Origin: Bolinopsis microptera | Taxonomy: Eukaryota; Ctenophora; Tentaculata; Lobata; Bolinopsidae | Assembly: GCF_026151205.1 (NCBI RefSeq) | Contig: NC_087074.1 | Location: forward strand, 5,268,001-5,332,000 | Direction of reading: 5' to 3' | DNA: 64,000 bases | Shown: piece after piece, positions 1 through 64,000 of the stretch | Layout of the letters: the number at the start of each line of letters is the position of its first letter | Position numbering within the stretch: the first letter of the stretch is position 1 | Notes under the pieces: model-generated | Told to the model about the DNA's origin: nothing | Databases searched by the model: none | Seen by the model: the letters and a program-made list of their open reading frames with translations, nothing else | Translations under genes and position numbers: made by a program

Positions 1-514
1 CTGGAACACTTTAGTCCACTCCAGAATCTCCAGGTCCTCCTGAACGATATAAGCAGCTTCAGTGTGAGCTACAATAGACCTCTGTAAAACGTACAATACA
101 GACTCTTGGAGATGGCACCTATCAAACAAAGTCTCACAAGCCACCTTCCTCAGATCTCCGGGGAGAGAAACACACTTCTGAACTAGAGTGGAGAGGAACT
201 CCACCGCCACAAGTCTAACCTCCCTGTTGCTCTCACACACACACTGGTTGATCCGCTTGTGATCGTATCTCGCCCTGCAGTACCACAAACACACTGTCAC
301 TAATAATTCCAGGTAACTCTTGGAGATCTTTCGGAGTCTCTCAGCTACGGAGAGACGAGAGTCTAGTTTGGGGTCTTTCTCAGAGAGGGTGGTCATGAAG
401 AAGGGATCTGCGTAGAGTTCGTCTCTGATGGACATGCGGTGTTTGTGGAATAGCTCGTACACTTCTTGGGAAAGGTATTTGCTTGTTGCGTTGAACTTTG
501 CGTTGTGACAACTC
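1..514 (-). CDS. DOP1: DOP1 exon 20 (runs off the left edge)
   Basis: Open throughout from the acceptor CCGCAG at 515-516. Contains [36 protein letters not shown] and [13 protein letters not shown], matching the family's post-linker helical block (LGNRDVQVKSVEVLIRIM). The 3' part of the gene lies outside the window. Confidence 0.9.
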
Positions 515-3500
515 CTGCGGTTACGATATTTAACGTGAATTTTAAGTGCATTTTAACATAACTTCCTTATGAATGGGCCATATTCTTGAACTCCGATAAG
601 ATTATGAACCGACCATTATACACAAATACGCTGATTAAGAAACTTTAATATGATAATCAAGATATTGTCATAAATGAATCACCTGATAAAAGGGGTGGGG
701 TCAGCCTGCATCATGGACAGGATGATCTGCCAGAGATATTTGCTCCTGTTAGTATCGTACTCCTGGGAGTAGAACAGTTCGTTCTGACAATCTGTCCTCT
801 TCTTCTCCTCCTTAAGCTTCAAACTCTCATTGTCTCCCGTCATCTCACTCTCTGCTGTACTGTACTCCGCTTCACTGTCCTCGGAGAACACTGACAGTTT
901 AGTGCGAGTGTTGAGCGAGTGTGCGTCCTCTGTCTCACCATGCGAGTGCAGTGACAGAGTGTCTTCAGGCTCCGGAGGAGTGTAGGTCTCGGGTAAGGCG
1001 AGCTTGCGCGCGCTGGATGGGTGGAGCAGTTGGATGAGGAGGGGGTCTAGGATCCTGTTGAGATCTCCGTAGTGGAAACATTGGGAGATCCAGGCTTTAG
1101 CAAGCAGTCTGGACTGATAGTCAGATCCTCCAAGGCACTCCAACAAGACTAATGTGGTCCTGCAAAATAGAGGGTTCAGAGATTGTACACGTGCAGAATT
1201 TGGAGGGTATGTTCAGAGCTTTAACTCTTCTCGTTTTTACATGATGAGCAGTATTAATTTTTTTTCTCCAGATCAAGATGTTTTGTATAATGTAATCTTA
1301 TTTGAATTAGGGTTACCAATAACCAAACTCCAAAGTCCAAAGTCGTGTAATGCGATTCGTGAAATAATCCTCTGTAATTTGCTATTATTTGCTATCCCTT
1401 ATTATTTGCTATTAGACCACCTCCACGTGTGCACTCTGCAGGTGCACAGGTTGCAGAGATAACTAATATCTTTCTTTCACCGCACTACCAGTGTAGCAGA
1501 TAACAGCTTTCATACTCAGCTCACTTGAGTAAGTTACTCTTTAATGGAAGGAAAGGTATTTCTTAATACATCAATATTAGAGTCATTGCGTTATATTTGA
1601 CCGTAGTAGCATTGACCAACACCAATAATGTCAGAGAAAGATGGTAGCGATCATTCAATTCCAGAGTGGCGTTGTTTGTGAAACTAAGTGGCATTGTTTG
1701 TGAAACTATATTAGCGAACGGAATGCATGAATGGAAATGAAAACACGTACAATCGTTTTCTTTCAGACACGACGTGACCCCTCTAATATCGGAGCGAACG
1801 AAACGGTCGGCTGACATCATTCTTCTTTGTGTACCATCACCGGATAAAACAATGTTAGTACATTAGAGGACACACACCAAAAATTACTCCTTTATCAACA
1901 AAACGGTTGATTGATGGACTGAAATGGTAGATAAAATCTAATGGAGCTAGCAGCCATTGTTCAAACCACGGTGACCATTGTACTCGACCCGTCTGGGGGA
2001 ATGCAATGGTCACGTGACCGATGTAAAACTTGTCACGTGATCAGCCTAGCACGGTTTAAAAGTCCGGGAGAGACGGCCAGGAATCAGTTTACTGCATCAT
2101 GATCTCTCAAACTGTTACCTTGATCCTGCTGATGGTGGTGCTGGAGATTAACAGCATGGTTGTTCAATACGACGGAACGGATTTAGGTGAGTTACTGTTG
2201 TGGAACTATTTGGCGGGTTAGATTAATTAGTTAGTTCTACCAGATACCTAGATCAAAATCTAAACTTTCAAAGTGTTCCACTTTAGTTTGGGGTTAATTT
2301 GTGTCCTTTTCCTCGAGTCTGGAGGACCTATGAACATTTTGATTTTAATGAAAACGTTAGGACTCAGACTCATAATCATAAGGCTAGAATTAGTATGCAA
2401 TGAGCGTTAACTTCCCCTGGAAGGAAGTTGCAAGAAGTTAAATGAGGAACTGAGATATTACGTTGCAGACCCTCATGAAACCCTCATGACCCAACACATT
2501 ATCTCCTCAGTTGATGGAAGCGAATTAGTAGCGGTGAAGAAGAGACAAGCCTTCAGACTGGGAAACAGGAACCAGGCCAGCAGACTTAGAGTATTTGGGA
2601 GCGGCAGTGGCACGACCCGGTCTGAGGACAGGGGACGACTTCTCTTTGGACCCGCTAAAAAGGTGATGAAGAAGGAACGCGTTTAGCAGGCCACTAAGCG
2701 GGAGAGGAGGGTGACCTTCTCGATGACAGGACATTTAAGGGGCAGTTTTTTTTGATGTGAAGAGTATCAGCCTGACGTTTTTTGTGTTTCAAGCCATGAA
2801 TTTGCTGTTTGAATTTGCATCGTAAAATCGAATACTTGTTTTATTGCTACTTAGAACTTTGGAGTAAGACTTCATCGTCAACACTATTCAAAGTTAATAA
2901 ACAAATGTCTCTCAAACCTGCTAAGGTCCTTGCCGGACACTTGAAGTTTGCTCCACTCTTTGCAGTTATCAGCTAGACTTGCTGATATGTGCCAGAACAC
3001 TGTGAACCGTCTCAGTCCCTCTAATCGGTTAGACTGAAGGGAGAGTCTGTTATTAGTCTGTGAGTCTGTTATTAGTCTGTGAGAGAGTCTGTTATTACAG
3101 AACAACAGCTCTATGTCCAGTTATGATTCATTATTGATAAGATGAATAGTAACTATAGCTGATCGGCCAAATAAAGGCAACTGATCTCAGACGTTTTTTG
3201 ATATTCAGTTATCTCAAAAGGAGGTTCTTAATTTCTTTAAGCTCAGGTTTTTTGGCAAACATAAACGTTAGTATAGGGAAAAAATAGGAATCTGTGAAAG
3301 ATGTGCTTACCACGAGATTGCTAGATAACATAGCACCGATAACATCTTCAGTTATATCAGGAGATGGAGCTAAATGGTGTAACTTCCACAGCAACTTCAC
3401 CACTCTGTGATGTAGATTTGCGTAGTTTGCCGACAAATATCCCCACAAACTCCGCACTATATCTGTAAAGTACAAGGTTTTGGACTGAATGAAACGGAGT

Positions 3501-6500
3501 TGAGTTTCTGATAACGTTGGCATGAGAACCACAGCTACACTTCCCTCCAGAGTCTTCCTTCCTGCTCCTTGCTCTTCCGCTGAAAAAAGTGTGTATGAAG
3601 GAGACGGTAAGTTGGCTACCAGCCAAGAGTGAACAGAATTAGTTTTAACACGTGACATTGCGCCGTGTAATGGATGAGCTGGCACGTGACAGATAAGTAT
3701 CTTAAATAAGAGGGAATGGTATTTGGCAAAAGTGTTAAAATTAAAGAAGTCATGTAACGACTGTTAATTCACTATTATAATACTGTACTGAGAATCTGCA
3801 ACGTGGCCACTTAACAGCTGCAGTAGATTACACGATTGAATAGCTATAAAGCGGAGTGATATAATACATGATGTAATAGACATTTTCAGGTGTTTGCTTC
3901 TCATAATTCATGACTCATGAGAGTACCAGAGTTTGGGCCTGGGGCCAAGTGGCAAGTCAAGTGTTTAATATTAGGTTTACAATTCGAGAGTATAGTCTAG
4001 TACTAATGAAATCGAAAAGTGCGCGTTTTGAAATTGAGGTCATGGTAAATGTTGCGCCAAATCATGTTGCATCTCACGTTTGTCCCCGCGCGTTACGTTT
4101 ACGAGCAGTACGGCTATATTTGGCACACTCGACGGATGACTGGCAGTTTTAGGTCAAGTTTCACGCAACATTAAACCGGATCTAGTATGTGTCACAGATA
4201 TTTTCAAACACTTTGCTGTAATGACTGAGTGATAAAGTTACAACTGAACCAACCTATCGAAAGGGTGAGCCCGATTAGAACTGTTAATGTCTTGATAGAC
4301 GCGAGAACTATTTCCTCCCAGTTTGTTATTTTGCAACACTCTAAAAGAGACAAAAGCCACCCTGGTAACGCTATCTTTTCATCTGAAATCATACATGGGA
4401 TTATTTCAGTACTTTAATCTTTAGTTCAGTACTTTGATCATTAGTTTTCTTACGAAACTCAGAGACGTAATTCAATTTTCTACTTCTGGAAGTGACATCA
4501 CACTTTCACTAGGAATTAAAATGCAAACAGAATGAGACGATTATCACGCTACCTATCTTCCCATTTATAGTTGAGTCAGTGAGAAGAAGCGGTTGTTTAA
4601 GTGTCTCATTATCCATGTTACAAAAGATAGGGAAACAAGCAAAGTCTAGGAGAAGAGCACAGGCAGGAAGAAACATGGTCACTATCTCCTCTACATCTGC
4701 TGAGTCACATGATGAATTGTAGACTGATAGCACGCGCGTTCTCACCAGTTCGTGCAGGAATGCTTGGTAACTGGGGGGAGCACGTGATCAGTGTACTATT
4801 ATATGAGTATGTCAAACATCTCCGGTATTTGCATGTGTTCAATGTTGATTGTGATGGAAAAATACATAGATAGATAATAAAATGCTGTAAATATGTTGAT
4901 ATTGACAGACTTAATTTTTAATTTGTTGTTCACGAAACTTAGAGGACTTGATTACACAAAACATTAACACATTTTCATCAACAGCAAATAAATTCCTTAC
5001 ATAGAGATAGCCTCAGAAACGTAATCCTGACTTGGCAGCAGCCCTGCTACAGATGCTAACTTTACTTCGTCCTCGCTTTCCACGTCAAACATCACACTCA
5101 TCTCATCCATTTGCAGTTCTTTTTGGGATTCTGATGCTGATTTCTTCTTCTTCTTCTTATTATCCCCTCCTCCTGCACCACTTTCCTCTTTTACTTCTCC
5201 TTCTTCAGGTTTATCTGCTGTAGGAATGTAGGCGTTACATTATTTTATGTGTATATTTACTCGTTCTTAATGCAAATGATTTCTGAGCATAACTGACTAG
5301 GAATCTAATCACTAATTCTTGGAAACAAACAAATTTGGAACAATGTAACAGCCCTGAAATTCCAAGAATTACGACCTGCTCGATTCCGGAACTACATACT
5401 TATAATCTATAACTATGTAGTTCTAGAAGCAAGTAAAACATGCTGTCAAGTCAACCCCACATAGCGATAGATATAATATGCAATATGAATTCTGATCGAA
5501 AATCTTGAAATCAAAACACCGATTTGTTTTAACCATATTAAACTCTAAAATAGAACAAACTTCTCTATATAAAACTAATAGCATTAGAAAACACACTCAC
5601 TGTCAGGATTAGCATATATATTGTCCGTGCTAACAGTAGTTGGTTGTGCGCGAGACAGCAGATTAGAACTGGTCTCTATAGCGTGCGCCAGGGTCGCGCC
5701 GTTTAGCATGGCGACATGCGCGTGCAGATACTTGCAAATACTCTGCAGCACTTGGGGGAGGAAGGTAGCCTGTACTGACGCACTGTACTCCTGAGATCGT
5801 GTGTAACTGTTATATTATTAGTATAAATATTGTTATTATTAGTATTATTGTTATTATATTGTTATTATATTGTTATTATTAGTATTATTATTATGTAGTT
5901 ATATTGCACATCTCCAGCATTTGTACACTATGCACCAGTTTATATTGTTCATTTAACATCTGCTGTCTGCGTGTAGACTGCACAGTGTACAATCTCATGA
6001 GTTGTACATTCCACTTCCTAAAATATGTACAATGTATAAAATATTTCCCCAGAAATGTACAGTGCTATACATCAAGTCACGTGATATCTAAGTTTTACAA
6101 ATCGTACAGAGTATAATATTATAATATATCTTCTCAAATATCTAGTGAGATAGTGTATTGAGTTTCAGGTCTCCCATCCAAAGCATCATACTTCTTAAAT
6201 ACTTACATCATGATGATAATTTACAGTAACATAATACTGTAATAACACATTAACCACTTCACTATAACCATGACAATTTAATTTAATAAAACATTACCCG
6301 ATTTTGGTGTGTAACATTCATTTAATCTATTTATAGCCAACATGATAAGATTTAATTCTATCGAACCATATTATCTCTATTGATTTAAATAAGTATTGAC
6401 TGATCACTGTAGAGCTGTAGTCGGCCCCAATGTAAATCCCACATGAAATGTAGGTATAGCTGTGCAGGCGGATTGTGTTACATGTATATAACTTTTAACT

Positions 6501-9500
6501 TATGTGTGCAGTGTTAGTGACATGATAACTGATCCAGTCTACCACCTGGTATACTGTTCTACTGACTGTGAAGCTGGGACTATTGACTAGTGACTAGTGA
6601 CTGTGACTGTGACTAGTGACTGTGACTGTGACTAGTGACTAGTGACTAGTGACTAGTGACTAGTGACTAGTGATTAGTGACTAGTGACTAGTGACTAGTG
6701 ATTAGTGACTAGTGAATAGTGACTAGTGAATAGTGACTAGTGACTAAGATCACAGTCAGTAACCGTGTGAGGGTGTGTCCGAGTGGGGGTCCACTAATTG
6801 GCAGGCAAGTTGACCAATACATAGATTAGTTTAATTACAATAACAAAGTGATTAGTAAAAATGCTCTATTTTCGATTTTTTTTTAAATGTTCTATTTTTG
6901 ATTTGAATAAAGTTATATACGTAATAATAAACAATAACAAACTCACAAAAGAGACGATCTCGAGCAAGAAGTCGGTGAGAGATAGGATCTCCTCAAAGTC
7001 AGGATCTGTACTGGGAACAAAGAGTTTGCTGTTCTCCTCCTTGTTATCCTCCTTGTTATCCTCCTTGTTATCCTCCTTGTTATCCTCCTTGTTATCCTCC
7101 TTGTTATCATCCTTACTACTCTCACTATTTTTACTAGTCAGCTGATCAGACAGCCAGTCCCACAGTAGCCCCGGCTCAAATGTACCCAACAGATGGTTAG
7201 CTGCTTTTATCAACTCTAAGATATATATCATGATATTTAGTGCTGTAGTACAAAGTGAACAACGGTATATTGGTAATTTTGTGCCCCAAGTGTGCCCAAG
7301 TGTACCTAGCTAGATTACCAACTGACCCAAGACAACAACAACATACCTAGAGGTATCACTTATACTCGGGATAAAGTTAAGCACCAATAAATTCACCTTT
7401 ACCACTGTTTATAATCATCACTAACTAAATTGTCTGATAATACGGTCAACTGATAACGTACCTTTAGCAGTGACGGTGGTTAGTAGTTTGAGTTGGTTGA
7501 TGTTAGAGGCAGTAACACTGATACCCTGAGATACACAGTTCTTATACAGGGCCCTGGTAATGTCTACTAGCAGGTCCTCTACTATTGCACTTCCTGAAAA
7601 GTTAGTGAGATAAGACGGGGTTAGTGGGTGAAGGGGTGGGGAGCGGGAAATGGAACAAAGCAAGGAGCTCTTATCAACCTTAACCCGGGTTAATTAAAGG
7701 GAACTAATTCAATTAGAGTAAACTAGTTGTGATTTAGGTATGAAGAAGTTGAGGTATGTTAAGTATGTTAGGTATGAAGAAGTGGAGACTGACCAAAGTC
7801 CTGTCTGTCCATGAGACTGTTGATGATCCTGTAGGGCTGCATAACTATACTCTTATCCTCGCTGTTAACATACAGCATGTCTCTCAGACATGTCATCATG
7901 TACGGTCTGCCGTATTGACTGAAGAGAGGAGGAGAGTGTTAGTGATAAGAGGAGGACAGTGTTAGTGATAAGAGGAGGACAGTGTTAGTGATAAGAGGAG
8001 GACAGTGTTAGTGATAAGAGGGGGACAGTGTTAGTGATAAGAGGGGGACAGTGTTAGTGATAAGAGGAGGACAGTGTTAGTGATAAGAGGGGGACAGTGT
8101 TAGTGATAAGAGGGGGACAGTGTTAGTGATAAGAGGAGGACAGTGTTAGTGATAAGAGGAGGACAGTGTTAGTGATAAGAGGAGGACAGTGTTAGTGATT
8201 AGAGGAGGACAGTGTTAGAGATAAGAGGAGGACAGTGTTAGTGATAAGAGGAGAACAGTGTTAGTGATAAGAGGAGGACAGTGTTAGTGATAAGAGGAGG
8301 ACAGTGTTAGTGATAAGAGGAGGACAGTGTTAGTGATAAGAGGAGGACAGTGTTAGAGATAAGAGGAGAACAGTGTTAGTGACAAGAGGAGGACAATGTT
8401 AGTGATAAGAGGAGGACAGTGTTAGTGATAAGAGGAGGACAGTGTTAGAGATAAGAGGAGGACAGTGTTAGTGATAAGAGGAGGACAGTGTTAGTGATAA
8501 GAGGAGGACAGTGTTAGTGATAAGAGGAGGACAGTGTTAGTGATAAGAGGAGAACAGTGTTAGTGATAAGAGGGGGACAGTGTTAGTGATAAGAGGAGAA
8601 CAGTGTTAGTGATAAGAGGAGAACAGTGTTAGTGATAAGAGGAGGACAGTGTTAGTGATAACAGGAGGACAGTGTTAGTGATAAGAGGAGGACAGTGTTA
8701 GTGATAAGAGGAGGACAGTGTTAGTGATAAGAGGAGGACAGTGTTAGTGATAAGAGGAGGACAGTGTTAGTGATAAGAAGAGAACAGTGTTAGTGATAAG
8801 AGGAGAACAGTGTTAGTGATAAGAGGAGGACAGTGTTAGTGATAAGAGGAGGACAGTGTTAGTGATAAGAGGAGAACAGTGTTAGTGATAAGAGGAGGAC
8901 AGTGTTAGTGATAAGAGGAGAACAGTGTTAGTGATAAGAGGAGAACAGTGTTAGTGATAAGAGGAGGACAGTGTTAGTGATAAGAGGAGGACAGTGTTAG
9001 TGATAAGAGGAGGACAGTGTCATTGATAAGAGGAGGACAGTGTTAGCGATAAGAGGAGAACAGTGTTAGTGATAACAGGAGGACAGTGTTAGTGATAAGA
9101 GGAGGACAGTGTTAGTGATAAGAGGAGGACAGTGTTAGTGATAAGAGGAGGACAGTGTTAGTTATAAGAGGAGGACAGTGTTAGAGATAAGAGGAGGACA
9201 GTGTTAGTGATAAGAGGAGAACAGTGTTAGTGATAAGAGGAGGACAGTGTTAGTGATAAGAGGACAGTGTTAGTTATAAGAGGAGGACAGTGTTAGAGAT
9301 AAGAGGAGGACAGTGTTAGTGATAAGAGGAGGACAGTGTTAGTGATAAGAGGAGGACAGTGTTAGAGATAAGAGGAGGACAGTGTTAGTGATAAGAGGAG
9401 AACAGTGTTAGTGATAAGAGGAGGACAGTGTTATTGATAAGAGGAGGACAGTGTTAGTGATAAGAGGAGGACAGTGTTAGTGATAACAGGAGGACAGTGT

Positions 9501-12500
9501 TAGTGATAAGAGGAGGACAGTGTTAGTGATAAGAAGATGACAGTGTTAGTGATAAGAGGAGGACAGTGTTAGTGATAAGAGGAGAACAGTGTTAGTGATA
9601 AGAGGAGGACGGTGTTAGTGATAAGAGGAGGACAGTGTTAGTGATAACAGGAGGACAGTGTTAGTGATAAGAGGAGGACAGTGTTAGTGATAAGAGGAGG
9701 ACAGTGTTAGTGATAAGAGGAGGACAGTGTTAGTGATAAGAGGAGGACAGTGTTAGTGATAAGAGGGGGACAGTGTTAGTGATAAGAGGGGGACAGTGTT
9801 AGTGATAAGAGGAGGACAGTGTTAGTGATAAGAGGAGGACAGTGTTAGTGATAAGAGGAGAACAGTGTTAGTGATAAGAGGGGGACAGTGTTAGTGATAA
9901 GAGGAGAACAGTGTTAGTGATAAGAGGAGGACAGTGTTAGTGATAAGAGGAGGACAGTGTTAGTGATAAGAGGGGGACAGTGTTAGTGATAAGAGGGGGA
10001 CAGTGTTAGTGATAAGAGGAGGACAGTGTTAGTGATAAGAGGACAGTGTTAGTTATAAGAGGAGGACAGTGTTAGAGATAAGAGGAGGACAGTGTTAGTG
10101 ATAAGAGGAGGACAGTGTTAGTGATAAGAGGAGGACAGTGTTAGAGATAAGAGGAGGACAGTGTTAGTGATAAGAGGAGAACAGTGTTAGTGATAAGAGG
10201 AGGACAGTGTTATTGATAAGAGGAGGACAGTGTTAGTGATAAGAGGAGGACAGTGTTAGTGATAACAGGAGGACAGTGTTAGTGATAAGAGGAGGACAGT
10301 GTTAGTGATAAGAAGATGACAGTGTTAGTGATAAGAGGAGGACAGTGTTAGTGATAAGAGGAGAACAGTGTTAGTGATAAGAGGAGGACGGTGTTAGTGA
10401 TAAGAGGAGGACAGTGTTAGTGATAACAGGAGGACAGTGTTAGTGATAAGAGGAGGACAGTGTTAGTGATAAGAGGAGGACAGTGTTAGTGATAAGAGGA
10501 GGACAGTGTTAGTGATAAGAGGAGAACAGTGTTAGTGATAAGAGGAGGACGGTGTTAGTGATAAGAGGAGGACAGTGTTAGTGATAACAGGAGGACAGTG
10601 TTAGTGATAACAGGAGGACAGTGTTAGTGATAAGAGGAGGACAGTGTTAGTGATAAGAGGAGGACAGTGTTAGTGATAAGAGGAGGACAGTGTTAGTGAT
10701 AAGAGGAGGACAGTGTTAGTGATAAGAGGAGGACAGTGTTAGTGATAAGAGGAGGACGGTGTTAGTGATAAGAGGAGGACGGTGTTAGTGATAAGAGGAG
10801 GACGGTGTTAGTGATAAGAGGAGGACAGTGTTAGTGATAACAGGAGGACAGTGTTAGTGATAAGAGGAGGACAGTGTTAGTGATAAGAGGAGGACAGTGT
10901 TAGTGATAAGAGGAGAACAGTGTTAGTGATAAGAGGAGGACGGTGTTAGTGATAAGAGGAGGACAGTGTTAGTGATAACAGGAGGACAGTGTTAGTGATA
11001 AGAGGAGGACAGTGTTAGTGATAAGAGGAGGACAGTGTTAGTGATAAGAGGAGGACAGTGTTAGTGATAAGAGGGGGACAGTGTTAGTGATAAGAGGGGG
11101 ACAGTGTTAGTGATAAGAGGAGGACAGTGTTAGTGATAAGAGGAGGACAGTGTTAGTGATAAGAGGAGGACAGTGTTAGTGATAAGAGGGGGACAGTGTT
11201 AGTGATAAGAGGAGAACAGTGTTAGTGATAAGAGGAGGACAGTGTTAGTGATAAGAGGAGGACAGTGTTAGTGATAAGAGGGGGACAGTGTTAGTGATAA
11301 GAGGGGGACAGTGTTAGTGATAAGAGGAGGACAGTGTTAGTGATAAGAGGAGGACAGTGTTAGTGATAAGAGGAGAACAGTGTTAGTGATAAGAGGAGGA
11401 CAGTGTTAGTGATAAGAGGAGGACAGTGTTAGTGATAAGAGGAGGACAGTGTTAGTGATAAGAGGAGGACAGTGTTAGTGATAAGAGGAGGACAGTGTTA
11501 GTGATAAGAGGAGGACAGTGTTAGTGATAAGAGGAGGACAGTGTTAGTGATAAGAGGAGGACAGTGTTAGTGATAAGAGGAGGACAGTGTTAGTGATAAG
11601 AGGAGGACAGTGTTAGTGATAAGAGGAGGACAGTGTTAGTGATAAGAGGAGGACGGTGTTAGTGATAAGAGGAGAACAGTGTTAGTGATAAGAGGAGGAC
11701 AGTGTTAGTGATAAGAGGAGGACAGTGTTAGTGATAAGAGGAGGACAGTGTTAGTGATAAGAGGAGAACAGTGTTAGTGATAAGAGGAGGACAGTGTTAG
11801 TGATAAGAGGAGGACAGTGTTAGTGATAAGAGGGGGACAGTGTTAGTGATAAGAGGGGGACAGTGTTAGTGATAAGAGGAGGACAGTGTTAGTGATAAGA
11901 GGAGGACAGTGTTAGTGATAAGAGGAGAACAGTGTTAGTGATAAGAGGAGGACAGTGTTAGTGATAAAAGGAGGACAGTGTTAGTGATAAGAGGAGGACA
12001 GTGTTAGTGATAAGAGGAGGACAGTGTTAGTGATAAGAGGAGGACAGTGTTAGTGATAAGAGGAGGACAGTGTTAGTGATAAGAGGAGGACAGTGTTAGT
12101 GATAAGAGGAGGACGGTGTTAGTGATAAGAGGAGAACAGTGTTAGTGATAAGAGGAGGACAGTGTTAGTGATAAGAGGAGGACAGTGTTAGTGATAAGAG
12201 GAGGACAGTGTTAGTGATAACAGGAGGATAGTGTTAGTGATAAGAGGAGGACAGTGTTAGTGATAAGAGGGGGACAGTGTTAGTGATAAGAGGAGGACAG
12301 TGTTAGTGATAAGAGGAGGACAGTGTTAGTGATAAGAGGAGAACAGTGTTAGTGATAAGAGGAGGACAGTGTTAGTGATAAAAGGAGGACAGTGTTAGTG
12401 ATAAGAGGAGGACAGTGTTAGTGATAAGAGGAGGACAGTGTTAGTGATAAGAGGAGGACAGTGTTAGTGATAAGAGGAGGACAGTGTTAGTGATAAGAGG

Positions 12501-15500
12501 AGGACAGTGTTAGTGATAAGAGGAGGACGGTGTTAGTGATAAGAGGAGAACAGTGTTAGTGATAAGAGGAGGACAGTGTTAGTGATAAGAGGAGGACAGT
12601 GTTAGTGATAAGAGGAGGACAGTGTTAGTGATAACAGGAGGATAGTGTTAGTGATAAGAGGAGGACAGTGTTAGTGATAAGAGGAGGACAGTGTTAGTGA
12701 TAAGAGGAGGACAGTGTTAGTGATAAGAGGAGGACAGTGTTAGTGATAAGAGGAGGACAGTGTTAGTGATAAGAGGAGGACAGTGTTAGTGATAAGAGGA
12801 GGACAGTGTTAGAGATAAGAGGAGGACAGTGTTAGTGATAAGAGGGGGACAGTGTTAGTGATAAGAGGAGAACAGTGTTAGTGATAAGAGGAGGACAGTG
12901 TTAGTGATAAGAGGAGGACAGTGTTAGTGATAAGAAGATGACAGTGTTAGTGATAAGAGGAGGACAGTGTTAGTGATAAGAGAAGGACAGTGTTAGTGAT
13001 AAGAGGAGGACAGTGTTAGTGATAAGAGGAGGACAGTGTTAGTGATAAGAGGAGGACAGTGTTAGAGATAAGAGGAGAACAGTGTTAGTGATAAGAGGAG
13101 GACAGTGTTAGTGATAAGAGGAGGACAGTGTTAGAGATAAGAGGAGAACAGTGTTAGTGACAAGAGGAGGACAATGTTAGTGATAAGAGGAGGACAGTGT
13201 TAGTGATAAGAGGAGGACAGTGTTAGAGATAAGAGGAGGACAGTGTTAGTGATAAGAGGAGGACAGTGTTAGTGATAAGAGGAGGACAGTGTTAGTGATA
13301 AGAGGAGGACGGTGTTAGTGATAAGAGGAGAACAGTGTTAGTGATAAGAGGGGGACAGTGTTAGTGATAAGAGGAGGACGGTGTTAGTGATAAGAGGAGG
13401 ACAGTGTTAGTGATAAGAGGAGGACAGTGTTAGTGATAAGAGGAGGACAGTGTTAGAGATAAGAGGAGGACAGTGTTAGTGATAAGAGGAGGACAGTGTT
13501 AGTGATAAGAGGAGGACAGTGTTAGTGATAAGAGGAGAACAGTGTTAGTGATAAGAGGAGAACAGTGTTAGTGATAAGAGGAGGACAGTGTTAGTGATAA
13601 CAGGAGGACAGTGTTAGTGATAAGAGGAGGACAGTGTTAGTGATAAGAGGAGGACAGTGTTAGTGATAAGAGGAGGACAGTGTTAGTGATAAGAGGAGAA
13701 CAGTGTTAGTGATAAGAGGAGGACAGTGTTAGTGATAAGAGGAGGACAGTGTTAGTGATAAGAGGAGAACAATGTTAGTGATAAGAGGAGGACAGTGTTA
13801 GTGATAAGAGGAGAACAGTGTTAGTGATAACAGGAGGACAGTGTTAGTGATAAGAGGAGGACAGTGTTAGTGATAAGAGGAGGACAGTGTTAGTGATAAG
13901 AGGAGGACAGTGTTAGTGATAAGAGGAGAACAGTGTTAGTGATAAGAGGAGGAGAGTGTTAGTGATATGAGGAGGACAGTGTTAGTGATAAGAGGAGAAC
14001 AGTGTTAGTGATAAGAGGAGAACAGTGTTAGTGATAAGAGGAGGACAGTGTTTGTGATAAGAGGAGGACAGTGTTAGTGATAAGAGGAGAACAGTGTTAG
14101 TGATAAGAGGAGGACAGTGTTAGTGATAAGAGGAGAACAGTGTTAGTGATAAGAGGAGAACAGTGTTAGTGATAAGAGGAGGACAGTGTTAGTGATAAGA
14201 GGAGGACAGTGTTAGTGATAAGAGGAGGACAGTGTCATTGATAAGAGGAGGACAGTGTTAGCGATAAGAGGAGAACAGTGTTAGTGATAACAGGAGGACA
14301 GTGTTAGTGATAAGAGGAGGACAGTGTTAGTGATAAGAGGAGGACAGTGTTAGTGATAAGAGGAGGACAGTGTTAGTTATAAGAGGAGGACAGTGTTAGT
14401 GATAACAGGAGGACAGTGTTAGTGATAAGAGGAGGACAGTGTTAGTGATAAGAAGATGACAGTGTTAGTGATAAGAGGAGGACAGTGTTAGTGATAAGAG
14501 GAGAACAGTGTTAGTGATAAGAGGAGGAAGGTGTTAGTGATAAGAGGAGGACAGTGTTAGTGATAACAGGAGGACAGTGTTAGTGATAAGAGGAGGACAG
14601 TGTTAGTGATAAGAGGAGGACAGTGTTAGTGATAAGAGGAGGACAGTGTTAGTGATAAGAGGAGGACAGTGTTAGTGATAAGAGGGGGACAGTGTTAGTG
14701 ATAAGAGGGGGACAGTGTTAGTGATAAGAGGAGGACAGTGTTAGTGATAAGAGGAGGACAGTGTTAGTGATAAGAGGAGAACAGTGTTAGTGATAAGAGG
14801 GGGACAGTGTTAGTGATAAGAGGAGAACAGTGTTAGTGATAAGAGGAGGACAGTGTTAGTGATAAGAGGAGGACAGTGTTAGTGATAAGAGGGGGACAGT
14901 GTTAGTGATAAGAGGGGGACAGTGTTAGTGATAAGAGGAGGACAGTGTTAGTGATAAGAGGACAGTGTTAGTTATAAGAGGAGGACAGTGTTAGAGATAA
15001 GAGGAGGACAGTGTTAGTGATAAGAGGAGGACAGTGTTAGTGATAAGAGGAGGACAGTGTTAGAGATAAGAGGAGGACAGTGTTAGTGATAAGAGGAGAA
15101 CAGTGTTAGTGATAAGAGGAGGACAGTGTTATTGATAAGAGGAGGACAGTGTTAGTGATAAGAGGAGGACAGTGTTAGTGATAACAGGAGGACAGTGTTA
15201 GTGATAAGAGGAGGACAGTGTTAGTGATAAGAAGATGACAGTGTTAGTGATAAGAGGAGGACAGTGTTAGTGATAAGAGGAGAACAGTGTTAGTGATAAG
15301 AGGAGGACGGTGTTAGTGATAAGAGGAGGACAGTGTTAGTGATAACAGGAGGACAGTGTTAGTGATAAGAGGAGGACAGTGTTAGTGATAAGAGGAGGAC
15401 AGTGTTAGTGATAAGAGGAGGACAGTGTTAGTGATAAGAGGAGGACAGTGTTAGTGATAAGAGGGGGACAGTGTTAGTGATAAGAGGGGGACAGTGTTAG

Positions 15501-18500
15501 TGATAAGAGGAGGACAGTGTTAGTGATAAGAGGAGGACAGTGTTAGTGATAAGAGGAGGACAGTGTTAGTGATAAGAGGGGGACAGTGTTAGTGATAAGA
15601 GGAGAACAGTGTTAGTGATAAGAGGAGGACAGTGTTAGTGATAAGAGGAGGACAGTGTTAGTGATAAGAGGGGGACAGTGTTAGTGATAAGAGGGGGACA
15701 GTGTTAGTGATAAGAGGAGGACAGTGTTAGTGATAAGAGGAGGACAGTGTTAGTGATAAGAGGAGAACAGTGTTAGTGATAAGAGGAGGACAGTGTTAGT
15801 GATAAAAGGAGGACAGTGTTAGTGATAAGAGGAGGACAGTGTTAGTGATAAGAGGAGGACAGTGTTAGTGATAAGAGGAGGACAGTGTTAGTGATAAGAG
15901 GAGGACAGTGTTAGTGATAAGAGGAGGACAGTGTTAGTGATAAGAGGAGGACGGTGTTAGTGATAAGAGGAGAACAGTGTTAGTGATAAGAGGAGGACAG
16001 TGTTAGTGATAAGAGGAGGACAGTGTTAGTGATAAGAGGAGGACAGTGTTAGTGATAAGAGGAGGACAGTGTTAGTGATAAGAGGAGGACAGTGTTAGTG
16101 ATAAGATGAGGACAGTGTTAGTGATAAGAGGAGGACAGTGTTAGAGATAAGAGGAGGACAGTGTTAGTGATAAGAGGGGGACAGTGTTAGTGATAAGAGG
16201 AGAACAGTGTTAGTGATAAGAGGAGGACAGTGTTAGTGATAAGAGGAGGACAGTGTTAGTGATAAGAAGATGACAGTGTTAGTGATAAGAGGAGGACAGT
16301 GTTAGTGATAAGAGAAGGACAGTGTTAGTGATAAGAGGAGGACAGTGTTAGTGATAAGAGGAGGACAGTGTTAGTGATAAGAGGAGGACAGTGTTAGAGA
16401 TAAGAGGAGAACAGTGTTAGTGATAAGAGGAGGACAGTGTTAGTGATAAGAGGAGGACAGTGTTAGAGATAAGAGGAGAACAGTGTTAGTGACAAGAGGA
16501 GGACAATGTTAGTGATAAGAGGAGGACAGTGTTAGTGATAAGAGGAGGACAGTGTTAGAGATAAGAGGAGGACAGTGTTAGTGATAAGAGGAGGACAGTG
16601 TTAGTGATAAGAGGAGGACAGTGTTAGTGATAAGAGGAGGACAGTGTTAGTGATAAGAGGAGAACAGTGTTAGTGATAAGAGGGGGACAGTGTTAGTGAT
16701 AAGAGGAGGACGGTGTTAGTGATAAGAGGAGGACAGTGTTAGTGATAAGAGGAGGACAGTGTTAGTGATAAGAGGAGGACAGTGTTAGAGATAAGAGGAG
16801 GACAGTGTTAGTGATAAGAGGAGGACAGTGTTAGTGATAAGAGGAGGACAGTGTTAGTGATAAGAGGAGAACAGTGTTAGTGATAAGAGGAGAACAGTGT
16901 TAGTGATAAGAGGAGGACAGTGTTAGTGATAACAGGAGGACAGTGTTAGTGATAAGAGGAGGACAGTGTTAGTGATAAGAGGAGGACAGTGTTAGTGATA
17001 AGAGGAGGACAGTGTTAGTGATAAGAGGAGAACAGTGTTAGTGATAAGAGGAGGACAGTGTTAGTGATAAGAGGAGGACAGTGTTAGTGATAAGAGGAGA
17101 ACAATGTTAGTGATAAGAGGAGGACAGTGTTAGTGATAAGAGGAGAACAGTGTTAGTGATAACAGGAGGACAGTGTTAGTGATAAGAGGAGGACAGTGTT
17201 AGTGATAAGAGGAGGACAGTGTTAGTGATAAGAGGAGGACAGTGTTAGTGATAAGAGGAGAACAGTGTTAGTGATAAGAGGAGGAGAGTGTTAGTGATAT
17301 GAGGAGGACAGTGTTAGTGATAAGAGGAGAACAGTGTTAGTGATAAGAGGAGAACAGTGTTAGTGATAAGAGGAGGACAGTGTTTGTGATAAGAGGAGGA
17401 CAGTGTTAGTGATAAGAGGAGAACAGTGTTAGTGATAAGAGGAGGACAGTGTTAGTGATAAGAGGAGAACAGTGTTAGTGATAAGAGGAGAACAGTGTTA
17501 GTGATAAGAGGAGGACAGTGTTAGTGATAAGAGGAGGACAGTGTTAGTGATAAGAGGAGGACAGTGTCATTGATAAGAGGAGGACAGTGTTAGCGATAAG
17601 AGGAGAACAGTGTTAGTGATAACAGGAGGACAGTGTTAGTGATAAGAGGAGGACAGTGTTAGTGATAAGAGGAGGACAGTGTTAGTGATAAGAGGAGGAC
17701 AGTGTTAGTTATAAGAGGAGGACAGTGTTAGAGATAAGAGGAGGACAGTGTTAGTGATAAGAGGAGAACAGTGTTAGTGATAAGAGGAGGACAGTGTTAG
17801 TGATAAGAGGAGGACAGTGTTAGTTATAAGAGGAGGACAGTGTTAGAGATAAGAGGAGGACAGTGTTAGTGATAAGAGGAGGACAGTGTTAGTGATAAGA
17901 GGAGGACAGTGTTAGAGATAAGAGGAGGACAGTGTTAGTGATAAGAGGAGAACAGTGTTAGTGATAAGAGGAGGACAGTGTTATTGATAAGAGGAGGACA
18001 GTGTTAGTGATAAGAGGAGGACAGTGTTAGTGATAAGAGGAGGACAGTGTTAGTGATAAGAGGAGGACAGTGTTAGTGATAAGAAGATGACAGTGTTAGT
18101 GATAAGAGGAGGACAGTGTTAGTGATAAGAGGAGAACAGTGTTAGTGATAAGAGGAGGACGGTGTTAGTGATAAGAGGAGGACAGTGTTAGTGATAACAG
18201 GAGGACAGTGTTAGTGATAAGAGGAGGACAGTGTTAGTGATAAGAGGAGGACAGTGTTAGTGATAAGAGGGGGACAGTGTTAGTGATAAGAGGAGAACAG
18301 TGTTAGTGATAAGAGGAGGACAGTGTTAGTGATAAGAGGAGGACAGTGTTAGTGATAAGAGGGGACAGTGTTAGTGATAAGAGGGGGACAGTGTTAGTGA
18401 TAAGAGGAGGACAGTGTTAGTGATAAGAGGAGGACAGTGTTAGTGATAAGAGGAGAACAGTGTTAGTGATAAGAGGAGGACAGTGTTAGTGATAAAAGGA

Positions 18501-21500
18501 GGACAGTGTTAGTGATAAGAGGAGGACAGTGTTAGTGATAAGAGGAGGACAGTGTTAGTGATAAGAGGAGGACAGTGTTAGTGATAAGAGGAGGACAGTG
18601 TTAGTGATAAGAGGAGGACAGTGTTAGTGATAAGAGGAGGACGGTGTTAGTGATAAGAGGAGAACATTGTTAGTGATAAGAGGAGGACAGTGTTAGTGAT
18701 AAGAGGAGGACAGTGTTAGTGATAAGAGGAGGACAGTGTTAGTGATAACAGGAGGATAGTGTTAGTGATAAGAGGAGGACAGTGTTAGTGATAAGAGGAG
18801 GACAGTGTTAGTGATAAGAGGAGGACAGTGTTAGTGATAAGAGGAGGACAGTGTTAGTGATAAGAGGAGGACAGTGTTAGTGATAAGAGGAGGACAGTGT
18901 TAGTGATAAGAGGAGGACAGTGTTAGAGATAAGAGGAGGACAGTGTTAGTGATAAGAGGGGGACAGTGTTAGTGATAAGAGGAGAACAGTATTAGTGATA
19001 AGAGGAGGACAGTGTTAGTGATAAGAGGAGGACAGTGTTAGTGATAAGAGGAGGACAGTGTTAGTGATAAGAGGAGGACAGTGTTAGTGATAAGAGGAGA
19101 ACAGTGTTAGTGATAAGAGGAGGACAGTGTTATTGATAAGAAGATGACAGTGTTAGTGATAAGAGGAGGACAGTGTTAGTGATAAGAGGAGGACAGTATT
19201 AGTGATAAGAGGAGGACAGTGTTATTGATAAGAAGATGACAGTGTTAGTGATAAGAGGAGGACAGTGTTAGTGATAAGAGGAGGACAGTGTTAGTGATAA
19301 GAGGAGGACAGTGTTAGTGATAAGAGGAGGACAGTGTTAGTGATAAGAGGAGGACAGTGTTAGTGATAAGAGGAGGACAGTGTTAGTGATTAGAGGAGGA
19401 CAGTGTTAGTGATAAGAGGAGGACAGTATTAGTGATAAGAGGAGGACAGTGTTAGTGATAAGAGGAGGACAGTGTTAGAGATAAGAGGAGGACAGTGTTA
19501 GTGATAAGAGGAGGACAGTGTTAGTGATAAGAGGAGGACAGTATTAGTGATAAGAGGAGGACAGTGTTATTGATAAGAAGATGACAGTGTTAGTGATAAG
19601 AGGAGGACAGTGTTAGTGATAAGAGGAAGACAGTGTTAGTGATAAGAGGAGAACAGTGTTATTGATAAGAAGATGACAGTGTTAGTGATAAGAGGAGGAC
19701 AGTGTTAGTGATAAGAGGAGAACAGTGTTATTGATAAGAAGATGACAGTGTTAGTGATAAGAGGAGGACAGTGTTAGTGATAAGAGGAGGACAGTGTTAG
19801 TGATAAGAGGGGGATAGTGTTAGTGATAAGAGGAGGACAGTGTTAGTGATAAGAGGAGGACAGTGTTAGTGATAAGAGGAGGACAGTGTTAGTGATAAGA
19901 GGAGGACAGTGTTAGTGATAAGAGGAGGACAGTGTTAGTGATAAGAGGAGGACAGTGTTAGTGATAAGAGGAGGACGGTGTTAGTGATAAGAGGAGGACA
20001 GTGTTAGTGATAAGAGGAGGACAGTGTTAGTGATAAGAGGAGAACAGTGTTAGTGATAAGAGGAGGACAGTGTTAGTGATAAGAGGAGAACAGTGTTAGT
20101 GATAAGAGGAGGACAGTGTTTGTGATAAGAGGAGGACAGTGTTAGTGATAAGAGGAGGACAGTGTTAGTGATAAGAGGAGGACAGTGTTAGTGATAAGAG
20201 GAGGACAGTGTTAGTGATAAGAGGAGGACAGTGTTAGTGATAAGAGGAGGACAGTGTTAGTGATAAGAGGAGGACAGTACTATAAAACATTCTGAAAAAC
20301 CTATAAAACCCCCAAAATACATACCTGTAAAACTTAGCCCTGACAGCTTCTAGCTGCTCAGCAGTAAAAGAAGAGTCCTGTCTTTTCAGCATCACCCCAT
20401 CAGTATCCACCTCACCTACAAGAGGTGACATTACTGACTGGTCTGTGGAGACGGGGGTGATGGTGTCTTCTGTGTCGAATTCGAATATCTTCTCATAAAC
20501 TCTGTCTTCTAACCCTTCTGAGCTTCCTTCTTCCCTGTAGAGAGATGGGTCAAGTTGTTAACTCTAGGTGTGACCTCACTATACACGATATCGTGTTATC
20601 TTGATTTCTTAACAACTTTAGTTCGTTCCATACTCTATTCTAACCCACCTGTCACTGGAGTCAGGGTGAGGAGCAGAGGGCCCACTATCCTGATCTGACT
20701 CAGGCAGGGGAGCAGAGGGTTTCACCACATAGACCCCGCCATTAGTCACCACCTCCTCCCCCACCTCACCATCTAATGTCTTTCTAGTGGGTTTAGGTGT
20801 TAGGTCGCACGTCGTTTGGAAACTGTCCTCTGAGACCTTGTCTGGGGGGATCCCCTTAACTCCGTCCACTTCTTCCATTATGTTGGTCAGTTCCAAGCTA
20901 GTCATAGAAATCCTGAAATTTTGGGACAATGTAATGTCTGAACTAAAAGGCTGTTTAAACAAAGTTAAAATCTGTGCCACCCCAGCCATAAATATTGCTC
21001 TTAAAACTGAATATCTCGCAATAAATCTCCTAAATTAACCAGCTAATCAGCTAATAACCTCTTAGTCTCATTAGCCTCCTCAGCGCCGTGGCCCTCGAGC
21101 CAGTTATACACACGTCTGTTGAGGGACATGTCGCGCCGCAGCAGAACACACAGCGCAGCGCGCAGTAACTTCAGGATATCACACCTGCTGAATTCTCGAG
21201 CTGGGGGAGGAGAGTTATTAATATAAAACCAGGTAACCAGGTAACCAGGTAACCAGGTAACCAGGTAACCAGGTTACCAGGTAACCATGTAACCAGGTAA
21301 TCAGGTAACTTCAGGATATCAGACCTGCTGAATTCTCGAGCTGGGGGAGGAGAGTTATTATTATAAAATACAATTACTAACTAACAAATAGTTAGTCAAT
21401 GCGTTCTCTGATTAACACGTAAAGAAGTTCGAATAGTAAGTTTAACAATAATAAGTTTTAAACTTATTGTAACAAATCTATTACATTTATTGAGTATTAT

Positions 21501-24437
21501 GTATGGGATGTAAATGTTTAAAACAGGTGTATAACATAAAGAATTTGTTCCACTTTTAGATTAAAAGGTCTAATAAAGTAATTACTATTAAGGGGACAAG
21601 CGAAGACAGGTCTAATAAAGTAATTACTATTAAGGGGACAAGCGAAGACAGGTCTAATAAAGTAATTACTATTAAGGGGACAAGCGAAGAGCACGAAGTC
21701 GAGGAAGTTCCTCTGAGTGAGAGTGTTGGAGTCCTGGAGACCCAGACACAGTGCCTTTATTAGAGTCTCTCTGTTGTCCCCTAATATCGCCTGTCCAACC
21801 TGAACACAAGCAATAGTTTTATTAGGTTAACTTAATATATAATACAGTAAAACCCCGATTTACCGCAGAGTTTGGGGGAAGGATAAGTCCGCGGTATATT
21901 TAAAAGCGTTATAATATCAAGTGGATATTATATATTCAGTGAAATCTCCCGGGCTAGTCGGGGAAGGTATATTATCAGTTAGCAATTGCAGGAGAGGGAT
22001 CATATAAATATAAATCACTTATATTTATATAATCACGTTTCGAACAGTGCAGACGAAAATTATTAAACAGGAAGATGGTTTCCCGACTGTGGTCTTGAAC
22101 TAAATTATTAAATTATCAGAACATTTATGATTAGGAATTTTCAATTTTGATTAGAGGTTCATAGTTGATGTAAACCCAAAATCCCGTACGCGTATCTGAT
22201 GTAATTCGATCGATAATATAATTATCATTGCTCATACTTGTTGAGGTTATATTCAGTATGAGGTTTTATATAGGTGACACGTCCTTAAGGCTGGGGGTTC
22301 ACCCTGAATTTTTTGTGAAACTTGGTTTCGAGATAGCAGTTGACCAACAAACTAGGACCGGTGACCGAACTTTTGAGGGGGTCCCGGACCCCAACCGCCA
22401 AACGGTGCCCGCGGGGCAGCCACGCCCATATTTGGTCCAAATTAGGCCCAATTTAGCCAAATACCCTGAACATGCCCAAAACCCAGATTTTAGGTGCTCT
22501 ACTTGTAGCTAGTGGTTCCCTGAACTCGTATATGAATTTTCATCAAGATTGGACAAAAAATGACTGAGTTATGAGCCAAAAACCATATGACCATATTTGG
22601 GCATACGCACCAAATTTGATCGATTTTGGCCCATAAATTGGTCAAATATCAATATTTTTGAATGAAACCAACTTTATATGGAAGATAAGCCTATACTACA
22701 GATTCTCTATGATTATCAGCTCAATATCTATCTAACTGTGGATTCTGTGTTCAATTAATCGCAAAAAATGAACAAAATCGCCCATATCTCAGTTCGCGAT
22801 ATTTGCGAAACTGATTTCGTTCAAAACAATAGAACTCAATAGGGTTTCAATATTTTTACATGAAATTTTCAGAATCAACGTAGAATCGCATTTCGACCTT
22901 AAGTTTTAATATGGAATTTTGAGTTAGGCCTTTAAAAAAATTTGGCGGCCAAATTCTGAAAAATGCCCGGCAAATTAGATAGATATTGAGCTGATAATCA
23001 TAGAGAATCTGTAGTATAGGCTTATCTTCCATATAAAGTTGGTTTCATTCAAAAATATTGATATTTGACCAATTTATGGGCCAAAATCGATCAAATTTGG
23101 TGCGTATGCCCAAATATGGTCATATGGTTTTTGGCTCATAACTCAGTCATTTTTTGTCCAATCTTGATGAAAATTCATATACGAGTTCAGGGGAACACTA
23201 GCTACAAGTAGAGCACCTAAAATCTGGGTTTTGGGCATGTTCGGGGTATTTGGCTAAATTGGGCCTAATTTGGATCAAATATGGGCGTGGCTGCCCCGCA
23301 GGCACCGTTTGGCGGTTGGGGTCCGGGACCCCCTCAAAATTTTGGTCACCGGTCCTAGTTTGTTGGTCAACTGCTATCTCGAAACTAAGTTTCACAAAAA
23401 AAACAGGGTGAACCCCCCCCCTTAACCTTCTGTTATGAGAGAAGTCCTTGTTTGTATCTATACTTTTCGTTTCGTATTTTTTGCGTGACCTCTAGAATCT
23501 TGGTCGCCATTTTCGTTGACTAACTGGTATCCTTAAAAGCGATACTACCACTTGAAGTCGATATATATAACGGTCACTAGCCGGCAAGTGACCACTTACT
23601 GGCTACTATTGAATAGCCGGCTAGTGACCACTTTTTAGTTGTGACTTGGTTATGACCTGGTTATGACACCTGACTGTCCTGTCAGGTGTCATAACCATGT
23701 CCTGGTTGTGTCCTGGTTATGACACCTGACTGTCCTGTCAGGTGTCATAACCATGTCCTGGTTGTGTCCTGGTTATGACTTATGACGCCTGTCCTTTTTC
23801 TACAACCTTGCCAACATTTCAACTTCATTTGCGAGCTGAAATTGGTCAGAAAGAAGGGTCGGTTTTTGGTCAATTTTCAGTGCTTTTTTTTATGTCCCTG
23901 TCACCGGGGAGATTTCGTCAAGTTTAAAATATAATAATATAGATATGAATGTTCATTTTTATTTCAAATGTTAGAAATGTGAAAATGCATGCCAGTCGGA
24001 ATTCGGATCATGATTCACTTTGTATTACATCGTAATACCATCCCTTAACATTCCTTGGCACGTTATGCAGCCTAGTAATGCAGCCTAGTAATGCAGCCTA
24101 GTAATGCAGCCTAGTAATGCAGCCTAGTAATGCAGCCTAGTAATGCAGCCTAGTAATGCAGCCTAGTAATGCAGCCTAGTAATATTATAGCCTATTACTA
24201 GCATGGTAAGATGGTGGTAATAAGTAATTACCCTTCCCTCCTTCCCTGATAACTTTAGAGCCCAGTAATTGAGTTATAACAGCAAGATACTGATAGTGAT
24301 AATATAAACTGGTATAAATAAAGATCAAAGAGTTGATTGATTGGGGACTGGTTCGTAGTAGCAGCTAATGTTTACACAAATTATAAATATATATGGGTCT
24401 TTTGAAAAATTCCAAAATAACACTTAGTCGACGTTAC

Positions 24438-24471
<34 letters not shown>

Positions 24472-27400
24472 TAAATGAGAGAAAATAATGTTCTAAAAAT
24501 ATTTTCAGGACTACCTCGCAATGGCTTTCGGACATGCATGCTTAGTATTTCATGGCGTAAAGTTGAAGAATATAGCATTAAACTATATTCTTTAACTCTT
24601 TGATCGAATTTACTCGTACAATATTGCTCTCCCCGTTTTTCAGTTTTTCTTTTACTTTTCTCCATAGATTGGTCTCGTACAAATTTTTTCCCGTACAGTC
24701 AAAATTGCAAACAAAATTGCTATTTCCGTACAGTCTTCCTAGTTCGTGGTACGCCATTTTATCTTTCTGATTTCCGTGAGACTAATTTTTGCATTACCTT
24801 CCACCCTGTGGAATTTCTTCTCAATATTATTTAATCATAATTCTCATTTAAGGAGGGTGATAATGATCGAGCAGCTGATCGTTATTGAAATATTTGCAAA
24901 ACCAGATGTAGCTTATATTTAGTATAAATACTAAGGTATTACGAACCTGTAAATTACAAAGGTAAATTTACCTTCTTTAGATCTCTTTTACTAGTAATAG
25001 TAGTAGTACACTGTTATTACTTTACATATTTATATATATACATGTATATTCAATCTGACACAATATTACCAATACCACTTGACAGCTACAGGTACACGTC
25101 AATACATATTACGTTTTTTAAACCTTATTATGGATGGTGTCTTAATTGTATTTGTATCTTACTATATATATGGAGCGAGACGATTAAGGTTAAACGGATT
25201 CCTGCTAGACTTTTAATTCTCAATCAATTTTCATCCAAATTAAAGTCAGAATTCGGATATGCAAGCAGCAAGTTTATCATGGTTAATTTTACTTACTTAG
25301 ATCAGAATTCAGAATGGTTGAGCATAAAACCAGACCGATGATTTTTGGCCTTTTTGAAATCTATTTATTTATCATATATAGCAGACAGTATCCATAGACT
25401 ACACATTCGAAATGGGACATGCAGCGTGTGCCAGTAGTCAATATCAAACACTAATAAACCTGTCATATAATATTTCCGAGGAAGGTAACTTTCTACCAGT
25501 TCAGTTCAGAATTAAGTTCAAAATATCACTTCTGGTCTTCAAGCGTCTTAATAACACAGCCCCTCAGTACTTACAAGGCCAAGGACAATCTAAGAGAAGT
25601 ACGAAGACGAAGTTCTAGACTAGATGATGACTTTTATTTGTTGAAAGTTCCTCCTGCTCCTCATTTCAGACGAGCAGATGCTGCATTTATGTTTTGTGGA
25701 CAAAACATTTGGAATGAACTACCCTACTCAGTGAGATCATTATCATCGGTAGAATTTTAAAAATGTCCTAAGGACATTTTATTTCCACCTAGCTTTTGAT
25801 AATATTCCTAATATTTGTCCATAAATTCTGAACTAATAAAGAAGTGCATAATCTTGATATTTCGGAGAAACAGAGCCTAATAATAATCATGATTATGAGT
25901 GTAGCCGTTATCCCATGCTACACAATGATTGATCATCGGCTACTTTTCGAAATTGAAACATTTAGTTTTTAATTTATCTCATGCTGTTCTTCCTTTGCCT
26001 TTATAAAAGTCGTCTCAGGTACTCAGTTCTGTACGTGACATCGACTAACCTATACTACCCACTTTGCGGTACTAACTGTTTTTTCGGATAATAATTAAGA
26101 CACCCACCACCTTTTGCGGTACTAACTGTTGAGAAATCACGGTACTAACTGTGTCGTGGTATATAAAATAAGATACCCACCCAAAATTGCTGTAAACAGC
26201 TCATTAAACATGACTTTTTAGTTTTAAAAGGATCAGATATTGAATGTAAACAATAAAACAGTTGAGATATCTATGCTTAATTAAAAACAGATTGTACAAC
26301 GTACAATAATCTTCTGTCTACTCCCGTCTACTCTTTAGCTGTACGAACTTGTTAGTGCCATGTACTTACTGTTTTTCTGGGAAAAGAGCAGCAGACCTAC
26401 CACTTAGTACCAAAATACAAACTGTGTCTTGGAAGAAAATATGACCCCCGGCCCACCCCCCCCACGGCCCCACAGAGTGCTTGATTATTGATTTACGCCA
26501 TCAAGCTTTTCCATATCAATAATCATTAATCAAGTACGACGACTTCTATTCGTTCGTTTTCATCAGACAGTATGGACTATGGAGTGACCATGAAATTACA
26601 TTTCGTTTTGGAATTTTTAAACTACTTTTCTTTACGCTTCATAGTTCATACTACTGTGATCATAGTATGAGCCGAAAATCGAAATACTGTCTCTACCGTC
26701 TCTCTGTCGGGTCGCATAAACAATAAACATAGGGTTGCATAGAAATGTACACGATTTTCAAAACCAATATGGAATTAACTGAGCGGCGCTCGGCCTGTAT
26801 GTTGTCACCCCGCCTTATCTGAGACTACATGCTTATATAAACAGTAAAGAGAATTTAATAAAATATGCCATCACGAATTGAGAAATTTAGCGGCCATCCA
26901 CAGAAGAAAAGCGGCCGCAATTCTTCTACTTCTCTAATTATAAAGTAGTGACATAAAGTAAAACGTGCACTTTTTCGAACTTAAACGCACTAAAAAATTG
27001 GACGCACTTCACGCACTTTTTCCGACAAATTAACGCACAATTCTTGATTAGTTTATCAGCTTACCCTCTTCAGTGTAATGGAGAATGAAAATGTGTCAGG
27101 ATCCAAAGTTTTCAACAGGATAAAACTGGAGGAAGACAGTAAATCAGCAGAGCTGATAAAGATAGAGATCAAAACAGAAGAAGATGAACTTTCTATTTTA
27201 TTGGAGACTTTTGATTGTCCTACATTTGAGTTGCAGCTTCCTTCCATGGAATCGTTCATCAAGCAATTTAAACGTGATCACTGTACTTCAAATGTGAAAG
27301 AGATTCTAACCATTCCTGAGAGTGAGTCAGAGGCTTATTTTAATGTGGATACTGAATGTGGCAAATCATCTTCAAGAGAAGAAGTTGCTGATGAGTCATT

Positions 27401-30400
27401 GAAATACCCTCAATATTCGTATAATACAACACTTTGCTTAGTTCCTCATCAGCGGATTCACAACGATGAAAAACCATACAAGTGCTCTAAATGTTCGTAT
27501 AGAGGAAGGCGAAAATCGAACTTATATGCCCATTTCAGGATTCATTCTGGAGAAAGACCATACAAATGTTCTCAATGTCCATTCTCTACTGGCAAAAAAT
27601 CAAACTTAGTTTCCCATCGGCGAACTCATTCCGGAGAAAAACCGTACAAGTGCTCTGAATGTCCATACACCTCAGGACAAAATTATAGCCTAATTCTTCA
27701 TCAGCGGATTCATTCTGACGAAAAACCTTATAAATGCTCTCAATGTCCGTACAGAGCAAGACAAAAATCAAACTTAAACTCTCATCAGCAAACTCATACT
27801 GATGAAAAACCGTACAAATGTTCAAAATGTTCGTACAGTGCAAAGAGAAAATCTTCCATAATTTACTATCAGCGGACTCATTCTCAAGCGGACTCATTCT
27901 AAAGTTCTTAAATTATAACGAGCCAAAAATTGCACTTAATTTACCACAATATTCAAAAAGAGATGGGTCTGGTTGAAGTAGCAACAGAAGGCTCATGTTG
28001 GAGAACATTTACTCATGCAATTACCATCAAAGAATTTATAAATGAGGGACCACATGCAAAACTGGTATATCTGTTTTTGATAGTTTTGAGATAAATGCAT
28101 TTTTGCTGATTTAAAGATTCTATATCATGTGTAAAAAACACTTCTAAAAAATGGTATATCTGTCTATATACCATTTTTAAAACTAGAATTGTACCAAAAC
28201 TGGTATATCTCACGATATACCATTTTTTCTATACTATAAACAATAAAATAATTTAACTGAGAATGGTATATCTGAAGATATACCATTTGGGCTGGCTAAA
28301 GTCTATAAAATGTGTATAGATATACCGGTTTTATTGAAGATAAGTTTCTTGAAGGTGGTCTATCTGCAGATATACCATTTTGTTTTCATGATTGTTAAGA
28401 GCTAAAATGGTATATTGTAACATATACCAGTTTTGGAAAAATTAAATTTCACTTTTTTTCAAAAATTTCTTCAAAATTGTTCAAAAAAAAATTCCAAAGA
28501 TGCACCTTTTCACCCTGAAGACTATGAGCTACCTGCGCAAAATTGGTATATGTTCAGATATACCAGTTTTGCATGTGGTCCCTCAAATAGATTCTGACTC
28601 TGTTATCGTGGAAAAAGCTGTGAACAGGTGTGCGCTAATCGATCACTTGCCTTAGAAAGCGCATGTGGGTAATTATTGATGTTAGCATTTTGTGGTCATG
28701 TGACTGTAGTTTATAGTATCTTACATGTGTATGGTTTTTAATCATTAGATTATATATTATAATAACGATAATATAATTGTCATTGAATGCTCTTCATCAA
28801 TAGGTGTCGTTGTCTGTTTGACTTAGGTAAAAACCTATGTATATGCTTCAAAAACATTTTATTAGCTACAGTAATGAGTAATGTCTTGCGTATCATTTTC
28901 TCAATGTATCCTCGATCTTAGCAACAACTCAATACAATGCTATCTTGTCGTGCAGAATCATAATTTTTCACCAGTATTTTGTAACTTACTTATTCAGTCT
29001 TATAACTATCTTAGTTATAAATAATCTCATAGTTAAACTTTCAGGACCAGGTCTACAATGAATGAAGAATGTGTATATGAGCCGGTGGCAGTTATTAAAG
29101 ACGAAATAAAGCAGGAAGAAAACGTCATATCATCAGAATTCATAAAAATAGAAGTCAAAACAGAAGAAGATGGACTCCTTGTTACATCGGACAGTTTTGA
29201 TATTCCTACATATTATGAGCTGAACTTTCCTTCCGAGAAATCGTTCATCGAGCAATTTCAACATGATCAATCTACTTCAACTGTACAGGAAATTCTTCCT
29301 TCTTCACAAATTCAAAACATCCCTGATTCGGAACCCTATAAAAATGTGGAAAGTGAATGCGAGGAATCCTCAAGAAGAGAAGTCACCGGTGAGCTTCCGA
29401 AATATCCTGAGTGTCCTTTTGGTCAAGAAAACAACAATTCACCGGTTCCAGGATCAAACATTCTGTACGATCAACCTTACAGTTCCACTGTAAAACTGTA
29501 CAAATGCTGCTTTTGTTCCTTCAGTACAGGCCAAAAATCCCAATTAGATCCCCATCAGTGGACACATCTGGGAGCGAAACGCCCGGATTTAAAGACTGTT
29601 CATCCCATAAGAAAAAGTTACCAATGCTCTCAATGTACTTACAGTGCGCCCCGAAAATCACAGTTAACTTCCCATCAGTGGACTCATATTGATGAAAAAC
29701 CGCACAAATGCAATCGATGTTATTACAGCACGAGTCAAAAATCGCAGTTAACTTCCCATCGGTTGGCTCATGTTGATGAAAAACCGTACAAATGCTCTGA
29801 ATGTTCTTACAGTGCTCGCCGAAAATCACAGTTAATTTCCCATCAGTGGAATCATACTGATGAAAGACCTTTCAAATGCCCTGAATGTTCTTACAGTACA
29901 AGCACAAAAAAACGTTTAACCACCCATCAGTGGACTCATTCTGACGAAAAACCATACAAATGTTCCGAATGTTTTTACAGTGCAAGCCAAAAATCTAGCT
30001 TAGTCGCCCATAAGTTGTCTCATTCCAGCAACAAAAACCCGTACAAATGCTCTGAGTGTTCTTTCTCTTCGTGCCGAAAATCAACCTTAGTTCGTCATCA
30101 GCAGATTCATTCCGACAAAAACGACAAATATTGTGAACTTTCTTACGATGCAAGCCAAAGATAACTCTTAATTTTCCATCATTAGACTCATTCCGGTTAA
30201 AAATCATTCAAGTGTTCAAAATTTTCATCCAGTAAAAAACAGAGATAATTTTTATTCAAGCAGCAAGAGAAGGCTAGTGTCGGTGAACACCAGACACCTT
30301 GATGATATGGAGACCATTAAAACATTCAACTGGTTCTTCATTTGGCGATTCCCGCTGTGTTTGACACTCAAACTGTGATGAACAAAATTTTTTTTCTGCT

Positions 30401-33400
30401 TTCGAGGGACATTTTTAGATATTATGTACATTAACATTATTCACTATTCAAGGAGTTTCCATTGATTTTACTTATTACACTTTTTGATTATAATATCACA
30501 CCTTTATTATAGTATTATTAACAAAATTGTTTAATGTAAACTATTATACTATCATTTCTAATAGGGGATTGGTTCACCCAAACAGAAAATAAGCAAGAGG
30601 CGCAAATGTTTACCCCGGCCCCTTCCTTCTAAGGGTACCACTATAATCTCCAAGTAAAAGAAAATACGCCCCCTCCCCTGGCTCAAGTATGCAAATTCGT
30701 ATTATACGAAGATACGAGTTTAGGAGACCACTTGCTACAATTAGAGCTGGGTTTTGTTGACGTGATTTGGCATAATTCGGCCAAAAAGGGACCAGATATG
30801 GGCAAGAACATACGTCCTTACGTCCCCCACCAGGCTCAACCCCCCCACCCCCCCTGCTCAAGCAAATTAGTAAAGCAACTGACCCTCTTCCGTTTGGTAA
30901 TCTGACTGAGAACGTAGAAACTACCCTGGTACCGGACATTAGGATCAGAGATAAGAGCTCTCCACAAGCATCCGTAGAATAGTGTTCTGTCGGTCACCTG
31001 TTTTACCTTACCCAGCAGTGTTGTGACGCTGAAACAACAACTTACTAATCAGGTAATCAATTCTTAATATTTGGTTCTACAAGGCACAGGTACAATTAGC
31101 GATGTTGTCAACAATCATAATAATATTATAATAATTTATAATATACTCATATCAATCATAGCAAAACTGCCAGATAAAAAGTAGTAATTTAAGTAACGTA
31201 CGCCTCAAAGTGTTCACTGCCCTCTTCAAGTCCAGATAACAGAGAGAGTATAAAACCGTGCAGACAAGGCTCCAGATTAGTACCCAGCGGAATGTAGAAT
31301 GTATCAAATATGTCTGCGGACATTTTTATAATATGTTGTCATGGCAGCATGGCATCAATATGTTGTCATGGCAATCAAAATATAGCTAACCTATCAATGA
31401 GTCAAGTAGCTAGCTAGAAAGAAAATGCTTTTGTCAAAGTATAAAGAAATGAAGAGCAATGTCTCGACGGTCCGTGTTAGTAGTTAATTTACCGCTGTAA
31501 AAGCAATAACGCATGTACATCGTACATCGTAATACTCAAACTTATTGCAAGCTCAAAGTAAGATTTTGAAAATACTCTAAAATAAACAACTAGAACTTTT
31601 ACAACTTTTAGGGCAAAGTACTCAAAGGACACGTCATGTAAAAGAAGACAATCACAGTAATTAATACCACAACATACCGAACAGCTTTGGTCTGACACTC
31701 ATAGCCGAGTGTCCGAGCAGGGGGAATAGTCCCATACTGTAAATAGAGAGATCACGTGACAGACGCTCCATTCCTATCCTCTTGAAGATGATCACGTACA
31801 CCTCCAGTGTCTTCAGGTGGACACCTGGGAGATATTATGTGTTACTGGGACTTTGTAGTGGTTTAATGTACATGTATTAAGGGGACCTGGAAAAATCGTC
31901 AAAAAATGAGGTCCAAGATTTTCAAAATCGAATTTAAAATCTTCTGAGGCCTATCTCAAAATTCGGCTCCATACTTCTCTTCTAAATGATCCCTAAAACA
32001 TATCCTGAAAGTTTCAGGGTGATTGCTAAAAAAATGTAGGAGAAGATAGATTTCTAGACTCGATTTTCAGGACGCGCGATTGAAAATCGCTCACGCAATA
32101 CAATTACACATGAGCGCTGACCTTTGACCAGCGATAATTTCGGCTAGGAACAATATTTTTCCATTGGACCAAAAGCAGCTGATAGATATCACCCCCCTCT
32201 ATTAGAAACAACTATAAAATCAATTTCGAGAGAATTTTGATGAAGACCCCCCCCCGGCCCCCTTAATAACGAATTTATTTGTTTATGATTATGTATATAC
32301 TTTGGGAGTCCTGGCGTGTAGCTAGCAGGAGTTGCACTCTGTGGGCACGGCAAGAAGGCTTCCCACTTACTGTGGGTGGCCAGAAACTGTTGACTGTAAC
32401 CGAGAGAGAAATAAGATGGTCGAGTAGGAGCTTAAAATTTGTTTTGGTGGTTAATGGATCTAAGGACAGGGGGATCATACACTTAGTACCGTACGTGACG
32501 TTGGGGTGGTCGACGTCAGGTACATAGCTTAGTACCTGATCCCCCCGCTAAGGAGCAATGGATAAGCACACCTCGCTAATTATTCAATCAAATTTTGAAA
32601 ATATGAACCTCCCAGTGTACGTGATCACAATTTATCTTAACCCACTAAACCTATCATGTGACTCTACTGAGATTTGCAGTTCAAATTGTTGGCACGTTTC
32701 AATAAGATAAGTATCACTGTCTTACATTAGATCATACAATATTAGGTTACATTCCTTAATTTGTTGTTATCAAACTTTTATCTTCTTTTAAACTGGTTGA
32801 AAATGAGAAAATATTTCCAGATCTTTCCAGTGTACCCTGGTTATTTAGAGAATCTTAATTAAAATAGACAACTGCAAAACCAGCTGATTATTAACATTAA
32901 TCTTACAAACAATTCACATCCGACACTTCTTAGAAGTGTCTAAACGTTACTTTGATAATAATTCCAGTACTTTCCTCAGACTTGGTAATCAAATCAGAGG
33001 GAGGTTTCTACTTTTGACTTGTATGCGCTGTTACAGTTACAGTTACTGTTATAATATCACAAGTTGGCACTTACTGTACAATACCCTTTAAATACCTCTT
33101 TAAATGATAAAGGCAGAGGTACTGGTAGCCACCTTTACAGCTTTTGCACAAAATCAAGCTATCTAATGCATTGTCATGAAATAATAATTAAAATCAGTAT
33201 CGAAGAAGAATAACAGCAACACTAGAAACTAACTTCTTACCCTTCTTAGTAACACTTACCTAGTCGTTGTCGCTAAAGTACCAATTAATTACGCAATTAA
33301 ATATTAAGTTCCCACAAACCCGAGGGAAGAGCGTGGTGGAGACATTGTGAGAGACGTTTAGCTACGAGAAGCTTCTTTGGGATGAGGTTGTACTTTGCAT

Positions 33401-34835
33401 TGTTCTGCAGAATCTAGGGGGAGTGGTTTTAGTGGATAGAAAACATTATATAATTTTATTAATATAAAGTGTGGTGCGTGTAATCTAGATATTCCGTACT
33501 AATTACATTGGATCTACATTCAACCAAGAAAGAATCCATTTTTGGAAATCAAGTTTAAATCGAAAAGATCCTTCCCCACATCCAGAAACACGCCATCTTG
33601 CCAGGCATTCTGGGAGGACATTTTTTTTGGGAGGAAAAACCGGGAGGAAAAAGAGGAAATTTTTGAGAAGTTACTCCTAAATTTCGAAATATTTTTTTGG
33701 AATAAAGACAAATTAATCGAGGAAATTTTTGAAGAAAATCTTTCGATTGTATAAAAATCAAAGAGGAACATCCTGTCAGTTTTGGAACACAGTGAAATAT
33801 TCTGATTGGAGAATGCAGATTGCTGTTGTGAAGTTACCAAATTTACGTGAGTACTTGATTCTTTTCAATCCCAGTTTATTGCTGTCCTACAAATTTCTTT
33901 AATGCCAAATGTCGTCTAAAACACCCTATTTCGCAAAAATTTTCCGGGGGGCTGCGCCCCCCTGGACCCCGCTGGATCCCTGCTCGTGAATTGGTCCAGT
34001 GTTAAAAATTTGCGAGCGAAACGAGCGGGCCACAGAAAAAAAGGCAAACTTGCGAGCGAAGCGTGCGGGCCACGGAATTTAGAAAAAATCACATCTGGGA
34101 GGAAATATAAAACTTTCTGGATGTGGGGATCTTTCGGAAGAAACAGAACTAACATTTTAAAAACAATTTGATTTCTTGTAGGATATTGCTTATGAACGAA
34201 GATCAAGAGATCAATGCTTGTAAAAATGTAAAGATTAAAAAGAAAATAAGTTTATCAACTGTAAAGTGTAAAAGATAGCAAAAGTCTAGCTGAACAGTCG
34301 AAGAAGGCTTAATAGGGTGGATCCAGATTAAATTTATCAAAAATATTAACATTTTCAACAAATCAAACCAGGAGTCCCCCTCAATAATCACACGAAACAA
34401 TACGGTAATACAAGACGTAAACACGGTATATTTACAAGCTTGTATTTTTTGAGACTGGCCAATCCATCATGGATAACCTAAAATGTATTTGTTGGGAACA
34501 TGGGGCAGGGATAATTCCCTCTTCAAAGTGAAGAAAGTGCTAATAATAACAGAAAATATGATGAATAATAAGTATTGTATGTTTAACACCGTGCAACCTA
34601 ATATTATGTAGATCCATGAAAATAAATCATGATAAAATTACCATAAAAATCATGAACGATTCCCACAACGCCACAAAACTAAAAGTTAAAAAACAAAAAC
34701 ACCTACCCGCTTAAGTTTGTTGAGATAAGAACAGAGATCGGCCCATTCTCTTGGACTTTCAAACTGTTTGAGGACTTTCTCAACTTGGACTGCGTATGAT
34801 TTATATTTAGCGTCTAGCTCGACATCTTCATCCAT
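1..34835 (-). CDS. DOP1: DOP1 (Dopey) family protein, N-terminal ~1,340 codons, 20 exons, C-terminus off the left edge
   Basis: DOP1 is a very large cytosolic protein that associates with endosome/Golgi membranes and works with MON2 in membrane traffic (family knowledge). Exons joined on the minus strand: 34707-34835, 33320-33404, 31678-31824, 31202-31313, 30884-31028, 21670-21799, 21059-21200, 20649-20912, 20325-20534, 7794-7918, 7462-7593, 6947-7215, 5601-5790, 5001-5217, 4553-4770, 4254-4382, 3311-3579, 2918-3033, 683-1159, 1-514. Every junction has GT/AG and the reading phase carries through all 20. Family landmarks: [10 protein letters not shown] near the N-terminus, [45 protein letters not shown], and an armadillo-like helical middle. 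No frameshift or stop was met. Vertebrate DOP1 proteins exceed 2,000 residues, so roughly half is present. Exon edges are inferred and could be off at a few junctions. Confidence 0.93.
683..1159 (-). CDS. DOP1: DOP1 exon 19
   Basis: Encodes [31 protein letters not shown] and [15 protein letters not shown] (family: [24 protein letters not shown]), then a variable acidic linker. Acceptor TTTTGCAG at 1,160-1,161 is the one that keeps phase. Donor TATCAG|GTGATT. Confidence 0.9.
1160..2007. other. DOP1 intron 18 left part, no gene seen
   Basis: Unique AT-rich intron sequence. No coherent ORF, tandem repeat or TIR element was recognised before the E-box cluster at 2,008. Confidence 0.5.
2008..2090 (+). 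promoter_or_regulatory. Compact core promoter with two CACGTG E-boxes
   Basis: Palindromic GGTCACGTGACC at 2,008-2,019 and GTCACGTGATC at 2,032-2,042, a TATA-like TTTAAA at 2,055-2,060, and an initiator-like TCAGTT at about 2,084, which is the expected 30 bp downstream. The ATG of the nested peptide gene follows at 2,099. GTCACGTGAC is the type of site bound by bHLH-ZIP factors (MITF/TFE, USF, MYC families). Sites are seen; function is inferred. Confidence 0.5.
2099..2686 (+). CDS. Nested two-exon secreted peptide precursor (87 aa)
   Basis: Exons 2,099-2,186 and 2,511-2,686 join at phase 1 with donor TTAG|GTGAGT and acceptor CTCCTCAG. The product starts [20 protein letters not shown], a signal-peptide-like hydrophobic N-terminus. 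A short acidic spacer and a prohormone-convertase-like site VKKR come next. The candidate peptide begins with Gln ([10 protein letters not shown]), which can cyclise to pyroglutamate, and runs through RGRLLFGPA to a second dibasic site AKK; the tail is VMKKERV. The cationic Arg-rich core would also fit an antimicrobial peptide. An AATAAA lies at about 2,895-2,901. The gene sits in DOP1 intron 18 on the opposite strand. No named peptide family is recognised. Signal, splice, promoter and poly(A) signals all agree; the neuropeptide identity is inference. Confidence 0.6.
2918..3033 (-). CDS. DOP1: DOP1 exon 18
   Basis: Encodes [20 protein letters not shown], matching the family's KFAVLWHLTRDL. 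Acceptor CCCTTCAG, donor AGCAG|GTTTGA. The intron that follows contains an opposite-strand gene whose 3' untranslated region probably runs up to this exon. Confidence 0.88.
3311..3579 (-). CDS. DOP1: DOP1 exon 17
   Basis: Encodes [29 protein letters not shown], and [18 protein letters not shown]. The last is the strongly conserved QLHNLxPSxxxCEDVI block. Acceptor TTTTTCAG, donor CTCGTG|GTAAGC. Confidence 0.92.
3580..4253. other. DOP1 intron 16, no gene seen
   Basis: Short open frames here have no coding character. Nothing else was recognised. Confidence 0.5.
4254..4382 (-). CDS. DOP1: DOP1 exon 16
   Basis: Encodes [20 protein letters not shown] (family: LPPWLQTLMTCC) then helical [18 protein letters not shown]. 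Donor CGATAG|GTTGGT. Confidence 0.87.
4553..4770 (-). CDS. DOP1: DOP1 exon 15
   Basis: Encodes [20 protein letters not shown] and [19 protein letters not shown], matching the family's AFQxFxxxFV...LLVEFSxFP block. Acceptor CCCCAG, donor AAGATAG|GTAGCG. Confidence 0.87.
5001..5217 (-). CDS. DOP1: DOP1 exon 14 (charged linker)
   Basis: Lys/Glu-rich low-complexity start with a run of Lys codons, then [20 protein letters not shown]. Phase-compatible on both sides. Acceptor CCTACAG, donor CTCTAT|GTAAGG. Not conserved by eye; exon status rests on frame and splice sites. Confidence 0.75.
5601..5790 (-). CDS. DOP1: DOP1 exon 13
   Basis: Encodes [20 protein letters not shown], matching the family's SEIQTQYLPQML. 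The acceptor is read as GATCTCAG at 5,791-5,792, because only this choice keeps phase with exon 12. Donor CTGACA|GTGAGT. Confidence 0.85.
5815..5893. repeat. TTATTA-rich microsatellite in DOP1 intron 12
   Basis: Irregular runs of TTATTAGTATTA and TTATTATATTG next to the exon 13 acceptor. The rest of the intron to 6,590 is AT-rich with no gene seen. Confidence 0.6.
6580..6746. repeat. 7-bp minisatellite (GACTAGT)n with GACTGT variants
   Basis: About 20 tandem copies of the 7-mer TGACTAG, interspersed with 6-bp GACTGT and variant GATTAGT/GAATAGT units, in the intron between DOP1 exons 12 and 13. It contains many SpeI-type ACTAGT palindromes. Confidence 0.85.
6947..7215 (-). CDS. DOP1: DOP1 exon 12 with a DNKE coding repeat
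   Basis: Encodes [20 protein letters not shown] then WLSDQLTS (family: NLLVSSLSTDFLWDYM), then a lineage-specific acidic insert of tandem DNKE tetrapeptides from a 12-bp repeat (about 7,029-7,112). It ends [12 protein letters not shown] with donor TTTT|GTGAGT. Confidence 0.88.
7029..7112 (-). repeat. 12-bp coding repeat (DNKE)n in DOP1 exon 12
   Basis: Tandem near-identical 12-bp units reading GATAACAAGGAG on the coding strand translate to DNKE repeats. The unit length is a multiple of three, so copy-number change stays in frame. Confidence 0.85.
7462..7593 (-). CDS. DOP1: DOP1 exon 11
   Basis: Encodes [20 protein letters not shown] and [14 protein letters not shown]; same helical pattern as the family's LFLEVIRAFYxYC. 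Acceptor TTTTCAG, donor AAAG|GTACGT. Confidence 0.87.
7794..7918 (-). CDS. DOP1: DOP1 exon 10
   Basis: Encodes [20 protein letters not shown] and [16 protein letters not shown], aligning with the family's LQPFRxLxSLLDKPE. The acceptor CTCTTCAG lies at the very edge of the minisatellite, whose repeat unit supplies the pyrimidine tract. Confidence 0.9.
7921..20278. repeat. Giant 23-bp minisatellite (~537 copies) filling DOP1 intron 9
   Basis: Unit on the plus strand: GTGATAAGAGG-AGGACAGTGTTA, with common variants (GAGAACAG, GGGGACAG, GATAACAGG, AGAAGATGACAG, GACGGTG). It runs unbroken from the base after the exon 10 acceptor region to about 45 bp from the exon 9 donor. Distances between rare variant units equal multiples of 23 with a few 20-bp units. 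On the transcribed minus strand each unit reads CACTAAC followed by a pyrimidine run TGTCCTCCTCTT, i.e. a branch-point-like plus polypyrimidine motif without AG. Confidence 0.97.
20325..20534 (-). CDS. DOP1: DOP1 exon 9
   Basis: Encodes an acidic stretch and then [14 protein letters not shown]. It is completed by exon 10 (SQYGRPYMM), equivalent to the family segment FEKYSKxxLVE. Donor TTTTACAG|GTATGT; the 12.4-kb minisatellite intron follows. Confidence 0.85.
20649..20912 (-). CDS. DOP1: DOP1 exon 8 (acidic, divergent insert)
   Basis: Open in the frame set by exons 7 and 9. Composition is acidic and Ser/Pro-rich and not recognisably conserved; this position is a variable loop between the RRDMSLNRR block and the next helical block. 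Acceptor ATTTCAG, donor GACAG|GTGGGT. Confidence 0.8.
21059..21200 (-). CDS. DOP1: DOP1 exon 7
   Basis: Encodes [20 protein letters not shown] and [29 protein letters not shown] is a near-invariant Dopey motif. Its first ~30 bases and acceptor are duplicated 140 bp upstream (copy exon edge at 21,340). Confidence 0.92.
21228..21308. repeat. 8-bp minisatellite (AGGTAACC)n
   Basis: About nine tandem copies of AGGTAACC with a few variants, lying between the two copies of the duplicated exon 7 acceptor region. Confidence 0.85.
21309..21363 (-). repeat. Duplicated 3' splice site and start of DOP1 exon 7
   Basis: A ~55-bp copy of 21,169-21,223 that includes the pyrimidine tract, CAG acceptor and the first ~32 exon bases, with two substitutions noticed. 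It lies 140 bp upstream in transcription, so splicing could use either acceptor. Confidence 0.85.
21568..21693 (-). repeat. 42-bp x3 tandem repeat carrying the exon 6 donor
   Basis: Three 42-bp units, identical except at the exon-side end, each containing exon-6-end sequence and the donor AATA|GTAATT. The exon-proximal unit holds the real exon end at 21,670; two more identical donors lie at 21,628 and 21,586. Confidence 0.85.
21670..21799 (-). CDS. DOP1: DOP1 exon 6
   Basis: Encodes [20 protein letters not shown] and [20 protein letters not shown]. The donor AATA|GTAATT sits in a 42-bp sequence that is present three times in tandem (see the tandem-repeat entry just downstream). Confidence 0.9.
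21800..22284. other. DOP1 intron 5 segment with one end of a pogo/Tc1-like MITE
   Basis: ACAGTAAAACCCCGATTTAC at about 21,845 matches the ends of the two MITEs at 52.06 and 53.09 kb, but no matching right end is visible nearby. The rest is AT-rich with no gene seen. Confidence 0.45.
22289..23421. mobile_element. 1.13-kb foldback MITE with TTAA target duplications
   Basis: Inverted arms 22,289-22,737 and 22,973-23,421 are nearly complementary and separated by a ~235-bp loop. TTAA lies directly outside both ends (22,285-22,288 and 23,422-23,425). Ends carry a G-run then GGTTCACCCTG. TTAA duplication is typical of piggyBac-type transposition. No transposase ORF is present; mirrored open frames in the arms are consequences of the symmetry. 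Confidence 0.8.
23657..23752. repeat. Tandem pair of perfect 16-bp-stem hairpins
   Basis: GGTTATGACACCTGAC, loop TGTCCT, GTCAGGTGTCATAACC occurs at 23,659-23,696 and again at 23,715-23,752, spaced 56 bp. Confidence 0.85.
24068..24183. repeat. 13-bp minisatellite (GCAGCCTAGTAAT)n
   Basis: About nine near-perfect tandem copies in DOP1 intron 5. Confidence 0.9.
24441..24470. repeat. Poly-C run of 30
   Basis: Uninterrupted C homopolymer. Length in the assembly is likely inexact. Confidence 0.9.
24471..25400. other. DOP1 intron 5 segment, no gene seen
   Basis: AT-rich sequence with scattered short open frames lacking coding character. Confidence 0.4.
25410..25775 (+). pseudogene. 3' tail of a LINE reverse-transcriptase ORF (decayed)
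   Basis: Translates in two shifted frames. [19 protein letters not shown] comes first, then after a frameshift [34 protein letters not shown] and [10 protein letters not shown]. This is the characteristic C-terminal end of non-LTR (CR1/jockey-like) reverse transcriptases: a K-L-L-x-x-Y/F-K-x-L-x-x-x-A-P-x-Y-L motif, then the x-x-x-x-W-N-x-L-P box. Frameshift and stops show decay. No endonuclease or catalytic RT part is nearby, as expected for 5' truncation. Confidence 0.7.
26690..26932 (-). mobile_element. Partial copy of a dispersed GCGGCCGC-headed element
   Basis: Read on the minus strand it matches the copies at 35.16 and 48.96 kb: GCGGCCGCTTTTC at the head, then GTGATGGC, TTTACTGTTTATATAA and GCCGAGCGCCGC blocks. 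Only the head part is kept. Confidence 0.65.
27078..27902 (+). CDS. C2H2 zinc-finger protein, 274 aa, nested in DOP1 intron 5
   Basis: Single open exon with ATG at 27,078. An acidic N-terminal region (about residues 1-130: [20 protein letters not shown]) precedes five tandem C2H2 fingers from about residue 135 to 270, linked by (D/G)EKPYKCS linkers. The first His of the last finger is Tyr (IIYYQRTH), so that finger is probably weak. Such proteins usually bind DNA. It runs opposite to DOP1 and shares the acidic leader and the linker/finger style with the gene 1.2 kb downstream, so the two are tandem paralogues. An upstream exon is possible: AATTAACGCAC... runs into the ATG without a clear promoter. 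Confidence 0.8.
   Translation: MENENVSGSKVFNRIKLEEDSKSAELIKIEIKTEEDELSILLETFDCPTFELQLPSMESFIKQFKRDHCTSNVKEILTIPESESEAYFNVDTECGKSSSREEVADESLKYPQYSYNTTLCLVPHQRIHNDEKPYKCSKCSYRGRRKSNLYAHFRIHSGERPYKCSQCPFSTGKKSNLVSHRRTHSGEKPYKCSECPYTSGQNYSLILHQRIHSDEKPYKCSQCPYRARQKSNLNSHQQTHTDEKPYKCSKCSYSAKRKSSIIYYQRTHSQADSF
28043..28585. mobile_element. 543-bp TIR element packed with TGGTATATC hairpins
   Basis: Outer inverted repeat TGAGGGACCACATGCAAAAC at 28,043 is matched in reverse at 28,585. Inside are repeated short inverted pairs of TGGTATATC and GATATACCA, at about 28,151, 28,201, 28,264, 28,357, 28,404 and 28,542, with loops of a few bases and unrelated AT-rich spacers. No ORF was seen. It lies between the two zinc-finger genes. 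Confidence 0.7.
28586..29057. other. Sequence between the two nested zinc-finger genes
   Basis: AT-rich; it probably holds the promoter or 5' untranslated region of the downstream gene. A TTTCAG|GACCAG acceptor-like site at about 29,040 hints at an upstream non-coding exon. Confidence 0.4.
29058..30164 (+). CDS. C2H2 zinc-finger protein, 368 aa, nested in DOP1 intron 5
   Basis: ATG at 29,058. The N-terminal acidic leader ([20 protein letters not shown], residues ~29-48) is closely related to that of the gene at 27,078. Seven C2H2 fingers follow from about residue 150, most of the form C-x2-C-x-YS-x4-KS-x-L-x2-H-x3-H with DEKPYKC linkers. An eighth ([12 protein letters not shown]) is degenerate and cut by the stop. 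Finger 1 is separated from finger 2 by a longer, divergent spacer. Likely a lineage-expanded DNA-binding protein; targets unknown. Confidence 0.82.
   Translation: MNEECVYEPVAVIKDEIKQEENVISSEFIKIEVKTEEDGLLVTSDSFDIPTYYELNFPSEKSFIEQFQHDQSTSTVQEILPSSQIQNIPDSEPYKNVESECEESSRREVTGELPKYPECPFGQENNNSPVPGSNILYDQPYSSTVKLYKCCFCSFSTGQKSQLDPHQWTHLGAKRPDLKTVHPIRKSYQCSQCTYSAPRKSQLTSHQWTHIDEKPHKCNRCYYSTSQKSQLTSHRLAHVDEKPYKCSECSYSARRKSQLISHQWNHTDERPFKCPECSYSTSTKKRLTTHQWTHSDEKPYKCSECFYSASQKSSLVAHKLSHSSNKNPYKCSECSFSSCRKSTLVRHQQIHSDKNDKYCELSYDASQR
30165..30250 (+). pseudogene. Eroded zinc-finger units downstream of the stop
   Basis: In-frame reading past the stop still gives finger-like text (HH-stop-THSG-stop-KSFKCS), so the array was once longer and was truncated by point mutations. 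Confidence 0.55.
30251..30883. other. DOP1 intron 5, 5' part
   Basis: No gene seen. Around 30,570-30,860 there are C-rich and G-rich runs (CCCCCCCACCCCCC) and TE-like text similar in style to the TTAA foldback element, but no matching ends were found. Confidence 0.4.
30884..31028 (-). CDS. DOP1: DOP1 exon 5
   Basis: Encodes [20 protein letters not shown] and [20 protein letters not shown], matching the Dopey_N segment before the GTD loop. Donor AAGAGG|GTCAGT. The following intron is about 9.1 kb and carries two zinc-finger genes and several TIR elements. Confidence 0.9.
31202..31313 (-). CDS. DOP1: DOP1 exon 4
   Basis: Encodes [20 protein letters not shown] and [28 protein letters not shown] is diagnostic for the family. 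Donor GAGGC|GTACGT. Confidence 0.92.
31678..31824 (-). CDS. DOP1: DOP1 exon 3
   Basis: Encodes [20 protein letters not shown] and then [18 protein letters not shown], among the most conserved Dopey_N segments. Acceptor TCCCAG, donor TTCG|GTATGT. Confidence 0.93.
31881..32262. mobile_element. 382-bp TTAA-flanked MITE
   Basis: TTAA at 31,877-31,880 and 32,263-32,266 flank a segment starting GGGGACC and ending in the C-rich GGCCCCC. Internal text has no ORF. Same target preference as the 1.13-kb foldback at 22.3 kb. Confidence 0.55.
32267..33319. other. DOP1 intron 2 remainder, no gene seen
   Basis: AT-rich unique sequence with no recognisable element or ORF with coding character. Confidence 0.45.
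33320..33404 (-). CDS. DOP1: DOP1 exon 2
   Basis: Encodes [20 protein letters not shown] then CLHHALPSG, matching the Dopey_N stretch rich in basic and leucine residues. Acceptor CTGCAG, donor TCGG|GTTTGT; one base is carried to exon 3. Confidence 0.9.
33563..34138. mobile_element. TIR element with GGGGGGCTGCGCCCCCC hairpin
   Basis: AAAGATCC..CCCCACATCCAG near 33,564 is matched in reverse by CTGGATGTGGGGATCTTT at about 34,117-34,134. The interior contains a perfect G6-CTGC-GC6-type hairpin and two related TTGCGAGCGAA..CGGGCCAC blocks. No ORF. Confidence 0.6.
34139..34706. other. DOP1 intron 1, 5' part
   Basis: No gene or repeat recognised. Confidence 0.4.
34707..34835 (-). CDS. DOP1: DOP1 exon 1 (start codon)
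   Basis: Begins [20 protein letters not shown] and contains [10 protein letters not shown], the conserved Dopey N-terminal signature. ATG is at 34833-34835. The donor CGG|GTAGGT ends the exon at phase 0. This is the only Met giving the conserved N-terminus, hence the start choice. Confidence 0.9.
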
Positions 34836-35156
34836 TAATACATGTTACAATTGCACCGCCCTCCCTTTTAGGGTAACAGTGTTACTGTGGTTACAGGCTA
34901 GATTGTTACTATGGTTACAGTGTTACAATGGTTACAGTGTAACGACAGTTACATGCGCGAGTGTGACTTTAGCTAAATGAAAATGTATGTTAATAGATAC
35001 TTGCACAGTTAAACACAATATATTAACGTGCTTCATTGCCAGTAGTAGCAGTAAGTAATACAGCCACATAACAAACTGTTCAGTTCAACGAAATCTATTT
35101 CAAAACTTTTTCATCAAAATATCCTCCCGTGAATTTAGTAGCCATTGGCAACAGTA
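34836..35156. promoter_or_regulatory. Presumed DOP1 5' flank
   Basis: Directly upstream of the DOP1 ATG on the minus strand. It contains a cluster of GGTTACAGTGTTAC-type repeats (about 34,870-34,955). No TATA box was recognised. The promoter role is inferred only from position. Confidence 0.35.
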
Positions 35157-35726
35157 ACAAGAAATGCGGCCGCTTTTTTTTGTGCATGGCCGCTCAATTT
35201 CCCGATCCGTGATGGCGTATTTTATCATTTTCTATACAACCTGGGGACCCCAGTTTTTACTGTTTATAAGTATGCAGATATGGCGAAGTGACAGGCCGAG
35301 CGCCACCAAGTTAATATAATTCCATATTGAATTTGAAAATCGTGTATATTTTTAAAAACCATATGCTTATTGTTTATGCAACCTGACACCCGACACGGAT
35401 GTGTGCAAAATAGTATAAGTAACTCAAAATAATAATAGTATGCTATCAATTAGTGCCTAGTGGGATATGTACATGGTGAAATTAACAATGTACTTGGTCA
35501 GTTCAGCGCCGCGCGCCAACAATTAGCTAATTTGGATTATTCCGCAAAATAACTTTGCGCAGGTAGTCACGTGGGCGATTACAGTGTGTGTAGGCAGGTA
35601 CGGTCGCTCGCACGCTCGCAGGTACGGTCGCAAAGCTACCATATACAAAAAAAAACCTCGTTCGCTAACCCTTGTCCTTGACTCTTTTGTGCCTTCGGCA
35701 CTTTGAGTCATGGATCGGGAAAAAAT
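35157..35726. mobile_element. ~570-bp dispersed element, copy 2 (GCGGCCGC head)
   Basis: Colinear with 48,958-49,525. Both start GAAATGCGGCCGCTTTT, contain TTTCCCGATCC near the head and its complement GGATCGGGAAA at the tail. They share blocks GCCGAGCGCC, GCGCCGCGCGCCAAC and CTCTTTTGTGCCTTCGGCAC. No ORF with coding character. Confidence 0.75.
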
Positions 35727-36690
35727 AATAACATAAATATAATGTAACTACAATATAATATATTCAATCAAAAATTAGCCAAAAACAACAAATCACTATC
35801 AAACAAGCAACAACACCCAGCAACATCTCCTACCCTCCCACAATCTCTGAACACAATAGTAGAATATCAATCCTCTTGATACTTAAAGTAGCATTCCTGA
35901 GTGAACCGCCGCACGAGTAAATGACAAAAGTATTGAATAACACAGTGGAGGTGCGTGTAGTCGTGTATCATTAATCATTATATCTCTATTATATATATTT
36001 ATATATATTGCTGCTCCACACTCAACTTCATGGTTACTACAACTAGTCTCATTGCGATATAGAGGCTATAAAGTATAAACCTTTGTAATTAGTGATATAA
36101 CCCCATTAGCATTAAAGATTAAAACTTGTGAAATGTAAAACTTTTCTTACAAATGGAGGAAATGAAAATGCTAAAACCAATATGAACAGCACTATAAAAC
36201 TACATTAAAAACAGATATTTCATCATCAATAAATCATTAATTAAATACTACAACTTTCTTCATCTAAACAAAGATTTACGAAGCATCTAAAAACGACTAT
36301 AAAAGACTAACAATAAAAATAGCCAGGAGATCCTCTTACAGTCTACGTTACAGGCCCCCTAATTCCAGCATAACAGCTGTACAATCGTAGTTCTATGTGT
36401 TGTTGACAATACACTGTGTTGTATAGATCGCGGGGGCATGTATATTCTATACGTTCTCGTAATGCCACACTTGATGTTCATTTCAGGAGATAATATAATA
36501 ATAATCGTTATTACAAGACATAGAATACACATGACAGTGGTATTTATAATTATTATCAATACTTATTATATTATTATACATTATAATATTATGCTGGTAT
36601 TTTAAAGTTCTAATTATGTGCATGTATGCAAGGCAAGTTGTACAAAAACCAATTAAAATCTTAAAGAGTTGAAGTGATTCAAAGAGTGAA
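35727..36690. other. Intergenic AT-rich DNA between DOP1 and RNF170
   Basis: No gene seen. Contains TATATA and TATTATAATA tracts only. Confidence 0.45.
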
Positions 36691-36743
36691 ATATCCATTA
36701 AAAATAGGGCCTAAAAGTGAAACTAACATATTCAGCCCTTTGT

Positions 36744-36912
36744 TTAGAAAATAAGGCCCCTAATTAGGAAAATAAGGCCCCTAATTAGGAGCTGAAAATA
36801 AGACCCCTAATTAGGAGCTAAAATAAGGCCCCTAATTAGGAAAATAAGGCCCCTAATTAGGGGCTAAAAATAAGGCACCTAATTAGGAGCTGAAAATAAG
36901 GCCCCTAATTAT
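36744..36912. repeat. Minisatellite (AAATAAGGCCCCTAATTAGG)n abutting RNF170
   Basis: About eight tandem units of 20-28 bp with optional AGCTGAA spacers. The last unit overlaps the RNF170 stop codon (TAA of TAATTAGGGGCC on the minus strand). Confidence 0.85.
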
Positions 36913-37651
36913 TCATGCCGCCAGCGTTCAATAGCGGCTGCAAATTCCTATAGGCCACGTACGTTCTGTAAGTATTTGTAACATAAAGTGCGATGATTAC
37001 AATGACAATGATGTCATCAATGACTCCCGCCACACCAAACACTGACTCTGGCAACAGGTCCAGTGGCGCTATAACATAGATAAGAGCTAACGCAAAGTAA
37101 GCGTAAATACGGAATCTCATCAAGAAATCTAACCCACTGTCTGACCACATTCTGCGAATAAGCGTGGGGATATCGTAGATATAGTCCATCCAGGGGCGCG
37201 GCGCGCCACTGAACCTCCTGTTGTAGGACCCTATCTTGTCAAGTAGCTGGGGTCTCTCCTGGTTAACGGTGGTTAACTCCGTCTCGTTAAAGTGAAGGAA
37301 GATGAGAGTTATAGTCTGTCTGCACATGGGACAAGGCATGGGACTCAGCAGCCACTCGCTGTGGTCCCAACAAGCCAACATACACGCCCCGCAGAACACG
37401 TGGCCACAGTTAGTTTGCACGGGGTAGGAGGTGGTGTCCAGGCAGATGGGGCAGGAGTCGGAGTGGGGGCCTTCTGTGGGGTGGAGTTGGGGGTGCTGGG
37501 TGGTGGAGGGGTCACCATGGTGATCTACTTTGGAGGAGGTGATGTAGTAGACTATGGTTAGGGTGAAGAGGATTAGGGCTGTCACCATGGTGACGAATAC
37601 CACCTCGTCACCCACCCCCTCCACATAGGTAGCTTGGTCTGTGGTATCCAT
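36905..37651 (-). CDS. RNF170: RNF170-like RING-type E3 ubiquitin ligase, 248 aa
   Basis: RNF170 is an endoplasmic-reticulum membrane E3 ligase known for ubiquitinating activated IP3 receptors (family knowledge). One N-terminal transmembrane helix lies at about residues 17-37. A C3HC4 RING follows at about 67-113 (CPICLD, NCGHVFCGAC, CPMCRQT), then a conserved stretch RRFSGAPRPWMDYIYDIPTL, and finally a DUF1232 region with two hydrophobic helices at about 180-235 (IYVIAPLDLLPE). Length is close to the usual ~250-260 residues, so the single exon is complete. ATG at 37,651; the stop lies inside a minisatellite. Same strand as the next two genes. Confidence 0.93.
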   Translation of the reverse strand: MDTTDQATYVEGVGDEVVFVTMVTALILFTLTIVYYITSSKVDHHGDPSTTQHPQLHPTEGPHSDSCPICLDTTSYPVQTNCGHVFCGACMLACWDHSEWLLSPMPCPMCRQTITLIFLHFNETELTTVNQERPQLLDKIGSYNRRFSGAPRPWMDYIYDIPTLIRRMWSDSGLDFLMRFRIYAYFALALIYVIAPLDLLPESVFGVAGVIDDIIVIVIIALYVTNTYRTYVAYRNLQPLLNAGGMNN

Positions 37652-38202
37652 TACGCGTACATTTTAACACTACCTGTAAGGGAAGTCAGTCCTGTCAGCA
37701 TTACATTAATTAAGATTATTTTCAAAATTATTGATAATTTTCCAATTTGTGGGCTGAATGAATTGGTTCATAAGTAATGAGTATCTTCAATATGTACAAT
37801 GTGAGATTAATAAAACAAACAAACATGATTATAATAAGTTCAACAAAATTATAAATCATGATTTACTAACGACATAAAATAATATAAATATGATCACTGA
37901 CTTTAAAACTCATGGAGGACACCAATGATCCGACCCAAGGATAAAGAACCTCTAATTAAACTTAAAATAGCTTTTGATAGTATACATTCTGATAGCATTT
38001 ACTTATAATATAAAGGTCTAAAACATAATAAATTAAAGAAAAGGAAACCAGAACCTTCTATAATACGATTCACCATAATAGTTCACAGCATATAAACACA
38101 TTAATAAAACACTATCACTAATTGTAAAAACTGCTAAAATTCTAAAAGCCTACAACATTAAAAGATCCCAAATTAAAATTGAAACTTTCTAAAGTACTAC
38201 AA
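37652..38202. other. RNF170 upstream region
   Basis: AT-rich intergenic DNA; presumed RNF170 promoter and 3' flank of the DUF1295 gene. No motif recognised. Confidence 0.4.
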
Positions 38203-39319
38203 CTACTTGATATTAATCATCCTAACACTAGGAATATAAGCAGGTACCCTCCTCTGATACTCCTCATACTCAGGGTACTTCTTACTGGAGATCTGCTCCG
38301 TGATATCCACACTACCAGTGAACAGTCCTGTCAAGTTAGCTGCTCCAATGAAAGTCCAGTTGAATCCCAGTCTAGAGAGAGAGAAAAGAGCGAATATCCA
38401 CCAGAGGAGAACCTCACACACGTAGTTAGGGTGTCTGCAGTACTTGAAGAGCCCAGACCTCAGGAACCCTGCTTTGTAGTCCCCCTTTAACTCCACTCCT
38501 TCTCCTTTCTGCTTGTACTTCTCCTTCTGGAACACCTGTTGCTGGGCATCAGACATCGTCTCCAACACCACCAGCCCCATGTAGAGTAGCCCAATCAGTG
38601 CGTCAGACACGGAACACGTGGTGTCACGTGTGAGCAACACTGCCTGGGGCACCACAAGGAGGAAGAGCAGGATGTTCTGGTAGATAACCACAAAGAACAA
38701 GTTGAAGATCTGGAGAGTGAGGTACCTCCCATGAAACACCTCCTTTACATACTCCCACCTGTAGTCCTCCCCGTACAGTGTGTATCCGTCCTTCTTTATA
38801 AACTGGTAAGTGAGGCGTCCACCCCACAGCGAGGTTATCAGTGTCATCAGCATCATCCCAGAGGAGGAGGCCACGCCCTTCTCTTTTATACAGTAGTATG
38901 TGATGATAGCAGAGTAGAGAGGTGGTAGGAGGGACCAGAGTCTATCTACCTGGGAAGACATTACTAAGTGTTATATATATTAGAGTATTTGGGATAGAGG
39001 GATGGATTTAGATTTCATAATGAACTTTGCATGATAGATTCGAACTTTTTGGACAGCATGAAATTGGGCGATGTAACAAAAGATTAATTATACAGAAACT
39101 AAAGGTACAGACCTGTGATAAGTTGTCAGTGAGAAGGGACATGACCCAACAGAATACACTGGAAACTAGTAACACCCACATCAGCGTATCACATAAAGAA
39201 GGAGAAGGTACTGTCACAGGGAGAATGAACTGTACTGGGTGAGACACCCAAAACAGCAGCGAGTCCGAGATTTCGGAGAGGAAATCCGTTACTGACGCCA
39301 TGTTGTCTGAATAATGCAA
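38203..39319 (-). CDS. DUF1295 / steroid 5-alpha-reductase-like membrane protein, 311-317 aa, two exons
   Basis: Exons 39,113-39,319 and 38,203-38,949 join at phase 0 (donor TCACAG|GTCTGT, acceptor TTCCCAG). The protein is hydrophobic, with six or more transmembrane helices. The C-terminal signature KYCRHPNYVCEVLLWW, then PEYEEYQRRVPAYIPS, is the DUF1295 / isoprenylcysteine-methyltransferase-like fold hallmark; in steroid 5-alpha-reductase relatives this region binds NADPH. The substrate is unknown, but a membrane lipid or sterol is likely. The start may be Met at 39,319 or 39,301. Both coding parts are intact. Confidence 0.87.
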
Positions 39320-40609
39320 ATGGTAGGCAATATTAGTTACCTATGTTTACGATGGTCATATTCATGGTTACTTGTTAGTCTAGTTCAATACTATTTACGA
39401 CTTTATATTAATTTCATTTGTTTAATATGAGTGTAATTGCTTAGAGAATTATGTGTAAATGATACAAATGTTGGCATTTCTAATTTTTTCAAACTAAATT
39501 AGTTAAATTAATTAAATTGGTCAAAACCTATGTGATAATAATTTAATAAGCTAAATCTGTACAATTATTAGAAAAAAGCAAGTATCCTGTACTCGTTCGG
39601 TTAAAACTTCAGAAAGTTATCATTTGATAAAAGACATGAACTCAAGATATAAATAGACAGAAACATTTGTTACAAATTTTTAACAGAGTTTTGGGTTACA
39701 TTCTTCTGATAGATTTAGCCACAAGAATCGTAAAAATATTTCCGTTGAAAACTTACAAATTTTATATCACAATGTGATACAATAATATTTAATACCATGT
39801 GTCATAACAATATGTAAATAATTTTCTATATTAATTAATATTATAGTAATATAGCTTTTTAATATTTTCTTTACAATGAATGTTTTTCTGAATTACTAAA
39901 GTAACTGATCAGGTTAAGTTGTTAGTAATATAATCTTCTCTAAAACCGTAGCAGTATTAAATATATGAAAAAGTCAAGTAATAGATCAATAAGTTATTTT
40001 AATGATCAAATAATACATTAAACCTTTGTTTAAATTTTAAGATTATATCACACGATAACATAGCAAAAAGTTCATTTTAAAAATCATTGTACGAATGTTA
40101 GTATTAAAACAAAATGAAACAATATAGAACCAATTCTCAACTTAAAAACACTCTACGCCCTACTAATTTGTAAAAATCATGAAATATGTAAAAATAAAAA
40201 TTTTATTCATGCTTCAATTACCAATTACAGATATCTTGATTCGAGATCATTATAATATAATTATAATATTACTTAATTATAAATAATAGATGTTGGCTCA
40301 GAATTGACAATATCAGTACGAACGTGTGAGCCTTTCATAAGATAAAGGACAAGGTTTAGTAATATTATTCATTGTGAACCCTAATATCGATAATAACCGA
40401 TAATAATAATATCGATACATATCAAATAATGCCAACACAGTTAATTCTGAGCCACACTGAAAAATTACCTTCGCATTTAGCATTAAAATAGTCATGATTT
40501 CATTCGATACTGGGCAAATTATCAGTTTTCAATCAAATAATCTTTGAAAAGCGGAACGATAAATTATATTATACAATATACATATAATAATGTTTTTGCT
40601 TTCTGCTAG
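39320..40609. other. Intergenic AT-rich DNA
   Basis: About 1.3 kb without recognisable genes, repeats or TIRs; very low GC. Confidence 0.5.
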
Positions 40610-42124
40610 TTAAAAATAGAGCACATAGACAGGTTTAAATAAAGTATTGTCCCACATAATGATCTGTTCACAGTAGCCCTGCTTATCTGGTTTAACTCTG
40701 CTGTACTGGTTGGGAAGTAGAATGAGTTTGAATATCAGCATACACTGCCGATTATACTTGAGACTGAATTCAGGGTACTCACTGAAGTAACATCCGTCGC
40801 CATGGGCACGTCCGTGTACTGCTGCGCGCTGCCAATCCAGATTAACCTGCACGATGCTCTGCACGTTTTGGGGTGATGTGGCGTGGTATGCGTAGATTTC
40901 CTTGCCGCCACTACTTGCCATCTTGTGTTTCTGAGCTTCGTACTTTTTCCATATCCCGTGAGAAACTACAATTTCCAAATGTGAGATCTTTTTTTTATGA
41001 CATTTATTATACTTGAGAGTCTGTCTTTTAAGACAGTCTCCATTGTACAAACTAGTCGCCTTCATAACCACGTCACTCCACGGATCTGAAGCGTTTCTGA
41101 AGTCGAATGTTTTGACATCTATCTGCCAAACACCGTCGTTCAGCTGAGCCAGTACGTCAGGGACATCAGAGTAAGGGTTAGACTTACGCACAGCAGCTAT
41201 CTTAGTTGCCTTCAAGGTAACCACGTATTTCAGCATTATCTGGTTCTTGTAGGATACAACAAAAGGTATCGGCTCTTCAGCTATGTCCACTTTGTCACTG
41301 ATGTCAATGTTTTGTCCTAGAAGAGCATCGCAGACAACAAATGTGAGGTTCCCCTCTGCTTCTGTTTTAGCGTGTTTGTAAAGCGAGAACAGCCTTTCTT
41401 CAATATTCTCCTTGAGGATCTTGTAGATCTTCTCCTCGTTTAGTAAATGGAAAGGGATCAAGTGAAAGGACTTGTAGAGTTCCACAGTCTTGGATGTGAC
41501 GGTTAGGTTCGCTGCTTTCTCGTAAAAGTGAACTCTGTTTGCAGGGCATTGAACCTTGTACATCTCAGTGATCTCTACTGTTGAATTTGAAAACAAATTA
41601 AAGAATATCTTGGCTTTGTCAGTCAGCCTGTCATATTCGGGATCACTCTGGTCTAAAGGTGTCAAGTTGAATAAAACTGATGTTTCTTTTGATTCCTTCC
41701 GAGCCTTAGCTAACTTCTCGTAGGCAACATTCCTGGCAGTCAATACAGCCTCAGGTAACCTCTCTTCTTCTATAATTGCCTCATCAGCAGCCACGGAAGT
41801 TTCACCATCACCATCAAGGAAGGACTGGTTGTTATGATCATCCGTATCATCTTGGAACGCATCCTCCACACCCTGCGATGTACTGGGATCTTGAGAATTC
41901 AAGAGATAATTTAAACTACCATCCTTCGACTGTATGGTCTGGTCAAACATTCCCGCGGTAGAGAGCAATAACATAGGCGGGACATTATGAGGAATGTCCG
42001 GAATGTTGGGGGAGGGAGTTATGTCAGACACCAGAGAAGAGCTTGCAGAGTTCAGTATAGGGAGGTAGTGAGAGGTAGTGCTGTCCGGTTCTGCTACTTT
42101 AGAACCACCAGAATCGCCTGATAC
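40610..42124 (-). CDS. PARP-type ADP-ribosyltransferase exon (last exon)
   Basis: 504 codons open from acceptor CATCGCAG to the stop. The last ~95 residues look like a PARP catalytic core: YAYHATSPQNVQSIVQVNLD (the H-x-T equivalent), then HGRAHGDGCYFSEYPEFSL (the G-x-G-x-Y-F-S equivalent). The final strand is CEQIIMWDNTLFKPVYVLYF, where Glu may be the third residue of the H-Y-E triad. The preceding ~300 residues, including a KVDIAEEPIPF..NQIMLKYVVTL stretch, are unassigned. Poly- versus mono-ADP-ribosylation cannot be told. The C-terminus ends at the canonical P-x-Y-x-x-x-F strand, so the domain looks complete. Confidence 0.8.
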   Translation of the reverse strand, partial: VSGDSGGSKVAEPDSTTSHYLPILNSASSSLVSDITPSPNIPDIPHNVPPMLLLSTAGMFDQTIQSKDGSLNYLLNSQDPSTSQGVEDAFQDDTDDHNNQSFLDGDGETSVAADEAIIEEERLPEAVLTARNVAYEKLAKARKESKETSVLFNLTPLDQSDPEYDRLTDKAKIFFNLFSNSTVEITEMYKVQCPANRVHFYEKAANLTVTSKTVELYKSFHLIPFHLLNEEKIYKILKENIEERLFSLYKHAKTEAEGNLTFVVCDALLGQNIDISDKVDIAEEPIPFVVSYKNQIMLKYVVTLKATKIAAVRKSNPYSDVPDVLAQLNDGVWQIDVKTFDFRNASDPWSDVVMKATSLYNGDCLKRQTLKYNKCHKKKISHLEIVVSHGIWKKYEAQKHKMASSGGKEIYAYHATSPQNVQSIVQVNLDWQRAAVHGRAHGDGCYFSEYPEFSLKYNRQCMLIFKLILLPNQYSRVKPDKQGYCEQIIMWDNTLFKPVYVLYF

Positions 42125-45100
42125 CTGCGATGAAGGGTTGTTGTTATTCCAATATTATATGTTGAACGGGATATATCCAACAGATAAGGTAGAGATGTTG
42201 GGTCTAGGCAAATTTTGAGCTGAGGTTACTGTACTGGTTCTGGCTGTAAAAGGGGTTAGATGGGAAAGTCGGGAATAAAGATCAGGTGGGTAAACGTCAG
42301 GACCTTTACTTTAAATCGACCGTATCCATACTTTTTCTAGTCTCATTCAACTCAACCAAATTATATTCTTACATTCCATGATGATAAAGACAGAATCTGT
42401 TCAAAATATTTATAATTAATAATTCATGAATGGTGTAAAAGTTATATTAGTAGACTAACCCGGTTTTTCTTGTGTTTGTTGCGAGGGAGTGCGTTGTCAG
42501 TAGGGTTCCTCTTTAGGGTGTTGCTCGCTGAGCCACTAGCAGTCGAGGGAAAATGCGTTGCACCACGATAGTAAATCTCAAAATCTAGAAGATACTTCTT
42601 GTAGAAATGTTTTACGGACTTCAACGATAGTTTGTCAGCTTCCAGATTCAGTGCTTTCTTTATTATCTCTTTCCATATAAGGTTTTCTTCTCGTTCCTGC
42701 CAGAGTAATCATGTTATAACAGGAATCCACATTTTGAAGAAGTATTGATGTTCCCAGAAATTATTCTTCAGTGATTATTTATGCATGTTCTACAATCCAC
42801 ATACCTAGTACCTACATACGGAAATGGTGAACAATATTATTTCAAATCAACAAGCCAACTTACTGTGGATTGACTGCTGACATCATGGTATCCACCCTGT
42901 TCAACTACCTTCGTGTACATCTGATACAAATCAAAGTTGACATTATTAACAAAGTCCACCACAGGAACCTCGCTACAGGGATACCCTTGCGCTGCACAAA
43001 ACCTCTGGTAAGTTTCTAGGAAGGCAGCCTGATCTGGTAGGCTGCTTAGCTGGTACTGCAATGAAAAAGGCTGGTACTGTATATCACTTTGGATATAATA
43101 TTTAGAGCGTGGAATGGCTGGCGTCGAGGGAGTAGCTTGTAGTCCAGACCTCATGGAAGAAGCAGAGGAAGGAGCACCCCCATTGGGTACAATAAGGGGT
43201 GGACCCCCATTTGGTATATTAGTAGTAGCACTTGGAGTCGAGGATATAGGGCTTGAGGGGGGTAGAGGGTTGTTACTGGTGTTGTTGGGCCCATACTGTA
43301 CACTTGCTGCTTTCTATAGTGGTTATGTGTTATTCCACAGTCAACTCTGTTTAAAATATTCCTGGACTAAACGTATGAAGTGAAATGCTTATTTTAACAG
43401 AACGTTCAATGTTGCCCCCCCCCCCCCACAGATATTACTCACATGTACATTGGTGATGTGTTTTCGGGTAGGACATCCATGATCTTGGTTCAAACTTATT
43501 CTTGCCCTAACTATTAGTTTGTGCTTGCACTCATAAGCATATAGGTACTTGACGTATTGTTCCCTCAAGAAGTTTATAAATTTCAAGTCATCTTTAAGAT
43601 TTAGTGCTTCAGCTATCTCACCCCATAATCTTTTCTGGTTGACCTAGGAGAGCAGAACTATCATGAAATTATAAGAAAACAGTACAAAAAAAACAGCAGA
43701 GAACAGCATGATGTAACCATTGATAGTGATCATATTTTAAAGCAGCAGTTTCGAACACAAGTTGGTTTTGTTAATTTCATGTCTGGAGGCATCATTATTA
43801 TTATACATTTCCTTTTAATCTATTATGTATTTTGTAGGTCAGCTGTTGTGTTATTAAAGTATTGATGTCAACAGAAACTACTCAAATATTTTTGACATAA
43901 GATCACAAGCTGCCCACGGTCCTTACCACTTGCATCCCATTCCTGCTGCAAACTTCTTGGTACAATTTGTAGAAATCTAGAGGAATTTATTGGTCATGTC
44001 AGCCATGGGTATTCTCCAGACGGGCGTCCCTTTATTATCCATGAAGCGTTTGTAGGAGTCAAGGAATCTCTTGCGTGCCAGTTCGTTTCCAAGTTTGTAT
44101 TGCTGATAGTAATAATAGTACGGGTATTTGCCTCACAGAATGGCCAAAAAAAAGGAAGGTCTCTCAAAGTCACAAAACACACTTTATTCCAGTTTTTATC
44201 TCATATCATAAGAAGCTAAGTTGACACTCATATTTTTCTTCCCGGGGGTTCATTTAATCTCATAACCATTTTTTCTTTGAGAAAAATTGGCCGGAAAATC
44301 TTCCTCCAAAAAAACATGCCTCACAGAATGGCCAAATCTGAATTTCTATAATTTTGTTGATGGAGATACTTTTTAAATTTCTATCACCACACGTTCTTAG
44401 AAAACCTATTAAGGAATGGGGGTAATAACCTAAAACTCACGAAAAAACTGAGCTGTGAAAAATTATTTCACAAAAAAGAAAAAATTCCTGACAAAATGAC
44501 AAAAAAAAAGAAAACGAGAAAATTTTATTTTTCTAAAACCTTTGGCTCTTGTTTCAGGCGTGCTGCTGGTATTAATATGCCTTGTTAACACCCCCATATA
44601 GGTGAAATTTCTTAGAACTGAATAAAAAGGGCATAATTTCCTACACCAAAAATGGCCATTTTGTGTGGCGTTGTTCATATTCCCTGATTTCATGATTTAT
44701 AACCTTCATTCGGCTGTAAAAACACTCCATCTGGGGTGTTATTGTATGATAAATAGCTTGTGAATACTTTAGACTTATGGTTTCATTGAATAAAAGGAGT
44801 TTTAAATTTTGGCCATTTTGTGAGGCATATTTTGGCCATTTTGTGAGGCGTTTGGCCATTTTAACATTTTGTTTCTTCCTAAATTGAACAATGTTCGTTT
44901 TGTTTGATGAATACTATTCTTTAAACATCTTCTGTCATACTGGTGCCAGAAGTTCTCACCAAAATGCAAACTTAGTTCAAAAATTTGAAAACAAATTTTG
45001 TGAGGCATATTTTGGCCATTTTGTGAGGCGTGTAACCATTTTAGCATTTTTTTCTTCCTATATTGAACAATGTTCGTTTTGTTTGATGAATACTATTCTT

Positions 45101-48100
45101 TGAACATCTTCTGTCATACTGGTGCCAGAAGTTCTCACCAAAATGTAAACTTAGTTCAAAAATTTGTAAAACAAATTTTTCAGTGCTCAAAATTTCTACA
45201 TAAACAGTCATATTTATGCCAGAAAATGTGGTAGTACAGACAGATCCGTCTGAAAAAATCGATCTGCTGACACTCAAAGCTTTCAGAGGATTTTTGACGT
45301 TTTTGAGTCCCATTAGGTGCCCTTTATGGCTGACCAACTTTTCCAAACTTTTCCACTTGTCTTAAGGCCACTTTTTACCACTTTACCACTTTTTACCACC
45401 TTTCTTGTTTGTCGAATATCTTTAGTTGTGAACATCGTAAAAGGTTGCGAATCAATCAAGTGTGTTCATATTATCAGGAAGAAAAACTTTTGTTCAAACA
45501 ATTTTTACGTCAGATAATAAGTTAATTGGATAATTATCAATTAACTAATTAGCAAAATTCTAAAATTTTTTTATTGGCTCAAAATGATCGGAATAGCTTA
45601 AAACACGCAGAAAAGTAGTTTTTAGAAAAAATTTAAAAATTTTTCACTTACATTTTTTTTTCGAGACTTTGAAAAAGTTTCGAAAATTCAAAATATTTTT
45701 TCCGCCAAAAGTGATCAAATCGCATGAAACACGGAGAAAAATGCCTTTCAAAAAAACTTAGTGAATTTTTCGTTTCAAGAATACTTAAATCGCCAATATT
45801 TGTAGTTGGAGTTCAGTAAATCTCGGCAGATTTTAGTAATCAGGAATTACTAAGTGAAGAGGTCTGAAACTGAAAAACGTTAACCATACGATCGCGAGGC
45901 GATATAAGAGTTTCATAAACTAATTTTCACAGAAACTGCACCAATGGCACAGTCAAGATCGAAACGATAGCCTGCTCTACTGTCATTTTATTGATTTCAA
46001 TGATGAATCAGTGGGGTTAAGATAATCACATTTGTAATAAATAAAACATCTCTGTACCGTCAATTGTGCTAATCTAAACCAGCCTACTATACCTGTATTA
46101 CCAGACCTCTTTTTTTCCTCGACAATCAAACCAAGTCGTTCATATCGCATTTGGTGGGTGATGTAAGTAGTAATACATATCGAGCTGTATTCAATCACAA
46201 TACGACACAATGCAATACGTGTATATTATATTATGGCCCTTAATGAGGTATATGAAACGTTCTATACCGTTAACCGTACACTTCTCGTTTCTCCCGTGAG
46301 AGGCCCAGTATGGAGAGTTTTTACAGTTTATCACGAAAACGTCTACTTGGCCTCATGGCCAAAAAACGTCTACTTGGCCTCATGGCTCTTTGACAGCTCA
46401 AAGAAAGCAAGAAAATACCAGAAAGCTTAAAATTTCGACTCGCTCTTTTCAATGCTCTTTGATCTGTCCCACATTAATCCTGAGCTGATCATCATGGCCC
46501 GAATATCCTACGGGAAGAACCTGTATTTTTACCTCACGACGTCCGGATTTCAAATCAACACCCTCAATAACATTAGCAATCCTTCCTGATATGATCAGAA
46601 TCTGTCTCTATTAGCAATGAGGTTAGATATCTCCCAACAGAACTTTTTGTACACCTCTACGAAAATTTGGAATGACCTCAGCCCCTATGTATTCGAAATA
46701 TGTGATGCTAATGTAGATGGGTTGATAATCCCGGGTTCTTCCAAGAATTCAGACTTATCAGCTTCGTCAGGTGTTATTAAATCTAACCTTAAAAAGCACT
46801 TGCTATCCCTCCAAAATCGAAATGACCCTAATACATGGTAACTAATCTATATTATATCTCAAACTCTACATCCGGTACGGCTATGCACACATGATATCTC
46901 TCTCTGCCATGAAACATGGCTAACCTTTTAAACTGTGATTCAAAACCTAAAGCTAAACTAAAACTCAACTGGGCTCTCCTTTGTCACCAAACTAAACCAA
47001 TAAGTAATTTAAGATTATTATATTTTTCTATATTTGTATACTGTAATTAGTATATTGACGTAGTGGATGGTTGAGGGGGTTTCAAGCACAGGTCACTCTC
47101 AAATCCTAAAGATAAGCAGTGGCCTTCGGCACTTGAAACCTCTTCAAACCTCCCCTGATTTATTTATTATTGATATTGTTTGATTGTGCCGTAAAAATAA
47201 ATATTTGTTTTATTAAATATTTGTTTTATTAATTTCCAAAATATCCTGACTCTCGTGGAACATTTTACTGAATTAATTATTACTGGTTCTTTACTACCCC
47301 TTGCCCGTCACTCGTATCTACATCTTACCCTTGCCAGTATGTTACCCTTGCTGATTTTACTTTTAGCCGACCCTGACATATGGGGGTGATTTGAGGTATC
47401 CAGCATAGCAAATGAAGCAATATGCAGAACAATACAAAACAAGTCACAGTAGATGTTGGAAGGTGTATTTACACTTGCTTCCTGGACCTGGCTGTTCCTT
47501 ATAAGGAACAGCCAGGTCCAGGAAACTATAGTTTCCTTGATCTGTTCTTGCCTTCTTCGAACTGTAAATGAGCCATGTAATGACTATGAGGCCAAGTATA
47601 CGTTTTCGTGATAAACTTTAAAACGTCTCTATACCGGTTTCTCACGGTATAAAGCGTTACATAAACCTCATTAAGAGCCATATAATATACACGTATTGTG
47701 TCGTATTCTGATTGAATACAGCTCGATTATCGATATGTATTAGTTTCAATACTTTCAACACTAATATATATCAAATAATTTGAATGACAGGATAGATTAC
47801 TGAGGGCACTGTGTTAAGGTGATTTAAGTGGGTCCCAATCTCCACCGACCATTCTTCTTTGTGTCATAAATACTTGCTTCATCATCTCCTTTTAATAAAA
47901 ATCACGGTGTCTTTATTGACTAAGCGCATTACTACTTACATCACCCACCAAATTCGATTTGAACAACTTGGTTTAATTGTCGAGGAAAAAAAAAGGTCTG
48001 GTAATACAGGTATAGTAGGCTGGTTTAGATTAGCACAATTGACGGTACAGAGATGTTTTATTTATTACAAATGTGATTATCTTAACCCCACTGATTCATC

Positions 48101-51100
48101 ATTGAAATCAATAAAATGACAGTAGAGCAGGCTATCGTTTCGATCTTGACTGTGCCATTGGTGCAGTTTCTGTGAAAATTAGTTTATGAAACTCTTATAT
48201 CGCCTCGCGATCGTATGGTTAACGTTTTTCAGTTTCAGACCTCTTCACTTAGTAATTCCTGATTACTAAAATCTGCCGAGATTTACTGAACTCCAACTAC
48301 AAATATTGGCGATTTAAGTATTCTTGAAACGAAAAATTCACTAAGTTTTTTTGAAAGGCATTTTTCTCCGTGTTTCATGCGATTTGATCACTTTTGGCGG
48401 AAAAAATATTTTGAATTTTCGAAACTTTTTCAAAGTCTCGAAAAAAAAATGTAAGTGAAAAATTTTTAAATTTTTTCTAAAAACTACTTTTCTGCGTGTT
48501 TTAAGCTATTCCGATCATTTTGAGCCAATAAAAAAATTTTAGAATTTTGCTAATTAGTTAATTGATAATTATCCAATTAACTTATTATCTGACGTAAAAA
48601 TTGTTTGAACAAAAGTTTTTCTTCCTGATAATATGAACACACTTGATTGATTCGCAACCTTTTACGATGTTCACAACTAAAGATATTCGACAAACAAGAA
48701 AGGTGGTAAAAAGTGGTAAAGTGGTAAAAAGTGGCCTTAAGACAAGTGGAAAAGTTTGGAAAAGTTGGTCAGCCATAAAGGGCACCTAATGGGACTCAAA
48801 AACGTTAAAAATCCTCTGAAAGCTTTGAGTGTCAGCAGATCGATTTTTTCAGACGGATCTGTCTGTACTATGGTCCTAGTTAATGATTTCACCACAGGAA
48901 GTGTTGCCAGAAGACTTTTGTTTCATATGGTATCCACAAAACCTACCAGTCTTTTATAAAGAAATGCGGCCGCTTTTCTTTTGTGGATGGCCGCTCAATT
49001 TCCCGATCCGTGATGGCGTATTTATCATATTCCATACAACCTGGGGACGGCCCAGTCTTTACTGTTTATATAAACATGCAAATATGGCGAAGTGACATGC
49101 CGACTGCCGAGCGCCGCCCAGTTAATATAATTCTATATTGAATTTGAAAATCGTGTATACTTCTATGTAACCATATGTTTATTGTTTATGCAACCTGACA
49201 CGGATCTGTGCAAAATAGTAATACTAACTCAAAATAATAATAATATGCTATCAATTAGTGCCTAGTGGGATACGTACATGATGAAATGAATAATGTACTT
49301 GGTTGGTTCAGCGCCGCGCGCCAACAATTATATAATTCAGATTATCACGCAAAATAACTTTGCGCAAGTAGTCACGTGGGCGATAACAGTGCTCGCAGGC
49401 ACGTACGCACGCACGCACGCACGCTCGGTCGCAAAGCTACCATATACAAAAAAAACCTCGATCGCTAACCCTTGTCCTTGACTCTTTTGTGCCTTCGGCA
49501 CGAGTCATGGATCGGGAAAAAATTAGTTACAAAAACATTTACAAATTTGGCCATTCTGTGAGGCTAGCCATTCTGTGAGGCATTTACCCGTACAGACAGA
49601 TCCGTCTGAAAAAATCGATCTGCCGACACACAAAGCTTACAAAGGATTTTTGACGTTTTTGAGTCCTAATAGATGTCCTTTATGGCTGACCAACTTTTCC
49701 AAACTTTTCCACGTGTCTTAAGGCCACTTTTTGCCACTTTACCACTTTTTACCACCTTTCTTGTTTGTCGAATATCTTTAGTTGTGAACATCGTAAAAGG
49801 TTGCGGATCAATCGAGTGTGTTTATATTACCATGAAGAAAAACTTTTGTTCTAGCAATTTTTACGTCAGATAATCATTTAATTGGATAATTATCAATTAG
49901 CTAATTAGCAAAATTCTAAAAATTTTTTATTGGCTCAAAATGATCGGAATAGCTTAAAACACGCAGAAAAGTAGTTTTTAGAAAAACTTTGAAAATTTTT
50001 CACTTACATTTTTTTTCGAGACTTGGAAAAATTTCGAAAATTCAAAAAAAAATTTTTCCGCCAAAAGTGATCAAATCGCATGAAACGCGGAGAAAAATGC
50101 TTTTCAAAAAAACTTAGTGAATTTTTCGTTTCAAGAGTACTTCAATCACCAATATTTGTAGTTGGAGTTCAGTAAATCGCGGCAGATTTTAGTAATCAGG
50201 AATTACTAAGTGGAAAGGTATGAAACTGAAAAACGTTAACCATACGATATAAGAGTTTCATAACTAATTACAATACAGCCTTATCGATTTTCACAGAAAC
50301 TGCACCAATGGCACAGTCAAGATCTAAAGACGAAACGATAGCCTGCTGTACTATCATTTTATTGACTTCAATGATGAATCAGTGGGGTTAAGATAATCAC
50401 ATTTGTAATGAATAAAACCTCTCTGTACCGTCAATTGTGCTAATTTAAACCGGCCTACCTGGATTACCAGACCTCTTCTTTTCCTCAACAATCAAGCCAA
50501 GTTGTTCATATCGCATTTGATACGTGTATATTATATGGCTCTTAATGAGGTTTATGAAACGCTTAATACCGTGAGAAACCCGGTATAGACTATAGAGACG
50601 TTTTACAGTTTATCACGAAAACGTATACTTGGCCTCATGGCTCATTTACAGTTCGAAGAAGGCAAGATCAGACCAGGGAAACTAAGGAACAGCCATATCC
50701 AGGAAACCTCATTAAGAGCCATATAATATGGTTTATGAAACGCTTAATACCGTGAGAAACCCGGTATAGACTATAGAGACGTTTTACAGTTTATCACGAA
50801 AACGTATACTTGGCCTCATGGCTCATTTACAGTTCGAAGAAGGCAAGAACAGACCAGGGAAACTAAGGAACAGCCAGATCTAGGAAGCAAGTGTAAATAC
50901 ACCTTCCAACATCTACTGTGACTTGTTTTGTATTGTACTGCATATCGCTTCATTTGCTATGCGGTATAAAATCACCCCCATATGTCAGGGTCGGCTAAAA
51001 GTAAAATCAACAAGGGTAACATACGGGCAAGGATAAGATTTAGATACGAGCGTCGGGCAAGGGGTAGTAAAGAACCGGTAATAATTCATTCAGTAAAATG

Positions 51101-52668
51101 TTCCACGAGAGTCAGGATATTTTGGAAATTGCTAATAGAGACAGATTCTGATCATATCAGGAAGGATTGCTAATGTTATTGAGGGTGTTGATTTGAAATC
51201 CGGACGTCGTGAGGTAAAAATACAGGTTCTTCCCGTAGGATATTCGGGCCATGATGATCAGCTCTTTTTTTGAATTTTCGAAATTTTTCCAAGTCTCGAA
51301 AAAAAATGTAAGTGAAAAATTTTCAAAGTTTTTCTAAAAACTACTTTTCTGCGTGTTTTAAGCTATTCCGATCATTTTGAGCCAATAAAAAATTTTTAGA
51401 ATTTTGCTAATTAGCTAATTGATAATTATCCAATTAAATGATTATCTGACGTAAAAATTGCTAGAACAAAAGTTTTTCTTCATGGTAATATAAACACACT
51501 CGATTGATCCGCAACCTTTTACGATGTTCACAACTAAAGATATTCGACAAACAAGAAAGGTGGTAAAAAGTGGTAAAGTGGCAAAAAGTGGCCTTAAGAC
51601 ACGTGGAAAAGTTTGGAAAAGTTGGTCAGCCATAAAGGACATCTATTAGGACTCAAAAACGTCAAAAATCCTTTGTAAGCTTTGTGTGTCGGCAGATCGA
51701 TTTTTTCAGACGGATCTGTCTGCTGGCAGTGATGGCACTCTTGACAGCACCAACCGAATTGAAGTTATTGTTTGGTTTAAGCGGGATCAGTTGATGAGAC
51801 TGACTGGCCTGCTGAGAAGTAGCAGCCCTGTTATATAGGCGAGGATGTAGAATAGGATTTATTTGTCCACTTGCTAATGGCGATTGGTCTTTTTCCTTCC
51901 TGAAGCGATAAATTTTCAAAATTATGAAATTTTAAATTACCACGGTCCTGCTCACCAAAAGCAAATCCATGCATTCCATCTCATCAAGAAAATTTTCTCT
52001 TTTGTATGGCTTTGATCATACAATTAAATGATTCAGAATTAAACTACACATTATACAGTAAATCCCCGATTTACCGCGCCCCGATTTACTGTGGCCGTTT
52101 CCCCCAAATAGGGCTTAAGTCAAGTAACAGTTAACATGCATAATGTAAACAAACAAAACCCCGAATTAACAAGGATGTTTCCTTTCCCCCAAACTCTGCG
52201 GTAAATCAGGGGTTTACTGTATACAGTTTATTTCAAAGCGCAATTCTTAAATGTTTAACTGTGAAAGCGAACACCCGACTTACTTGATGTTTGCAAGGAC
52301 TGTGGTCTCCTCCTGCATCAAACCTTGAACGTCAGTATTAGCAGTATTTACATCTATCAACTGGTTTGCAGCTGACTCAGTATTTCCATTGTTATTTATG
52401 AGCACCTGTAAGTTGTGTGTTAGGAATGAGTGCAAAACTATACAAACTATACAATTTGGAGACTTGGGAAATGGAAATGTAATATGGTCTATAAAAAGAG
52501 GTTAGCCCATCCACCTTCACTACCAACACATAGCAAGAACCATATTAAGGTTGAGGCCGTTTAAAATTCAAAACTTACAGAATCTATAATGGATCGTGGC
52601 TGACTGGGAAACATAGCACACAAGGAGTCAACTTTACTGTTCCACTCTCCATCTCCTGTATCCATAAC
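40610..52668 (-). CDS. CUE - ARID - ARID - PARP-type multidomain protein, eight exons, interrupted by transposons
   Basis: Model on the minus strand: 52579-52668, 52284-52405, 51712-51899, 43927-44131, 43443-43643, 42864-43313, 42460-42696, 40610-42124. All but one exon carry phase. Domains in order: CUE-like ubiquitin-binding module; two ARID DNA-binding domains, each split over two exons; a Pro/Ser linker; and a C-terminal ADP-ribosyltransferase. A nuclear or chromatin ADP-ribosylation role is inferred from the domains. I know no named protein with this order. Two problems: exon 43927-44131 has a 2-nt frameshift, and 44.12-51.72 kb is a transposon nest. Whether the CUE exons and the ARID/PARP exons belong to one transcript needs RNA data. 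More 5' exons may exist. Confidence 0.6.
42460..42696 (-). CDS. ARID domain 2, C-terminal half
   Basis: Encodes EREENLIWKEIIKKALNLEA and LKSVKHFYKKYLLDFEIYY, the W-x-x-I..L-x-x-x-Y-x-K-Y-L-L-x-F-E end of an ARID fold, then a Ser-rich linker. Phase 0 at both ends. Confidence 0.78.
42864..43313 (-). CDS. Pro/Ser linker and ARID domain 2, N-terminal half
   Basis: A low-complexity PNGGPPLIVPNGG linker, then FLETYQRFCAAQGYPCSEVP and FDLYQMYTKVVEQGGYHDV. These correspond to ARID helices with the L-D-L-Y-x-L-Y-x-x-V-x-x-x-G-G-Y core. Acceptor CACTATAG, donor CCACA|GTAAGT. Confidence 0.8.
43443..43643 (-). CDS. ARID domain 1, C-terminal half
   Basis: Encodes VNQKRLWGEIAEALNLKDDL and LREQYVKYLYAYE, the second half of an ARID fold. 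Acceptor TCCTAG, donor ACAT|GTGAGT, phase 0. Confidence 0.78.
43927..44131 (-). CDS. ARID domain 1, N-terminal half, with a 2-nt frameshift
   Basis: Frame 1 gives YQQYKLGNELARKRFLDSYK and GTPVWRIPMADMTNKFL then a TAG stop. Two bases over, the reading continues LDFYKLYQEVCSRNGMQV into the next exon. Removing one AG of the AGAG at about 43,979-43,982 would give the expected ARID spacing. Either a null allele/pseudogene signal or an assembly error. The 5' end abuts a transposon at 44,121. Confidence 0.65.
44835..45185. repeat. ~179-bp direct duplication inside element C
   Basis: TGGTGCCAGAAGTTCTCACC and ATTGAACAATGTTCG blocks recur at a 179-bp offset with few differences. Confidence 0.75.
46450..47232 (+). 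pseudogene. LINE 3' tail inserted in element A
   Basis: The insert proper is 46,619 to about 47,232. It encodes MRLDISQQNFLYTSTKIWND and LSPYVFEICD..SNLKKHLLSL, a non-LTR RT C-terminal tail of the T-x-x-x-W-N-x-L-S/P type, and ends in a repeated ATATTTGTTTTATTA 3' tail. Element B carries the uninterrupted flanking sequence (TTAGCAATTTCC), i.e. an empty site. Confidence 0.65.
47479..47536. repeat. 46-bp perfect palindrome and adjacent 16-bp palindrome
   Basis: TTCCTGGACCTGGCTGTTCC followed by TTATAA and the complement (47,479-47,524), overlapping GGAAACTATAGTTTCC (47,521-47,536). Confidence 0.85.
48958..49525. mobile_element. ~565-bp dispersed element, copy 3 (GCGGCCGC head)
   Basis: Colinear with the copy at 35,157-35,726 and clearly younger than the partial copy at 26.7 kb. 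It lies inside element C, between element A and element C's right end. Contains a short (GCAC)n tract. Confidence 0.75.
49593..51722. mobile_element. Element B: 2.1-kb relative of element A
   Basis: Same CAGACAGATCCGTCTG ends. Arms of about 460 bp mirror exactly around 50,657 (paired ORFs 49,673-49,873 and 51,442-51,642). The left flank is TA (shared with the end of element C); the right flank is CT, so the right duplication is lost. The interior includes a ~125-bp direct duplication (about 50,530-50,860). Confidence 0.72.
51712..51899 (-). CDS. Linker exon between CUE and ARID 1
   Basis: Open from acceptor CGCTTCAG; polar, Gln/Ser-rich (YNRAATSQQASQSHQLIPLK). Coding homology is not recognised; frame and phase fit the CUE exon. 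The host part ends at about 51,723; the last ~11 bases to a weak donor ATCC|GTCTGA are transposon TIR. Confidence 0.55.
52056..52219. mobile_element. 164-bp TA-flanked MITE (CAGTAAA-CCCCGATTTACC)
   Basis: Ends CAGTAAATCCCCGATTTACC and its inverted near-copy, TA on both sides. It lies in an intron of the CUE-ARID-PARP gene. The CAGT start with TA duplication suggests a pogo/Tc1-group origin. Confidence 0.75.
52284..52405 (-). CDS. CUE-like domain, second half
   Basis: Encodes VLINNNGNTESAANQLIDV, the V-L-x-x-N-x-G-x-x-E-x-A-x-x-x-L-L end of a CUE module. Acceptor TTACAG, donor ATCAA|GTAAGT. Confidence 0.68.
52579..52668 (-). CDS. CUE-like domain, first half
   Basis: Encodes VMDTGDGEWNSKVDSLCAMF and PSQPRSIIDS, with the M-F-P motif of CUE domains. 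Donor GATTCT|GTAAGT, acceptor TTCCAG. The internal Met could be the start, or the exon could continue from an upstream one. Confidence 0.65.
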
Positions 52669-52669
52669 C

Positions 52670-53090
52670 TGGAACAACATTATGATGTTTTTAAGATCAA
52701 CAATTGCATCTTTCTTGGAATCACAAACTAATAATTTTATAATCAGATTAATATTAATATAATATTAGTAGGCCATATTTTGGTAAATAAGTTGCAGCAT
52801 AAAGTCAGATCATTTAAACAAAGTCATATCTATTAAGTGACAATGTATATCAAGAGGTTTGCTGATTTTAAATGGGCTTTAAAATCGCCAGAACTGTTGA
52901 ATCAATTTGTTGATTCTTCGATTCAATGATTCAAATAAATACCAGCTTTATAAGTGGAGTAAAATATGGTAATAGAGATTTGATAGTAGAGATTTGTAAG
53001 ATCTTGAAGGTTTGCTTAATTATTAAATGTTTTATATTACACAAATATTTCCGGAGATTGTAATATAGGCGAGATTCAAAAGCAATGTTA
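52670..53090. other. Flank 5' of the CUE exon
   Basis: No exon, promoter motif or repeat recognised. Confidence 0.35.
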
Positions 53091-53207
53091 CAGTAAAACC
53101 CCCGATTTACCATAACGAATTTGCGAATTTGTATATAATTCATTTATTGCTTGTTCAATTTGATCACGATTTTTTCCCAAACTGTACCGTAAATTGGGGT
53201 TTTACTG
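53091..53207. mobile_element. 117-bp TA-flanked MITE, same family
   Basis: CAGTAAAACCCCCGATTTAC at the left and CGTAAATTGGGGTTTTACTG at the right, flanked by TA. AT-rich interior without an ORF. Confidence 0.75.
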
Positions 53208-53209
53208 TA

Positions 53210-53654
53210 CTTGAAACTTTTTAGTCAGAAATATCATGTTCAATTCTCCTCGTGATGACTCATTACATCAAGAGAAAACAACAAATGTTTCAAGAAAACA
53301 ACAAATTTTTATTTAAATCAATTATAGCAACAATTTGAAAAACTTTAAAGTTCTTCTATTACCATGCAATATACTACGGGTATGGTGACTTGGGCTATTG
53401 AGTTGTTAAGCAGATTAAGATTAGTAAACATGCACTTGCATTGCATTTATACAAACTAGAAATTAGGCTTCACGGTAAAATGGAGAAGCAGGCTGATCTT
53501 GGAGAGAGCAGACCGTAAAGTTTACGCACCCACCAGGGCTACCTTCCTACCACAGTTGTTCTTTTTGGTTTATCAGCTTGTGTTGTTATATTTATGGACC
53601 CCAAGTCACCACACTAATAAGAAGTATCATGTAAAAAAATAAATTAAGTTAATG
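53210..53654. other. Unique sequence left of the foldback element
   Basis: Nothing recognised; it shares no similarity with the right flank except the TCATCA duplication. Confidence 0.4.
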
Positions 53655-53728
53655 TCATCAAGTAGATGGTAAGTTGTGAAGGCCAGCCATCAAGTGACCC
53701 CCAGCCACTGACAGCACGTCACAAGGGT

Positions 53729-54310
53729 CACGTGACAGATCACATGTCATGTAACCACGTGACAAGCTCGTTAATTAAATGTCAAGGTCACGTGACAAGA
53801 TAATTGACCAATGAGGAGCCAGAACGTCATGACGAATCAATCAATAATCCCGACTAAAGGATCTAAAGTCTGATTAAACGGTTGCCAAGCAGGTTCCTGT
53901 TACTTGATCACTGGTCACGTGTTTAGCCTAAGCATCATGTGACATGAATGTTATTTGAACCTCGAGATCACGTGACAGGAGTCACTTGATTACCCGTCAG
54001 AACGTCATGATGAATAAATTAATAATCCCGACTAAAGGATCTAAAGTCTGATTAAACGGTGTGTCAAACAGTTCTGTCACTTGATTACCCGCCATGTGTT
54101 TAACTTTAGCATCATGTGACACCGTCACGTGTTTAACTTTAGCATCATGTGACATGAATGTTATTTGAACCTCGAGGTCACGTGACAGGAGTCGCTTGAT
54201 TATCCGTCAGAACGTCATGATGAATAAATCAATAATTCTGTCTAAAGGATCTAAAGTCTGATTAAACGGTTGCCAAGCAGGCTCCTGTCACTTGATTACC
54301 GGTCAAATGA
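53729..54310. repeat. CACGTG-rich direct repeats, outer left arm
   Basis: At least seven CACGTG cores (mostly GTCACGTGA) within 500 bp, plus three copies of a block starting CAGAACGTCATGA and ending GTCTGATTAAACGG (at 53,820, 53,998 and 54,208). Mirrored in the right arm (about 60,707-61,288). Confidence 0.85.
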
Positions 54311-54510
54311 TTCTTAACGAATTACCCCGGTCCAGTCACCACTCCAAATAAGCAGAGAGTGTCATAACGAAATGTGGTGTAGGGTTACCATCACTCCCCC
54401 CCCCCCCCACTCCTCCTGGGAATTGTAAGTCTTATCATCAATTTTCTGACATTTAAGCAATAGCTACAGCTATCTGAACCACATTTTCACCCTTTAAGAT
54501 ATAACAACTG

Positions 54511-54600
54511 TTAGGTAGCCTAGTGGTTAGAGCAACCGCCTTCTGCACAAAAGGTTCAGGGCGAATCGAATCCCATTGTCACCCTGCAGTCTAGGGAGTA
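54511..54600 (+). repeat. tRNA-derived SINE head (left arm)
   Basis: TAGCCTAGTGGTTAGAGC resembles a tRNA A box, and GAATCGAATCCC a B box, at suitable spacing. The intervening sequence does not fold as a normal anticodon arm, so a SINE or pseudo-tRNA is likelier than a functional tRNA. Mirrored at 60,417-60,506 (minus). Confidence 0.55.
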
Positions 54601-54820
54601 GCAAAGGCTCCATACCATTGACTATTATTAACTACTAAATTTGCGTGTTATAAATTTGGTGAATTTCAAGAGACGAATAAAACTACCGTTTAATTGATAA
54701 TTTTTTTTGTTATCACCATAATCATAAATTGAAATCATCAAGAGTAAGATTGGGTACATAAATCAATCTATAACAGTTGTATGTTAATGGGGTTCTAGTA
54801 CTGGTAGTTAGTTCCACCAA

Positions 54821-55510
54821 CTATTTATTCAGATAAAGTTTGAGAATCTTATCGACAATATTTGTGTTTTCGTTCATTAGTTTGTTTACATCAGATAGAC
54901 TTGTAGTGGTGATAACTGCATCCAATAGAGATCGTTCTTCCAAACTTAAAATATCTGTTAGGTCTTTTCCGCTGTCAATGAAACGCTGCTTCAAGACAAC
55001 AAACAATTCGGTTTTCATCATGTATGAGAATAAAATGTCAAAACATTTATCTTGCTCTTTACACAATTTACTTTGTAACAGGACGTCTAGAGATTTAAGT
55101 AAACTCGATATCTTTTTACTGTTTGGTTGTTTGATTGGTACTCCTTTCCGCTTGCCTACGTGTTGCCAGTCAGTATCAGATTCTAATTCTTTAGCACTAT
55201 ATTCTTTGTTAGACTCATCATCGCTACTTGTTACACCACTAAATTCATCATCACCACTACCTGGTACATCAGAGTTAGAACCACCTTGCTGAGATTCTTC
55301 AGATACTATTGTATCAGCATCTGAATATACAGAATCCGGACCCTCCATTTTGACATCAGTCGCATCTGAGTTAGCTTTTGACAGTGGCTGCAGAATTGCA
55401 GAACTTTCATCTGACTCTCGGTTCTCCCGATGATACCTACTAATGTGTGAGGACAGACTATATTTATTGGCAAAAGACTTGTCACAGAATGAGCAGGTTA
55501 CAGAATTCAT
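54821..55510 (-). CDS. Foldback-encoded C2H2 zinc-finger protein, 229 aa, left copy
   Basis: ATG at 55,510, stop at 54,821. One N-terminal C2H2 finger (CSFCDKSFANKYSLSSHISR then YH, residues ~5-26). A long acidic Ser/Asp/Glu-rich middle follows (~40-125), then a basic patch KRKGVPIKQPNSKK. The Leu-rich, probably helical C-terminus (~135-229) includes FDILFSYMMKTELF and SLEERSLLDAVITT. No recognised enzymatic domain. Intact, identical to the right-arm copy and transcribed outward from the loop. Possibly a DNA-binding factor of the element or a captured host gene. Confidence 0.75.
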   Translation of the reverse strand: MNSVTCSFCDKSFANKYSLSSHISRYHRENRESDESSAILQPLSKANSDATDVKMEGPDSVYSDADTIVSEESQQGGSNSDVPGSGDDEFSGVTSSDDESNKEYSAKELESDTDWQHVGKRKGVPIKQPNSKKISSLLKSLDVLLQSKLCKEQDKCFDILFSYMMKTELFVVLKQRFIDSGKDLTDILSLEERSLLDAVITTTSLSDVNKLMNENTNIVDKILKLYLNK

Positions 55511-55555
55511 AACTGCAGTACAAACGTTTTATAATGCTATGCAACAACCATTATA

Positions 55556-55870
55556 TAGCAATAATCGCATAAAATCGCAAATAATCGCAAAATAATCGCA
55601 TATAATCGCATATAATAGCATATAATAGCATATAATAGCATATATATATAATAGCATAAAATTGCAAATAATCGCATATAATTGAAAAATAATTGCATAA
55701 AATAGCATATAATAGCATATAATAGCATATAATCGCATATAATAGCATATAATAGCATATAATCACATTTAATCACATATATAATCACGTATATTATCTC
55801 TTAAAATCACATTTTATTATTTATACTCGCAAATAATTGCATATAATTGCAAATAATCGCATATAGTAGC
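55556..55870. repeat. 10-bp minisatellite (AGCATATAAT)n, left arm block 1
   Basis: Irregular tandem GCATATAAT units with AGC/CGC alternation, directly upstream of the zinc-finger ATG. Mirrored at about 59,147-59,461. Long Tyr/Ile-rich open frames across it are artefacts of the repeat. Confidence 0.85.
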
Positions 55871-56226
55871 AGGGTGAATATGATCCAACTTATGCATTCA
55901 ACCTATTAAAGATCTTTTCAAAGATTTATTTTCATGCTGATTGCCAAGCATCATCCTGGAGATGGAACTGTAACTCTTGAGTCTACCAAAGACTGCACCC
56001 AACATGTAGGAATACTTCCTAGTGGGGACATTAAAGGACCACACCAGACAGGACAAGGAGATCATGGTAAATTCTACGTCAACTAGTCAGACGGAGATCA
56101 TCTTCGAGATCTATCACTTTCTGGATTATCATTCATAACCAGTAGTCAGCACACCATTAATTTTTGCTTTCAAATGATAACTGCTAATACTCTTGTCGAT
56201 TTTATTGCACAGAAACCAGCATTTGA

Positions 56227-56304
56227 CCGGGACCGGGACCGGGATAGCTCAAAATTGCCAATCCCGGTACCGGGATACCCGGTACCGGGAATCCCGGTCG
56301 ATTA
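56227..56304. repeat. Nested CCCGGTACCGGG palindromes
   Basis: (CCGGGA)n followed by three overlapping palindromic ATCCCGGTACCGGGAT-type units; mirrored at 58,713-58,790. Confidence 0.8.
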
Positions 56305-56429
56305 CTGGTGCATGCAACTGACCAGGTTTAGGTATCAGGTGATTTTTCCTGCAATTTGGTAGTTGTGAAACATCACCTTGGATTTCTGTTGTCACAAAAC
56401 GTACCTTTTTAGATCTTTTCTCAAAGCAT

Positions 56430-56590
56430 ATAATAGCATGTAATCGCATATAATCGCATATAATCGCATATAATCGCATATAATAGCATATAATAGGATA
56501 TAATAGCATATAATAGCATATAATAGCATATAATAGCATATAATCGCATATAATCGCATGCAATAGCATTCAATCACATATATAATCCAT
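56430..56590. repeat. 10-bp minisatellite (AGCATATAAT)n, left arm block 2
   Basis: Same unit as block 1. Mirrored at about 58,427-58,587. Followed by four GACAATTGAC-like units (56,600-56,665). Confidence 0.85.
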
Positions 56591-56802
56591 TGGGTGGGCG
56601 ACAGTTGACCCCCCCGACAATTAACCCCCGACAATTGACATCTCGACAATTGACCAGCTGACAATATAATTTAATACAGCATCACTTCATACCATACTCC
56701 TCACGGTGCTCTTGATCTAGGAAGAATGCACCTTTGTTGTGGTGTGCCACACTCCACATGAATAGATTCCCGGAAAATTCAGATGCTCTCCCCATAGCTA
56801 GT

Positions 56803-56885
56803 GGCACAGACGGGAATCGAACCCGGGACCCTGTGAATGCGAGGCATTTCACAAGCAGGCAGACTAACGTCTAACGAACTGTGCC
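56803..56885 (-). repeat. tRNA-like / SINE head (left arm copy)
   Basis: Mirror of the right-arm copy at 58,132-58,214: closing stem GGCACAG/CTGTGCC and a perfect B box GGTTCGATTCC. Confidence 0.55.
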
Positions 56886-57169
56886 ACATAGCCATTTATA
56901 ACTATAATGTATTATTTTAAACTGACAAGCTTGTAAATGAAATGTCAAGGTTACGTGACAAGTTAATTGACCAATAAGAAGCAAGTACGTCATAATAGCA
57001 TCCGTCACGTGATATTCGTAACGATCTTGTTAAACATGTTTCACTTTTGTTGTGATGTGCCACACTCCACATGGACAAATGTCACGATACTCTTGATCTA
57101 GGAAGGAGGTACTTTTGTTGTGATGTGCCACACTCCACATGAACAAATCCGCTAAATACTGAATAAATG

Positions 57170-57412
57170 CCGAATACTGAATGAATATTGAATGAATACT
57201 GAATGAATACTGAATAAATACTGAATGAATATTGAATAAATACTGAATGAACACTGAATGGATACTGAATGAATACTGAATGAATACTGAATGAATACTG
57301 AATGAATACTGAATGAACTCTGGATGAACACTGAATGAATACTGAATGAATACTGAATGAATACTGAATGAATACTGAATGAATACTGAATGAATACTGA
57401 ATGAATACTGAA
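57170..57412. repeat. 11-bp minisatellite (TACTGAATGAA)n in the foldback loop
   Basis: About 22 copies. Because 11 is not a multiple of 3, all three minus frames read the same 11-residue cycle (FIQYSFSIHSV), giving long open frames that are unlikely to be genes. Confidence 0.9.
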
Positions 57413-57800
57413 AATAATCGCAAATAATAGCATATAATATCATATAATAGCATATAATAGCATATAATAGCATATAATAGCATATAATCGCATATAATAG
57501 CATATAATTGCATATAATTGCACATAATAGCATATAATAATAACATATAATCGCATTCGGTAGACTCAAGAATTACAGTTCAATCGCCAGCATATAATCG
57601 CATATAATAGCATATAATATCATATAATCGCATATAATAGCATTATATAATATCATATAATCGCATATGATAGCTTATAATAGCATATAATAGCATATAT
57701 AATCGCATTCGGTAGACTCAAGAGTTATAGTTCCATCTCCAACATATATTAATATAATCGCATATAATAGCATATAATATCTTATAATCGCATTTAAATG
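57412..57800. repeat. 10-bp minisatellite (AGCATATAAT)n in the loop
   Basis: Two or three blocks separated by copies of a TCGCATTCGGTAGACTCAAG segment that also occurs in the arms. Confidence 0.85.
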
Positions 57801-57864
57801 AATCGAATACCAATGGTTGTTACGTTTAAATAGATAAAATTAAATGTTTTAAAAGAGCGATCCA

Positions 57865-57956
57865 TCTGGAGAAGTAGGCTAGGCGGGATTTGAACCCGCA
57901 TTGTCCTGCATAGGAAAGTTGCCGTTAACTCACTAACCTGAGGCTCCAGATGGACC
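57865..57956 (-). repeat. tRNA-like element in the loop
   Basis: On the minus strand, GCGGGTTCAAATCCCGC forms a perfect 5-bp T-arm with a consensus B box, preceded by an A-box-like CTCAGGTTAGTGAGTTAACG. The acceptor stem does not pair well. CCATCTGGAG and CTCCAGATGG flank it as inverted repeats. Likely tRNA-derived SINE or pseudo-tRNA. Confidence 0.5.
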
Positions 57957-58131
57957 GCTGTTAAAATGAAAATATGAACATGTTAAACAAGATCGTTACG
58001 AATATCACGTGACGGATGCTATTATGACGTACCTGCTTCTTATTGGTCAATTAACTTGTCACGTAACCTTGACATTTCATTTACAAGCTTGTCAGTTTAA
58101 AATAATACATTATAGTTATAAATGGCTATGT

Positions 58132-58214
58132 GGCACAGTTCGTTAGACGTTAGTCTGCCTGCTTGTGAAATGCCTCGCATTCACAGGGTCCCGGGTTCGA
58201 TTCCCGTCTGTGCC
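58132..58214 (+). repeat. tRNA-like / SINE head (right arm copy)
   Basis: GGCACAG...CTGTGCC closing stem, T-arm-like CGGG-TTCGATT-CCCG, and hairpins AGAC/GTCT and GTGAA/TTCAC. At 83 nt with a non-standard anticodon arm, it is read as a SINE head, not a working tRNA. The SINE body continues to about 58,320. Confidence 0.55.
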
Positions 58215-59506
58215 ACTAGCTATGGGGAGAGCATCTGAATTTTCCGGGAATCTATTCATGTGGAGTGTGGCACACCACAACAAAGGTGCATTCTTCCTAG
58301 ATCAAGAGCACCGTGAGGAGTATGGTATGAAGTGATGCTGTATTAAATTATATTGTCAGCTGGTCAATTGTCGAGATGTCAATTGTCGGGGGTTAATTGT
58401 CGGGGGGGTCAACTGTCGCCCACCCAATGGATTATATATGTGATTGAATGCTATTGCATGCGATTATATGCGATTATATGCTATTATATGCTATTATATG
58501 CTATTATATGCTATTATATCCTATTATATGCTATTATATGCGATTATATGCGATTATATGCGATTATATGCGATTACATGCTATTATATGCTTTGAGAAA
58601 AGATCTAAAAAGGTACGTTTTGTGACAACAGAAATCCAAGGTGATGTTTCACAACTACCAAATTGCAGGAAAAATCACCTGATACCTAAACCTGGTCAGT
58701 TGCATGCACCAGTAATCGACCGGGATTCCCGGTACCGGGTATCCCGGTACCGGGATTGGCAATTTTGAGCTATCCCGGTCCCGGTCCCGGTCAAATGCTG
58801 GTTTCTGTGCAATAAAATCGACAAGAGTATTAGCAGTTATCATTTGAAAGCAAAAATTAATGGTGTGCTGACTACTGGTTATGAATGATAATCCAGAAAG
58901 TGATAGATCTCGAAGATGATCTCCGTCTGACTAGTTGACGTAGAATTTACCATGATCTCCTTGTCCTGTCTGGTGTGGTCCTTTAATGTCCCCACTAGGA
59001 AGTATTCCTACATGTTGGGTGCAGTCTTTGGTAGACTCAAGAGTTACAGTTCCATCTCCAGGATGATGCTTGGCAATCAGCATGAAAATAAATCTTTGAA
59101 AAGATCTTTAATAGGTTGAATGCATAAGTTGGATCATATTCACCCTGCTACTATATGCGATTATTTGCAATTATATGCAATTATTTGCGAGTATAAATAA
59201 TAAAATGTGATTTTAAGAGATAATATACGTGATTATATATGTGATTAAATGTGATTATATGCTATTATATGCTATTATATGCGATTATATGCTATTATAT
59301 GCTATTATATGCTATTTTATGCAATTATTTTTCAATTATATGCGATTATTTGCAATTTTATGCTATTATATATATATGCTATTATATGCTATTATATGCT
59401 ATTATATGCGATTATATGCGATTATTTTGCGATTATTTGCGATTTTATGCGATTATTGCTATATAATGGTTGTTGCATAGCATTATAAAACGTTTGTACT
59501 GCAGTT

Positions 59507-60196
59507 ATGAATTCTGTAACCTGCTCATTCTGTGACAAGTCTTTTGCCAATAAATATAGTCTGTCCTCACACATTAGTAGGTATCATCGGGAGAACCGAG
59601 AGTCAGATGAAAGTTCTGCAATTCTGCAGCCACTGTCAAAAGCTAACTCAGATGCGACTGATGTCAAAATGGAGGGTCCGGATTCTGTATATTCAGATGC
59701 TGATACAATAGTATCTGAAGAATCTCAGCAAGGTGGTTCTAACTCTGATGTACCAGGTAGTGGTGATGATGAATTTAGTGGTGTAACAAGTAGCGATGAT
59801 GAGTCTAACAAAGAATATAGTGCTAAAGAATTAGAATCTGATACTGACTGGCAACACGTAGGCAAGCGGAAAGGAGTACCAATCAAACAACCAAACAGTA
59901 AAAAGATATCGAGTTTACTTAAATCTCTAGACGTCCTGTTACAAAGTAAATTGTGTAAAGAGCAAGATAAATGTTTTGACATTTTATTCTCATACATGAT
60001 GAAAACCGAATTGTTTGTTGTCTTGAAGCAGCGTTTCATTGACAGCGGAAAAGACCTAACAGATATTTTAAGTTTGGAAGAACGATCTCTATTGGATGCA
60101 GTTATCACCACTACAAGTCTATCTGATGTAAACAAACTAATGAACGAAAACACAAATATTGTCGATAAGATTCTCAAACTTTATCTGAATAAATAG
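59507..60196 (+). CDS. Foldback-encoded C2H2 zinc-finger protein, 229 aa, right copy
   Basis: Exact mirror of the left-arm ORF, translating to the same 229 residues. ATG at 59,507 follows AT-rich 10-bp repeats that could act as core promoter. Two identical divergent copies in one element mean either recent arm formation or continuing gene conversion. Confidence 0.75.
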   Translation: MNSVTCSFCDKSFANKYSLSSHISRYHRENRESDESSAILQPLSKANSDATDVKMEGPDSVYSDADTIVSEESQQGGSNSDVPGSGDDEFSGVTSSDDESNKEYSAKELESDTDWQHVGKRKGVPIKQPNSKKISSLLKSLDVLLQSKLCKEQDKCFDILFSYMMKTELFVVLKQRFIDSGKDLTDILSLEERSLLDAVITTTSLSDVNKLMNENTNIVDKILKLYLNK

Positions 60197-61363
60197 TTGG
60201 TGGAACTAACTACCAGTACTAGAACCCCATTAACATACAACTGTTATAGATTGATTTATGTACCCAATCTTACTCTTGATGATTTCAATTTATGATTATG
60301 GTGATAACAAAAAAAATTATCAATTAAACGGTAGTTTTATTCGTCTCTTGAAATTCACCAAATTTATAACACGCAAATTTAGTAGTTAATAATAGTCAAT
60401 GGTATGGAGCCTTTGCTACTCCCTAGACTGCAGGGTGACAATGGGATTCGATTCGCCCTGAACCTTTTGTGCAGAAGGCGGTTGCTCTAACCACTAGGCT
60501 ACCTAACAGTTGTTATATCTTAAAGGGTGAAAATGTGGTTCAGATAGCTGTAGCTATTGCTTAAATGTCAGAAAATTGATGATAAGACTTACAATTCCCA
60601 GGAGGAGTGGGGGGGGGGGGGGAGTGATGGTAACCCTACACCACATTTCGTTATGACACTCTCTGCTTATTTGGAGTGGTGACTGGACCGGGGTAATTCG
60701 TTAAGAATCATTTGACCGGTAATCAAGTGACAGGAGCCTGCTTGGCAACCGTTTAATCAGACTTTAGATCCTTTAGACAGAATTATTGATTTATTCATCA
60801 TGACGTTCTGACGGATAATCAAGCGACTCCTGTCACGTGACCTCGAGGTTCAAATAACATTCATGTCACATGATGCTAAAGTTAAACACGTGACGGTGTC
60901 ACATGATGCTAAAGTTAAACACATGGCGGGTAATCAAGTGACAGAACTGTTTGACACACCGTTTAATCAGACTTTAGATCCTTTAGTCGGGATTATTAAT
61001 TTATTCATCATGACGTTCTGACGGGTAATCAAGTGACTCCTGTCACGTGATCTCGAGGTTCAAATAACATTCATGTCACATGATGCTTAGGCTAAACACG
61101 TGACCAGTGATCAAGTAACAGGAACCTGCTTGGCAACCGTTTAATCAGACTTTAGATCCTTTAGTCGGGATTATTGATTGATTCGTCATGACGTTCTGGC
61201 TCCTCATTGGTCAATTATCTTGTCACGTGACCTTGACATTTAATTAACGAGCTTGTCACGTGGTTACATGACATGTGATCTGTCACGTGACCCTTGTGAC
61301 GTGCTGTCAGTGGCTGGGGGTCACTTGATGGCTGGCCTTCACAACTTACCATCTACTTCATCA

Positions 61364-62470
61364 TATCAGTTTAAAACAATAAAAGTTAAGTTGAGGATTG
61401 AATTTCCTAGTTAATTTAATGGTTCAAACGGTTGGGAATGTAATAATGTTGGTATTTGTATCTGCTGCAGCAATAATATAGATATGTCATTTGTCTAGAA
61501 AATCTTCGCCACTTCAATAGAATGTCGGAAATTTGGTGAGTGAGTGATGAACTGGTTTATTCTGTGACTGAGTGAGGGGCGATGTGAAAGTTGTGGTAAG
61601 TCCAGGTATTATTATTGTTGATGGATTGGGATCCTAGGATGATAGTTTTACAGCGTAATTTAACCAAAGATACAGAAGTAGTGAGGATTTCCCCATTCTC
61701 ATTTAGAATCCGTTTATGTATGCTATTCCATAATTTGGAGGTTATGTAAAGAAACGTGTTGTTTTTTTGGGAGGATTATGACATTGCTTGTATCACGTTT
61801 TGATGAGTCTATATAATAGTACAATACAATACAACGAGTATGGAGTGCGAAATTTCATAATTCGAAATATCTCAGATAGACTGGTATTTGTACAAGTTTT
61901 GAACAGTAAGTAATTTTTTTTCAAACTGCATCATAGTTATGTTAGGATCAGGATAACTTTCAAACAGGACAAATGAAACTACGGTAAGTAACTTATATTA
62001 AGACCGTCGTTCAACTCTGCGCGTCTCTTATATTTATAAACCTAAAACATTGTAAAATAAAATCCATATTTTACCGTACGAGCTAGATAATGAATAGAAA
62101 TAATAACATAACTGATTTTTAAAATTTTCTTGAATAAACCTTTCGCCATTATAATTATTTACATTTCAATAGTGATTTTATTTATTTATTTGCGTCTCAT
62201 GGTCGCGGTCCTGGCAGGAAATATGAGAGGGAGAAGTTAATGTTGTAGAGTAGGTAGGTGAGATAGTGGGAGCAGGTGTAGCAACAGATTCACCAGGTGA
62301 GAAGGTGAGTAGAGCTGCACGGCGAGACTTGTGAGATGCTGGTTGGTAACTGGAGAAAGAACTGGGAAGTAATCTGGAACTGGAAAGAAAGGGTTCAGCA
62401 AAGTTCGGGGGCTTTACAAATGTTAGAGGCTTCACGAAAGGTACAGGCTTAACAAAAATGGGGCCTCCAA
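61364..62470. other. Unique sequence right of the foldback element
   Basis: No gene is supported. A Ser/Pro-rich open frame on the minus strand at about 62,178-62,435 has a GTG first codon and no recognised homology; left unannotated. Confidence 0.35.
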
Positions 62471-62472
62471 CG

Positions 62473-62919
62473 CTACTGCTTTAGAATTAATTCGAAGCCT
62501 GACCACTTTTGTGAAAAAAAATGTGATTTCTGATACGGTTTTTCGCCTGTATGAGTCATTTGATGGTTAACTAAGTTTGATTTTCGGCTTGAACTGTAGG
62601 AATATTCAGAGCATTTATACGGTTTTTCACCGGTATGAGTCCACTGATGTTGAACCAGGTCTGATTTTCGGCTTGCACTGTAAAAACATTCAGAGCATTT
62701 ATACGGTTTTTCGCCAGTATGGGTCCGCTGATGGCATACCAGGCTTGATTTTCGGCTTGTACTGTAGGAACATTCAGAGCATTTATACAGTTTTTCCCCG
62801 GTATGGGTCCGCTGATGGCATACCAGGTCTGATTTTCGGCTTGCACTGTAGGAACATTCAAAGCATTTGTACGGTTTTTCACTGGTATGTACCCATGGAA
62901 CTAATGCTAATTCTGATTT
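62473..62919 (-). pseudogene. Truncated C2H2 zinc-finger array
   Basis: Open without an ATG. Reads a broken finger (KSELALVPWVHT), then four fingers: [80 protein letters not shown]. It then loses the pattern and stops at 62,473. The last finger has its second zinc Cys replaced by Tyr. Same finger/linker style as the two genes nested in DOP1, so a family relative. It may instead be the last exon of a gene with upstream exons. Confidence 0.6.
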
Positions 62920-64000
62920 TTACAAACGCGTTTTTGATAATTTCATTCACACAGCCATGTCACATTTGTATACGCGTACTGCGTGACGCGCTCGTTTCGG
63001 CGGTCGGCGGTCGCGCGCTACTGCATACTGCAAGCGAAAGGGCTCTGGTTAGAGCAAATGATTTCATGTACCATCATGTTTTGATTTGATTTTGACCATA
63101 GTTAATGGTCTGGCCCGGCGCGCGCTATTTCGTAGCATTTGCCGTAGGGCAAGTGATATTTTGAGAAGAAAGTGGCGCGCGCTTCTTCGGAGAAATTTAG
63201 ACGAGTAACATGACATCCGTCAAATTTGATTCAATTATTTAATTTATCGTGTTAAAAACATTAAAGCTGGGTCCCAATTTAGTTGTTCACTGCAATTTAC
63301 CGATAAGGTAGAAACTTAAAAAGCTGGTACTTATACTTTCTTATTAAATTAATGTTTTTCAAATATACTTTAATATATAATTATATATAATATATATATA
63401 ATAGCTTTCAATCCTTTAAAGGATTGAAAGTTATTTGTTTTAATTTATTCTGACATGGTGACTCATGGTATGTGGTAAGAAACCGATAATACTGTTTATA
63501 CGCTTTTAATGAAAGTGTCACCCTAATAACAGTTTGAAGGGTGAAGGGGTTCCAATATTGTGAAAGTTTAATTATGAGTGTGTGTCACACAGTGTGTGGT
63601 GGCTCACTTATAGCGTCTATTGGAGCTACTCTGGATTCAAGTTCAGTTGTCTAAATTGGCAAAAGGATTTCGTTGGAATTGTACACCAGAGGAGAAAACC
63701 TTGTGGACAACCCCACTCTCATGGAGAGTGACTACCATATGTCCTGTTCATGGAGTGATTTTCTTTTTGAGTTACTTGATTTACTCTGACTGCCATGCTG
63801 GATTCCTCCGTATACACTATATAGTGTAGAGCAAACAGTGTCAAGGAGGCTGGCATGAAGATTATAAATACCCTCCCTCTGAATCATGGAAATTGATTAT
63901 TTGATGTTTTTTTAAAGGAGAAAACAACAATTAAAGAAAACAACAATTCATTTAGTATCAGTTTAAGTTTGATGTTGTTAGCCTTGCAAAGCACGACAAC
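62920..64000. other. Right edge, no gene seen
   Basis: Contains a GCGCGC-rich patch (about 62,980-63,190), AT repeats at 63,365-63,405, and a 26-bp perfect palindrome CTTTCAATCCTTT/AAAGGATTGAAAG at about 63,407-63,433. No ORF with recognisable homology. Confidence 0.4.

What the first reader, a model, noticed from the sequence alone, without database searches (positions are those of the whole stretch)
53655..61363. A 7.7-kb foldback element whose 3.37-kb terminal inverted repeats each carry the same zinc-finger gene
Paired coordinates across the whole element sum to one constant, so the arms are colinear without indels except one base in a C-run. Immediately outside is a 6-bp direct repeat TCATCA, and the ends are AG...CT. 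The 6-bp duplication with AG ends is a Polinton/Maverick-style signature, yet none of their genes is here. The only intact gene is a 229-aa C2H2 protein duplicated in both arms and transcribed outward. I know no described family with this layout. It could be a non-autonomous element mobilised by an integrase elsewhere, with the zinc-finger protein as a cofactor or cargo.
Basis: partly seen in the sequence, partly recalled or inferred. Interest (0 to 1): 0.92.

Follow-up and report, generated by a model that had tools for sequence, protein, structure and literature searches.

The report
Palindromic non-autonomous Polinton-type element
A 7.7-kb mobile DNA element that is one long mirror image, carrying the same zinc-finger gene in both halves and a tRNA-shaped RNA near its turning point, appears to be a stripped-down relative of virus-like Polinton transposons that borrows their integration machinery.

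Summary
The element is 53661-61357 with TCATCA duplicated on both sides; its 3.38-kb arms differ by two substitutions and one base in a C-run. It is a genuine insertion: the joined flanks match 40 of 40 scored copies of a host repeat, and 6 of 6 aligned carry one TCATCA. It is one of 19 paired copies; 15 of 16 examined have perfect 6-bp duplications. Each copy's arms match each other better than other copies, so they are homogenised. Three other palindromic families with AGT ends and 6-bp duplications were verified, one with a 1261-aa polymerase frame in both arms. I propose copy-back protein-primed replication; this is inferred, and gene conversion after insertion is not excluded. New here: the spacer holds a conserved tRNA-shaped RNA on a 16-bp stem followed by UUUU, with relatives near other Polinton genes. 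No paper describing this layout appeared in my searches. The host is probably a ctenophore (inferred).

The parts
53655..53660 (.). target-site duplication TCATCA (left)
   Evidence: one copy at 6 of 6 aligned empty sites
61358..61363 (.). target-site duplication TCATCA (right)
53661..57040 (+). left arm of the palindrome
57977..61357 (-). right arm of the palindrome (inverted copy, 2 mismatches, 1 indel)
53661..54209 (+). outer part of the left arm shared with the terminal repeat of the 18.4-kb Polinton at C1:8045654-8064101 (98% over arm positions 49-549)
60809..61357 (-). outer part of the right arm, same homology (mirror of the left)
54821..55510 (-). 229-aa zinc-finger gene, left arm, reading outward
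59507..60196 (+). 229-aa zinc-finger gene, right arm, reading outward, identical
57041..57976 (.). single-copy spacer (loop of the palindrome), largely homologous in the other copies
57856..57959 (-). tRNA-like RNA on a 16-bp stem; cloverleaf core 57875-57939
   Evidence: Rfam tRNA 37.2 bits; fold -51.3 kcal/mol, z -6.3; pairs counted; coordinates
57851..57854 (-). UUUU after the stem, RNA polymerase III terminator-like
   Evidence: function inferred
55555..55871 (.). tandem array of about 10-bp units (ATAATAGCAT-like) in the left arm; more at 56425-56569, in the spacer (57414-57699) and mirrored in the right arm

Best explanation
It is a non-autonomous, palindromic derivative of the Polinton/Maverick lineage. 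SHOWN: the element inserted into a host repeat with a 6-bp duplication; it belongs to a multicopy family with one shared palindromic layout; its ends are homologous to those of a longer element with Polinton-type genes in the same genome; in 14 of 16 copies the arms are nearly identical to each other while copies differ. INFERRED: an integrase supplied by Polintons recognises the AGTAGA ends and joins the linear copy to the target, and a Polinton protein-primed DNA polymerase replicates it. The palindrome arose when a strand displaced from a Polinton end carrying [terminal repeat - zinc-finger gene, outward] folded back and was copied, giving two inverted copies of that end around a loop (copy-back, as in snap-back defective genomes). 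During later replication the displaced strand can fold into a hairpin with a 3.4-kb stem and a 0.94-kb loop; repair or copying within the stem would keep the arms identical and let the arm/loop boundary move. The element keeps two things of its own: the zinc-finger protein (one finger, acidic disordered linker, helical C-terminal domain), perhaps a DNA-end-binding or regulatory factor, and a tRNA-shaped RNA in the loop that looks like an RNA polymerase III transcript.
For: Empty sites: 40 of 40 scored places, of 235 first-look candidates, 90-94%; 6 of 6 with one TCATCA. Family. Duplications perfect in 15 of 16 two-ended foldbacks and in the 18.4-kb element. Genes of that element: integrase core (E 3.5e-5) and DNA_pol_B_2 pieces (E 3-4e-4), all below Pfam's cut-offs, a TDTDS motif, and a 431-aa protein whose model matches viral major capsid proteins. 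Further integrase loci in the genome, 19 with open frames of 313-407 aa and no stop in the match. Arm homogenisation: within-copy divergence 0-0.49% in 14 of 16 copies against a between-copy median of 3.4% (all 16 copies in that median); own partner nearest in 28 of 32 arms; private substitutions in both arms 104, in one arm 28, window copy 16 and 0, plus a private 23-bp deletion in both arms (14 copies). Boundary shift: segment 3150-3370 in both arms in 4 of 16, one arm in 11, absent in 1. Recurrence: C9:662254-674315, C3:10809991-10819071 and C21:62595-68713, all with AGTAGT ends and perfect 6-bp duplications, more pairs by terminal search. Compact relatives with a zinc-finger-like gene at one end.
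Against: No full-length Polinton was found that contains the inner arm or the 229-aa gene; homology to the 18.4-kb element is about 0.55 kb plus two short repeat-like stretches. Arm identity could come from chromosomal gene conversion. Among copies of this family dN/dS is 0.78, so recent constraint on the gene is weak. Two of 16 copies break the rule: L013 (arms 10.7% apart) and L022, whose right arm has about 1.7 kb extra. Private gap runs do not favour sharing (13 in both arms, 12 in one). The tRNA-like RNA is not in the 18.4-kb element or the other palindromic families examined. Nothing shows expression, replication or current movement.
Confidence: 0.8

Rival explanations
1. Same element, but the arms are kept identical by ordinary gene conversion between the two halves after insertion, and the palindrome was formed once by a chromosomal rearrangement; replication as a hairpin plays no part.
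For: Long inverted repeats in chromosomes can convert (established knowledge, recalled); the foldback copies examined share arms and, with losses in L011 and a few others, the spacer, so one formation event suffices for this family.
Against: Two copies carry more one-arm than two-arm private changes (L024: 11 and 4; L018: 6 and 1), as if homogenisation stops after insertion. Palindromes recur in four families with Polinton-type ends. The 537-bp terminal repeat of the non-palindromic 18.4-kb element is equally homogenised (99.8%).
Confidence: 0.3
2. It is a foldback element of a cut-and-paste superfamily (Drosophila FB, Galileo, Mutator-like) unrelated to Polintons.
For: Long, internally repetitive inverted arms resemble Galileo and FB (start of the abstracts of PMC3573991 and PMC4168063 seen in listings).
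Against: 6-bp duplications and AGT ends, terminal homology to a Polinton, distant relatives of its gene in polymerase-bearing elements.
Confidence: 0.03
3. The palindrome is an assembly or sequencing artefact (foldback reads).
For: Foldback artefacts in long reads are described (PMC12870357, listing only).
Against: Different flanks on the two sides with a shared 6-bp repeat, empty sites, 19 paired copies, copy-specific changes mirrored in both arms.
Confidence: 0.02
4. Autonomous replication: the palindromes, including the one with polymerase in both arms, are independent virus-like replicons with hairpin intermediates rather than dependants of Polintons.
For: C9:662254-674315 has a 1261-aa open frame with a DNA_pol_B_2 match in both arms and motifs KLANNSIYG and SDTDS.
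Against: No integrase-sized ORF was seen in the central 10 kb of it, a Pfam scan of the piece of that frame in L029 listed no DNA_pol_B_2 at E 0.1 (only Endonuclease_7 and a weak match), and the window family has no polymerase.
Confidence: 0.1

Closest known systems
Polinton/Maverick (polintovirus)
   Same: 6-bp duplications, AGT-type ends, inverted terminal repeats homologous to those of a longer element with Polinton-type genes in the genome
   Different: No polymerase, integrase, ATPase or capsid gene recognised; arms 3.4 kb against terminal repeats of 46-1447 bp in intact vertebrate Mavericks (PMC8097293, passages); nearly the whole element is repeat; zinc-finger gene in both arms
Snap-back defective genomes (adeno-associated virus)
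   Same: One genome end duplicated as inverted, self-complementary arms (PMC8235507, passages)
   Different: Those are subgenomic particles of a hairpin-primed parvovirus; this is a heritable transposon family linked to protein-primed elements
Foldback/Galileo transposons
   Same: Long inverted arms with internal repeats
   Different: Different relatives and duplication length; Galileo is classed with P elements (PMC3573991, start of abstract in listings)
Adenovirus VA RNA
   Same: Short structured RNA of a DNA virus with RNA polymerase III signals (recalled)
   Different: Here a tRNA-like cloverleaf on a long stem; no homology tested; expression unknown

Membership tests
Polinton/Maverick (autonomous) | 6-bp target-site duplication | tested here: met
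Polinton/Maverick (autonomous) | AG/AGT-repeat end motif (PMC8097293: (AG)3 or (AGT)2) | tested here: inconclusive
   AGTAGA in 15 of 16 foldbacks, one base from (AGT)2; AGTAGT exactly in L015 and in three other palindromic families
[quoted passage not shown]
   no such ORF of 150 aa or more in the element; matches elsewhere in the genome
Polinton/Maverick (autonomous) | RVE integrase, packaging ATPase, capsid genes | tested here: not met
   none in the element; present in C1:8045654-8064101
Non-autonomous Polinton derivative | terminal repeats homologous to a gene-bearing Polinton of the same genome | tested here: met
   98% over 49-549
Non-autonomous Polinton derivative | mobilised in trans by a Polinton integrase | not testable with these tools
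   inferred from ends and duplications only
Copy-back (snap-back) defective genome | both arms derive from one end of a parent genome | tested here: inconclusive
   arms are inverted copies; five compact relatives have a zinc-finger-like gene at one end, but no parent with the inner arm was found
Foldback/Galileo/Mutator-like | their duplication length (7-9 bp, recalled) and transposase | tested here: not met
   6-bp duplications; no transposase match in the ORFs scanned

The most novel reading that the evidence does not exclude
A heritable class of hairpin satellites of animal virus-like transposons: Polinton ends are repeatedly copied back into giant palindromes that replicate through a single-strand hairpin, which homogenises the arms; this family keeps a zinc-finger gene plus a loop-borne, tRNA-shaped RNA polymerase III RNA that also belongs to other Polintons and may act like a VA RNA, a packaging or priming signal, or a decoy.
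Probability: 0.35. Interest if true: 0.9.

Novelty: new variant of a known kind. Interest (0 to 1): 0.8.

Why it matters
[quoted passage not shown] A family whose arms keep a record of strand copying, with several palindromic forms in one genome, would make protein-primed replication with hairpin intermediates testable from sequence and from extrachromosomal DNA. The tRNA-shaped RNA, present in these palindromes and near other Polinton genes, would be a structured non-coding RNA of this lineage; the literature was not searched for it.
Full report
WHAT IS THERE. The window is C3:5268001-5332000 of a 264.65-Mb, 232-contig genome. The element spans 53661-61357. Its arms, 53661-57040 and 57977-61357, differ by two substitutions and one base in a C-run, with a 936-bp spacer. 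TCATCA flanks both sides; the ends are AGTAGA...TCTACT. The same 229-aa ORF lies in each arm, reading outward.

IT IS AN INSERTION. Joining 200 bp of each flank with one TCATCA gives a sequence that matches 40 of 40 scored places (of 235 first-look candidates) across the junction at 90-94% identity. I fetched six of the 40; 6 of 6 run through the site with a single TCATCA and no insert. The element sits inside a copy of a host repeat, and the duplication is a true target-site duplication.

IT IS A FAMILY. The first 646 bp gave 44 matches, 40 of 51 candidates being scored. Of 16 two-ended foldbacks examined, the window included, 15 have perfect 6-bp duplications and one (L011) matches at 5 of 6 bases; 15 begin AGTAGA, one (L015) AGTAGT; the 18.4-kb element also has a perfect duplication. 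Arms are mostly 2.6-3.4 kb, broken or shorter in L013, L014 and L022. The copies share arms and most share the spacer, so the palindrome of this family probably formed once and then spread. The zinc-finger protein gave 127 matches in the genome. I grouped 95 of them, leaving out 32 weak or fragmentary rows: 57 loci, of which 38 are pairs on opposite strands (32 divergent, 6 convergent), none a same-strand pair, and 19 single. Nineteen divergent pairs and three singles are of this family (82% identity or more in at least one member; the script's figure of 20 includes a convergent C11 pair of another family). Pairs are by orientation and distance under 12 kb; sequence-level palindromy was checked for those fetched.

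THE FULL-LENGTH RELATIVE. C1:8045654-8064101 has the same kind of terminal repeat (537 bp, 99.8% between its own ends) and duplication ATGGGT. It has an integrase core (rve E 3.5e-5), an ATPase (AAA_14 E 0.0012), polymerase pieces (DNA_pol_B_2, E 2.7e-4 and 3.9e-4), all below Pfam's cut-offs, a TDTDS motif, and a 431-aa protein. That protein was modelled at pLDDT 87; in BFVD it has 107 matches at E 0.001 or better, the first an uncharacterised bracovirus protein, many others major capsid proteins of virophages, NCLDVs and mavirus and LO7 of adomaviruses. The PDB fold search did not run. The integrase tail has a 99% copy at C7:16164930, the capsid protein a 100% copy at C7:16167818. One search lists further integrase loci, 19 with open frames of 313-407 aa and no stop in the match. 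Homology between the window arm and this Polinton covers arm positions 1-549 (98% over 49-549), plus short stretches at 546-645 and 3263-3333 that hit the same repeat. Against the Polinton repeat the window arm is 96% over 533 columns, other foldbacks 89-96% mostly over its first 451 bases.

CONCERTED ARMS. In 14 of 16 copies the first 2.3 kb of the two arms differ by 0-0.49%; between copies the median is 3.4%. For 28 of 32 arms the nearest arm is the partner. The exceptions are L013 (10.7%) and L022, whose right arm holds about 1.7 kb extra. Leaving these two out, 104 private substitutions are in both arms and 28 in one; the window copy has 16 and 0, and a private 23-bp deletion in both arms. 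Private gap runs were 13 in both arms and 12 in one, so indel numbers do not show the effect. L024 and L018 have more one-arm than two-arm changes, as expected if homogenisation ends at insertion. The arm/spacer boundary is not fixed: segment 3150-3370 is in both arms in 4 of 16 copies, in one arm in 11, in none in 1.

THE ZINC-FINGER PROTEIN. The 690-bp ORF is open in 29 of 32 arms of 16 copies; among copies dN/dS is 0.78, weak constraint at that depth. Between subfamilies it is 0.36-0.43, and 0.29-0.36 in the C-terminal part. The model shows a finger (about 1-28), a disordered linker (30-119, 122-129) and a helical domain (131-227), mean pLDDT 62.8 overall. Searches among 5.8 billion proteins found 10, then 23 relatives, none with a source name. 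Five compact 8-9-kb elements have inverted ends and a distant relative of the gene at one end: C9:2276551-2285161, C3:8636913-8645649, C3:11680502-11688675, C1:15212632-15222047, C7:1344454-1353446 (gene hits, termini). A polymerase match lies in two of the five, C9 and C3:1168 (1253-aa frames). In four of them the repeat found reaches into the query's gene end; in C9 it is 162 bp. These were not read in full except for part of the C9 one (L032).

PALINDROMES RECUR. C9:662254-674315: arms about 5.9 kb, 303-bp spacer, duplication GACGTC, AGTAGT ends, a 1261-aa open frame with a DNA_pol_B_2 match in each arm (42 and 41 bits) and motifs KLANNSIYG and SDTDS, reading outward; a Pfam scan of the part of the frame inside L029 did not list DNA_pol_B_2 at E 0.1, only Endonuclease_7 and one weak match. 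Three more pairs of these ends are at C7, C9 and C13. C3:10809991-10819071: duplication CATACC, AGTAGT ends, zinc-finger gene reading inward, two further ORFs in the centre; four more pairs of ends. C21:62595-68713: duplication AATTTG, AGTAGT ends, first 3.0 kb against the other end 99.6%. C9:8583800-8593700 is intermediate: integrase and, by eye, ATPase in a single-copy core, with the capsid-like gene in arms of at least 3032 bp at 100%; its ends were not read. Vertebrate intact Mavericks were reported with terminal repeats of 46-1447 bp and (AG)3 or (AGT)2 ends (PMC8097293, passages and part 1 of the Discussion).

THE LOOP RNA. Rfam finds a tRNA-like sequence in the spacer at 57875-57939 (-), 37.2 bits. 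It is present in 15 of 16 copies (absent in L011), the 65-nt core being identical in all but L012 and L013. The surrounding sequence adds a 16-bp stem, then C and UUUU; the fold is -51.3 kcal/mol, z -6.3. A B-box-like GGTTCAAATCC is present (motif recalled). Of three relatives' stretches folded, one (L046) forms the same fold (z -3.5), one was cut too short on one side (L045, z -0.4), and L053 is truncated. Genome searches find 19 places at 98-100% (this family), 8 complete and one partial relative at about 80%, and four further ones at 80% over 81-88 bases (a 39-base match and two partial copies inside a foldback left out). Reading the tables by hand, 10 of these 13 relatives lie within 20 kb of a Polinton integrase, capsid or zinc-finger match, 7 of 13 within 20 kb of a capsid match (some of these fragments). 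On an alignment of 8 sequences (6 distinct; 4 of 15 foldback copies, 4 of 9 relatives) 161 of 162 cells pair, 8 cells have two-sided changes against a shuffled mean of 3.0, and the covariation score exceeds all 500 shuffles. Against this, the number of pairs with two-sided changes (3, mean 1.8) is reached by 97 of 500 shuffles, further pair types (11, mean 12.5) by 485, and the rows are essentially two lineages. The covariation is supportive, not strong. The outer ten pairs of the stem were not counted because the relatives have an internal loop there. The 18.4-kb Polinton and the other palindromic families lack it at E 1, and ARAGORN calls none of it a tRNA.

MECHANISM. Shown: insertion with 6-bp duplication, Polinton-type ends, homogenised arms, moving boundary, recurrence. 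Inferred: integrase in trans, protein-primed replication, copy-back origin, hairpin intermediate, RNA polymerase III transcription. Snap-back genomes of adeno-associated virus are the closest described analogue of the layout (PMC8235507, passages). I found no Polinton example in the listings. The main rival is gene conversion after insertion.

HOST. Assembly size, large contigs C1-C13 and a 75% capsid-protein relative named Mnemiopsis leidyi suggest a ctenophore such as Bolinopsis microptera (265 Mb, 13 chromosomes in PMC11797021, passages). This is inference.

Noticed in passing
window 57856-57959 (-): tRNA-shaped RNA on a 16-bp stem in the spacer, in 15 of 16 foldback copies, with relatives near other Polinton genes (treated in the report because it is part of the element).
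   Followed up: yes
C9:662254-674315 (L033, L029, L034): 12-kb palindromic element with a 1261-aa polymerase-like frame in both arms; four pairs of these ends in the genome.
   Followed up: partly
C9:8583800-8593700 (L037): Polinton-type stretch with a capsid-like gene inside inverted arms of at least 3 kb and a single-copy core holding an integrase.
   Followed up: partly
C9:2276551-2285161 and four more: Compact 8-9-kb elements with a distant zinc-finger-protein relative at one end and, in two of five, a detected DNA polymerase.
   Followed up: partly
window 7925-20278: 12.3-kb satellite of a 23-bp unit, about 538 copies, strong G-over-C strand asymmetry.
   Followed up: no
window 27078-27902, 29058-30164 and 62533-62889: Two C2H2 multi-finger ORFs and, just right of the element, an 84-bp tandem array that reads by eye as C2H2 fingers on the minus strand.
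   Followed up: no
L013 (C4:2663709-2671246): Foldback copy whose two arms differ by 10.7% and are nearest to different copies, suggesting recombination between elements.
   Followed up: no
L031:3959-4735: 258-aa ORF with CxxC pairs in the centre of the C3 palindrome, similar by eye to ORFs of the 18.4-kb Polinton; resemblance to single-strand binding proteins is recalled only.
   Followed up: no
window 36905-37651 and 40610-42031: ORFs with RING plus DUF1232 matches, and with a PARP catalytic domain match.
   Followed up: no
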